DNA of 64,000 bases, from the NCBI RefSeq assembly GCF_000226095.1, contig NC_016472.1, forward strand, positions 8,742,001 through 8,806,000. Direction: 5' to 3'. A program made the position numbers and the translations under genes. The stretch's first letter is position 1, and each line of letters starts with the position of its first letter. The stretch is from Thermothelomyces thermophilus ATCC 42464 (Eukaryota > Ascomycota > Sordariomycetes > Sordariales > Chaetomiaceae). Under the pieces are notes generated by a model. That model saw only the letters and a program-made list of their open reading frames with translations, searched no databases and was not told the origin of the DNA. Below, piece by piece: positions 1-64,000 of this stretch.

Positions 1-1596
1 CGCAGCTCGCGGATGCTGATCAGGCGACAAGCGGTGACCTCGCGGTCGACCGTCTCGTACTCCATCACATCAGCGTCGGCCCGGGGATCGAGCGGCTGGC
101 CACCGCCGCCGCCGCCGGCCGCCGCCCCCGCAGCGGCAGGGGCTAGCATGCTGGTGATCTTGCGCAGATTGGCGTCGGTCCGGACGAGACTGTTTTCGTT
201 GGGCCGCGCGGGGGTCTTTCGAGCGCTGCCGCCGCCGCCGCCGCTTGCCTTAGAAGCGGCGGCCGCTGCTGACTGTTGTTGAGAGTCCGGGGCCAGGCCT
301 GACCAGGTGCTGCCCGGCAGAAGGGTCTGCGTCACAAAGGTCCGACTGGCGTCCACCGCAGCGAGCTTGGCGCGAATGTGCTCGCAGATGGCTTGAATGA
401 TCTCGTCTTCGTTCAGAAAGTTGACCTCGCGCTTTGTGGGATGGACGTTGACGTCTACCCTGCGCGGGTCAATTTCGAGGCTCAGGTATACAAAGGGGTG
501 CCCGCCCTTGGGAAGAAAAGCCGAGTATGTCTGCTCGATGGCTTTTCGGATGTTGGACGACTCCACACACCTGTGGTTGATGAACAGAAGGATGGTCGTC
601 TTTTTGGTACTGTAGTTGGCATTGGTGGCGAGCCCCTTGGCCTTGAACGCCCAGCGGTCATCGGACGTGGAGAGCTCGGTGAGTTCGCTCGCAATGCCGC
701 CTCCGTATATCTGACGGATTCTGTCGTGGCACGAAGTGCTCGCCTGGACGGCGATGCTCGTTGAGGACTCGCCATGCTTCTTGCAGGAAAAGGCAACATT
801 GGAGCAGTGAACGGCGTAGCGGCCTACCATGTCGATGATCTTGTTGTACTCGTCCGAAGGTGAGCGGAAGGCTCGTCGACGGGTCGGGACGTTATAGAAC
901 AGGTCCTCGACCGTGACCTGGGTACCTTGCCGGCCGGCCACAGGCTTCGGGTCCGGCGACTGACCAGGCTTGGCAGGCACCAGCTTCCCGCCGTCATAGT
1001 AGGCTCGCCAGGCGCAGTTCGACTCGCGAGTTTTGGTGGTCACTGTGAGATGGGCAATATGGCTGATGCTGGCCAGGGCCTCGCCGCGAAACCCGTAGGT
1101 GGCGATGGTTTGGAGGTCCTCGAATTTTTGCAACTTGGACGTAGTGAAGCGCTCGCACAGAATCGGCAAGTCCTCCTTCTGTTCCCTCGGTGAGAGGTGA
1201 GCAGTCCGGACAGGGACGTAGATGGGAGCCCGGGAAGAAGGGGGGGGGGGGATCTCACATCAATGCCCGAGCCGTTGTCGGTGATTTGCAGCAGCTTCAG
1301 GCCGCCATCTTTCACCAGAACTTCGATGGATGTGGAGCCTGCGTCCACGGCATTCTCAATCAGCTCCTTCAACGCGTGGACCGGAGCGACAATGATCTCT
1401 CCGGCGGCAATCTTGTTGACGACGTCTTGATCGAGGGCCTAAGCAGCTCGGACTTAGCAATCCGAGTAGGATGCGACCCGCGCTGAGTGGAGAGATGTTG
1501 ACCAACCTTGATCCGGCGGGGAACTGGCGTCTCGTTTAGAGCATCGGCTTTCCGCTTGGCGCCGCGGGGCGCATCCAGGTCCATTGCATCACTCAT
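1..1596 (-). CDS. MLH1: DNA mismatch repair protein Mlh1 (MutL homologue), N-terminal part, cut by window start
   Basis: Mlh1 is the common subunit of the MutL heterodimers (with Pms1, Mlh2 or Mlh3) that act after MutS in nuclear mismatch repair. Exons read as complement(join(<1..1178, 1259..1438, 1507..1596)); exons 1 and 2 are 90 and 180 nt, both whole codons. The first ATG at 1596 is followed by a lysine/arginine-rich segment (KRKADAL...PRRIK). The GHKL ATPase motifs are clear: [11 protein letters not shown] (residues about 54-64, with the catalytic Glu and the Mg-binding Asn), DNGSGID (about 84-90) and TYGFRGEAL in exon 3. The transducer domain follows, then a Gly/Ala/Ser-rich linker with several runs of Gly and Ala codons. 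About 482 residues are visible; the C-terminal dimerisation domain lies beyond the window. Introns are 80 nt and 68 nt with normal GT...AG ends. The identity is certain at family level, and Mlh1 is strongly favoured over Pms1 by the sequence around the ATPase motifs. Confidence 0.95.
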
Positions 1597-3078
1597 CGTT
1601 GCCGTCTCCGTCGGACACCGGGGGGGGGGGGAAGGAGGGAATGCGGAGGCCGAAACTGGCGAGTTTGAGCACTTTCCTTCCCCGCGCTTACATGCGGCCG
1701 CTCTGTGGGCTCATTTCAGCTCAGCCACGGCAGCAGTGCTAAGAAAACAGCACCAAACCGATGCGAAATCAGGCATCCAACCGGCAGGGCAGATAGCGAC
1801 TTCCTTGCTAAGCCGCCGGAACGGTTGTTATTGCGGGTCCTGCGCGGTTACACCAACATGCTTTGCTGGGCCCCGGTCCCTAACCAGGCGTGACTTGCAG
1901 GACCAGGGTTACGGTTCTTCTACTAGTACGGATTACTAGCGTACTGTACCCAGGAGGGTGGCGGGGGGCGGGGCGGCTACCCCGGTTGTTGGCGGGTGCT
2001 GAGGCGGGCCGCTAATCCTACATCATTCGCCCTGCTGTGTGCGTGCCAGGTATTAACTATTCACAATCCAGAATCCGTACGTACAGTACATGTATATACA
2101 CTACAGAATATGTAAGGTATGTACTGTACTTCGAGCTGCTGGTGAGGTGCGAAGCTCCTTCTCGCTCCCGGATTTGTGTTTGCCTGGCACTCCACAAGGC
2201 ACAGCAGGGCTACCGATCGGAAACTCTTCAAAGCGCCCATGTTTTCAGGGAGAATTATTTGCTGCCATCTCGATGGATGTTACCTCGGCAAGACAGCGTG
2301 ACAGCACCAAGGCCAACAGAGTATCCAACGGATTCGGCACCCCTAATTAGGTACCTCCCTCAGCCCTCCATACCTTCGAAGATTTAAATATTCGGGACAA
2401 GGCCTGACTTGAATTCTCCAGGTTTGGACTTCCGACTTCCGGCCAGTGTTTCAGTCCGGGATGCCAGGCAACTCTCACCGAGGGGGGCTGAGCTTCCTAG
2501 CCGATGTCGTGGCCGACTACGGATGCGGACTGTGCCTTTCCCCGGCGCTCTTTTCGCCACTTCGACGGTTGTCAACCGGCCCCAACGGGTCGGGCTGGTT
2601 CGGTCAGCAGTCAGCTGATGGCACCAACAACTTGGGCAGTTAGTTCTTTGTGGTTGTTGGGGGCGTGGGGTGGGGTCTCAAGATAGAGTTGCATCCTGCA
2701 GTGCGCCCGCTCGCGCGCCGCTCCCGCCCATGCTTGCAGGTCCCGCTCCCGCCTTACCAACCCGTCCGTCATGCAGCCCTGCGGTTTTCCCTAGGCGGAC
2801 AGATAGAACAAGCGGGGCGCCCTCAACTGGTGCGCGAAGTGTATGTATGTACTCTGTTTGTTGGCCCTGGTTCTGCGGACGAGTGACCGGTCCCCTTCGG
2901 TCGCATAGTATGACTGTGTGACTGTGTGACTGTTAAATATGGGACCGCCGGCCGCCAGCACGGCCATTTTGGCCTCGCTCCCGGACGCGTTGATGTTACG
3001 CAAGGGCCGAATACGCTGGATTTGAGCGGTAGTAGTAGTACAGAGTCTTGTGTGTCATCTCAGGACCACTTCCCGGTC
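1597..3078. other. Intergenic, upstream of MLH1 and of the unknown gene at 3079
   Basis: No convincing reading frame. It holds a G run at 1621-1630, an exact copy of the intergenic 11-mer GTACGGATTAC at 1926-1936, and GTAC-rich palindromes around 2075-2125. A small (ACTGTGTG)-like repeat lies at about 2910-2932. It presumably contains both divergent promoters, but no specific element could be assigned. Confidence 0.5.
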
Positions 3079-3920
3079 ATGACAGGCGCTTCTCCGCGCG
3101 ACACGTCTGGGCTGTCAAGCCCGGAAGCGGACGCGGCCGTGAGTGAAGGACACTCTTCAGTCCAGGTCAACCTCGACATTTCGAGCCAGCGGTAGGTAAT
3201 AAATAGCCAGCCTCCATCTGCTCCAACACACGCACACCCCCCCCCCCCAACACACACCCCGGCGCTGCTTCTCTGACGTTAACCAGGGGACGAAGCAGCA
3301 TAGGGGGCCGCTCCCGATCGTCATCAGTCCGCCCCTCACCGTCTCGAGGCCCCGAAAGGTCGTTGACGCGCCAAGCAACGTCCAACTCCGCGTCGTCCTT
3401 CGTTTCTTCGCAATCGTCGTCACAGCCGTCCCCAGGCGACCCAACACCCCCCGAGGACGTACTGAGGGGCCTCGTCGTCGTAAGCAGCGAGCCGGCCAGC
3501 GCTGCTCTGCATGGCGTCAAGCGGCCGCACGACGACGAGACGGCGGATGAGCCCTTGGCCAAGCGGGACAGGCTCGGCGAGGAGCTGGAGCGCATGTTCG
3601 CGCTGCATCCGTCCGCCGTTCCGCCGGCCCCGGCCCCGGCCCCGGCGCTGTCAGCGGGGTCCTCCTCGGCCTTCTCGACATCGGCCACCGTTGCGCACCC
3701 GGCGACACCAGCCAACGGGGCCGCAGCCACCCGGTTACCCCCCCACCCGACAGCGGTCGGTAGGTCCGCGGGCACCCTTCCCATCCGGCCTGGCAGACAA
3801 CGCCTCCCGCGCCTAGGCAACGGCACAGCCATATCCCGCAACAGGATACCCGAGGAGTCGGAACCGCCGAGCCCGAGTGACGGCAACTCGGAACGCTCGT
3901 TTGACCATGGCCAAACTTGA
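3079..3920 (+). CDS. Unknown disordered Ser/Pro/Ala-rich protein
   Basis: I do not recognise this protein. It is proposed as join(3079..3191, 3287..3920), 248 residues. The intron (3192-3286) has donor GTAGGT, a CTGAC branch-like site and acceptor CCAG. It removes an in-frame stop and joins two stretches of the same low-complexity, Ser/Arg-rich character (SSQRGRSS and SRSSSVRPSPSRG). The middle carries basic and acidic patches (KRPHDDE, LAKRDRL), then Pro/Ala repeats (PAPAPAPA), and the tail is rich in Pro, Ser and Glu (EESEPPSPSDG). No domain, membrane segment or signal peptide is seen; the KR patches could serve for nuclear entry. The start is uncertain: the frame is open upstream to at least 2926 but the first ATG in frame is at 3079. 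The biased but protein-like composition and consistent splicing favour a real gene; the alternative is a chance open frame. Confidence 0.5.
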
Positions 3921-6297
3921 CGAACAACACTCGATCCGTACTTCTCTTTTTCATTCTCGTTCCTCTCTGCCCGCGGCCGGGCGTAAGACCGTATGCCCTC
4001 TATGGATCCTCATCTGGTGAAAATTGCCCCGACTGGAGGACAGTGGAGACGTTCAACGGTTTTCTTGTCGATCTCAGGTGGAGAGCACCGAACCCGCGGG
4101 TACACTAAATTAAAAAACCTTGGTAGCGAAATCTCGGATTCAATCTGGCAATTTCCCAACCGTACATGTATGTACTGTACGTATGAACCGATCACACATT
4201 TGTTAGTGTACGGATGCATATAATTTAGAACCCCTTCGTTTTAGCAACACACCCCCTGCACCCGACCTCGATGGGTTCACCAGAACCCCCTTCCTGTGCG
4301 TTCTCTCATCTCTTTGCCCTTATCCAGCTCGCTTTTCTTCCTCTTTATTTTCCCAAACGGCAGCCAGCGGAGAAGGAGCATGCATGGTATGGGGGGTTCG
4401 GGGGTGGAGAAAAGTTTGCATAAATGAATCCGGTTACACTACGCACGACCCCGTTTCGGCCGACAGGGACAGGAGAGCAAACCAGCTAGAAGGACCGCAA
4501 ACAGTGGGTAAAGAGTGATGGGCAGGGGGCTGGTTGGGTATACAATGCGAAGAGTGCAACAGAGAAATGAAATGCACAATATCGTGCGCCCAAGTCGCGG
4601 GTAGAAGAACACGGGAGAAAAACAAGAGAAGGGAGAGGCAGAAAAGAGCGAGAGCGAGAACAAGAGAGAGACGGAGGGAGGGAGGGAGAGAGTCTGGGTA
4701 AGACGAGTAAGCTGGGCACCCTATTTATGCAACTTCCATTGTTTATTCCAATGGAGGGAAAAGGGAAAGGGAATTTCAAGCAGCGTGCTCAGTTCCCCCG
4801 TCACTCTCTTGCTTACCGGTCGACTCATCTGCCAGCCCTATTCAGATGTCAGGGGGGAGTTGACGTGCCTGCTATGGTCACGCTATAAATTGTCTGATAT
4901 ATGATGACGCCTTTCACCATACCTCGACGCAAAATGAAAATCGATCAAACTCCTTCCTCCTTGGAGGGGCTAAAAATAGTGTACCTCCTTGGTCCGGAGC
5001 CCCGGCCATGGCAGCCGCCACTGCGGTTCCGGTTGGTCAATAACTCCGAGAAAACCTTAACTCAACGTCCACCTGTCCAGGGGTATCATCCTGCTTCCCC
5101 TCCCTCTAATTTCGATTCCTCCTTCCTGACAATGCCTACTTGTAGTTCATGCCATATTCATCTTTTTTGTCTGAAATTCCACACCGACCAGCGTCATGGT
5201 CATAAACAGAACCTGCGCCCAGATGAAGAGAGAAAAAAAAACAAGAAAATAATATCGGATCTCTCCACTGGAGACCCGAACCCCCAGACCGCCTCGAGCT
5301 TTGATGCAGGCCACATCGGCCGGCCGCATGCGGAGCGAAACCATCATCTCCTATCAACAGCCGCAGCCGGCAAGCAATGACCCAATGGCCCGAATGCCCC
5401 CAAGCCCTCCTCTGTCAAGCAAAGGGATAAACCACTCGGACGGTGACGAGCGAACGAAATATCGGAAAGCTAAAAAAAATAAAAAATAAAAAATAAAAAA
5501 TATAAAAAAAAGGTCGAAGCAGTTCAGGCATTATCCCCAGCAATTTGCTTCGACCTCAACCCTGGCCCCTTTCCGACGCTACCCGATTCCCAACCCTACG
5601 CTCGCCGCCTGATACCAAGGAAGCACGATGGCGACAACACTACTAAGCGGTAAACAGACCATGTGCTAGAGTGTCCCCTAAAGAAAGGGGAGCCTCCAAA
5701 AATAAGTGGAGGGAAGGGGGCTTGAAGAGGGAAGGGAGAACCGGGAGAGTGCGATAGGCGAAAAGAAAGGCCAAGACCCAACGAGCCGCATTGAAGTGAA
5801 GAAAAATGGGGTGAGAAGAGAAGAGGTGGAAAGAGATGATATGAACCAAGTCAAATTTGAAACGACCCCCCATCCCGACAAAACGCCAGAAGAGAGAAAT
5901 GCTCCCTCGACTCCCATATCCCTCCCCCCCCCCCCCCCCCCCCGCTTACCGGAACGTCGCTAATGGACCTCCTCCAACACCTCAGGTTGCTCGCCGAATG
6001 CACAGAACAGGGAGAAATACGTGCAAACGTGTATAGTGGTATCATCCCCCAAGATGCGATCCCAAAACATGGAAAGCTCCCCCCAGGAAAATAAAGGGGA
6101 CGGGAGAAGAGAAAGAACGAACAAAAAAAAAAGGAGAGAGGCGAAGCAACAAAAGGAGAAAAAGAGACAATAAGGTCCAATCAATCATCATGCTCTCTTA
6201 CTTTTCCTGGACTTTTCCTTTCTCCCTGTATGGCCACGATAAAGAGCCCTGGTCTCTGTTTAGTTTAGGACCGACTGAGCTGTGTCCATTCTAACCG
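3921..6297. other. Intergenic, purine-rich and A-rich low complexity
   Basis: No gene supported. Notable stretches are a GA-rich block at about 4611-4692, A-rich sequence at 5470-5510, a C run at 5926-5943 and purine-rich DNA at 5700-6190. The part next to 6297 is likely the 3' region of the Zn2Cys6 gene. Confidence 0.5.
5511..5556. repeat. Perfect 11-bp inverted repeat with 24-nt loop
   Basis: AGGTCGAAGCA at 5511-5521 is matched exactly by its complement TGCTTCGACCT at 5546-5556. The hairpin sits directly after a 40-nt A/T-only stretch. No neighbouring gene explains it; it may be chance or the stump of a small element. Confidence 0.6.
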
Positions 6298-9121
6298 CTA
6301 CCGCTGTGGACTCTCCCTCGTTTCCGGCTGTTCAATCAGACCTCCGATTTCTATTCGGGTCCGTTCCTCTCGGGCTTGGTATGGCGGTACAACAGCGGCA
6401 GCAGCAGCAGCAGCAGCCGGAGGCGGAGGAGGATGAGGAGGAGGAGGTGGTGGTGGTGCTGGTGGCGGCGGCAGCGATTGCTGAGTCTGAGGCACGTCGC
6501 GTTGTTGTGAGGTGCCTAAAGGTGGGCTCCTTATCCTGGGAAGAGGTAGCTGATAATCTGTGAGTTGAGATGGGCGACCAGACGGGTGCGCCTCGGTTCT
6601 CGGGACCTGGTATGCGCTAGGGGTGATTGGGTAGTCGGCCCGTCCCGGTGAGAGGCCATACGGTGATGAGAGGAGGCTTGGGCGTCGGGCTGGCAACATG
6701 TGCAGCGACGACCCGCCAGTCAGCTGTGCGGTCTGCCTGGGATCGTGGTGCCCAGCATCGCTCAGCCTCGACTGACGCGAGTCGAACGTCGCCGAGGGCG
6801 GTGTGGACTGGGAGTACGGTTGCAGGCCGGGGTCAAAGGAGCCGCCCAAATCTCTGAGGCTGCTGGGTGAGGGCGTCGGGTACGATGGCTGGTTCGTTCG
6901 GTTCAGTAACAGAACGACGAAATATATCGAGTCCCGACTGGCTAGCCCTGCTCGTACCGAGATCGGTCGCGCATGCCCGTCGTCGCCGAGGAAAGTAAAA
7001 GTATCCAGCCAGTGGAGCGGGTATCTCGACACTTCTTCCGGGGTAAAGCTAAGGCTTTGCATCACCGCCTCGCTCCGCTCGTTGAATATCGGCGGCAAGT
7101 AAGCTGGATCCTTGCTGGTTTGCTCTTCCTGCGCCTGCTGCCGGAGTCTGGAAGCTCTCGGACGGTCTTCGGCTACCAGCACATTCGCGAAGTCGACTCC
7201 CGTGACTGAAGACCGGCCGATCGCACTCAGGAAGGATGGGGATACCCTTGAGAATTCGAGGCCGATTGTCAGGTACGCAACCGGCTCTTCGGGTGCTCTG
7301 GCTAGGGCGTTCGACAGCGGGGCAGGGTACACGTTCGCATCGGATGCCAACCCGCGCTCCAGGAACCTCGGTGCAATTGGTTCGGCTGGCTGGGATTTCA
7401 GCACACGGTACGATTGACTTCGGCGAACAGGGTCATCGTGAACCATACCCAGCCGTGGCCCCGGGTCGTACACTAGCGGCCTCCTCATGGCGTCCGCGGC
7501 ACTTCCGAATCCGGAACCCTCATATCTCGCTTGGCCGTCATCCCGTAGACGGGGCCGTCCGCGCTTCTTGTGTTGCACATCGACACATGCCGCCTCCTTG
7601 TTGGTGCTGACGCATCTCGAGCATGGGCGCTGTGCTATTGACTCGTCAGCAAATCAACCATGAGAATGGCTTGCCCGGGAGCCAGGCAAAAGAGACCGCT
7701 GACAGGGAACGAAGGCCGGAGGAGAGATGAGTCGACTCCGAGACAGCAACCCCCGGTGTCATCCGCCGATGAGTGCGATGAACAGGGAGGTTTTGCGACC
7801 CTTGGCCGCTTGGTGATGCACCATAATGGCTAAAAAATACCAAGCAGCCGAGAGGGCTGCAAGAGCCGTCGATCTGCAACAAGTCCCGCGATATTTGAAG
7901 GACAACGGGCCGGCTAGCCGGAGGATCAAACATCCGCCCTGCAGCAGCGGACCGTTCTGGCCTGTGATCAATGGCATCGAAGAGAGGGTGTATAAATAAA
8001 TAAATAAAAAAAAGGAGCATTGGCACCGGGGCCAATCGCCCACGCCCCATTGCGGCCCGAGCACTGAAGAGAGGCGGATCCCGCTTGAGAACCGTCCCCC
8101 TCCCGTTCCTGCAGTCTGGTGACCCCATACCATACTCGATGCGACGAGGCATATCACTGAGCCGCCCGGCTCGAGCGGCTGCGCCAGGTGGGGAGTCGAC
8201 CGGGGATTCAGAAATGGCGTTGCACGCTGGTGCTTGGCGGTGTTTGGATCCCGCGCCTACTGTGTAAACGGTCCCGGAATCGCTTTGACAATATGATGGT
8301 GTCAATCAATTCCAGGGGAACCCCGACGACGGGAGCCGCAGCGCCAATGCCGCCACCTTAGCCCGGTTGTTCATAATTTTGGTTTGTGCTTAATATCGGT
8401 CAAATACGACTAAGGTTACATACCGTCACATCTACTAACCGTCAGCGCTTCGAATGGTCCGAATTTGGTGATGGGTCAGACACTTGGGGAGAACGAACCG
8501 GAGGTGCGCCTTCTTGCAAGGCACGCACGCTGAGGCCACGTGCCCTTTCGTCTTTCTCTGTGACCTTGGCTGCGTGTCAGGTGGGAAATCTGTGATGGGA
8601 CGGTGTGCCGCTGGAGCGTACGTTTGTGGAGAGAGGAGAGATCCGGGATGATTCGAGGTCGTTCCGGTTCCGGGGGCAGGCAAGTAGACTGGCGGCTGGG
8701 GGGCGCCGCCCTGGCTGGGCGGATGCGAGTAGAGCAATGACCCTGCCCCCGGTACCTCGATAGGGGGGAGAGCGTACGATGCTCGATCCGGCGGATTTGA
8801 GAGGTATACACGGGAGCCATCGGCGGCTGCTACCTGCGCCCTCTCCTCGTTTCCTGCAGTCGAAGCGGTCGGATACACATTATGTATAGTCGCCTGATAC
8901 GTCCCCTGGCCCTGTTCGGCAACCTCGCGGCTGTTCTTCGGGGGTAGCGGCGGAGACCCCGACATGGGCGGAGAGGGATAGCTGTGTGGTGAATCAGCAG
9001 CAGCTCCGGGGCCGGCTTTGGTCTGTGCGAGATCGAGGCCGAGACGTGGAGTGTTCGCTATTCCTCGGCGATGGGCAAAAGACGTCCAACAATCGTCGCC
9101 TCGGTGGCCGAATGGCCGCAT
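6298..9121 (-). CDS. Zn2Cys6 transcription factor with PAS-like domain, spliced through an 8-nt microexon
   Basis: This is a nuclear DNA-binding regulator of the fungal zinc binuclear cluster class; its targets are unknown. Exons are complement(join(6298..7634, 8424..8431, 8499..9121)), 623+8+1337 = 1968 nt, exactly 656 codons. The cluster reads CVPCKKAHLRC, then DAQRPCSRC and KEAAC, i.e. the full C-x2-C-x6-C-x6-C-x2-C-x7-C pattern. Exon 1 supplies the first two cysteines, the microexon the third (with Asp), and exon 3 the rest. A basic KKRGRPRLRDD segment follows. Residues about 290-410 resemble a PAS sensor fold (VAYLTIGLEFSRVS...YFVVLLLNR). The C-terminus is Pro/Gln-rich with runs of Pro and Ala. 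Introns are 67 nt and 789 nt, the second unusually long. The start is uncertain: the frame stays open upstream of the ATG at 9121 and an upstream exon is possible. The gene is certain as a family member; the exact name is not assigned. Confidence 0.88.
8424..8431 (-). other. 8-nt microexon (ATGTGACG) encoding the third Cys of the zinc cluster
   Basis: On the minus strand the 8 nt are preceded by GCTGACGGTTAGTAG (branch-like site plus acceptor) and followed by the strong donor GTATGT. They complete an Arg codon, give Cys-Asp and begin an Ala codon, restoring both frame and the Cys spacing. Without them the cluster would lack a cysteine and the frame would shift. Confidence 0.88.
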
Positions 9122-11873
9122 GGAGGATATGGCGCTAGGGCCGGTGATGGGCCCGGATGTTCCGAACGTCTTCCGGCCGGCGCGGGCGGGGCTGCACTCC
9201 GCAGGCCGCCGGTCTTGACAAGGTCCCCACCAGGGGAGACAAACTTCCGAACCGTGCCCCGGGAGCGGAGACAGCGACCGACATCACCCGACGCGACGGG
9301 CAAGGCAGTGGTGGTGATGGATGACGAGCGACCGGTAGTCTTCTTTCTCCTGGTACGTGGGAGGACAGGTAAAGCTTCGTCCGCAGGTGAAGCCGTTGGC
9401 TGAACGAGGACGTCTACATGGGTGGGTTGGAGTTCCCCCCCAGATCAGAAGCTCGGTGCAGTCGGCGTTCTGCGTTGTAAGCGCTTGCCACTCGTGCCGA
9501 AGTATAGTTCCAGCGGCCGGAATGCCCCTGTGTTGAAGCCAGCTCCTTTCTAAGGAGGTAGTCGGAAGCTCGACCTGACCGAATGTGACGGCGCTTGGGG
9601 ATGGCGGACGGAGGGGGCTGGGCCACGGCTTCTGGGCGTCTTGGGTTGGACAAGATGCTGCAATGTGAACCCCCTCCTAGTGAGCCTGTAGCTCCGGCCA
9701 GTGACACGACATCCAGCGGCGTCCGCACGATGGAGAAGTTGTCGGGGAGCTGCAGGCCGGTCCCGTCACCAGTGCCTCCCGTGACATGGAGCGCGGTTGT
9801 GAGCCGAGAGCAGCTGGATGAGGGCAACCCGACGGCTGGGTTAGTTAGCTTCTGGGTGGATAGGTGTCGTCCTTCCTAGCTTGCGCCTGTAAATGGGGAG
9901 TTCTGCCCAGAAAGCGGCGGCGGCAGGCGGGCAAGGTATCTTGGTCGAGACTCGGGAAGTACTGCGTAAGAATCGGCGACGGGCGGCACTCGGTGGTTTT
10001 TGTGCGAGTTCAAAGTCAACGGCGCAATTGAGATGGGGCCCAGATGGAGCAAGGATAGTCGTACACACAAAGTCAGGGCACCCTGGCGGGTGTGCTGCTG
10101 CTGTTGAGCAATGCCAGCAAGGGCCCTGGTCATGGGCAAACCCCCTGCCCGGTCCCGGCCTGCGCAGTCTATGTAGTGTTTTGTAGGGTGTGTATGTACA
10201 TACATACATACCTTACGTACCGTATCGAGTGTGCAGCTCTATGGTAGATCTCCTATGTGCAACCTGACGAAAGTTCGTACATAACCGACCTGGTTGAGGT
10301 AGGAACGCACTTTTCATTTGGACAACGTACTGCAGACCACTTCTGGGCCTATCATGTCCCCGGAAAGTCGTCAACCTTGAAGTTCGTGTAGCGAAAGAGG
10401 GAATGGGGGGCGTTCTTGACCTGGGCGCCTCCCTGTATCTGCGGTTAATACGGCGAGTGTGAGGGCGCCAGTGCCGTTGCAGGTAGTGGAACTCCAGCGA
10501 GCGTGGGGGTGGCAGCATGCAGACAGGCGTGGGAAGCTGGTAGTCCATTGGATGCTGGGCGACGACCCGATACCGTTTCATGCGCCCCATCGAAAAGGTT
10601 TAGTGTACGTACCGTGCCATGTTTGTACTGCGTATGTATGTATGTACAGTACATACACTGCATACACACTAAGCAGGTCCTCCTCGATGTTAAAGCCGCA
10701 ATTTCGCTGATGCGCAAGGAAGGGTGCCTCGCACGTCCGTTGATATGTCCGTGTCCCGTCTCAAGTGGCGCGTATCAGCCAGGGCCAGGACCCAGCATTA
10801 GTTAGCTCCGGCTACCAGGACTGACACACTGTCACGGGCCACCCATTGCCAACGGGCCGGGACTCGACCACAATCTTGGGAGCGGGGCTGGCTGGACGGG
10901 TGTTGGAGCCGAGGACAGCCGCTGATGTTGTGCAGAAATCAGCCAAGGGGGAGAGAGGGTGTGTAGTCGAGACATTCCGAACCTGGAAGCGGGCACGAGG
11001 TTTCAAGTCGTCGCTGCCACTCGACCAATAATGCCATGATCACCATTGGAGGCTTTCTCGCAAAGACCTCGTGAAGCGGCGCAGAGTGTCTCATCAGTGA
11101 TGGGGCAGGGGAGAGGAGCGGAAAGTTCAGAAACAGGTTAGTGCGATGGGAATAGGAAAGAGCGCTGTATGGAACTGAGGCGGCACCAAAAGAGCCCTTT
11201 CTGCGGGCACCGGGGCTTCCCGTGCTTCGAGCTCAATCGTCGTCAAATGAACGAGTCCCTAGTCAGCCACGCCAGGGTCAGAAAAGGGATTCGATAAAGT
11301 CACGGTATTGCACCAATGCTCAGCGAAGAACCGGGAAGCCAGCCGCAGATTGGAGAACCAGACGAGTCCCTCCCGCTCTCCGCCAAATTGATCTGGGAAG
11401 GATTGACCTTATTCCGCAAAAATGGCACACTCTGTGCGAGCGCGGGTTTTGGGTGTTGCTCTTGCCATGCCACAAGCTGTTGAGGTTTGCTTAGCCAACA
11501 TCCTGTAATAGCAAGGACTGCCGAGCTAAACTTTATTCGGTAAGCCAGTAGCAAGAGCATCCTTGACAGGAAGGGACTGCCGCAGCGTGAAAGCGCCCAC
11601 ACAGTTCAGGAAACTGTTGGGTGCACGGTGCTTGCGAAGAAGTCGGTCCAGATCAGGCAAATGCCATATTTTCCGGCTCTCGCGGTGACACATCTAAGAA
11701 GCACATCTTGCCCGTCCCAACCTGGAATAAGAACACGAATCTTGAAGGAATTAATCCGTATCGCTCACCATAACCAGCATCTCTGTTGATACATTTCTTC
11801 TTCTTCGCCACCATGTCTCCCGTCTGAGCTTAAAGTCAACCGCGCGCTCGGCTGGGACATTGCATATGTATAC

Positions 11874-11925
11874 ACCTTACCTACTAGTAAGGTAGGTAGG
11901 TAGGTACCTAGGTACCTACAGATGG
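11874..11925. repeat. ACCT/GGTA palindromic repeat block
   Basis: A run of TAGGTAGG and ACCTAGGTACCT units forms nested palindromes. Similar shorter blocks occur at 15340-15370 and 18215-18262. They are intergenic simple repeats. Confidence 0.7.
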
Positions 11926-14900
11926 AACGCTTCAAGTTCTCCGTATCTTACGCAGGACAAACGTTTGCCACGAAAGTCCACCCCTAACCTAGCTATCTTA
12001 CCGGAGGTATCTGGGTTCAGGTACCCAGCTGCCCTGCATACTGCCTAATGCAGATACACCATGTGAAGGGTTGTTGGTGTACTTGTATATCAAGTACTTG
12101 TTACCAGTGCACCACTTTGATGATTGTGGCCCCTTCACACCCAAAACTCAAAGGGGTGCCATGATTGGTTTATCGAAGTCTCGGCCAGATGGGATCCCGC
12201 TTCTTATTCGCCGCAATAGCAGATGCAGGCTGCAGATCAACGTTTTCCGTTGTGTCGGTTCAGCAAGCTTTACGCCAAGACTACCAACCTAGACTCCAGG
12301 GCACCTCATGGGCGCACAAACCAGGGGTTCGACAGCCCCAGACCCGCCTGGACTCGAGCTGGGACCGCGATACAAAGGCGGACTGTGAACTCCTCATTAG
12401 TTCATAGACATATCGTACGCAAACGCTAACAGCTAGTGTTTTGGTTCAATGTGACGAAACCCACTTGGTGTACGGATTCTGCGAGCATCGTAGGCATGCA
12501 TGAATGTAGATTGGTAGTTTTGCTGCTATTCAAGCAGATTCTTCTTTCTCTTCCAGCATTGTGGCGCCGCCCACATCATCCGTCGAGACACAACCAGAAA
12601 TTGCAGTGGAAACTGCCGCGGGAGGTCTCCCAACCTCCGAGACAGAAAAGTGGCGGCAAACCGGAAGAATCCCGTGAGGGCTACGTGATCGCTCATGCAA
12701 ACGTGGGCAGGCATAGGCGCCGGTCTCCATTTCGTCTTCGGCAGCACGGATTGCATCCGTACTCCGTCGCATCGTGATGCCAAACGAGCCACTTTTCCCT
12801 GCGTCGTTCTCACTCTGCTGGATCGTTGCGGTAGGCGGCATTGCGCACCGCAAACCAGTGGGCCCATTGCGTCAGGCTCGGAAAGAGCAAGTAACGCACT
12901 CGGTAGAAGTGGCTCCCTTCCCTCCCCTTTCCAAGCTTTCTGTTAGAGTTAGAAAGCATATAAACCCGGCAGAATGATGAGCTCGGCTTTTTACTGAGGC
13001 ATTTGGCCCGATCCTGGTCGCCACCGAGCGGTTGCGCAGCCCTATAGGTAAATGCGCTGCACAAGGCTGACGGGAGTCACATCCTAGCTGTTAATAGCCA
13101 CTATTATAGAGCTTAAATGCACGGGACCATCTAAAGTATGTACTGTACCTTGATTGAGTTTGCGAACTAACGACTCGGGCTACTTGACACAGATACCCAC
13201 ATACACACACACATATACACATATATACGCATGCAAAAAACAAGTATTCCCGTATAAAGTTCCATTGGCAACCGTTCTAGTCGCTGCCGACCGTGACGGC
13301 ACTTGGCTGTCTTCCCGAACAGCTTTTGCCTGATCGGGCTCCGGGCCGACCACTCAATCATCCCAGCCACGAAACCCGACCGAGTCCCATGCACGGCTGA
13401 CGATGCAGCGGAAAGAACTTTGCGGGTCTCACCCCCAATCCAACTTGCTTTGTCAGCTATTTCAATCCCCAGAATTTCGTGCGCGGCCGCGAGGCGCACG
13501 GCTCGAGGGCAAAGTAAATAGGGTCCAGTACCCTAACTTACCTCGGCAGGTTAAAAAAGGGATCAGATAGCCAGTTATTCGGCAGGTCTGACTGGTATCT
13601 ACGCCTCGAGAATTTTCCCGAAGACAAGCCTGGGCAAGATCTGCAGTAGTGTAAGCAGTATATTTGTTCCGATGATTGTTTTACGTACCCGTTCTGGCAA
13701 TGAAGCGCTTACCCTCTACTCTCCGACCTCTTAAGAGCATCGTAGCTCAGCTATGTATACCTGACCTGTGCAAACTTACCCGAAATGCATAGGGCAGTAA
13801 AGTGTGGTAGATCATTCTACTGCGTACGTAGTTTCGTCTCGCACTTGGACTGCTAGGAATTTTTTATTTCCTCGCTGACGACCCGGAATGTACTCCGTAC
13901 TGTATATCAATTACTGTGTTGCGGTGGGTTTGCGCCAGAGCTAATAGTGTATGCTCGCTAAGTGGGAATGGAATGTTCAGTCTGGTCGAAAGCATCCCGA
14001 GGCGTCTCCGTAATGGCTGTTACATGCCGCCGCAGCAGGGAGGTCGTGCCATCACACGCGTAAGTGCGGCGGGGGTGCAGTTCATCCCATGTCTGGTCCT
14101 TGCGTGCTCCCGCTCATTTCTTTTTTCTTCGAGGAGAGGGGCGGAAGATCGTCCCAGCATGCGCACAAATTACGGGTCTGCTGGCGCCTTGCCATGGATC
14201 GACTTTGGCGGAGAATGTCTCTGGACTGTGATCCCGCATCGGGCCAGCACGTGTGGCCGGTGTGGCGGGCGTGACAGGTCTGACAGGTCTCATCAGCATC
14301 ATCGTCAAAGGGCTTGGACGGCTACATTGGTTACTCGAAAGTCTCATAACGACCGTACTAACTTCCGAACAACCGAATCTCCCTCGTTTGCCGGGTTCCT
14401 GCTTGGGTCTGGTGATGACCACTTTTTTCCGGCATGGAATTTGCCAGGAACAGTGACATCGTGCAAAGAACTTAACATGGGGCTGTGGCGGAAGCCCCCC
14501 ATTAGCTTGTGATGGGTCAGAGGAGATTGATCAGGTTCCATTTCTCCCCGCCTCCCCCCGCCCCAGGTCAGCCGAAACAAGTGGTGGAGTGCTTGGCAGG
14601 TACCCGGGCGGAAAAAAAGGATCAGCCACTAGCCCTTGATTGGGTCGGTACAAAATAGTCCGTACATACATACAAGCTCCAGGGGTAACCCCAGGCCCCA
14701 CGCTTCAGTGGGTATCGGTAGCACCTCTCGGCCTTGGCTCCATGGGCCGGCGCAGGGCCTCGACACGCGCAACTGGGGAGCTTCCATGAGGACCCAGCCG
14801 TGTGTGACGGCGGATTGATCCGCTCGCAGTTAGCCGTGGCAGATATAGTGTAGTGCATACGGACGGACACGGTTTCCCAATTTCGGAGATATACTTGCTA

Positions 14901-17262
14901 GCACGTTCGTTGCCGAACCAGGGCGTAGTGTACGTAACGGCCGAGTTGGCGGCGAACACGCTTGTCCATGAGTCGGCACTCAGTGCCTGCACTTAGCACC
15001 GTGCCCAGTTATGTCGCGTAGTACAACATACGCACGGAGATAGTGGGATGCCGACTGAACCTGGCTCAGGGAGGATAATTTTGAACCCAAGCGAGTAGCT
15101 GATTGCAGCACCGTAGCCATCAAAAACGTCTCGGCGTAATAGTTGCTGTCGAGCCTTTTCGGTTGATTATACTTGCAGCGTGTGTCAATCAACCATGCGC
15201 GTGGGAGGGCTTCGACACCGTTCGGACTCTTCCGTGCTGTCATCGGGCCTTCCCGGTACTCTGGCCACTACCTTTCTCGGCCGACCTCTACTTACTACTG
15301 AGCACACTCTGTTGAGGAGGAACGGTGCCCGGTAGGAAAGATACCTTACATGTAAGGTACCTTACCTGACGAAGTTTGGTGGGTCCACCTTGCCAATGGC
15401 TGCAGCTGCCGCTTCCTTCTTTGAATACCAGGCGCCAACTTACACTACGGATTACAGGTCCGTACAGAGCACTCCGTGCCTTAATCCTCCCAAGCCGGCT
15501 TTCTCTCTTTTGCTCGTATGTACAGTACAACACATTGGCACTACAGTAGTTTGCACTACAAGGAGCGCGATTCAAAAGTCAGACAGCCAATCAGCACAAT
15601 TCCCGAGGGCCCAGGCCGAAGGTTTGAAAGGTAAGGCTCCAGGCAGAGACAATGTCGGACGGGTCACCAAGAACTCCTCCTCATGCGACTTAGTGTGCAG
15701 TCCTGGTATTGACTTTGTCAGTGGACGGAATCCAGTCATTAAGCGTCGGGCTCCCTCAACCTAAACTGAGCTCATGACGACGACAGCTCCGTCGAATCAC
15801 TGGAACTGGTACCTTGCTGTCGATGCACCCCACTACCACCTCGAGCTCTGTCCGCAGTGAGAAGTACATAGATTGCGGCATGCAGAAGGCTGCAGCACCT
15901 GCGGCATAATAAAACCGGGCTCCATCGGCGCGAACACCACTTTTCTGCAACATTCAGGCCAAACAAGGCAAAAGGAGCGAACGTCTACGTTACGGAAAGT
16001 GCGGGATACGAGTGGCTCCCCAAAGGTGCGGGCAGCATCATTTCGTGCATTGCAACCGGACATGGTAATGATAAACGCCAACTCGCGCCGTCGAAGGGTC
16101 CGCTCGCCAAAGATCCAGGCTCTCCTCAGCAAAAACTGGGGTCGAAACGCCGAGTGGGGTTATCACCCGTCTAGTGTACACTGCTGCCCTCGGCGTGCCG
16201 GGTGTCATTTCCCATGCTCCCGGCCTCGTGGCCGGGAAATTTTCCCTCATTTACAGGGACGGCCTCCTCGCCGACCACCTGGAGGGCCCCATCCCGTTGC
16301 CTCTTTTGGGGTTGACCGCGACCCGCCGATCACACGCTGTGACGCAAATCATAACGTTAATACGTGTCAAGGCCTGGAGAACACCCCGTTAGTGGAGTGA
16401 CACACACCTGGTACATACAGTAGTGTACATCAACATACATACTCCGCACTTGCAGTTCAATCGTGCCGGGCTCAAGGAGAAAGTAACCGAAAAAGAAAAT
16501 CAGCCGACGACCAGCGAGCTTCTTCTCGAATACATGCACGTACTCAAGGACTCCACTATGCGACGGCCCCGCCAACAGCTCTGGCGTCCGAGGCTATTGT
16601 GTGGTTTGGTGCAACTACAGATCAGCCCTTATTTTCCCGTTATATACTGCGCGCCCGGGAATCTTACAAACGCGGCTGCAGTGAGATGGGCAACAATGGC
16701 TGTGGGATCTCGCCCGCCGGGACTACTATAGTAGGTCCCTATTTCCGGTTCCGGATATACTAGGTACACCTGTACGTACTGTGGAGGTATGTGCCTCCAT
16801 TTCAGCACCACTACGAATGTATTGGACACGCACCATAAAAACGGAGTGCTCCGTACATACACTGCAGAACGCACTAGCATTCGTACACTAATAAAAGGGG
16901 GAGGTGTTGCAGGTGGGACATGCACCGTATTACGCAGCCTGCGGGCCTCAGGGAGCTCGGATAAGACCCATTCGCATATGAAGAGCATTCGCGCCATCTT
17001 TGACGCGATTGCCATACAACAAGCCCTCGGTTCCGGCAGCCCCAACAAGCGACGGACGGGACAGAGCACAGACGCTGATGGCACATCCGCTTGCTGGGGG
17101 CGGGAGCGGGAAAGGAAATGGCAAAAGCCACATGGGTCACGACAAGGTCGCAAGTTTTCTTGGTAGCGACGGCAGCGCTTGGCGCTCCTTGGGTCTTGGT
17201 TCGGGCGAACAGGCCAGCGGGCCCGCCCATGTCGCCATGATCCTGACCCTGTTTATGTGTTC

Positions 17263-17337
17263 CGTACGTATGTATGTATGTATGTACGTACATACATACA
17301 TATAATACATACATACATACATACTACAGTACGTACG
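17263..17337. repeat. GTAT / ATAC tetranucleotide microsatellite, inverted halves
   Basis: The left half is a GTAT run and the right half an ATAC run meeting at GTACGTAC, so the block can form a long hairpin. It codes for nothing. Confidence 0.85.
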
Positions 17338-17583
17338 TTCTTGATAAGCCCGCAATGGTTCCCGGCTCCGTGTTGCTCGTCCGTCCTCGGGCCGCCAAGT
17401 CGGTGCTTACACACACTCCCAGGCTGCATCTTTTTAGGTGGCACAGCATGTATCAGGACGATTAGGGACGCATACGGACGCCGTATCCAAGAATTCCAGT
17501 CCCAGGCTAATAATCCCACGCCACGGGTGTGATGTGGGGGATTGCATGATCTGAGGGTTGCGCCCTCGCTTATGGTATTGCAT

Positions 17584-17609
17584 TCACACACACACACACA
17601 CACACACTA
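17584..17609. repeat. CA dinucleotide microsatellite
   Basis: About twelve CA units, intergenic. Confidence 0.9.
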
Positions 17610-18481
17610 CATCTACATACGGACATAACAGTGATCTGCACAGCTCCCGGCGCGGTACCCTTCCCTGGGCTGATCACTCCTCTCGAGCCTGGATTGTACT
17701 GCTGTGTACCATGTAGGGCATTTGATGACGTCCGTCATGCACCGGTTTTCCAACGGTGCTTACTACGCAGGACATACATCACACGCCCACCCCCCGACAA
17801 GCCCGAAATTAAAGGAGACCGAGATAACCATACCCAGCTGCGTCTGCAATCTGCAACCCCCCTCTTTTTCCCTCCACCCGGGCCGCGATCGCGTAGAGGC
17901 GCGTCGTTCGGAGACACAACGGGGCGTGGCCTGCGAGATTCAAAGATGCCGGCGCAAAGCAGGGCAGCACTCGGAAACCGGAAGCACAGTACCGACGGTG
18001 ATCAGCCCATCCCCTCCGCGTTGCCGGATTGGTCTGGCGGCGCTCCAGGACTTCGGACCGCTGTGCTCAGCGGATACCCTGCTCGTCGCTAGCCGGGGGC
18101 AGTATCAGGTCGACCTTCTGTGGAGTACTGCATATGTGCCTCCCATTTAACGACGCCAAGGTGCAAGCCAGGACGAAGGAACTCGCGGCGACGATGGGCC
18201 AAGGCGGCAGCCCACCTGCCTACCTACTGCCTACCGAACTACCTACACTACCTAGCGTAGGTAACGGTGTCTGCCCGTGCTACATCTGGGCGGATCTGCT
18301 CGGCTGCACCACACTTGCATTCTATCCTCCCCCCCCCCCCCCCCGGGAGTTTGCCCTGGAACCTAGCGAGGCCCCTAGAAAGTGTACGATCCAGTCCAGA
18401 AAGTCATGTACCACAGCGTCGGCCATTCCTGTAGACGGAATTTTTGTAGTGTTCAAAGCAAAGAAGTTCTGCGAGATAAAA

Positions 18482-18486
18482 GAAAA

Positions 18487-18519
<33 letters not shown>
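18482..18519. repeat. A tract followed by GA microsatellite
   Basis: An A run continues into about ten or more GA units; intergenic. Confidence 0.9.
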
Positions 18520-20741
18520 ACGCCTAGAGTACATAGTAAATTTAACCAGCCGGCTCTCGCCACGCGGGGACCAGAGGGCTTTCCTCAGTCTCTCTGCTCG
18601 AACATCATTTAGAAAGACCAGTCCGCTCTGGTTAAGTGGTTGGGGTGACGGGACCGACTAAGAGTGGTTCAAAGGCAGCGAAGGAAAGAGAAAAAAAAAA
18701 ACCTGGTTACCCGGCCGCTGCACAATACCGGCTAGCTAGTGCAGCCACGTAGCGGCAGCACCAGCTCATGACCAACGTTAGCCACTCAGGAAGGGGGTGA
18801 CCTGAGACGGGAGCTAGTTACAATCAGCCAGGAACCCGTCTACAGCTGGTACCACGTACGTGAGCGGCCCTTCTATCCCCCCCTTCCCTACCGTTTCTCC
18901 ACAAACGTGGTGGTCTGCTGAACCAACAGTACCTCTCCGGAACGTATCAAAGAGGCTGTAGTCCATAACTACAGGTGAGGATATCCTTCTCCCTGCTCTC
19001 GTCTTGGAAACCGTGCTCGCCCTTTATTGTACGCGTGCGTGCGTGCGTGCGCGCTTGTGTGTGTTCGTGTGCACCGCTACACCGACCGCCCTCTCTCCAG
19101 TCTTTTTATGAACGGGGAGAGGGGAACACGGGAGCCTTCTCCCTTCCCGACACATTGGCGTGAAAAAAAAAGAAAAAGAAAAAAAGGAAATTTCCCTCCT
19201 CTGCCGTCTATTTGACAAGACTGACCCAACACAACCGGGCCATTCCTTGACTGGTTCGACTCGCCCAACTCCGCGACCCAACACATATGCCACTCTCCTC
19301 AAGCCGACCCGGCCGGCCACCCCGGAAAGGACGGCGTCCTGGCCCGAGAGAGCCTCTGATTTTGGCGCGGCAAGCCAGAATTTCCACTCAACCCAGCCGA
19401 GCCTCGGCTCTCGGAAGGCAGGCGAGCTGCAGACTCCCGTCTCTCCTTGTCCGCGGGGACCATAAGAGCCGGGCACAAGATCTGGTGCGAGCCGTATTCG
19501 GGGTCTGCAACAAACAGTATCCGAGACACACACACACACACTCTCTCTCTCCCCCTCTCTCTCACTCTGGAGAGTAAGAGAGATGAGAGTGGGCGTGGCG
19601 GGGCATGGCGATGTTCGTTCCGTCTCGGCCAACCTTGTCTGGTTGGTCTTTTGTCCTCGCAGCCAAGGATCCCATTGCTTGCTCAGCGCGCAGGTTGTGG
19701 TGTGAGATAAAAAACGAGGAATCAACGGTGGCCACGCCGCTTGGACAGACGCGCATTAGAGCCCCTCGGCGCAGAAACAGCTGGAAAGTGAAAGTGAATC
19801 ACATGGGGAGAGCGAAGGGAGAGACGGAGACGCTGCAGAATGAATCGACGATGCTCGCTATAGACATGCCCGAGACGGAAAAAAAAAAAGGAACGGTAAA
19901 CAGAGTAAAGCAGGAAAACGGAAAGAACCGACGTAACAACCTGGCTATGCACCGTCCCTTGAACAAGAAACAGAAAAAAAAAAAAAAAAAAAAAAACTTG
20001 CCATGAAACACGCTCAAAGACAAGAGACACGCATGCCTTCACTCTGCGCAACACATCTCTTGACCCCACCCTATCACCCTATCCTCATCACACTACCACC
20101 ACCACCACTACCACCACTACCGCCGCCGCCGCCGTCGCTGCCAGACCCTAGGACATGCAGCTTGTCTTGTCCGTTGTGGCAACCCTTTCTCTCTCGCACA
20201 AACCACGGCCCAAGAGCCGCGACGGCGAGGCCACCCCCGCAAAAGGAAGCAGGAAGCAGAAGGTCGACGAGGCCAGAAGAAGACGGTAAGCAGAAAACCC
20301 CCAAGGGCAAGCAAGCCCTTTTCCCAAGTTGCACGGCCTGCCTGTGAGACATTTGGGCACAACCCCGGTGCCCCCCCCCCCCCCATCCTCCCCTTCGTGC
20401 ACTCCACAACGCCTCCTCTTCCTCATCCTCTATTCCCTTCTGCCCAAGAGCTGCAGTGAAACCAGAGGCCAGCGGGCCCCTGGGACCTGGCACACCTGCC
20501 GCCCCCTCCCCCCTCCCCCTCCCCCTCTCCTCTCTCTTCGGGCGTACTTGCGTGTGACTGTGTGCGCGCGCGTGTTGCGTGCATGGTGTCGCCGTTCCCC
20601 GCGCCCTACCCCTCGATCAAACGGACAGGAAGGAGATTGGGAGGGCCTATGAGAGGTTCTGGCTCATCATCGCGCAACTTCCTCGTTCATTCGTCTCTAC
20701 ATCATAACCGTTCATTCGTCCGTCCATGCGTCCGTTTCTCT

Positions 20742-22283
20742 TCAGAGCCGGCTATCGACACCAGGATGATGGTCGTGCTCGCCAGGCCAGCGGCTGTCGG
20801 GCCAGACGTGCCGGATGGCTTCCCAAATGTGGCTGTGGATGGAATGGTCAGTGATGTTGCCGCATGGACCCGTTTGGCTTCTTGTGTTCTGTGTTTTGTG
20901 CTCCTTCAAAGCCAGCCAAGGGAACAGGGCGGACACGGGGGAAGAAAAAAAACGCCATCCTGTCCACCCTAATGTTGCAGCGGGGACATGAATAGTTGAA
21001 ACATACCTGACATAGATGATCTCTAGTCCATCCTTGACCTCCTGCGGCAGATCCTTGACGTCCTTGCGATTTTGGGCCGGCAGTAGCACCGTCTTGACAC
21101 CGGCACGGAGTGCGCCAATCAGTTTCTCCTTGATTCCTCCGACGGCCGTAATGCGTCCGCGCAGCGAAATTTCGCCCTGTTATGTTTTGAAGCGGAAAGG
21201 GTCATTGTGTCAGCTGGCCGCGTTCTGCCTCGTGGGGAGATTGGGCTTTGGTTGGTTGGTTGGGTAGGGGAGGAGAGCTTGGAAGAGACGTAAGGGGGAA
21301 GGAAGGGGGCCAGAATATCGAATGTTTGCTCGGGAAGGGCAGGATGGTAGAGCAACCCGCATCCTAATATTCTCCGAGACGACATAAAAAAAAGGGACGA
21401 GGAAAATAGAGGGTGAAAGCAAATTATTATAAATAATAACAAGAACAATGAAATTTGCAAAAAAAAAAAAAAAGGTAAAACTTACGGTCATGGCCATGGT
21501 AGGCGGCACGGCCTTTCCAGAGAACAACGAGATCAGAGCGATGGCCTGGGCGATGCCGCTGCTGGGCCCGTCCTTGGGGATGGAGCCGGAGGGGCAATGA
21601 ACGTGGATGCTGCGCTCCTTCATGATGTTGGCGGTCGGGCTCTGCGTCAGGCCCAGCTCGTACGCGTGAGCCTTGACCCAGGTCAGCGCCACCTCGACGC
21701 TCTCCTTGAGGACGTCGCCCAGCTTGCCCGTCAGCTGCACCGTGCCGGTGCCCGGCATGTCGGCCACCTCGATGAAGAGGATGCTGCCGTTGCCGCCGGA
21801 GCTGTACGCCACGAGGCCGGTGACGATGCCCGGCCGGCTGGTCTTCTCGGCGATCTCTTCCTCGAACTTCTCGATGCCCAGGAAGCGCTCCAGGTCTTCG
21901 ACGCTGAGGCGGGGGTTGTACCTCTCCGGATGGCCCGCGTCCTTGGCGTCGGCATACTCGACCGCCTTGCCGCGGAGGACCGAGGAGATCTCGCGCTCGA
22001 GGTTGCGGACGCCCGCCTCGCGGGTGTAGGACTCGATGATCTTGGAGACCACCTCTTCGGTGAAGACTACCTGATCCTCGCTCAGGCCGTTGATGCGGAT
22101 CTGCTTGGGCACGAGGTGTTGCATGGCGATGTGCCGCTTCTCCAGCGTGGTGTAGCCCGGGATGTAGATGGTCTCCATGCGGTCGAGCAGCGGGGGCGGG
22201 ATGGTGTCGAGGGTGTTCGCCGTAGCGATGAACATGACCCTGCTCAGGTCGATGGGGATGTTGACGTAGTGGTCGGTGAAGGC

Positions 22284-22315
<32 letters not shown>

Positions 22316-24065
22316 TCGCCGCAGACGGGTCTCCGTGCACGCTCGAGCCGCCCACCTTGTCGATCTCGTCGAGCAGGAAGACCGGGTTCGCCACGCCCAC
22401 CTTCTTGAGGCCCTGGACGATTAGGCCGGGCATGGCGGCGACGTAGGTGCGCCGGTGACCGCGGATCTCGGCCTCGTCCCGCACGCCGCCCAGCGAGATG
22501 CGGTGGAACTTCCTCCCCAGAGCCATGGCCACGGACCGGGCGAGGCTCGTCTTGCCGACTCCCGGGGGCCCGACGAGCAGGAGGATGGGCGACTTGTCCA
22601 CCATGCGTTTGCTCCTCAGGACCTCCAGCTTGGCGCTGTTCGCCCTGATCTTGTCCTCCACGCCGGGGTCCGGCCCGGAACCGGCATCGGCCTTGTCGTC
22701 CCTGCTCGCCGCCTCGATCGCGCCCATCTCCTCCTCGGCCTTCTTGATCTGGGCATCGACGTCGTCGTTGACGGACTGCTTCAGCCTGAGAACGGCGAGA
22801 TACTCCAGCAGGCGCTTCTTGACCTTCTCGAGGCCGTAGTGGTCGTCGTCCAGCTGCTTCCGCGCCCGGGCGAGGGTCTGAGAGCCCAGGCGGTCGTCCG
22901 TGGTGGTCGTCCAGGGGATCTCGGCCAGCGTCTCGAGGTAGGTCCGGGTGACGGCGTACTCGGCCTGGGCGGGGTGTATCTTCCTGAGTCGCTTGAGCTC
23001 CCTTTCGGCCACCTTGGCGGCTTCGGGAGTCAGCTTCGCCGCGTCGAGCTTCTTTTGCAGCTCGTCTATCTCGTTGGGTTCCTGATCCTCCTCCGAGTCC
23101 CCGCCGCCGCCGCCGGGCTGACCGATGGCCCCGGAGGGCGGGACCACGCCGGTGCCGGGTACGCCCAGCTTGATGGGCAGGCCGGGCCTGCTCGGCCGGA
23201 TGATCTTGTCGATGTCCTTCCTGGTCGGATCGGGATCGAATGGCAGGGTGGTGGTGGTTACGGTGGTGATCTTGATGCTATTCTTGATGTTGCCGATCTG
23301 GCGGTCGAGCAACTCGATCACCTTGGTTACGCGCGCCTTGACGTCCGGCAGGGCCAGGACCTGAAGCTTCTCCTCGTAGGAGCTCTCGACGATGTTGGCC
23401 ATGAAGTCGGCGAGAGCGCCCGGCTGCCTCTGCCTCGTGATGAAGAGGTCGAGGCGACGGGCCAGCAAAGGCGACAGGCCGGGGGTGCCGGCGGGCCGGG
23501 GGAGGATGGAGGAGAGCCTGAGGATGGCAACCAGCTCCCTGGAGAGCAGCTTCAGATGCTGGAAGAGATCCTCGAGCGCCGGGTCGGGGCGGGCGCTCTC
23601 GTCCTGGTAGTAGACCACCTTGCCCTCCGGGTAAGACTTGTCTCGGTAAATCTTGTCCACGCGGACACGCACGACTCCCTCCACGAGCAATGTGAACTCG
23701 CCGGTGCCGCGCCCCTCGACGCCCGTGATCTTGGCGGCGACGCCCCAGCCGTAGAGGTCGGCCTTGGTTGCCTTTGCCGGGTCGACCTGGGCGCGGTCGG
23801 TGCTGGCGGCGCCCTCGCCGTCCTCGATCAAGAGCTGTCCATCGGGGCCGAGGAGAGGGGAGGCCAGCGGGACGCAAGCTATGGGGACGGTGTCGATGCG
23901 ACCGTTGGGCGTCTTGGAAGCCGCGCGGGTGTAGACGGCGGCCAGCAACGAAGCGATATCCGGGCGGTTCGACGAGACGGCGATGCGCTGCACGACGCCC
24001 GGTAGCAGCACGCTGCCTCGAGGCAGAGCGATGACCGGTAGGGTCACCGTGTGCGTTCGGGCCAT
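20742..24065 (-). CDS. pln: Peroxisomal Lon protease (ATP-dependent, PTS1 SRL)
   Basis: An AAA+ serine protease that degrades misfolded or oxidised proteins in the peroxisome matrix. Exons are complement(join(20742..20832, 21007..21176, 21486..24065)), 947 codons, 946 residues, close to the family's usual length. Domains in order: Lon N-terminal substrate-binding domain (about 10-270), a charged and Gly-rich linker, AAA+ module with Walker A GPPGVGKT (about 499) and Walker B LLDEIDK, and the protease domain. The catalytic Ser lies in KDGPSSG (about 835) and the Lys in GGIKEK (about 876). The last three residues are Ser-Arg-Leu, a type 1 peroxisomal targeting signal, and no mitochondrial presequence is visible. 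Both points set it apart from mitochondrial Pim1. Exon 2 carries the catalytic Lys and exon 3 the targeting signal. Introns are 309 nt and 174 nt, both partly or wholly open in frame. The downstream gene-side neighbour is an unrelated transposon. Confidence 0.95.
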
Positions 24066-24458
24066 TTGGCGGGCGAGTGCTCGTGTGGCTCACGAACGGG
24101 GAATCTTGTTCTTGATGGGGGAGGATTCTCGGCGAGATGCAACGGTTCCGGGAAACTGCACGATGCTTGTTTTTTTGTTTGGTTCGGGAAACGGAAGCTC
24201 CGGTAGGTAGGAACGGAACCAAAAAATCGGGCTTATGCGTCTATTTCAAGTATATTCGCAGCTATTCTCGAGGTTGTTGAGCTTTGGGATAAAATCCCGT
24301 CATCGAATCTGAAGGAATGCCGGTGGAAAGAAAGGTGGAAGAGGTCGAAGATGGCATTGGCTAACTAATAGCCTTTGAGGTCGGGCTGCTGGCTTCGGAG
24401 TTGCATGGCTTCTGCCGAGGTCAACGCGATCGGCACATGAACTGACCTTACCTACTAG
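24066..24458. other. Promoter side of the Lon gene
   Basis: No gene is seen between the Lon start codon and the left end of the transposon. The region presumably carries the Lon promoter. It includes a T-rich patch at about 24168-24180 and no motif that could be named. Confidence 0.5.
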
Positions 24459-24460
24459 TA

Positions 24461-24555
24461 CCCGGTGGTTAGTTGCTGACTAATTAGTTCAGGACTACCA
24501 CCTGTCTCCCGACAGGTGGGGCCAAAACCCCCGGACATGCCAATATGGCCGGACA
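24461..24555 (+). repeat. Left terminal inverted repeat, 95 bp
   Basis: Identical, in inverted orientation, to 25198-25292. Contains a 9-bp-arm palindrome at 24498-24519. Confidence 0.95.
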
Positions 24556-25197
24556 CATCTAATGTCCTTGATAATAGCTATATATAGAGACTCCTTCTTG
24601 ACCCTAGATAGAGATGGTGACTCGATATCCTCTTCCTGCCTATCTTCACTATCTGTGAAGTCAAATCTGTCATCGTCACTGTCGTCAATTGACATTACAG
24701 ACGTGCTGCCAATCTATATCCTAGGACGTTCAGGGGATGGGAGTTTGATTTCTGACAACGGCTAAGGGAGTTTGATTTCTGACAACGGCTTCTTAGCTGA
24801 CCAGGGGATTGGGACTTCCTTTCCGTCCCTAAAGTCGAAAAACGCCAATGGCTGAGCCAGTACGTGTATCCTTCGAGGGCGGAATCTTCATCATTTCGAA
24901 GCGACCGAGGTCTTCTAACTACGTTACTACTAGTGGCTAGAAGTCTAGTATCCTTCAAAGACTTCAAGTGCCGGCCAACCTGGTTCTTTCTAGTCTTGAA
25001 TAGTTAAGCCGCGTACCGTATATTAGGTTCCTTTCTATAGGGTAAATGGCTAGTTCGGTGGCGAGTTTGAGCGGCAAGGAGCCATTTGGCGGCCTGTATA
25101 CTAACCGGTTCCTGGATTTGGTCAGTCAGAGGTATCGTATATAGGAAAGTGGTTCAAATTGGGCTTATAGCAGTGGTTGTGTCTTCGGACGTGTACC

Positions 25198-25292
25198 TGT
25201 CCGGCCATATTGGCATGTCCGGGGGTTTTGGCCCCACCTGTCGGGAGACAGGTGGTAGTCCTGAACTAATTAGTCAGCAACTAACCACCGGG
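25198..25292 (-). repeat. Right terminal inverted repeat, 95 bp
   Basis: Exact inverted partner of 24461-24555; followed by TA. Confidence 0.95.
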
Positions 25293-25294
25293 TA

Positions 25295-26299
25295 CTCCGG
25301 TACCAGAGAGCTAAACAACCAACTCCGTAGCGGCGTGCCGCCCCCGGCTTGGGGCAAGCCAGGGGCCCCACCTGCCGCAACGCGAGAACCCGCAGGCTTT
25401 GGATGACGCTTGTGACCCGTGCACGGAACATTCCGCATTATGCCTACTATACTCTATGCACCTACTATGTAAGTGTAACTAATCCGTAATCCTCAATCAA
25501 TACCGAGGCAGCAAGGTGCCCTTTAGGCCACAAAGTTCTACCCCTTTGGAAACACCTGAGGAAAGCTCGATGGGTGCTCCCCCAGTTGTATACATTTTGC
25601 TTTCACGTTAGTAATGCAAGCATGCTTGCATTGCTCGTCTTTATCGCAGGGACCCGAACAAAAAGGCTACAGTGCAAGTGTAAGACATGTCCGGAAGAAA
25701 GCACAACACACTCGCGGTATGTATGTACAAGATATACACACCTCGTACGGTGCCAGCCAGAATGACATCCCTATCCCCACTTACCACATTCACATTCGAT
25801 TACTCTGCGCTGCCGAGGTACTCTACATATACGAAGTGCGAGTATTCCCTCGCATCACAAATCATTTTTTGCTTTCCCTTTACCTTCTCGTACTTGCCCA
25901 ACTATTCAAACCAACCAGCAACAACCAGATCGCTCGGAGCAACTGGTAGTAAGAGAGCCAGTGCTGGAGTCGAGAAAGAACGGGAAAGCCACTCACAAGG
26001 GAGACCTGCAAAGAGAAGGAAAGGAAAAAAGAATGTAAAAGGAATGAAAAGAAGGAGAAGAACGAGGGAAGAAAAGAGAGAGAAAAAAGGAAATAAAATA
26101 CAACAAAAATTGATGAACTGGAACAAAAGCAACTCCCAATCTTGATCTCCTCCCAGCTGATACATATCTGTTGTGGACGTCTAGGTAAGCCGCGCGAGCG
26201 TTTTCATGTTTGGGGGGGGGGGGGTGAGCATGGAGCAAGGAACCATCATTATCAAACGTACAAAGAAGAACCACAGCCGGCAGGTCGTCTTCCGGTCAT
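25295..26299. other. Intergenic, between transposon and GH55 relic
   Basis: No gene supported. A/G-rich low complexity occupies 25970-26110 and a G run lies at 26213-26223. A GC-rich palindromic patch is at 25331-25385. Confidence 0.5.
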
Positions 26300-26705
26300 C
26301 GTCGTCGTCGTCGTCGTCGTCGTCGGGGTCGTCATCCTCTTCTTCCTCGTCCCACACGAACTCCCCCGGAGGCCAGGTGGTGTAGGTCGGCAGCGGCTCG
26401 CCGGTGCCCGTGAACAGCATGCAGCCGAGGGCGTTGACACCGTCGAAGACGGTGTTGTCAATGACGATGTTGGGAGCGTCCGAGGGGGAGCTCCTGGTGA
26501 GGATGTCGACGGGAACGTTCCTGATCGACGAGTCGATCAGTGAGATGGAGCCGATGCCTTGGCCGGTAAGTAATACCTCCTTTGCCGCTGATATTCAGGG
26601 CTATGCTTCCCCCGTTGATCTCGACATCCTGCCAGTTAATAGTATCCGTCTACTCCGAGACATCTATCATTGACTTGCCAGTGGTATCTATCCCCAATCG
26701 CCCTC
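26300..26705 (-). pseudogene. Relic of a GH55 (exo-beta-1,3-glucanase / pectate-lyase-3 fold) gene
   Basis: Read on the minus strand, short blocks match the GH55 beta-helix pattern: LGIDTTGKSMIDVSE, then INWQDVEINGG and ALNISGKG, then GQGIGSISLIDSS and NVPVDIL. One in-frame stop separates the first and second blocks, and a single-base frame change near 26575 separates the second and third. No start, no signal peptide and no second helix domain are present, so only a central piece of perhaps 130 residues survives. The last block runs into an Asp/Glu repeat encoded by GAC/GTC trinucleotides (about 26297-26345), which replaces the expected continuation. The fragment lies just downstream of the Tao3 gene on the same strand. 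Family assignment is by remembered motif likeness and is moderately sure. Confidence 0.6.
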
Positions 26706-26980
26706 GGCTCACGCGACAAAACAAAACAACCCGACTTTAAGGCATCCTCTCCTCGTGCGAGAAGGGCTCCATGTTCAAGCGCCGTTTGACAAGCCCTTTC
26801 AACCCCATCGCCTGGAGCTCCTTACACCTTGTCGAGATATACATGTACATGTACACGTGTCGCCATAACAACATTCCCCAAACACCACGCCATAGCTCAT
26901 CATCATCATGGTCATGATCCCCGTCGAGACGACTCCGTCCTCGCCGCCCCTCCAATCAGTCCTTGCCCGGCCTCTCCTCC

Positions 26981-27335
26981 TCAATGACCCAACATCAGAA
27001 ACCCTCCCCCAGTCGTCCCCTTTAGCCCCGTCTCCCGCTGCTGGCCCTCGCGCTGCTGTCCTTGCCCAATCTGCTGGGGCGAAGCCGACAGGGAGCCGGA
27101 ACCATTCCCCAGGAAAGAAGAATTGGGGCTCTGCTGGCCCTGTCCCGCCTGGCTGGACTGGGCCCCTTGCTGCATATACATCCCCGCGGGCGGCACCCCC
27201 ATCCCGCCGTCCCTCGACCTACCCCCCGTCATCCTCCGCATGCGCGATCGCGTGCCGTGCGCCAGCGGGCGGATCACGTTCTCAAGGAAGAATGACCCTC
27301 CTGCGTTTCCTCCTCCAACTCCTGCGCCTCCCGGT

Positions 27336-27371
<36 letters not shown>

Positions 27372-27637
27372 TCTCCGCCGCCGCCGATGCCGCCCGAGCC
27401 TGCACCGCTACCGTTGGCTGTGCTGGGTCGCTGAAGATGCTCGTCGTCGCCATCGGAGAAGACGTCTTCGGGAAACTCTTCGTCCGACGTAAAGTCGCTT
27501 GTCGCTGCGCTGGCGTGGTATGAGGCCGGTGCCGAAGGGGATGTGACGGAGCGGGCATGGAGGCCTGGCCGAACTGGGGTGACAGTTGTTGTGACCACAC
27601 TGCTGCCGTTGTTATTGTTCTCAATATTGTTACTGTT

Positions 27638-27668
<31 letters not shown>

Positions 27669-30600
27669 CTGTTGTTGTTCGGTGCTGTGCCGCTGCTGCC
27701 CACGCCGACGTTAAAGGCGCCTGGGTTCATGGTATTGCTGGGTGTTGCCGCTCCACTCCCGAGACCACCACCACCACATCCTCCTCCTCCTCCCTCGCGC
27801 GGCATGTAGAAGGGTCTGTCTGCGAATCCGGCTTGGAATGACATGTTGCTATTGTTGGATGCCTGGTGGAGGATAGGGAGTATATGCTCGTCGTACAGCT
27901 GGGCGCCGGATTCAAACGTTTCGGGCGAGAACTCGGTGACGGTCCGCGACGACCGGCCATCGCTTGGAGGGCTGGTGGCTGACAGGTCGTCGAAGAAATC
28001 GTCCAGGCTGTCGAGCTTGGAGAAGAGGTCTCCCATGGGTGCGTCCACCCGTCCGTCGTCTGACATCATCGTGTCCGCTCGGTCAAAAGAACCGGAAAAG
28101 AAGCCGTAAGGGAAGTCGTCTGGGTGGAACTCGACCTCGGGAGTCATTGTCGGCTGTGCAACGATGCCCTCTTCACTCTGGCACATGTAGAAGGCCGCGT
28201 GGATGTTGGCACGGGTTGTGTCTGTCTTGCGCGCCGGCATCGGCACTGCCCATCCAGACGGCTCCGGGATGCCGAACAGGCTTTGCGTGCGCTCGAACTC
28301 CTTGCGGACTGCCCTAGACGTCGGCCGCGTCATGCTCATGCGGAGATGGTGCTTATCCATGGAGGACCCGGACATGGTCATGATGTTGTCCAGCACTTCC
28401 AGCGCCTCCATGCAGTACTCTGTCTGCAACAGCCGCAGGAGCGGCGAGATCATGTCGGATCCGTGGCTTGCAATTTCCGGCTTCTTCATGTCTATCTCGG
28501 GAATGATCACGCGTAGGATCCGCATCGTCTTGATCTTGACCCACGAGATCCCGTTCGTCAGAAATCCCATCAGCATGGTAAGCATGCGGAAGTCCAGCGT
28601 GGGAAGGAAGCGCTCCCGAAGGGCGGCAAACATGGCCGCTATGAAGTCCTCGTCCGACGGATACTTGAAGGCGAGGTAGTCATCCAAGACCATCGACACG
28701 CTCGTCAAGCCTTGCTCTTCTGCTGCTGCCATGAGCGTTTCGGCCGTCTGCACGATCCCGCGGTCCAGGAACTGCTGGTCGATGGCGTGCAGGAAGCGAG
28801 GGAGATTCGCAATGATGGTAAAGAACAGGCGGCTATCGCTGCCTGTCAGGGCGTCGTTGGGCAGCTGGATCAGTTTCTCCAGTGTCGAAAGCGTCAGGTC
28901 AAGGCAGTTTGACGACCGTAGTCCCTTGTACAGCAGCGGCTGCAGGCCTTCAAACGGCCCGTCCCACTTGGGCGGCTGACCGTCGTGTAGCAGCCGCCGC
29001 ACGGTCGGGGAGTGGAAATCCAGTTTCCCGAGGAACTCGTTCAGCATCTCGACCCCCTCGAGGAACTCGCATTCGTTGATGGATTCGAGGCAGGCACATG
29101 TGGTCCAAAAGAGCTGAGGCAGCGCGAGAAGCTTGTCGGCATCCAGCTTGACGATCAGCGTCTTTAGCGTGGTTAGGATCTCCATCGAGAACGTCTGGAT
29201 CTCGGTGTCTTCGTCCGCGATGGTATTGGATAGACGGGCGAGCATGTCTCCGAGCATGTATTGGTCGAGCGACGTCAGGATGCACCTGAAGATCTGGAAC
29301 GACCGGCATGCGAGATGCCTTACGGGACACGAGGTTGCCCAGGTGAGTGAGAGCCTTGCCCATTGTGCCTTGATGCCGGGGAACGTGAGCTCAAAAGTCT
29401 TTACGACCTCGGCCGTCAGATACTCCATGCTGGGCGGCACCTTGTTGCCGCAGCCGTCCACCTTGCCGTTGCTGTCCTCGTAGCTCCATACGACCGACCG
29501 GTCATGCCGCCGAATGGCATCGACCAGGCTCTCGATCCACTGCTTGGTTGCCGCTGGTGTGTCATCGTCCAACTTCGAAATGACGAGCTCGTGAATGAGA
29601 TGTACTAGCATTTCGCGTGCTTGCTCCTGGACCAACGGCGTATAATGGTCCCAAAGGACCATGACCACCTGCAACAAAGGCGGGACGCTCTCCGCGGCGA
29701 GGCTGACGGGTGCCACCATCAGATCAACCAGCAAGATGAGAGAGAGCTGGCCGAGGGAGAAACCGGCTTGCTTGGTGCCAATCGGGAGAGCTTCCGAGAG
29801 GTCGGCGCAGTAGGGAAGCATGTTGATGTCGGGAGGAGGCGGGATTGCCTCGCGCTTCTCGTTGGGCACCATAGCTTTGGGGGTGATCTGAAGCAACAGG
29901 AACTCAATCACCCTGCTACCCGGAGTGCTGTTGGTGCTCGCGAGGAAGACGACAATCTGCTTCGCGTACTCGACAAAGTTCTGTTCACGCCGCTCTAGGC
30001 AAAGAGAAATGATGAAGTCCAGAATGAGCCGGACGTTCCCAGGATGCGGCCCTGTCGCCAAAGCCTGCCAGAGAGCCTGCACCTCATTGTGGAGAGCCGC
30101 GCTGGATTTGATGGTGATCTCGAGTAGGTTGGCCAGCAAGACGTACGACTGTGCGATGGGACCCCCGTTCGGGTCTACCTTGAGTTCGACCGCCTGAATC
30201 CACGGGAGGATGACAGCGATGACGTTCCTCTGCGCGGCGGCTTGCTGCTCCTTGAAATAGAACGTGAACTCTGAGAAGATGTGGAACGCCAGCTCGGTGT
30301 GCTGCTTCGCCAGCCGCTTCGAGATTTCAAACTGAGCAAGCTTGTAGACGGCCTTTGTCTTGTCCGAAATGCTGATGTCGAAGTCCTGAATCTTGGAGCT
30401 CCGCGGTTGTCGTTCCTCGAGCGCTTTCAGGAGATGGGCGCTCTTGGTCCTGATGGAGCTCTGGTCGTTGCCGAGCATGAAGAGGCAGAGCCCGAGCAGT
30501 TTCCAGAACGGTGTTGGGTATTCCGGGTGCTCCAAGAGCACCTCGGTCACTGCCGTGAAGTAGCTCTCGAGCATCTGTGGGGCCTCGGCCAGGTAGCACC

Positions 30601-33600
30601 GTGATATGCAATGCTCGAGCAAATACGGGTACTCCTGGTTGTGAACAATCAAGTTCTTTAGCGCCCTCCGGCCGATCACATTTATGCGGTCGCTGCCAGA
30701 GTTGAATATGGCCTCGATCCAGGCCAGCATCCTCCGGACATCGAACTGGAGGGACGCGCCACTCTCGGTCACGGCGCTGATGGGCCCCCCGCAAAGCGCG
30801 GCCATGGCACTTAGGGCCGCCGTGCGCAGGTTCCTCTTCTCAATCTCCATGGCCGCTGTCACGGTGCCTCGCTCACCCGCCCCTTTTTGGTCAATGACCG
30901 ACTGCCGCATGTTGTCCTCTCTTCGTCGGATCTGTGGCTGGTTAGGCGAGAAGCCGCACCAGTCCTCCATCAGGGCGAAGGCCGACTTCCGAGCTTCGAA
31001 CGTCATCCATCGAGAAGGATCCTTCGTTCGGTTGATGCCCTCGAACAGTTCCTCCATCAGCCCGCAGTAGTGCCGTCTCAATTTTTGGAACTCCCAGTCC
31101 ATCTGGACTTCGCCGTCCATCAGGAAGAGCTTCAGGTCCTTGGTGTACGCCACCAGATTGTTCAGAATCCAGTCGTCTTGGTAAACCTGGGGCTCTCGCA
31201 AGAAATGCGACGTGAGCCTGTACACATGGGTGATCTCGGTCCGTAGAATATCCATCTTGCGATTTCGCCGCGGACTGCTGTTGGTGCGCTGGTGGATGCG
31301 TTGTCGGGCGTCGTCATTGCAGCGCGACACCTGTCCCTGCAGCTCTTCGAGCAGTGTGCGGTAGATGTGGATGTTGATGGATCCCATGGCGATGACGACA
31401 GCCTCCCGAATTGGCGCAGATGAGGCGGAGAGCATGGGATTGAGATACTTGAAGAGCGTCCTTGCCGATCCTATCTTCTCGGCAGCCGAGGACGCCTTGG
31501 ACCCCTTTCGCCCGTGCTGGCCGTTTTGTGCTCCGCTTGTGTGAGCGCTGCCGGGATCGGCCAGGGTGGTGCAAGCGAAAACAAGATAGAGCTTCCACTG
31601 CTCTATGACAACCCCGGGATGAGTTGATGCCGTCTTCCCCGTCATGCGAGCACTGCTGGGCTCCGAGTAGTACTGACCCCGATGCTCTCGCGGCGGTTCA
31701 GAAAGCACCGTGATGACCTTGTACAATTGAAGTATCCGCTCGCAGACGAGGTCCCGGCTGAGCGTGATGGCAAACGGGCACTTGTCGAACGCGATGCGGA
31801 TAAAGTTGGGGAAGATCTTGAACCACAGCGTGGTGTCGTACGATACATCGCTTGTGCAGAGCTCGATCAGAGCCCCCTGGCTGTTGGTGTTTTGCATTCC
31901 CCGCTGCAGCCTGCTCCGCTCAGCTACCGAGAGCTGCTCGTCGTTGAAGCTCATAACCTGCATCGAGTCATTCTCGAGAATGTCGATGAGTCTTGGCGTG
32001 TCCTTCTCGCGGCCGCTCGGCTTCCTCAGGACCGCATCGAACTCTGTGATTAGGCGGAGCACGTTAACGGCGTAGTACCGCACGCTCCGAGATTGCGAGC
32101 AGAGAAAGAACAAGCCGTGTGCTTCCACCTGGTCGACTTCTGCCCAGACACTCGACAGGTCGAGCTTGATGCTTCTCTTGTCGGCGGCGCTAGAATCGCC
32201 GCTCTCGTCCGCAGCATTCTTGGTCTTCTGCTTGATCTCCTCGATCCATATGTGAAGGAGCTCAATGTACAGCATCAGCGTCTTCTCGATGTGTCCCGGC
32301 CCCAGCATACCCCCGTCCGACATGGTAGAATAGCGGTCGTCAAAGTTGAAAATGAAGCGCGCAAACCCCATCGTGACTTGGTGGGCGTGCGACTGGCGGG
32401 CGATAGCTTTCAGCGACTGCGCGGACGACTCTGCGATGTTGTTCTGTACATGTGCCGTCCCGGTGCAGAGCAGGTTGATGAGCGTGTTGAAGGGTATGTC
32501 GGGCGACAGACACCGGGGGAGGGCCTGGACGGCAATATGAAGCAGCTCGTAGAACGCCTGTTTCTGATCTTGAGGGCTCGGCTCGTCCCGCCGCGAGAAG
32601 TTGAACGTCTCAGTGATGGGCGTTTTCGGGCCCGGGCTGCTGAACTTCTCCATCTTGTCAAACTTCTCGTCCAGGGCAGCCTGTCCGCCGAACGTGTTGT
32701 CGCAAATGATGCTGATTTTGCCGAGAATCTCACAGAACCTAGCATAATAGTCCCTGACGCTCTCGGAGAGCGCCGAAACCGCCACGGGCCGAGACAACCT
32801 ATCGCCGCCCGACAAGGCGGCCCAGGCCACAGAGGGGGAATCATGCGACTGGCTGAGGACTGGCGACGTCGGGAGCACGCGGTCAGGCAGAGAAGGCGGG
32901 GCGTACGTAAGCGGAAACGGGGGCCTGCCCTTGTCACCCTTTTCCAGGTCGGACATGATGGTGAGGAAGGCTCGGATTCCGACGACCATCCGGTCCGGGT
33001 CGAGCTGCTCAATCTTGAGCTCCTTGTTGGAGGTAAAGAGGTCGGCGCTGACCAGGGGGAAGATGACCGTCCGAAAGCAATACTCTGGGTGTTTATACCC
33101 TATGAACCTGATGATTTGAATCAACGGGTCGATCACGGCGGTATCCGCGGCTATCAAGGCTCTCTTGGTATTAGGCAGGACGATTTTCAAGACATCATCC
33201 AGCTTCCTGGTCGAGCCGGAGGAGCTGTCATTGGTGCGGTAGAGGTAGGTCCATACGAGCCTCGAGATGGCCTGCAGGCAGAGGGGTCGAGCGTAACGGT
33301 CCTTGAGCCGCGGCTGCACCTGATATATCAGCTGCAGCCATTGACTGACAAACGTGTCGGGCGGCGAGACACATAACATGGTAGCGGTCAGGGGGAACGT
33401 GGCCTGCCAATGCCGCGGTTTCACGAACATCTGGGCCAGCCGTGGACTGACTGTGGCCAGCACTTCGGTCCACTTGGGGTGCGCAATGTCGGCGTTGGTC
33501 GCCTTGGCAGCGATGGGGAGCATAAGCATCTCTAGAACCTGGCAGAAGGCCGATTTCACCCTTTGGCCGTGGGACCGGCTAAATAATTTGCCCAGCGAAG

Positions 33601-35407
33601 CCATGAACTCACACGAGCGATCCCAAGCGTCTTCAGGCGAGGTCTTGATCCGGAGGTGCTTCATCCCTCCCAGCACGAGCTCGATCTTGCTCTCGAGTTC
33701 TCGGGTTGACGAGGCCGGGCTCTTCGCATTCATCTCCTGCAGGGAGCGGTCCAAGTCGGTGATGAAGCGGTCAGTCACGGTAGTGAAGCTGATCTCGCTC
33801 ATGGCACCCATAAGCTGGGCAAAGAGATTCCAGTTGGACAGCTTGAGCGGGGAGACCATGAGCTGCTCGGTATCGGAGATCTTTAGCTGTCCGAATATGA
33901 TGTTCTCGAGCTTGTCCTCCATTTCCGGCGTGATGGAAGCCAGCGTGCTCTGGCTCAAGACCTCGAGGAGGACGCGACAGAGTACGTAGATGGATACGGT
34001 CGAGCGGCGCTCGGCCTGGGCAACGTATTCCTGCTTTGCGGCCAGGGACATCTGACCGCCCGGATTAGCCTCCGGACCGCCGCCCATTGCCGCCGGCTGT
34101 ACCGGCTCCGTGTTGCGCCTCGGAAGCGGTCCCGGCGGCGGTGGGTAGATTCGCGACTGCTGTAGCTGGTTACGGGCCTCGTTGGCCGCATCACTCTTGC
34201 TCTTCCTCCATAGCATCATCGAGTCGATCAGCGGCTTCGGCTTCTGCTTGGCAATATGCCCGAGGGCTACAATGAGCTGGTCAAAGGCGGGATCTACGCC
34301 CGGCCCGCAGATGTGCTCAACCTGCGGCTCCGGGTCAAAAGGCACCGTGATGCACTCGTTCAACTTCTCCTCGGCCTGGGCTATGAAGGACGTGAACAGG
34401 ACGTGGAGGGCGTACTCGCCGACCGTTTTCTGCTCGTCCTTGTGATGCCGCGAGGAATGCGAGTGATGACGCGAATGGTCGCGGCGGGATGACTTGCCGC
34501 TGTGTCGCCGCTCCATCTTTCCTCGCGCAGAGGTCTGGCTGCCGATCTCCCCGGCCGCGGCGGAGGGGGCTCTCTCGGGAACGCTGGGCACCGACGCGAG
34601 AGTCGTCCCGGAGAGGGCGGTCGGCGGCCGCTGCCCGTCGCTGTCGAGACGTGGAAAGGAATGCACCTCCACCCTGTCCGGGTTGAGGCCGGCACCTGCT
34701 GCAGCAATCATTTGCGGGCTGAGGGGGCTGGATGAGGAGCTGGCGAGGCTGCCGTTCCGAGAGTGGTGGATCCCGATGCCATGAACAATCGAAGTCTGCC
34801 GGTGGTGCCCGTACGTCGAGGCTTTGGGGTCGACGACACGCTCCATCACGCCGCCGATGGCGCTCCGCGGCGGTACGTGGGCTCGGGGCAGCGGCGGCTG
34901 TGCGGCGGGGTCGGGGCGCTGGAGCTTCTCGAGGGACGACTCGCGCGAGTGGGCAACGCTTCGAGAGCCCAGGGGTGCCGGGCGTATCGTCTTCTGCCAC
35001 TCGTCCTCATCCTCCTCGTCGAGCCGCGAGACGGCACGGGGCGAAAACTTCAAGGGTTCGTGGTCCGGCAACGTCGTCTGGGACGGACCTGCCCGTGCTT
35101 GTCAGTACGGCAAGGTCTGCGATGCATCGATTCTCCACGCGTCGGTAACAGTCTGAAACAGGATCACGGCCAGCAACTCGTCACGACCAGCTGGCTGTTT
35201 GGCCAGTGGGGTACAATTGAAACCACACGGGGACGAAGGTGGCGACAATAGCAGAAGGCTCCCCCCGGCGCGGCCACGCGTCGCAAGGCTTCGGCATGCG
35301 CATCGAGTGAACATAAATGGTCTAAGGATTCGGGTTTGCACACTGCAGGCTGCGCCGAAAAAGTTGGGGGAAAAAGAAGAGTCATGCGGCGCTAGCGACT
35401 TACCCAT
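26981..35407 (-). CDS. TAO3: Cell morphogenesis scaffold Tao3/Pag1 (Furry / Mor2 family)
   Basis: A giant HEAT/ARM-like scaffold that works with the NDR kinase (Cbk1, Orb6, COT-1) and Mob2 at growth sites to set polarity and cell separation. Exons are complement(join(26981..35088, 35404..35407)); the first coding exon is only ATGG, followed by donor GTAAGT, a 315-nt intron and an acceptor preceded by an ACTGAC branch site. The product starts MGPSQTTLPDHEPLKFS and is about 2703 residues, normal for the family. An N-terminal Ser/Arg-rich disordered region (1-220) precedes the conserved block TVGEYALHVLFTSFI, after which the N-terminal, central and C-terminal Mor2/Pag1 regions run without an intron for about 2000 residues. 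The C-terminal 300 residues are low complexity: an Asn run, then Gly/Ala repeats, with a hydrophobic LGH end. The family call is firm; the N-terminal splice is inferred. Confidence 0.93.
35089..35403 (-). other. Intron separating the TAO3 start codon from the body of the gene
   Basis: Donor GTAAGT at 35403, acceptor GGGCAG ending at 35089 with ACTGAC upstream. It is 315 nt, long for this genome. The body frame has no ATG between the upstream stop and its conserved N-terminus, so an upstream start exon is needed. Confidence 0.75.
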
Positions 35408-37988
35408 TTTTTGGAAGTCACGGCTGGCATGATCCTCCTGCCGGCAGGAAACTACAATGCCGCAGCGTCTGAACAACAGGCGTCGAGACCAGCAAAGAGT
35501 CCAGTCTCGTTCGACTTTTGGCTCGGCGGCGCTTGGAGACGACGGCGTGCGGTCGCCTTGGCTCGATCCCACCCTCAGGTTTGGCGGGTCCCGATGAGGT
35601 GCGGCAGGGGTCGTCAGCCTCTGCCGAAGCAAGGCAGACGATAATAGACGAATGAACGCTCAGCATGCTGCTGTGGCCCAATTGACAAGGCGCGACTGGC
35701 AGTGCCCACCAATCAGTGCACGTTTTGCTCGGGCGGTTTGCGGACGCGGTTCAGTCGTTTTCAACCTGCAGAGGCAACATACGGGTTCCATGTTTGGAAT
35801 ACGGAGGAGTCACAGGTTGTGGGATTCTCAAGACGTTCAAGGTGAAAACACAGGCCCCTGGGTCTGAAGCAGCGTCTAAAGCACATTCCGAGGAGGTTGA
35901 CGATACTAGACTGGACCCATCACCGCAGACGGAAACAACCCTCGACCTCAACCTCGAGCAATCACTCTTCTCTTCTCTTCCGGGAAGTAGGACAGCGCCT
36001 GAATAGCAGCTATTCCATCTTCATCTTCCAAATCCATCTCTGTGCTGGAGGTGCTCGAGGTGTTGGAAGCAAGGACCACCTAGTTGTCTACCAACTTCCA
36101 CCGACTCAGGCACCAGGACAGTTGTGCCCTCTCTCGTGCACGCAAGCAGAGTTGCAATGGCGAAAAGGTGCCCGGTCGGAACCCGTTAGAGTTGGCTGCA
36201 ATCCCGCATTGCCCCGTCGGAGTACGTGTGGGGGTGGGAGCGACTTGCCCAGGGACTCCCGCCCGGTCTGTTTCTCACTGCCAGTATTTCAAGCCGGGAG
36301 CGCGGAGAAGCCGGGTTTTCAACCGAAGCCGTGGTTCTCCGGGCGGTAGTTCCACCACATCACCTTCCCTCTCCGTCAACCCCAGGCCCCTCAGGAAGGT
36401 GGGTGTTCCTCGGGAACAGTCGGCAACGTGCATGAGGTGTCAGCGCTATATACAGCACCATTATCTTCCTTCAAGTACGGACATGTATGTACCGTATGAA
36501 TTCCATACATATACGGGCATACCAAGTTAGATTCTCCGTATTTACAGCGGATTATTCTACAGATCCCACTTAACAGTCCATTTTGGCAGGGACCTGGCAC
36601 GGACCTGGCACAGGATCGGGCTCTGTTCGGGGTAGCTACTTAATAAAGTGGGGCCGCTTCCCCAACATAAAGATGCCGAGATGAAATCCGAACACCGAGT
36701 ACTTGGGGACGATGGAGAAGAGAGCTGAGAAGATTAGAGTGCAATTCGAGGAGTAAGGTGGGAGAGGATAAAATCATTTGCAAAATTCGGCCGTTGTTGC
36801 ACTATTACTGGTTACAACTTTCCAGCGTATTTGATGATGGAGAAGGATTGGGGGAATGGTGTCCACAGTCTATTTACAAAAGTCCCCAGTTTGTGTAGTG
36901 ACCACAATGCGGGCACCTCAACTCGACGTATCACCCATACCTAGCTTTCACCTAGGATATATCTTACAGATACCTCTTACACAACTACTTAGATACATGC
37001 CGAGGTCCGGAAGCACTTCGATGCCTGGTACAGGAAGTGCTGTTAGTCTTCCGGCTTTAAAAAAGCACGGAGTGCATTAGATCCGACATTGCGCCAATGC
37101 ACTGCGATCCGAAACATGCAAATGTGGGTGTTCTGCAAAGAGGACATCGGGGATGTTGACATTGTAGGGATGCTTGTTCTTCGACCAAGTTTGGTGGAAC
37201 ATTTGAGATCCTTGGCAAAATACCTTTACCTTGGGTACCAGGTATCTTCACCCCGCGTGTCTGCGCCGGGAGACCGCCACCAAGTCGATCTTACAAGCAT
37301 TCGAGTATGTACGGAGAAATGGCAGCAGTTGACCGGCTGCGACATTCGGTACTAGATAGACTATGCTGGGCTGGGCGGAACCAGGTGTCGGACTGCCGAA
37401 TCGGCGTTGCTGCATGTGCTCTCTCTGGGTGCTGAGGGCCGGGCTTTCAAAGTGGCTATCTGTCGATAATAAGTCGATCCTTGCTCGCGAAAGGCAACCG
37501 CAACCCTACTCCCAAATTTCCACGTCGTCCTATCTTTGGACCCCCTTTTCCTTTGCCCTTTCCGCCTCTCAACTCCCATTTCCCAACAACACACTCGAGC
37601 CCTCCGTCGCCGGGTTGTGTTTCCCTTTCTCCTCCAACCAGTTGCGCGCGGCCGCTTGCAATCCCGCGACGCCCGCATTTTTTTATCCGCCACGATCCAT
37701 TGCGTGCTTCGGCCTCAGCTCCAACGCTGCCGCGCCGGTTTTGAACAGCATCCATTGGGCGGCTAACGTTTCCCGCGGTCCATCTTTGTTCCGGTCTCCG
37801 GAAACACTAGCTATTGTTAAGAGGGCATCCGGGCTTTGCTAACCGCAACTCGGTCGCGCCGAAGGTTGCTGTGCTGTCTTTTCGAGGTTTGTCGGTGAAG
37901 CAGCACAAATCTGTCCGGGGCCCGCCGTCCGACTAACTCGCCCCGACTCCGTTCCCCCCCCGCCTTTAGCTCCGACGCTGTCTTCACC
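35408..37988. other. Divergent promoter region between TAO3 and the P450 reductase
   Basis: No gene supported over 2.6 kb. The last 480 bases before 37989 are pyrimidine-rich (CCTTTTCC, CTTTCCGCC), typical of fungal leaders. GTAC-type palindromes occur at 36476-36500. Confidence 0.5.
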
Positions 37989-40187
37989 ATGGCTGAACTC
38001 GATACGTTGGACGTGATTGTACTGGCTGCCATCCTCATTGGGACGGTAGCCTACTTCACCAAAGGGAAATACTGGGCCGTCACCAAGGACCCGTATGCGA
38101 GCTCCTTGGCCGGCTCTAATGGCGCCAAGGCGGGCAAGACTCGCAACATCATCGAAAAGATGGAGGAGTCCGGCAAAAACTGCATCATCTTCTACGGATC
38201 GCAAACCGGCACCGCTGAGGATTATGCGTCGAGACTCGCCAAGGAGGGCAAGAGCCGTTTCGGCCTCGAGACCATGGTCGCCGATCTGGAGGACTACGAC
38301 TTCGATAACCTCGATGCCATCCCCAGTGACAAGGTTGTCATGTTCGTGCTGGCAACATACGGCGAGGGCGAGCCGACCGACAATGCCGTCGACTTCACCG
38401 AGTTTATCACCGCCGAAAACCCGTCCTTCTCCCTCGACAACGACCCTCCTCTTGGCAACCTGAACTACGTCGCTTTCGGTCTCGGCAACAACACGTACGA
38501 ACACTACAATGCAATGGTTCGCAACATCAACAAGGCACTGCAGAGACTAGGTGCTCATCGCATTGGAGAAGCGGGCGAAGGCGACGACGGCGCCGGCACT
38601 ATGGAGGAGGACTTCTTGGCTTGGAAGGAGCCGATGTGGAAGGCTCTCGCTGAAAAGATGGGCCTGGAAGAGCGCGAGGCCGTTTACGAGCCTATTTTCG
38701 GCATCACTGAGAGGGAGGGCCTCACTCGCGATTCGCTTGAAGTCTATCTCGGAGAACCCAACAAGATGCACCTCGACGGCACTCCCAAGGGCCCCTTCAA
38801 CGCACACAACCCTTACATTGCCCCCATCGAGAAATCTTATGAGCTGTTCAACGTCAAGGATCGCAACTGCCTCCACATGGAAATCGACATTAGCGGCTCC
38901 AACCTCAGCTACCAGACTGGTGATCATATTGCGGTTTGGCCCACCAACGCCGGCGAAGAGGTCGACCGCTTCTTGGATATCTTCGGTCTTGCCGAGAAGC
39001 GCCACAACGTCATCAGCGTCAAGGCCCTCGAACCGACCGCCAAGGTGCCTTTCCCAACCCCGACCACGTACGACGCCATCGCCCGCTACCACATGGAAAT
39101 CTGCGCCCCGGTTTCTCGCCAGTTTCTCTCCACTCTCGCTGCATTCGCTCCGGACGACGAGTCCAAGGCTGAGATGACCAAGCTCGGTAACGACAAGGAC
39201 TACTTCCACTCCAAGGTCAATGCTCACTATCTCAACATCGCTCGCCTCCTGGCAATCGTGAGCAAGGGTAAGAAGTGGACCAACGTTCCGTTTTCCGCCC
39301 TCATTGAGGGCATCACGAAACTGCAGCCTCGTTACTATTCCATCTCGTCGTCCTCCCTGGAACAACCCAAGAAGATCTCCATAACGGCGGTCGTCGAGTC
39401 GCAGGAGCTTCCGGGCCGTGGGGACCCGTTCAGGGGTGTTGCGACCAACTATCTCTTGGCCCTCAAAGAGAAGCAGAACGGAGACCCGAACCCGAATCCT
39501 TTCGGTTTGACCTACGAAATTACCGGGCCGCGCAACAGGTACGACGGCATTCACGTCCCGGTCCACGTTCGCCACTCCAACTTCAAGCTCCCTTCGGATC
39601 CTACCAAGCCGATCATCATGGTCGGACCCGGTACCGGTGTTGCGCCCTTCAGGGGTTTCGTCCGCGAAAGAAGAAAGATGGTCGAGAATGGTCAGGATGT
39701 CGGAAAGACCATCCTCTTCTTCGGCTGCCGGAGATCAACCGAGGACTTTATGTATGAGAAGGAATGGGAGGTGAGTGCTGAAACCCTCTGTCTAGTATTA
39801 GCACCCTCTTGCTGACTACGTCCCACAGGAGGCCAAGCAGGTTCTCGGTGACAAGTTCGAAATTGTCACCGCTTTCTCTCGCGAGGGGCCCAAGAAAGTT
39901 TATGTCCAGCATCGGTTGAAGGAGCGCGCCAAGGAGGTCAACGAGCTATTGCAGCAGAAGGCTTACTTCTACGTCTGTGGCGACGCTGCCAACATGGCTC
40001 GCGAGGTCAACGCTGCCCTGGCGCAGATTCTGTCCGCAGAGCGCGGCATCCCAGAAGCCAAGGGCGAGGAGATCGTGAAACAGATGAGGCAAGCGAACCA
40101 GTATCAGGTACGTCCCCGGGTTTTTTGGTCACCGAGTCATTATCAAGAGTTGCTAAGCTTGCCAAACAGGAGGATGTGTGGTCGTAG
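37989..40187 (+). CDS. cpr: NADPH-cytochrome P450 reductase
   Basis: An ER-membrane diflavin enzyme passing electrons from NADPH through FAD and FMN to cytochrome P450s (sterol demethylation and others). Exons join(37989..39770, 39829..40107, 40170..40187) give 692 residues, the usual length. Residues about 9-25 form the single N-terminal membrane anchor. The FMN flavodoxin domain begins at about 65 (IIFYGSQTGTAEDYA) with ATYGEGEPTDNA and GLGNNTYEHYN. The FAD domain has PRYYSISSSS and GVATNYL. The NADPH site shows GPGTGVAPFRGF, FFGCR and CGDAANMAREV. The ending EDVWS, encoded by an 18-nt last exon, supplies the aromatic residue that stacks on FAD. Introns of 58 and 62 nt have ordinary signals. 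It is orthologous to fungal CPR/NCP1; flavins derive from the riboflavin pathway represented in this window by RIB7. Confidence 0.97.
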
Positions 40188-43100
40188 CGAATATCTTACT
40201 GTCAAAGTGTTGTGCTTTTGTATAAGCAGCGATGACGCTAGATTCAACCTTAACGATTCAGCATCCGGGCGCTCTGGGATAGATGAAATCGGTAGGAGAG
40301 GTATGTCCATGTTGCATCGGTTATGCCGTCAGCTGGCTTTTTAGAATAATGTCTTCTCTCTTCCCTGTACACGTTTCGGGGTCAACATCATCCTCTCTGG
40401 AGCATGGACATGTACCCTCCTCCGTACCATGAAATACTCTGTACACGAGAACATTTTTAGTAGATCCACGTCGCGCAGAGATCTGCCCTAGCCCGTGAGG
40501 TTCGCACCTTAGTGCTGCGCCGAATGGTGGCCACAGCCACCGGCTTGTGACGAGTCCAATTTACACTATTGTGGCTTGCCCCCGCTTTGACTCTCCACAT
40601 GCCTTTGCTTCCCCCGCCTTGCCCAGAGAGCGGAGAAGAGGTGGCCCGGGGCGGGGATCTAGGATGACCCTTGGGAACAGATCTCTGTCTGCAGGTTTTC
40701 CCGTGTCTCGGAACTCGGTCCCTTTCTCGGCATTGGCCGCTCCGACTGGTGAACCCTTAAGGTGATTATTGTTGGTGTTTCGTCCATACACTAGTCAGAA
40801 ATAGATCATCTAGCGGTTTGCATCCATCCCGCGGCTTCCTCTTGCTTTTGAGAGCACCTTTTACACTACCCGTATAGTTGCCGCATCGTGTTCTAGCTCA
40901 ACGTATGGTACAGTGAGAAAGTAGGCCGTCAAGACCGCGTGCGTCAGATCACAGCTCTCCCTGTTTGACTCGGAGGACGAGCACGGCTGAATGCGGACTG
41001 CTATGACATACCACAAAGTCCTATCGACAGCAACTGACACCAGTCTTCTCTGTTGAAAGATGAGAAAGTTTGTCAGACTCCATATTCCGATTGTCCAGCT
41101 GCCCGTCATATGAAGAAGGTTGGGCAAAGACGTGGGAGCCAGACTTTCGCGTCTGAGACATGCCCCCAAAAAAGCGGATGTCTTGCTCAATGCAGCTGAG
41201 AACGCAAGCCACACGTCGGTTGCCTCCCGAGATATCTATCCCTTGAATGACCCCGAGGATGGATGGAAATACTGACAGCACTGCTGCTGTATCACCTTCC
41301 TCCATCTCCATCGGTCGCTGTGCATATCATCCCCCCCCCCCCCCAACATCCCCCCTTTTCTCCTTTCTCACACCTACGTCCACACGCTATCGTGACGCAG
41401 TCTCTCTACACAGTAAGAGGTTAGCTGAAGCAACAAGGCGCTCCTTTTGTGCTTATTATCTGTATCAATAGGCTCGATAGAAGAGCCGGCCCTGTCAAGC
41501 CTTGGATCAAGAAGCTTGGCTGCTCTTGCTGCTCTCCTTCCTCCACACCGAAACTATATTGCCTCTTCGGTTTTCCCAATTCTTATTCACATGTGGCTGG
41601 TCCTTCGGATGCTTTCCCGCGGTGATCATGGGTTGAAGGTGTCTCACATCAAACTTCGATTGCCACTGCACCCCTGCTCAGCGAAAGCTGAACATTGCGA
41701 TGTCTAATAGGCATCTTGGTCGGAGCTCCTGCTGTTAGCTTGCCCCCGTGATGCCCCTGAGTCGCTCTTTCGAGGGTGGCACCCAGCCATTCTGCATACT
41801 GAAAAGGCTTGATGCCCTTGTATGTGAAACGCTGCTGGCCACACTTCGGTTGTTCTTCTTTTCTGCCCTTGTGTCCCTATGCGAGCCTTTTCTTAGCAGA
41901 CTACGTTCCGTAATCCCTACCCAGTAATCCCTGTTTAGGGTTTGGTCACTTTCAACTACAACAGCAGTGTGATGCAGCCTCTTGGCGAAGGTATCCAGCC
42001 ATCGTTTTGGGTGTCATTAAGGTCGCAGTTCGCAAAGCGTGAGGTGTGTCTCGAAGCAGGAAGTTGGAACCCACTCGAACCTTGACAACCTCCATTCTAG
42101 CTGGTGCTCCAGGTGTGATCCTTGTTTGCCGGTTGCCATCAGGTTCAGGTCATTGTAAGACGAGGCGCTCACTTACATTTGTTATGCTGCCTTCATTTGA
42201 GCCTCGTAGCAAACCAGCCCAGGAAAACATCTGCCCTTGGAAACCACAGCGCTCAGTCAGTTCGTGCCAACCCCATGACCAGGGTACAGGTCTCGTTTTG
42301 CAAAATCCCGCGTAAATCTAATGGATCCTTTTCTGAAGCTTACGTCGACCCTCGTGTTTCCTTCTATCATTGCCGGCGGTGAGATAAGCTTACCACAAGG
42401 ACGAAGATCGATTAGTTCAAGGCGAACAGAAAGCCGGGTGCAAGGGACATAACTGGCTTCAGTGACCTTGACAACAGGAAAGAGGCGAAATCACAGCGTG
42501 CAAAAAAGTCGTGGACAAGACGGCGGTCATCATCATAGTAGGTACCTACCGTATATTGGGAGCTCCGGGCGAAGAAGGGGACAGTGAAGCCACTGCAATT
42601 GCTCCAGGCAGAATCGGCTGATGGGCGCCCAGGGCCGGCACAACCACGTCTTCGAACTTACACAAGCTTACACTATTTCTAGAGTGGCTCACTCCTTCCT
42701 TCAAGTTAGGCCACAGACTTGGGCTAAGAGCTCCAGTTCGCCGAAATCAAGGGCCCAATGCGCAGGCTTTGCTCATTACTTTGACCTCCGAAGCTTCGCT
42801 CTTTGACTCTCGAACACCTTTCGGAAACAGCACAACTTGCGAATCAAGGCCAGAACTGCATTCCAAATCAGCCAATCTCCTTGAGCCTCACTGCTTCTCC
42901 CTGGCGGTCAACGGCTCGGCTCGGCTTGGTGTGGTAAGCCTGATCGTGTTTCTCTATCGTCGTATTGTTCGGTCCTCTCTTGGTTGCAAGTTCCTGTCCT
43001 CGACTTTCCCCATCAAGCTGTGCCAAAGGCACCTACTTATGGGCAGGGTGGTTACAGTTCCTGCACAGCCTAGTGAGCGATTGAACTCGCACCTGACTTA

Positions 43101-43630
43101 GCAGCCCTGTCTCAGGGCGCGTACTTGCCTGTGGTCATCACTTGCATCTCAAAGCCTTCAGGTGCGCCTACAGCGAGCAAGGCAGGTTCAACAACAACAG
43201 CGCTCCTTCCGCAGCTTACTTTGTGGGCCTACCTACCTAACTACTTGAGCGTGGCAAGAGCTTGCGTGCCTGCTCAAACCCCAAGAGTACGCGACTTCCA
43301 GTGCACTCATGCTGCGAAGGGATCGGGACCCGCGTAGCTCTTTAAAATCCCTTTATTCTCTACTCGCCCAGTTTCAGAATCTTTTCGACTGTCGTTGACT
43401 CTGCTTCCGATCATTACAGCATCAACACTCCACCCCATTCCCCAAAACAACCACACCCTCCTCCATTCATCTTGCTGATAGCTCAGTCCATCCTTTTACT
43501 CTCTCCAACTTTCGCTTGCATTCGATTCCACTCCTTGGTACTAACATCACCGGTCAGCAAGTGGCTCAGTTTTCTGTCGTTGATACCTCTCTGTGATACA
43601 GCTCCCACTGATCAAAGTCGGTTTTTGGAG
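40188..43630. other. Intergenic and probable long leader of the RRM gene
   Basis: No frame with recognisable domains. From about 41300 onward the plus strand is pyrimidine-rich, with many short CTTGC/CAAG stretches and no simple repeat except a C run at 41330-41344. The composition is consistent with an extended upstream leader or regulatory region of the gene at 43992. Confidence 0.4.
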
Positions 43631-43981
43631 GTAAGTCTACGCACTTCGGAGATTTAAGCTTCTTCGACCCTCTCATGCACGCACCTCTGCTCCAACACTT
43701 GTGGCAACTCTGCCAATCTCGACCCTGTTTTCCTCTTTTCTCATGCTCTCCTATCAAAACAAATGCACCTCTCAACATTATCTCCAGTCAATTTCATCGA
43801 GCTGCTATTGTACTCCGATGTGCTGCTGAATCCACGAAACTGACACAACTTTCCCAGAAGCCATCATTTGTCAAGAAAATCGCAGACAATACAGGTCCGT
43901 GCCGTGGTCGCTTTCCTCCAGGCCCTTTTCAGGGTCCTCCCAGCTGTTCTCTCTTCGGCTCGTACTGACCATCGTTGTCAG
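43631..43981 (+). other. 5' leader intron of the RRM gene
   Basis: Donor GGAG|GTAAGTC at 43631 and acceptor TTGTCAG ending at 43981, with the near-perfect branch site TACTGAC at 43963-43969. It leaves a leader of ten bases (GTTGTACACC) before the ATG at 43992. 351 nt. Confidence 0.7.
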
Positions 43982-43991
43982 GTTGTACACC

Positions 43992-45978
43992 ATGACTCAC
44001 TACCGCCCAAACACCGCCATGGCTCCGGACGTTGGCAACAATCGCCACGCTTCTTACCCGGGCTATCTCAGCGCGCAGATGGGCAGCCAGAATGAGGCTC
44101 CAAGTTCGCATGGCCAGCCTGTCGGCCAGCACTCTGATACCATTGGTGCCGTCATGAATCAGTTCAGCACTCTCGCCCTCCCTGCCGCTCCCGGTATCGC
44201 GAGCGCGTCGAACATGTCACAGATGGCTCACCATGCCTACTGCGCTCCACAGGAGCAGCCTGTCGCCTATCAGGGCTATTCTGTACCCTTACACGTCGGA
44301 ATGGCCCCCGAGGCGGCGTTTGCATTTGGAATCTCTGGCCAATACCCCGTTCAAAGCGGCTTTGCTCCGCTCTCCATGCCTTATCATGCCATACCTTACA
44401 CGCCGGCCCGCGTCGCCTCTTATGCCGACCGCAGCAGCGAGGTACCAGGCCTCGAAAATCGACGTGGATCATACTCCACGACGGAGTCTACGCCCGCTAC
44501 CCCTTTTTTCGGTAATGCACTGGAGCGTGGCAACCCCGCACGGGTCGCAGTGTTCCGTTCAAACTATACGACACCTTCTCCAGAGCAAGTTCTGGCGCCC
44601 AAGGCTCCTCAGGCCATCAGCGAAGATCTCCTGGAGCTTCTCAAGCAGGACCCTCCTATTCCCCAGGCTGTACCAGCTGTGTTCACGCCGCCTAGCCACA
44701 CCAAGTCGATTGAGCAGTGCCTGGAGAATAGAATTCATGGAAACCGCAACGTCTATATCCGCGGCCTCCACCCCACGACCGACGACGACCTCCTGTACCG
44801 ATATGCGTCCCGCTTCGGAAAAGTTGAGCAGAGCAAGGCCATCATTGACACGTCCACTGGCGCTTGCAAAGGGCAAGTCTTTTTTGGAGAAGTTCCAATC
44901 GAAGCCTAGCTAACGGGTTGGTAGGTTCGGCTTTGCCAAGTTTGCCGACGTCCGCGACTCCGAGAAGTGTATTCGTGGCTTTTACCATCTTGGTTATGAG
45001 GTTGGCTTTGCTCGGGTGAGTTTCATACCTTGCCACTCCGCACATGATCTCACACTAACCTCTCACGGCAGGAGAGTTTCAATGCTAGACTCAAGGCCGA
45101 AGGCGACGAGACGTCCACCAACCTGTATCTGTCGAACCTTCCCAAGCGTCTCAATGAGTCGGTGGGTTTGTTCTGGCAAGATCAACGTGACCTTGATTTA
45201 ACGTGTGATAGGAACTGAATGCGATATTCGCCGGCTATCACGTCGTTTCGAGCAAAATCTTACGCGACAGCATGGGAAACAGCCGTGGAGTTGGATTTGC
45301 TCGGTAAGTCTTTACAAAGAAGCTTTTCGGTGCAGCTCTTCACTCTCAGCTGACACTGTCGAAAATAGTTTCGAAACGCGCGAGGAGTGTGAAGACATCA
45401 TCAAGAAGTACCACGGCGCCTCTATTGGTGAAGAGGGAATGTTGATGCAGGTCCGTTATGCGGACACGCCAGCCCAGAAGGAGCTCAAGCGCATCACCGC
45501 CGAACGTCGCCAGTTCCGTACAAACGAGTACAACATTGGTGCTTACGGCACAGCTGACGTTGGAATCCACCCCACTATCTACAGCCCAGCCCCCTGGAAC
45601 CGCCGTGCTGGTGTGGGAAGTGGCAGGTAAGCTGCCGAGCGAGTCCGTGCGAGAGGACCTGGAAGGGCTAACTCAAAGTCAGCCTCTTCGCCCCTCGTGT
45701 GCCATCAATTCGTGCCGGCCTTGGCAACAACGCCAGCATGAACTCTGTTGCGGGTGGTCAGGGCGTGGGACATACCCCGAAGTATGACCAGCACCTCGGT
45801 TTAGGGTCTTGCTCTAAGCATGTTTACTAACATCCTTTCCAGGCAAAGCGTCTCGGTGCCCGGAACGGTGTCGTCTGATGACGGTTTGGGCGGTGACAAC
45901 AACACCACTATCGATTCGCCGACAGCTAAGAAGGGCAGTACCCAGTCTTCGCCCACTCTCAAGACGGAGAGGGCCTAG
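43992..45978 (+). CDS. RNA-binding protein with two RRMs (RBMS/MSSP type)
   Basis: A single-stranded RNA/DNA-binding protein of the RBMS (MSSP) family, probably a cytoplasmic regulator of mRNA fate. Exons are join(43992..44872, 44925..45015, 45072..45161, 45212..45303, 45369..45626, 45683..45781, 45843..45978), 1647 nt, 548 residues. The N-terminal 250 residues are Ser/Pro/Ala/Gln-rich. RRM1 starts at about 253 (NVYIRGLHP) with RNP1 KGFGFAKF at about 293-300. RRM2 starts at about 340 (NLYLSNLPKRL) with RNP1 RGVGFARF. The C-terminus is disordered, ending SSPTLKTERA. The first coding intron (44873-44924) has a GC donor, GCAAGT, and lies inside RNP1 of RRM1. All other introns are GT-AG, 50-65 nt. 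The start was chosen because it follows directly on a strong leader acceptor and begins the conserved-looking MTHYRPN segment. Confidence 0.9.
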
Positions 45979-46537
45979 ATGGCCATTATGGCTTCACCCT
46001 AAGATGATGTCTTAGGGTCGTTGGAAGCGTGTATGAGTTTCTGTTGGAACACCTGACTCTCCTTATCTCGAAAGGTTTGTCACAACGATATCGGATACTT
46101 CACTATCGTCATCTTGCTTGCTTTGCTATGGTTACAATATCCTCGTATGGACGCGAGTCGGATTCGGGAAGAAGTCGTTGTCAGCTCACATAATGACCTC
46201 TACTATGTCGAACTGGAACAGAACAATCTTATGGGTGGACTCTTGATCGGTTAGTGGAGGGAGTGGGACGGGCAGCCATCCTGACAATACTCTATGCCTT
46301 TGTTCAGTTCTCGACGATGACTTAGCACACGTGGATGCAGCTGAGCATAGTAGTATAAGTTCAATGAGAGAGTTCTGTGTCATTTGGTTCATGCTTCATG
46401 AGGCAGCTGATAAATCGAAATCGAGGTACGTGCCAGATGACGTGCTAGAACTTGGCAATTTCCGAAGGTTTGTGAGGGTGAAGGAGGCATGGTACTACAG
46501 CAGCGGGGATGATGGTTGCGTTGCAACAATGTTTAAT
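45979..46537. other. Convergent 3' regions of the RRM gene and RIO2
   Basis: No gene seen. The sequence is of average composition and holds the two opposing 3' ends. Confidence 0.6.
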
Positions 46538-47837
46538 TCAAGTCCCGTCGTTAATTGTAAGTTTCTCTAACCCTTCTTCAGTGTTTACAATCCGGTCGCC
46601 AATCACCAAGGGCCCATCATCACCACTGTCACTGTCCCTCCCTTCGGCCTCTTCATCATCCTCGTCGGATTCATATTCCATACCGTCGGAGTCTTCCGCA
46701 TTTTCTTTCGAGTTGGCCTCCTTTTCGCGGATAGCAGCCTCCAGGTCCTTGGCCATCTTCTTGGTGAAACCGGACGCTTCAACGACGGCATCTAGCCTCC
46801 TTGCGCCATCATGGCCGACGGTCTTCTTGGCGTCTTTGAAGAAAGGGCCGGGGGTGGTGCTGACGAAGTGGAATCGCCGCGAGAAGAAGCGTTTGATGCA
46901 CTCGACGTCGCGGTCGAAGTACATCTCGGCGTTGGGGTGGTCCATGGAAACCATCTGAGGAAAGTCGATGAGGACCGGGGTGAGGGTGATGGGGGAGTCT
47001 GGGTCTTGCTCGTCGGCCCTGTCCTCGCGGATCAGGATGTTGAACTCGTTGAAGTCGCCGTGGATGAGGCCGTGCTTGGCGAGGCGCAGAATGAGGGAGA
47101 TGAGCTCGGCGTAGAGGGCGGCGGGGTCCGGAACGGAGGCGATCTGGCGCAAGGGCGGGGCGTCGACGAGGGTCATGACGATGGTGTGGCGGGACTGGGC
47201 GATGGGTTCGGGGACGGGGAAGCCTTCCTCCCGGAGGGCCTGCATAAAGGCGAACTCTTTGATGGCGGCGAGGCGGGATAGGTACATCCAGGAGGCCGAC
47301 TGGCGGTTCCGGAGGTAGTCGCGGTTGTTCTTTACGGTGCGGAAGGAGATGCGGCCCAGGCGGTGGATCTTGAGGACCCTCTGCGTGCCCTTCTCGTCGG
47401 CCACGATCATGATGTCGCTCTCCTTGCCGACGCCGATGCGGCTGCCGACGCTGTAGACGTGCTTGCGCGCGGCGTGGGTGTGCAGGGCCAGGTAGTCGAG
47501 CCCGCCGTACGATAACCGGTAGCCGTCGTACTTGGCCTCCTTCATGCGCGCGATCAGGCCGACCTTGGCCAGGGCCGAGATGGACTTGTGCACGCCACTG
47601 GCGCCTCCCTTGAGCCGGGCGATCTTCTCGATCAGTGGCGTCGGCACGATCTCATGGTTCTTGCTGCCCATCTCTACCTGTGAAAAAAAAAAAGGAAGAG
47701 CTTATGTTAGTGGAGGTGTTCCTGGGAGGGCGCGAGAGGCCCCGGGGCAAGGAGGGGAACAATGCGGAACTAACTGCTGTCAGGACCCTCCAGTCCTCCG
47801 CCGTCAAATGGCGCATGGCCCTGGTATCTAACTTCAT
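46538..47837 (-). CDS. RIO2: Atypical protein kinase RIO2 (40S ribosome maturation)
   Basis: RIO2 is an ATPase/kinase bound to late pre-40S particles and needed for 20S to 18S rRNA processing. Exons complement(join(46538..47677, 47775..47837)) give 400 residues. Exon 1 supplies the invariant N-terminus MKLDTRAMRHLTAEDWRVL, and exon 2 continues VEMGSKNHEIVP. The N-terminal winged helix (about 1-95) is followed by the RIO fold: flexible ATP loop GVGKESDI (about 103-110), catalytic HGDFNEFN (about 227-234) and metal-binding Asp in LIDFPQM (about 259). The tail is strongly acidic (EYESDEDDEEAEG), as in other RIO2 proteins. The intron is 97 nt with a pyrimidine run before CACAG. The start codon lies 492 bp from that of RPN1 on the other strand, so the two share a divergent promoter. 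Confidence 0.97.
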
Positions 47838-48329
47838 GGTGATGGTATGTGAGCTGCAGCAAGATAGAGCGACAACAGTGGTGTATGCTTGAGTGGTTTC
47901 CCCAACAACTTGAACCTGAAGTCCTGCTAATAATGGCAAGCAGTTGATGTTCGAAGTGTAAGCCCCTCCATACCCGGAAGCGCGCCCGCCAAAATTCACC
48001 GATAAGATCTCCTGATAAGGAAAGACAAGCATGGGTCTGTTAGCTCGGTGGAGCCGACCGCTGGTTGGGCGCCTCGCCCCAGGCGGCAAGCCCATCGCGT
48101 AACCAAGCTGCCTGCCTTGCCCACCCAATGCTGTCAAGCTTCCGTTCCCGTCCCGCCAAACCCACCAACATCGCAACCGTGAATCGCCTCAGCCCGACCA
48201 TCATCCCGTGACGATACCTAGACTCGGGCGAGACGACTACCGAACATTGACAAGATCATCACTTGACAGCGCTGTGCCGCATCCCGTGATTGCACTCTGA
48301 GCCATTCCCCGCGATCCGAGACCCGAACG
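47838..48329. promoter_or_regulatory. Divergent promoter between RIO2 and RPN1
   Basis: 492 bp separate the two start codons, with no reading frame of note. I looked for the yeast proteasome element GGTGGCAAA and did not find an exact copy. Factor sites cannot be named. Confidence 0.6.
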
Positions 48330-51219
48330 ATGGCGCAAGAAAGCGATCTGTCCAAGACGGCCGACAAGGGCAAGGGGAAGGCCGTTGATGATACAACACA
48401 GAAGGACAAGGCCGGGCAGCCCGTGGCCAACGGCAAGAAAGATGATGATAAGGCCGAATGTCCGTTTTCCCCTCCCACGCCACTCGGTTTTCGCTGACCA
48501 TGAGCAGCTTCGGAAGAGCTCAGCGAGGAGGATCAGCAGCTGAAAAACGAGCTCGACATGCTGGTTGAGAGGTTGACTGTAGGTAGCCCGATCCTGTTTC
48601 GCTCGTCTTCGGCGGGCCTTGCTCACGCTCTATTGCAGGAGTCCAATGCGTCTCTCTACAAGCCGGCTCTCGAGGCCATGAAGACTTTCATCAAGACATC
48701 AACCTCCTCCATGACGGCGGTCCCCAAGCCGCTAAAGTTCCTACGGCCACACTACGAGACGATGACGAAGCTGTACGACGAATGGCCTGCAGGCGATGAC
48801 AAGAATTCCTTGGCCGATGTGCTGTCTGTCATCGGCATGACCTTCTCCGACGAAGATCGGCAGGACACCCTCAAGTACCGCCTCCTCGCACCCACCCAAG
48901 ACATCGGCTCCTGGGGCCACGAATACGTCCGCCATCTCGCGCTTGAAATTGGCGAGGTTTATGCGAAGCGCATTGCCGCCGACGAGCCAACAGCAGACCT
49001 GGTCGACCTCGCGCTGATCCTGGTGCCGCTCTTCCTCAAGAGCAATCAGGAGGCAGATGCCGTCGACCTGATGAGCGAGCTCGAGATCATCGAGGAGCTC
49101 CCCAGATTTGTTGACGAGAACACCTATGGGAGGGTCTGCCTGTACATGGTCTCGATGGTCAACCTGCTTACCTACCCGGACAACGAGCAGTTCCTCCGTG
49201 TGGCGCACGGTATCTACAAGACTTACAAGCAGTACACTCAAGCCATGGTTCTCGCCATCAGACTTAACGACCACGAGCTCATCTCTTCCGACTTCAACGA
49301 CGCGCCGGACCCTGCGCTGAAGAAGCAGCTTGCCTTCCTCGTCGCCCGCCAAAGGATATGTCTGGACAACGAGCGCGAGACCACGGATGACGAGGAGATT
49401 GTAGAGTGTCTCGGCAACGTGAAGCTTCCGGAGCATTTCAAGGCGCTTGGCAAGGAGCTCAACATCCTGGAGCCCAAGACGACCGAAGATATCTACAAGA
49501 GCCACTTAGAAAGCAGCCGTGTCGCTGGCCTCACTAACTTCGACTCGGCCCGCAACAACCTGGCGGCTGCCTTTGTCAACGCGTTCGTGAACGCCGGCTT
49601 CGGAAACGACAAGATGATGCTTGTCGAGAAAGACAAGGAGAGCTGGGTGTGGAAGACGAAGGAGGAGGGCATGATGTCGACGGTCGCCTCTCTCGGAACG
49701 CTGCTTTTGTGGGATATCGAGAATGGCCTGGACCAGGTCGACAAGTACACCTACCTCGAAGAGGAGCAGATCCAGGCCGGCGCCTACCTCGCGATAGGAA
49801 TCATGAACTCTGGCGTCCGGCTGGATTCCGAGCCTGCCATGGCCCTCCTTGCCGATCACGATAAGCTCAACCACAAGAACCCCCTGATCCGGGTGGCCGC
49901 CATCATGGGTCTCGGTCTGTCGTATGCCGGTTCGAACAAGGAGGAGCTCCTGACCTACCTCCTGCCCATAATCTCCGACACGAGCCAAGAGATTCGGGTG
50001 TCGGCGATGGCTGCTCTGGCTTGCGGCTTGATCTTCGTCGGGTCTTCTCACGCCGAAGCCGGCGAGGCCATCATCATGACCCTGATGGATGAGGAGCGCA
50101 AGAGCCAGCTTACGGATAAATGGACGCGCTTCCTCGCGCTCGGCCTGGGCCTTCTCTACTTTGGCCGCCAAGAGGAAGTTGATGTGGTCCTCGAGACGCT
50201 CAAGGTGGTGGAGCATCCCATGGCGAAGCCGACCTCGGTTCTGGCCTCGATCTGCGCCTGGGCTGGTACTGGCGCGGTTCTCAAGATCCAGGAGCTCCTT
50301 CACCTGTGTAATGAGCACATGGAGGAGTCGGACGAGAAGAAGGGCGACGAATTGTTGCAGGCCTACGCGGTCCTCGGCATCGGCCTGATCGCCATGGGCG
50401 AAGACATCGGCCAGGACATGGTACTCCGCCATTTCGGCCATCTGATGCACTATGGCGAGGCAAACATTCGGAGGGCGGTGCCTCTGGCTATGGGTCTCGT
50501 CAGTCCCAGCAACCCGCAAATGAAGATCTACGACACGCTCTCGCGGTACAGCCACGACAACGACAACGACGTCGCCATCAACGCCATCTTCGCCATGGGC
50601 CTGTTGGGTGCCGGTACCAACAACGCGAGGTTGGCGCAACTCCTCCGTCAGCTTGCCAGCTACTACCACCGCGATCAGGAGTCCCTCTTCATGGTGCGCA
50701 TCGCACAGGGTCTCCTGCACATGGGCAAGGGCACCCTCTCCATCAACCCCTTCCATACGGATCGCCAGATCCTCTCGCGGGTCTCGGCGGCTGGCCTCCT
50801 CACCGTCCTCGTGGCCATGATCGACGCGAAGCAGTTCATCACATCCAACTCGCACTATCTGCTATACTTCCTCGTTACCGCCATGCATCCCCGCTTCCTC
50901 GTCACCCTGGACGAGAACCTAAAGCCGCTGACCGTGAACGTGCGCGTCGGCCAGGCAGTCGACGTTGTCGGCCAGGCCGGTCGTCCCAAGACCATCACCG
51001 GCTGGCAGACGCAGAGCACGCCCGTGTTGCTGGCATACGGCGAGCGTGCCGAGCTTGAGGACGAAGAGTACATCAGCCTGAGCAACACCCTCGAAGGCCT
51101 CGTGATTCTGCGCAAGGTATGTTTCCCCTCCTGTCAAGCTGGGTGACCAAGCCAGCCGGACGGATTTATGCTGACATTGATGATACTCCCAGAATCCCGA
51201 CTGGGACGATGGGAAATAG
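48330..51219 (+). CDS. RPN1: 26S proteasome regulatory subunit RPN1
   Basis: Rpn1 (PSMD2) is the base subunit of the 19S particle that docks ubiquitin-like shuttle factors and Ubp6. Exons join(48330..48459, 48508..48578, 48639..51116, 51193..51219) give 901 residues, the normal length. A charged Lys/Asp-rich N-terminus (1-50) precedes the helical region LYKPALEAMKTFIKTSTSSMT, here trimmed by the second intron. Proteasome/cyclosome repeats occupy about 400-780, with typical Gly/Ala turns such as GAYLAIGIMNSGV, AAIMGLGLSYAG and AIFAMGLLGAG. The C-terminus ends NPDWDDGK from a 27-nt last exon. Introns are 48, 60 and 76 nt. The second intron (48579-48638) is a multiple of three and lacks an in-frame stop, so its removal is inferred from conservation: TES joins the conserved helix. 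The gene is transcribed away from RIO2. Confidence 0.97.
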
Positions 51220-52255
51220 ACGGCGCGTACAACACCTGATGAGGAGGGGTCATGCAGCCCAATGGTGCACGCGAGGCAGGCTTCCAGCAGGAATGGAAAA
51301 GAGATGATAAATAAACATGTGTACAAATACTGAGCCGAGCAGCCAGACGGCTTCTGGTTTCCAAAATGAACTGACATACGCCGGAAGCGCCGATTATTAT
51401 TACAGGTATCCGTCGAACGTTGCATTCGCCCTCTTCGGTGACGACCCTTAAAAGGTAAACGAGTCAGCCCTTCTCTCCCATGCCTAAGTACCCTACCTAT
51501 CCTGCAGGGCAAGAGCACAATTTCAATTTGTACCTCTCTCGCTTGAAAAAAGACCGCGGACGTATTTTTGTTAACTTAGGCACACCAACCGCACAAATGC
51601 AGAGTATCCCACAGCTTCGCTTGGGCAGCCTAACCATCCAATATTATAAGACTTGAAGATTCGACATGAATTCCCCCGTACTAAGCTTAATTTTTCAGCG
51701 GCTCAAATTGCACCCTACCCCAACATGGCGTTCTGTGTCTGATTTGACTCGGGGCCATTAACTCCTGGAGATGCTTGATCATCAACCCGAAGCAAGACTC
51801 GGCAAAACCAAACAAGACAGATGGGGCGGGGGAGGGGGAAGAGGTGGTTATTTTTTCATTTGCAGAAAGGAAGCCAAATAAACCCCCTTCCCTCTCCTTT
51901 CCTGTCCCATCTTCCCATTCCTCCTTCTTTCCTGCCCTACCCGGTGTGCCTCGCTCAATGGCCACCTGGTTTTCCCACAAAATCCCCATGTCCGTTAAGA
52001 TTCCCGGCAAGCTGTTTCTAACCAGAAAGCGCGGGTATCTACTAGGCAGAAAACACACATAAACACACACACACAACTTGTAGAATGGATGTCTTGTATA
52101 AAATGGATGTAAGGATAAGGATTCCAACGTGTGTATGTATAGACTTCATATGCATGGACAAGCCATACACGTACGTACGCACGCACGTATGTAAACACAC
52201 ACACACACACGCGCGCGCGCCCGGGGGAAGGGGGGGGGGGGTGAGAGGCGCCGCA
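51220..52255. other. Convergent 3' regions of RPN1 and SEC1, with microsatellites
   Basis: No gene supported. CA repeats at about 52058-52075 and 52195-52210, CG repeat at 52211-52220 and a G run at 52231-52241 lie next to the SEC1 stop. GTAC-type repeats are at 52168-52190. Confidence 0.6.
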
Positions 52256-54873
52256 CTACTTCTTTAGTCCAAAGATGTTCCTCTTCTTCTTTTCCTTGTC
52301 CTTGTCCTTCTTCTTCCCGCCCGCATCCACTCCCGCTCCCGCCGCCGCCACCGCCGCCGCCGCCGCTGCGGGCCCTGGTCCGTTGCCCGCCACACCCGGC
52401 GGCGGGGCCCCGCCGAGCGACATGCCCGCAAGCGCCTGGGTCGGCGGGCCGCCCACGCCAGCGCCGGGCGGAATGTGCTGCTGCTGCTGCTGCGGCCGGA
52501 CCGGGCCGGCGGGCTGGACGGGGGCGGGACGTTCGTACAGGTGGGCGGGGGGCTTCGGCGGAGGGCGGTCTATGGGGAGGTTGAGGCGGCGGCGGTCCGT
52601 CTTGAGGGCGCGCAGGTCGGCGAGGTACTTGCCGGGGGCCACCATGTGGCTGGTGACGAGGAAGACGTCGCGGTTGTGCTTCTCCGAGACCTCGTAGCAG
52701 GCGCGGGCCTCCGAGTAGGTGGCGCCGCCGGCGACGAAGACGATGACCCGCTGGCGGTTCTCGGCCTGCTTGCGGTTGGCCGAGGCCCAGCGGGGCGCGG
52801 CCGAGCGCAGGGAGCCCTGGGAGGTGAGGGAGTCCGGGCCGCCGGGGCCGTCGGCCGGGGGGATGACGTAGGGGAAGAGGGCCTGGTCGAGGTCGCCGGC
52901 GCAGAGGCGCTCGAGCATCTGCTTGACGGCAGGCTCGAAGCGGGAGAGGGCGTATTCTTCGTCCGGGACGGCGTTCTTGGAAGAACTCGGTTGGGGGAAG
53001 AGGGGGGGGATCGGCTGCCGGGTCTCTTTGAGCTCCTTGAGGGGGCGGGCGCCGAGGAGGCCGAGATTCTCGATGACGGCCTGGTCCTGGCTGTCGCGCG
53101 AGCGCTGCAACGAGGCGTGCCATAGGAGCCGGCTGATGTCCTTGTCGATCATGCCGTCGCGGTACAGGGCGTAGATGGCGATGAGACGCAGCCTGTCCGC
53201 CGGGGCGACGTCTGGGTCGTCGAGGAGGCGGACGACCTGGTCGAGCATGTTCTTGGGCTTCTTGTAGTCTTCGTCGAGTCCGGTGGCCAGGGTCTGCTCT
53301 ACCGAGGCGACATCTGCGAGCTTGTATTTCTGGAAGATATCCATAGCTTCCTGGGCCATGGTGAGGTGGAGGGAGTAGGCCTTCTTCATCTCCTCGAACT
53401 GCGGCAGACCGGCCAGCATGTCTCTGATGTCATTCAGGGACGCTTCTTTGCCCTGATTGGCAAATTGGGGGTGCTTGTCGATGAACTTCTGAAAGTCGTT
53501 CATGAGCTTGTCGATGGTATCCTTCATGTGGCGGTGCCTGTTGGTGACCCATACGACGTCCTTCTCGGCGAGTTCCTCGTCCCTCTCTTCGACACGGGCG
53601 CTCTCCTTTGCGGCCATGTGATACGTCACCTTGCCGTTCTCCTGCTCCCGGACGGGGAGCAGATCGTGCACCATAGCCTGGTACGTGAACTCGTGAAGGA
53701 GCGGGGCCATCAAGTCCATAGACCTGTCCGTGACGAGGAGCACCGACTGGGGACGCTGGGTGTGCGGCGGGAAGTTTCTGTCTGACTGGCGGTAGCCTTC
53801 CAGCGCCTGCTGGACGAAGCGGGCCAGGTGCATGCACAGGACCCTGGCTTCGTGGGTGGCGTGGGCAGGCGGTTGGTAGTACCGAATCTTGGGGAACTCC
53901 TGCAGCGTGATGCATACGGAGGCAATCTAGAAGGGGGGTGGGGTTATTCTGTAAGTAGCCAGGCAGAAGCCAGCCGGCGGCGCATGGTATAGTGCTTCCG
54001 TACCTTTGATGCTAATGCTCGCAGATGCTGTGCCACGAGGTCGTTGCACGTGGGGTTGTACAGGACGAGGAAGCTAGAAGGGTCGCGGAAGGTGACGAGA
54101 TGCGACTCGCGCGGGTAGAAGTCGACCAACAAGAGATCGGGAGGGCCTGGGGAGGGGCGAGTTCGTGGTGAGCACGTCTGGGCCGTGAGAGACGGAAACA
54201 TGGGAGAATGAGCATGGAAAGCGCCACGCACGCATCCTTACCTCCCATCTGCCTCCGAGCAACATCCAACTTGCGCTGCAGCGGATCAGGCAGGGGGCCG
54301 GTCCAGATGATGAACCCCCTCCGGTAGCGGTGGCAGCTGAAGTCGGCGAGGAGGCATTCGACAATGTGTGGCTGGGGGGAGAGAAGGTAGAGGGCATCCA
54401 TGTCCGGGTTCATCTCCCTCCGGTCCTCGATGCGCTCGATATCTGGGGTGCAGGTTTAGTCGTACCGAACGGGCGTTTTGGGAGGGGCCGGGGAAGGCAG
54501 AGGGGCACGGAGGCGTACTGGCGATATTGTGGTTGAGGATCTCATCTTCGTTCACGGAGCTGTCGATGATCCTCTTGCTGGTTTCGTCGACGACGAGGAC
54601 TTTCCACTAGCAAGCGCGCGCGAACACGGTCAGCCGTGGTCAGCCATTATTTGACAGGGCGTCGAGGAGGGGCTCGGGGGAGGGAGAGAGGTGGGCTCAC
54701 CTCATTGTTGAGGGTTCTGCTGCGGATGGCCTCGATGATGGCTATGGGGCGGCCGGGTCGGTCGGTCAGCGATATCTGCGTTGCCGTCGTTCTGTGCGCG
54801 AGGGAGCGGGAAGCAGGGAGTGGCAACCATACATACCCTTGCCGTGCTCCTTGATGATGGAGGGGCCGTCCAT
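52256..54873 (-). CDS. SEC1: Sec1/Munc18 protein Sec1 (exocytosis)
   Basis: Sec1 binds the plasma-membrane SNARE complex (Sso1/2, Sec9, Snc) and promotes vesicle fusion at sites of growth. Six exons, complement(join(52256..53926, 54004..54146, 54242..54442, 54519..54606, 54701..54741, 54837..54873)), total 2181 nt, 726 residues, close to yeast Sec1. The start reads MDGPSIIKEHGK. Conserved blocks include WKVLVVDETSKRIID, YLLSPQPHIVECLLADF, FYPRESHLVTF and the central SVLLVTDRSMDLMAPLLHEFTYQ. The final block is VIVFVAGGATYSEARACYEVS. The C-terminal 130 residues are a Pro/Ala/Gly-rich tail ending in a very basic KKKDKDKEKKKRNIFGLKK. The family call is firm. It is favoured over Sly1, Vps33 and Vps45 by the length and the basic tail, as well as by the central block. 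The first two coding exons are only 37 and 41 nt. Confidence 0.93.
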
Positions 54874-56024
54874 GACGGCGCGGTGAGGCCAGAGAGCCCC
54901 AGCTCAAAACCCAAGCCTGCGCGGCAACGGCCTTCCTTCCTGTCTGGATTGGTTTTCGACCCGGGTGATATGTTCAGACGGCGCTACGTATGCTCGTGCT
55001 CTTGTGTGTGCGGTGTGAGTGGGATAAATGCCAGGATCGCGATCGTCTCTTATTTCGAAACACGGCGTTGGAGAACCCGGGGTCGTCGCAGCGACAGCAT
55101 GTAACTAACTACTGTGTTAGGTAGCTGATTAGTGGGGTGCTAGCGCCCAGCAAGATGCGCCAAAGAGCTCTCAGGAGCCGCACAGCCCAATGGCAACCCT
55201 AACCCTGTTTTGCTCGGCTTCAGTTGGCCTCCGTTGGCCTCGGTTGGCCCTCAGTTGGCCCTCAGTTGTTGTGTTCCTCCTTCAACTTAGACTCGGCATC
55301 AACGCTTCACCAATTTCGATCCCCATTTATCGACCATCATTAGTGGGTGATGCATCAGTGATTTCCTGCTCTCGCCTAGTGCAACAACTGCCACTAAACC
55401 AGGCTCGCACCACTAGTAGGACGCCAAGTTAGGTATCCGTACAGTACGGATTACGGATTACACTGAGGTCAGCCCGACGGATCCATGCTAACTGCAGCTT
55501 GGTACGGAATGCATTGAATACATACACCACCAGGATCCCAACTTGGCATGCCGAGAACCGTAGGAATTGATGCCGGAAGCACACGACCATCAGGTTTTGT
55601 GAGTTATGGGGTGCTGCCACCGACTTCTGTCCCGCAGGAATTGTCCGTTTGCTTATCGGGGGAGTTATTCCCCCTGTAGCGTGTTGATACACAGTAAATG
55701 TCACAAACATGGCTGTTTGTTTCCGACTGGTGGGGGTCGATGAGCCGCATTGCGTGCTGTGGTGCAGTGTAACTCGTCCCGAGCGCCCCAAAGCATCGGC
55801 TGCATCCGAACGCGTGGGCCGAGGCATCGTACCAGTGCCCATCGAGCATGACATCTTTGGTTCGGTATACTCACCTCTTCACCTTCATTTTGACATGTCT
55901 GCCGTGTGCCTGCTTTCCATAAGTCTGTCTCCTGAGCGGCTGGGCGTTCGTTTAGGTAAAAGGGGGATCTCTGGGCTGGCTTGTGCTCCTCGGAGTGGCC
56001 GCTCCCATAGGAGATAGCGTTAAT
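54874..56024. other. Intergenic between SEC1 and RIB7, with minisatellite
   Basis: No gene supported; a minus-strand frame at 55429-55854 has no recognisable domain. It contains the TTGGCC minisatellite at 55216-55268 and a tandem GTACGGATTAC motif at 55437-55461. Confidence 0.5.
55216..55268. repeat. Short minisatellite, (C)TCAGTTGGCC-like units
   Basis: Four to five imperfect copies of an 11-13-bp unit around TTGGCCTC/TTGGCCCTCAG lie in tandem. Confidence 0.8.
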
Positions 56025-57017
56025 TCACCTCGCAATCCTCCCGCACAGCACCACATCCTCCCCCATCGGACACCATTTCACGTCCGTCAGCCGCAGCTGC
56101 TCTGGCGGCTCCCCGGCTGGCCCCTCCATCCTCGGCGGCGACACCACGACGTCCCCCTGCCCCAACCAGGTCGGCGCGATCGTCACAATCACCGAGTCCA
56201 CAAACGCCTTCCCGTCGCGCGCAAGCAGCGAGTTGATCACCTCCCCACCCCCTTCGACCATCACGCTCCTGATCCCCTTCCTCCCGAGCACCCCCAACAC
56301 GTCCCCCCACTCGAACCTTCCCTTCCTCCCCAGCGGCACAGCCACGTACCCTCCCCCGACCCTCTCCAGAAGCTTCCTCCTCCCCTCGTCAACGACCACT
56401 CCCTCCCCGACGAAGACCCAAGGCCCCAGCCCCTTGCCCTCCGCAGCCAACCTCACCACTTTGCTCTCCGCCCCCACCAGCCACCTCCCCCGCGGGTCAA
56501 GCACCACCGGCCGCGGCTGGCTCCCGACTCGCACCAACCCCTCCTCTTTCTCGTCGTCCATCTCAGCAGCGGCGGCAGCAGGAGAAGAAGAAGAAGAAGA
56601 AGAGGAAGAAGAAGCAACACGCCCGCGGGCGCCGGGGAGAACCGCGGCCCCGCGCAGGCGCGAGTTCAAGCCCGGGTCGTCGGCGACGGCGGTGCCGACG
56701 CCCACGAGGATGGCGTCGTGGCGGGCGCGCAGGTAGTGCGTCATCGCCTTGGACGCGGGCCCGGACAGGACGGTGCGGACGCCCGGGGCCCGGGCGAGGG
56801 CGGCGTCGAGCGAGTGGGCGTACGTCAGCGTCAGGTGGACCTTCCCCGCGCGGCCATGGTGCTGTCGCGCTTCTTCTTCTTCTTCTTCTTGTTCGTCGTC
56901 GTTTTCTCCTCGGTCTCCTTCCCGGTCGAGAGGTGGGAGATAGGGGTTGATGAGGGCTGCGTGGGAGGAGGGGAAGGTGAGGAGGGTTTGTTCTTGCTTG
57001 CTTGGTGGGGCAGACAT
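56025..57017 (-). CDS. RIB7: Riboflavin biosynthesis reductase RIB7-type (2,5-diamino-6-ribosylaminopyrimidinone phosphate reductase)
   Basis: Catalyses the NADPH-dependent reduction of the ribosyl side chain to ribityl in the fungal riboflavin pathway. Single exon, 330 residues from the ATG at 57017 (MSAPPSKQEQTLLTFPSSH); in-frame ATGs further up (57150, 57290) would add an uncharacteristic leader. RibD-C/DHFR-like fold: VHLTLTYAHSLDAALA, DAILVGVGTAVADDPGLNSR, PRPVVLDPRGRW, GIRSVMVEGGGEVINSLL and IVTIAPTWLGQGDVVVSPP. Two low-complexity inserts break the fold's surface: a Glu-rich run (EEEEEEA) near the N-terminus and a Ser run with Ala after LPGARGRVA. Both are encoded by GAA/TTC trinucleotide microsatellites (56577-56613 and 56866-56895). 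They make the protein longer than yeast Rib7 (about 244 residues). The deaminase domain found in bacterial RibD is absent, as expected in fungi. Confidence 0.93.
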   Translation of the reverse strand: MSAPPSKQEQTLLTFPSSHAALINPYLPPLDREGDRGENDDEQEEEEEEARQHHGRAGKVHLTLTYAHSLDAALARAPGVRTVLSGPASKAMTHYLRARHDAILVGVGTAVADDPGLNSRLRGAAVLPGARGRVASSSSSSSSSSPAAAAAEMDDEKEEGLVRVGSQPRPVVLDPRGRWLVGAESKVVRLAAEGKGLGPWVFVGEGVVVDEGRRKLLERVGGGYVAVPLGRKGRFEWGDVLGVLGRKGIRSVMVEGGGEVINSLLARDGKAFVDSVIVTIAPTWLGQGDVVVSPPRMEGPAGEPPEQLRLTDVKWCPMGEDVVLCGRIAR

Positions 57018-58603
57018 TAGGTTGACAAAGGATCGGGTGGTCTTGTGCTCTTTTAAATTGCGGGACAAAAATCGCAGTTTGGAAAGGGATGCTGGTGTTG
57101 TTGATGATGGAGGTTTCCCGTTTTGAAGGGTTGGTGAGAGAGGGTGGGGCATTGTGGAAAAAATGATGGTGCTCGAGAAGGGAGGAATCCAATCCGCCGC
57201 ATACACTACAAATGCATGTAATCCGTACGTGTGTGTTTGAGTATCCGGGCAATATCGTGCTACATAGTAAATTATGACCGCACAGCCCAATCCGTAGTAA
57301 TTCGTACACTGCGTACGACAACTACGCAGTAATGCGAAATTCGGACCTAAAGTTCACAGCGCGGTCCCCTGCCAAGACCGCAGCAGTGTGAATGTGGTAA
57401 TAAATCAGTAGCCTTGAAAGTGTAGCGGTCCGAAGGTCCAGAAACCACAGAGCCGGGCGGCATCCTCAGAAAGATGCCCAGACTCACGTCATGTACCCCG
57501 TAGTGGATCCGGCTTTGACTTAGTGGAACGCCACGAGAGGCCTCAGTAAGCACCTTAACTGAACAGGTCCGTTTGTTCCCCCTGCCCGTCTTGACTCGCG
57601 AATACAATGACTGCTATCGGCGTGAAACACTACTTGATACGTACGACTCATGTAATCCGTAATCCGTACACAACCCGGTACCAGCAATGCTCAGCAGTCG
57701 ATTTGCTGCGCAGTCTCGTCAAGTTAGAGACAGAGCAGGAACGGCCATTCCATCTCGCATTCACTGGCTGTCAAGCCCGGGCTGCGAGCAGGCTGTTGTT
57801 GCCGTTCCGTCCTTCAGGGGGTTGTGTGAACCGTGCATGTGAGACACCCCGCAGTCTGAACATGGGCAGGCAGGGGCCACGGCAGCCAGTGGATTTTATT
57901 AACGGTTTGGGTTGCAACGAAACCAACCAGGTAACTCGGCAATCTCCAGTCCCGTCAGTGTCTGCTCATCTTTTTGAGACAACTATTGCATTCTGACGGT
58001 TGTCATTTCGGTCGTCTATCCGACACCATTGGCTTTCTTTTCTGTACATACTCGTCCTGCTTTGCCACACACACACACTCTCTCTTTCTCTCTCAACCAG
58101 GTCGCATCAGCAACTTCGAGGCGCGGAGGTGCTCGGACTTTTATTTTATATCCCATACTGCTGCCCCGCCACTGGCCTCACGCGCAGCATTCGAATCTCT
58201 GCGGCTTGGCTTCTAAATAGTGAATGTACTAAAGTAGACACCCACCATCTCCCACGACTCAGCCACGTTTGCCACGCGAAGGCAAACCGATTGTTCAAAA
58301 AGGCCCAACCGTCCGCCGCAGCCTTCTCAGCCTCTGCACCAATTGTCCACTCCCCTAGGCGTTCGTTACCTGGTAACCTTTTGCCTCCGATACCAGATCG
58401 ACAACACCCATCTCCCCAGCGACCGGCGCATTCGCTATAACTCGTTTCGGTCCTCAGCCAGACAACCGAAAGCCAAAGAAAGACTTACGTCACACCAAAA
58501 GTAATTCCACACACCCGGAATTACCGAGGAGTCCAAATTTCAAGAAAAAAAAAAAAACAACAACCAAAACCCCCCCAAAAAATAGAGGAAGAATTAAACA
58601 ACA
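57018..58603. other. Intergenic between RIB7 and the CYSTM gene
   Basis: Divergent promoter space with no supported gene. It holds exact GTAATCCGTAC copies at 57218-57228 and 57659-57669, a CA/CT repeat at 58068-58098, and a CT/CA-rich leader up to 58603 with an A run at 58543-58558. Confidence 0.5.
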
Positions 58604-59070
58604 ATGTCGAACAAGCACGACGACCCTCCCGCCTACAGCAACCCGGCCTACCCGCAGCCCGCGTACCAGCACGACCAACAGGGCGGCGCCGCGGCGGGCT
58701 ACTACCAGCAGCAACCGCCGATGGGCTACGGCCAGGCGCCGCCGCCGCCGCAGGGGCAGTACGGGCAGCCTCCGGCGGGGTACTACTATCCGCCACAGCA
58801 GCAGCAGCAGGGACCGTATCCGCCGGCGGGGTACTACCAGCCGGCTCCCTACGGGTCGCCGCAGCAGCGGGAGAAGAGCGGACCGGTGAGTGGTTTTTTT
58901 CCCTTTTCTTTCCTTTCCTTTTCTTTTTTTTTTGTTTTGGGGGGGGGGGGCGTCTCAGCAAGAGAAAAACAAGAGGCAATGTGCTAACGAGATGGGCGGT
59001 TGGGCAGGGCTTTTTCGAGGCGTGTCTGGCAGGCATGGCTTGCTGTTGCTGTCTGGATCTCCTCTTCTAA
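58604..59070 (+). CDS. CYSTM-type cysteine-rich tail-anchored protein
   Basis: A small protein of the CYSTM class, thought to sit at membranes and to act in stress tolerance; the molecular role is not established. Exons join(58604..58885, 59008..59070) give 114 residues. The N-terminal 94 residues are Pro/Tyr/Gln/Gly-rich with YYQQQPP, GYGQAPPPPQG and PPAGYY repeats. The second exon encodes the diagnostic C-terminus GFFEACLAGMACCCCLDLLF, i.e. a short hydrophobic stretch with a Cys cluster that can be lipidated or pack in the membrane. The intron (122 nt) has donor GTGAGT and acceptor GGGCAG and contains T and G runs. Length and organisation match other fungal members. The 3' neighbour runs convergently. 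Confidence 0.9.
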
Positions 59071-59588
59071 GCAGATCAAGCGGGTCGGTCGGTCGGTCGG
59101 TCGGTCGGTCAGTCAAGCGCGCCGGGGCTGGTCTCCTGGTAAAACACGGATAACCGCGTGAAGTGGGAAGGGGTAGATATCCACAGTTGTTCGGCGCGGT
59201 CGTGCAATAATACCCTGCTTGCCAGAGGCGCCAATGGCGGGTTAGGCGGACGGTTTCGCGGACATCAACACCGGCAGGAACCGCGGTTAAGGGGAAAGGG
59301 GGGCGCATTCAGGATTGGGCGTTTGCGGTGTTCTTTTTTCCTTGTCTTAATTTTTTTTTCTTTCGGGCAGGTTTGGTAGGTTTTGTAATCATCTAAGGTA
59401 TCTGCTTTTTCTAGGGTATGTTTTTTTCATGGGATTGCCAAGGAATCATTGATGATGATATTGGGATTTCCCACACACCAATTTCCATTGCTCCCAACGG
59501 TGCTTTTGAAAGGAACCATCCTCCGCCTTTCCCGTGGAGCACCACTTTCCCATCTTCCTTTCCCCCTTGCCCTCATCGGTCCTCATCA
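59071..59588. other. Convergent 3' regions of the CYSTM and monooxygenase genes
   Basis: Contains a GGTC tetranucleotide repeat (59084-59110). No gene seen. Confidence 0.6.
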
Positions 59589-61125
59589 TCACAAGCTGGC
59601 ATATAGCTCATCATACCTATTAATGGCCTCCTGGACCCAGTCGTGCGAGTAAATCATGTTTTGCACGTCCGGGCTGGCCCACTTGTCGGGGACGGAGCCG
59701 TTCTTGCCGTTGAGGCGGAACTCGCGGTCGCGCTCCTCCCGGGCCTTGCCCTCGCCGAGATGCAGGATGCGGCCCGAGTGGGTGGCCAGGTCGACGAGGG
59801 CGGTGCAGTGCGGCTTGCGCAGCAGCTCGTACACCTTGAGCGTCTTGGTGATGGTCTCCGGGTCGTGGACCTTGTCGGCGGGGATGCGGCTGACGACCTC
59901 GGCCAGCACGGCGCCGTCCTCGATCGCCATGGCCGCGCCCTGGCTAAGGTGCGGCAGGGTCGGGTGGCAGGCGTCGCCCAGCAGCGCCACCGACCCGCGC
60001 ACCCAGGTGGGCAGCGGCTTGTGCACGCGCAGCTTCCACTCGCACACCTCGCCGTCGGGCACCAGGTTGAGCATGCGGTGCACGAGGGGGCAGAAGTCCT
60101 CGAACATCTGCAGCATGGCCGACTTGGAGCCCCGCGTCGTGTACGTGGCGTTGGTGGCCGAGGCGAAGTGGATGTCGGGATGGGCCGTCGACAGGTTGTA
60201 GATCTGCTTGCTGCTGACCGGGTACGCGATGATGTGGCGCCGCTCGCCGACCCAGCGCACCACCGTGTCGCTGTCGATGAGCTCCCGCAACTCCGGGTCG
60301 TGCTCCATCTCGGACCGCTTGAGCATGATGCGGTAGGCCGCCTGGCCCGTGTCCTCCTCCTGCGACTCCGTACCCAGCTCGGCGAGCATCTGCGTGCGCG
60401 TCACCGACTTGATGCCGTCCGACGCCAGGACTATGTCGGCCTCGAGTGTGTACTCGTCGCCGTCGCGGGGCTTGAGCGTGATGCTCGGCCTGGGCCCGAA
60501 CGAGTTGACCCGCACCAGCGCCGTCGAGAAGTGGAACTTGATGGCCTTCTCCTTCTTGCAGCCGTTGAACAGGCCGCCGGCGAGCGACGACCGGTGCCCC
60601 GTGCAGTGCGGGAACCCGTACTTCTCCTCGATGTCTGGCATCTCCACGTGCGAGAGCTCGGCATTCGTGCTCCCCTCTGTCCAGGCAGGCCGCGTTAGTT
60701 TTTTCAACAACAGTCAGTTCACTTGACGGGGCCACGCGTCTATAGGTCCGGCCGGAGACGGGTTGCCCGGGAGTTTGGCTCGCTTACGCCTGATGCTAGT
60801 CGCCTTGACGTTGGTCGCCTCGGCGAAGATGTCTTCCCAACACCCTAGGCGATGGAGCACCCGGATGACGTTGGGCGGCATCTGGATGCCCGCGCCGACG
60901 AAGCCCAAGTTGGACGCCGTCTCGAATACGTCGATGTTCTTGAACCCCTTCTTGGCAAACGCGAGTGCGGTCCCCAACCCTCCCATGCCTTGCAGACGAC
61001 TGTCAGCGCCCCGTTGGTCCAGTGGCCCCCGAGAGGTTTCCGGGGGGGAGAACAATGGGGGAGAAGGGGGGGCGAAGCATACCCGCACCGATGATGACGA
61101 TGCGCAGATCGCGTACGTCCGTCAT
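59589..61125 (-). CDS. FAD-dependent monooxygenase, salicylate hydroxylase-like
   Basis: A class A flavoprotein hydroxylase that would use NAD(P)H and O2 to hydroxylate an aromatic acid; salicylate is the family's best-known substrate but is not proven here. Exons complement(join(59589..60676, 60788..60988, 61083..61125)) give 443 residues, normal length. The start MTDVRDLRIVIIGAG leads into the dinucleotide site GAGMGGLG, which the first intron splits between GAG and MGG. Then come FETASNLGFVGAGIQMPPN, the DG motif region IVLASDGIKSVTR (about 190-205) and the second FAD motif LLGDACHPTLPHLSQGAAMAIEDGA. No signal peptide or membrane segment is seen, so it is probably cytosolic. No partner genes (ring-cleaving dioxygenase, regulator or transporter) adjoin, so the pathway cannot be inferred. 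Introns are 94 and 111 nt. Confidence 0.93.
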
Positions 61126-63964
61126 GGCAGCGACGTGTCCGATGGAAAATGCCGGTAACGAAAGGCTGTGGCTGTATAGATGCTATGTCTAGGCGTGAGA
61201 ATGCTTCTTTCCGATCGGTCGCGGTGATAGTGTTGTTTGGATAATGCCCGGCAAATCCAAGGAAAGGAAACGGACTGCTTCGGAGAGACGCGGACAAAGA
61301 GCTTCAAGGACGGATTGACGGATGGAATGCTGGATGGAATGCAGGATGGGATAATAGATGGCGTGCGATGTCACAAGGAGGAAGGCCGATGCCATCTCGC
61401 CATCCTTAATTTCGAGGTACCTAGCAGCGGTTAAAATATATACGCATGGGCGGCGATGACCGTGGGATCCAATCCTCGGCACCTGCTTTCGCAGGCCCTC
61501 CGGCAGCTACCAAAAACCATGCTGGCATCAAGCCATACGCATCGCGGTTCGTGTGGCAGGCGGCGCCGGGACAACCTGGAGCAGCGAGTCCACCCAAAAG
61601 TCTGGTATGTGGGAGCGTAGCGACTCTGGTTGGGCGGATGCTCCCCCCACCTTCCGTCTTCCGTGCACCGCAGCCTCCAAGGTCCCATTCCCCTCCCGTG
61701 CTCGCGGTTATCGCTCGCGGTATGTTTTTCCCAGATCCATTATGTATTGTCCATATGACTGGGCAATCCCTCGTACAGAATCCCTTGCGCGCGGTAGTGC
61801 GTACGTCCGGAAAGGCTTCCTTTCGGCCAAGTGTGTGGGGTGCAGGGTTGAGCGGTGCGGGGAAGACTCCAGCGCGCGGGACATTCTGGAACCGCTGTGG
61901 ACCGCTCTCGCGCGCCCGGCTCGGGGGTTCATCTCACCATCGAGGAAAATGGATTTGCCGATGGGCAGGCCCGAGGCCGCCCCGTAACACCCGGCCGGTC
62001 GATCCCGGTCGCCCTTACAAAAATTGTTCGCCGCCCGCTTTCGACCCAAAGTTGCGATCCAGCACGCAGCATGCCGTGCAAAGACACCTCGGTGCCGTGC
62101 TAATTGTCCTGCCCGACAGCTTCCAACACGTGATGTTGGCGTATGCGACGAGCTACAGCCTCAAATCCACCGAGTTGGTGGTTGCTCGATTATAGGCGGA
62201 TCGGAACTTGAAATATCCCCGCCGCGTGACCAACATAGGTACGGTGGCCCAGTACGGCGGGAGAGAGTGCTGGGATGAGCCGTGTTGTAACTTGACGCGT
62301 ACTGTACAGTACATATGTACGGATTACATACCTTAAACTTTCGAGAAAGGCGTTGTGACTGAATCGGCGGACACCGGCCACTGGGAGGGATTGAATCGGT
62401 CCTGTATGTATGTACATACGTACCGAACGTATGTAAGGTGTCTGATGTACGGACATCCCTTACATACATACCTAAGTGCACGCTGCCTTGCACAATGCTG
62501 CAAGTCGCCCCGAGATGAGAGCGTTTGGGGACCACAACTTGGGTCAACCGACCTTGGGCACGAAGACAAGCAAAAGAAGAAGATCCCAATGGATAGTGCA
62601 TACATACGGGCTCCAGATACCAGTGCTGACTTAAGCCGCAGAGATTGCGCGTCGGCAAGCTGTGAGCTGTCGGCAAAGGCAGATCGCATTAGATCCCACA
62701 GCAACCTCCTGTGCCTGTTCCCACAAGCAACCCCAGCAATGCACGGAGTAGGCACAGAAACTTTCCCACCTCCAGGCGGTGTTCCTATGTTGCCTTTAAG
62801 TTTTTCCATTGATGATCGTGGCCGCGTCGTCGGGACGGTCCATGCAATGGGCGAGACATGTTTCAAGCGGCAAATCGGCAGCCCGGGGTGGGATTCCGGG
62901 CCGGGCACACACGTGCGCCAATGGTGCTAAACATGGGTGGTTCCCCTTTCATTTCTTTGCCGCGAGAGAGTTCCATTGAAGTAAAAAAAGAACGAACAAC
63001 TTAATCGAAGACGCTTGCGAGCAGAGAATACTGGCAGGCGAATCTGAATGAGTGGACACCTAAAGATAGAAATAAGCATGGACTCAACAAAGCGCGCGCA
63101 TCTACTCTGCGCTAGTGTAGACGAATTAGTTACACAGCAAGCCCACAGAATACACTACACGGGTGGAATTGCCCGGCCATGGCCCTGGATCATTTTGGCG
63201 GGGAACGACCTGGGCGGCAGCCAGTGAAGATGCAGAACTACGATAGGGGAGCCGCCCGACGTCATTGCCCGTAGCCAATCCGTAGCCAATCAGTTCCCTG
63301 CAGCTGCCATTGCCGTTTCAGACGAACCAGTCCCCTTTGTCCCAGGACCCATGAACAAGGGACTCTTTCAACATCGAGTTTCAGGCCCGATGTCATAGGC
63401 CAGTGACCTACGAAATGCACTGGTCAGTATACAAAAAACCATGGTCAAAAAGAGGCCACCACGCCAAGCGGCCACCCCCCGGTCGCGGGTTCCATCGTTG
63501 ACTTTATCGGCGGTGATAGGAATCCAATGCGCATCACCGTCTCTTTGCCGCTTTTCCGTTCCTACTTCTATTTTTTTTCCCCCAATTCTGCGGTGTTATT
63601 GCCAGGTTGGCCGTCGGTGCCACCGCCTGAATTTCACCTAGTTTCCCCCTCCTTCTGCACCTTGGCACGACACGCGCCTTCTTCTGTGCTTCCCTGTGTT
63701 TACTTTCGGTGGTGATCGCAGGTAACCAAAAGCGCCTGGGCATAGCACCTTTTATTTAGCCCCTCGGTTATCACTCGCGACAGCGCGGGGGCAAGCACAG
63801 GCCTCCCAACGCCCGGAAGCAACCCCCGAGAAGTTGGTTGACACGCATGGCCCGTCGCCGCGGCAGCCACCGCACTTGCACTCGCACGCGCGCCAGCGAC
63901 ATCTAGCCCTTCGCATCGCCATCCCAGCTAAGTCCTGCAGACATCGCATGCGACATCCTCGCCG
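61126..63964. other. Intergenic, upstream of the monooxygenase
   Basis: No supported gene over 2.8 kb. It contains a TGGATGGAATGC tandem at about 61320-61350, GTAC palindromes and an exact GTACGGATTAC copy (62317-62327), and GTAC-rich DNA at 62400-62470. The last 400 bases may be the promoter and leader of the gene starting at 63965. Confidence 0.45.
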
Positions 63965-64000
63965 ATGAGCGACACCACCTCGACGGCAGCCGCCGCCGCC
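63965..64000 (+). CDS. Possible start of a further gene, cut by window end
   Basis: The ATG at 63965 opens a frame MSDTTSTAAAAA to the last base, of a kind common at fungal N-termini (Ser/Thr then Ala run). Only 12 codons are visible, so the product is unknown and the call rests on codon character alone. Confidence 0.3.
   Translation, partial: MSDTTSTAAAAA

Follow-up and report, generated by a model that had tools for sequence, protein, structure and literature searches.

On the minus strand of the window (the whole stretch of 64,000 nt analysed here) lies a gene running from 9121 to 6298, which we model as three exons: 9121-8499, 8431-8424, and 7634-6298. The middle exon consists of the eight bases ATGTGACG. 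Joined, the exons give a CDS of 623 + 8 + 1337 = 1968 nt, in frame, corresponding to 656 codons including the stop, or 655 residues. The neighbours of this gene with conserved Pfam domains span 21213-62192 and include a Lon protease (21213-24089, minus strand), a MOR2-PAG1 cell morphogenesis protein (26984-35101, minus), a flavodoxin/FAD reductase (37899-39812, plus), an RRM protein (43830-44906, plus), a RIO2-type kinase (46541-47701, minus), RPN1 (48504-51143, plus), Sec1 (52259-53926, minus), and genes matching RibD_C (56028-57353, minus) and FAD_binding_3 (59592-60713, minus). No tRNA or Rfam matches were found within the 64,000-nt window. A long run of G is present on the minus strand at about 5922-5942, downstream of the gene.

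Exon 1 (8499..9121, minus strand) is supported by its open frame, translation, and the codon model, and encodes the N-terminal region and the first two cysteines of a zinc cluster (...ACVPCKKAHLR); its 3' end at 8499 reads CACCTCCG and lies downstream of both cysteines. The ATG at 9121 is the choice of the initial annotation, and an upstream start codon or a 5' exon may exist. Intron 1 (8432..8498, minus; 67 nt) opens with GTTCGT, a donor that is off-consensus at +3 and +4, and closes with CTGAC-N7-TAG, its 3' end being GCTGACGGTTAGTAG. GCTGACGGTTAGTAG lies directly before the microexon ATGTGACG (8424..8431, minus) and GTATGT directly after it; with the bases on either side, the microexon encodes R-C-D-A, which includes the third cysteine ligand. 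Intron 2 (7635..8423, minus; 789 nt) begins with GTATGT and ends in GCTGACGAGTCAATAG. Exon 3 (6298..7634, minus) carries cysteines 4 to 6 (RPCSRCVSTNKEAAC), a basic RGRP stretch, the remaining C-terminal part, and the stop. Measured from the 3' splice site, the A of the closest CTGAC is 10 nt away in intron 1 and 11 nt away in intron 2.

A coding microexon is taken here as an internal exon of up to about 30 nt that is flanked by AG and GT and preserves the frame; the 8-mer has 8 nt, a TAG before it and GTATGT after it, and keeps the frame. The first intron cuts after base 1 of an Arg codon and the second after base 1 of an Ala codon, three codons on. The predicted spliced junction is therefore CTCCG-ATGTGACG-CACAG, as against CTCCG-CACAG if the microexon were skipped and CTCCG-TAGATGTGACG-CACAG for a possible 11-nt form discussed below; were the introns absent, the continuous coding sequence at the site would read CKKAHLRCDAQRPC. 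In a codon model trained on 11 further long open frames from the window, the proposed frame is the best of three for both exons 1 and 3, and their absolute scores are slightly negative and lower than those of the conserved genes of the window. Introns were also sought elsewhere in the window by linking open reading frames; two tries produced 5 and 4 candidates, not all of them convincing, and these are too few for deriving local donor frequencies.

Zn2Cys6 clusters (Pfam PF00172) have the spacing C-x2-C-x6-C-x5-12-C-x2-C-x6-9-C. With the 8-mer included, the product reads C-V-P-C-K-K-A-H-L-R-C-D-A across the third cysteine, and the whole cluster, residues 199-227 (CVPCKKAHLRCDAQRPCSRCVSTNKEAAC), is C-x2-C-x6-C-x5-C-x2-C-x8-C, which falls within this spacing at every interval. 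The Pfam Zn_clus model (PF00172) scores it at 26.8 bits against a curated cut-off of 21, and Zn_clus is the sole Pfam domain of the full-length product at E<=1. The skipped form matches no Pfam family at E<=1. Four sequences of solved structures match with E<=1: two Pho7 sequences of fission yeast lead (E 0.0015 and 0.0016), and PUT3 comes next; phmmer aligns residues 194-236 with Pho7, ungapped across the microexon-encoded RCD. The product is, on this sequence evidence, a Zn2Cys6 transcription factor, with zinc and DNA binding predicted. A PAS domain after the cluster had been suspected from the sequence of exon 3, and no Pfam PAS match was obtained; a single-sequence fold model of 6862-7281 was too poor to use (mean pLDDT 37.1). 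Among non-fungal collections, no relatives were found in viral contigs (protein and pattern searches), prokaryote contigs (one protein scan), or plasmids (tblastn), and the strings KKAHLRCD, HKKRGRPRLR, CKKAHLRC, and CKKAHLKC gave no match in open-licence papers.

We enumerated GT-AG structures around the junction using 9 donors, 6 outer acceptors, internal exons of less than 150 nt, and introns of at least 35 nt. Of the 54 structures with two exons and the 3314 in-frame structures with three, only one has all six cysteines with C-x6-C, namely the ATGTGACG model, and a narrower GT-AG enumeration likewise gave one C-x6-C solution. Loosening the spacing to x5-x8 adds a second GT-AG structure, the 11-nt form that uses the upstream AG of a TAGTAG. 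When GC donors are permitted, there are 13 C-x6-C structures, the ATGTGACG model and 12 others. These 12 give some room to the reading that the 8-mer is coincidental and that the true model differs, through a GC donor at 8508, a further unrecognised exon, a pseudogene, or a sequence error; however, every one of them needs a GC donor after 8508 and lacks R-C-D at the third cysteine.

To assess chance, the intron region was also shuffled 20000 times with its dinucleotides preserved and the annotated outer splice sites kept fixed. Some in-frame internal exon restored the six cysteines in 5050/20000, a frequency that by itself would suit coincidence, and a rescuing exon of 12 nt or less did so in 1704/20000. 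Asking for [RK]C[DNS] in the rescuing exon left 874/20000, and adding a GTRNGT donor left 19/20000; with a CTRAY branch site and a YAG acceptor as well, a single shuffle in 20000 remained. An earlier run of 5000 shuffles behaved similarly (1279 for any rescue, 435 for exons of 12 nt or less, 206 with [RK]C[DNS], and 5 with the donor added). These criteria were picked post hoc, after the exon had been seen, yet they are ordinary ones for such clusters and splice sites. Since rescue of the cysteines is common and the full combination occurs once in 20000, the signal is the combination and not the rescue alone. Coincidence is therefore a reading that we regard as very improbable, and the 8-mer at 8431-8424 is, judging from the sequence, very probably a real exon. 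The enumeration, the Zn_clus score, and the shuffles agree with the initial annotation that an 8-nt exon brings back both the frame and the third cysteine, in what is the best gene model found; its coordinates, its length of 1968 nt, its frame, its 656 codons including the stop, and its C-x6-C spacing are also correct.

Our preferred reading, to which we give a probability of roughly 0.8, is that ATGTGACG is a true coding exon of 8 nt, internal to the Zn2Cys6 gene, and is constitutively included. Two introns inside codons on either side of the third cysteine would leave eight bases between them that must be spliced in. Each intron would probably be recognised as a unit, through pairing of its own splice sites, and the two would be removed one by one. 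Once either intron had been removed, the eight bases would lie within an exon of ordinary size, and the problem posed by their size would be gone. Intron 1, at 67 nt, is of ordinary size, which counts for this reading; a median of 56 nt is quoted for introns of Fusarium graminearum in PMC12940212. Among the points against the model are the intron 1 donor, GTTCGT, which deviates from the preference for A-A at +3 and +4 that PMC12940212 quotes for donors of Aspergillus fumigatus, the length of intron 2, which at 789 nt is long, and the slightly negative codon scores of exons 1 and 3. Spliceosomal twin introns (stwintrons; PMC6616335) were considered and rejected because coding bases needed in the product separate the two introns.

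What failed splicing would produce also bears on the question. Skipping means that GTTCGT pairs with the acceptor at 7634 across 864 bases. That direct joining of exons 1 and 3 loses the third cysteine and the frame had been recognised in the initial annotation, but the loss is greater than one ligand: with the frame shifted, cysteines 4 to 6 go as well, and a stop follows after 239 residues. If intron 1 is kept, the product has 228 residues; if intron 2 is kept, it has 212, the last figure counted from the printed end of the product. Neither the cluster nor the C-terminal part is present in the skipped form or in the two retained forms. The suggestion that skipping could act as a switch producing a factor merely without DNA binding is not supported in that form, since what results is a frameshifted N-terminal fragment of 239 residues with no Zn_clus match. 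Because all these forms stop early, default errors yield no protein missing the cluster alone; errors would mean less factor, with the failed transcripts presumably decaying, and would not make an alternative factor.

The same premature stops could serve regulation, with inclusion as opposed to skipping or retention setting the amount of DNA-binding factor in an on/off manner. The weak donor of intron 1, the long intron 2, and the tandem acceptor would fit such a device, as would the precedent of Xlr2 in Trichoderma virens, where a microexon of 20 nt is spliced in when glucose is low (PMC11121469). Against it stand the nature of the skipped product, a 239-residue fragment and not a factor lacking only its cluster, and the situation in plants, where coding microexons are mostly found in the major isoform and are judged in PMC8831610 unlikely to matter as alternative exons. 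In Xlr2 itself, no reads join exon 1 to exon 3 (PMC11121469). We consider regulated inclusion distinctly unlikely.

The tandem acceptor TAGTAG (8437-8432, minus strand) stands directly before the microexon, and its two AGs could give two in-frame isoforms. Use of the downstream AG yields the 8-nt exon and C-x6-C; the upstream AG, 7 nt past the branch-like A as counted on the sequence, would yield a possible 11-nt microexon (8424..8434, minus) that adds an Arg and makes the spacing C-x7-C, with a cluster that may be weaker or non-functional. The 11-nt form preserves an open reading frame, and its Zn_clus score of 21.5 bits is barely over the cut-off of 21. The C-x6-C form scores higher at 26.8 bits, and C-x7-C may be a minor form only. 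From the sequence, the production of both isoforms appears unlikely.

A protein without the cluster would have to arise in some other way. The first in-frame AUG of exon 3 is at 7488, with six out-of-frame AUGs ahead of it, and translation from there would need internal initiation, a transcript begun within intron 2, or another promoter. An alternative first exon read through intron 2 into exon 3 was rejected because the frame of exon 3 has a stop just upstream of the acceptor (open frame from stop to stop, 6301-7653). Intron 2 does contain 12 ATGs, and at 8013-7991 (minus strand) it has an AT-rich stretch, T8-ATTTATTTATTTATA, which may be promoter-like or of low complexity and proves nothing. 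One may combine these elements into a splicing bottleneck that acts as a control point, in which the share of transcripts with a working C-x6-C cluster would depend on the 8-nt exon and its tandem acceptor, together with the weak donor of intron 1 and the 789 nt of intron 2, C-x7-C or premature-stop forms represent low activity or off, and an exon 3 transcript lacking the DNA-binding domain possibly starts from intron 2 (8013-7991); this is speculative, and we would give it only a slim chance.

A very small exon of this sort has parallels among genes already described. Among the closest is Xlr2 of Trichoderma: a 20-nt microexon in its Zn2Cys6 cluster encodes PCRRCE, was overlooked by annotation, and is spliced in when glucose is low (PMC11121469). 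As in Xlr2 of T. virens, we are dealing with a Zn2Cys6 regulator of a filamentous ascomycete whose cluster is completed by a microexon with a length that is not a multiple of three. The Xlr2 microexon, however, provides two cysteines in 20 nt and the present one only the third cysteine in 8 nt (the PCSRC of the present protein is encoded in exon 3, not in the microexon); Xlr2 has a fungal transcription factor domain, PF04082, for which the present protein has no match at E<=1; and Xlr2 is backed by RNA-seq, RT-PCR, and glucose dependence (PMC11121469), the microexon here being a prediction from the sequence. An Xlr2 ortholog was rejected on the two features tested, PF04082 being absent at E<=1 and a 20-nt PCRRCE microexon not being present.

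Smaller or equal exons are described in fungal P450 genes. A read-supported 1-nt exon occurs in the Fusarium CYP621A genes, and an 8-nt exon is mentioned for Phanerochaete CYP5141A1 (PMC12940212); as here, these exons lie within a conserved motif and are needed for both motif and frame. They belong to enzymes and not to regulators, and the 1-nt exon is backed by many ortholog alignments as well as reads (PMC12940212). Microexons that are not a multiple of three, inside conserved motifs that require them, are reported for fungi (PMC12940212) and also for plants (PMC8831610), and codon-sized microexons are mentioned in Tuber (PMC3689799). In plants, where the major isoform contains most of the coding microexons, AP2 transcription factors have a 9-nt microexon in the AP2 domain; this tiny exon likewise sits in the DNA-binding core of a transcription factor and is widely misannotated, but it is a multiple of three, belongs to another domain, and is backed by RNA-seq in many species (PMC8831610). 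The rttA gene of Aspergillus fumigatus is another misannotated Zn2Cys6 gene with an overlooked small exon and a domain missed in public annotation; there, the small exon is placed between exons 1 and 2 of the former annotation, and the missed N-terminal exons that bear the cluster are a separate finding (PMC12502532, PMC12505884). That gene callers miss such exons is documented in these genes (PMC11121469, PMC12940212, PMC8831610, PMC12505884, PMC12502532).

Should the exon be real, this regulator would come out of standard gene callers with a broken DNA-binding domain or split in two, and it would drop out of transcription factor lists. It would also add a case to the pattern of tiny fungal exons in invariant motifs, where frame and spacing are otherwise irreparable. 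No new principle is involved: exons still smaller than this have already been published, as has a microexon in a different zinc-cluster gene. Directly after the cluster, exon 3 encodes KKRGRPRLR (residues 233-241, placed by residue context and given as about 6926-6937), and its RGRP at residue 235 may be similar to an AT-hook core.
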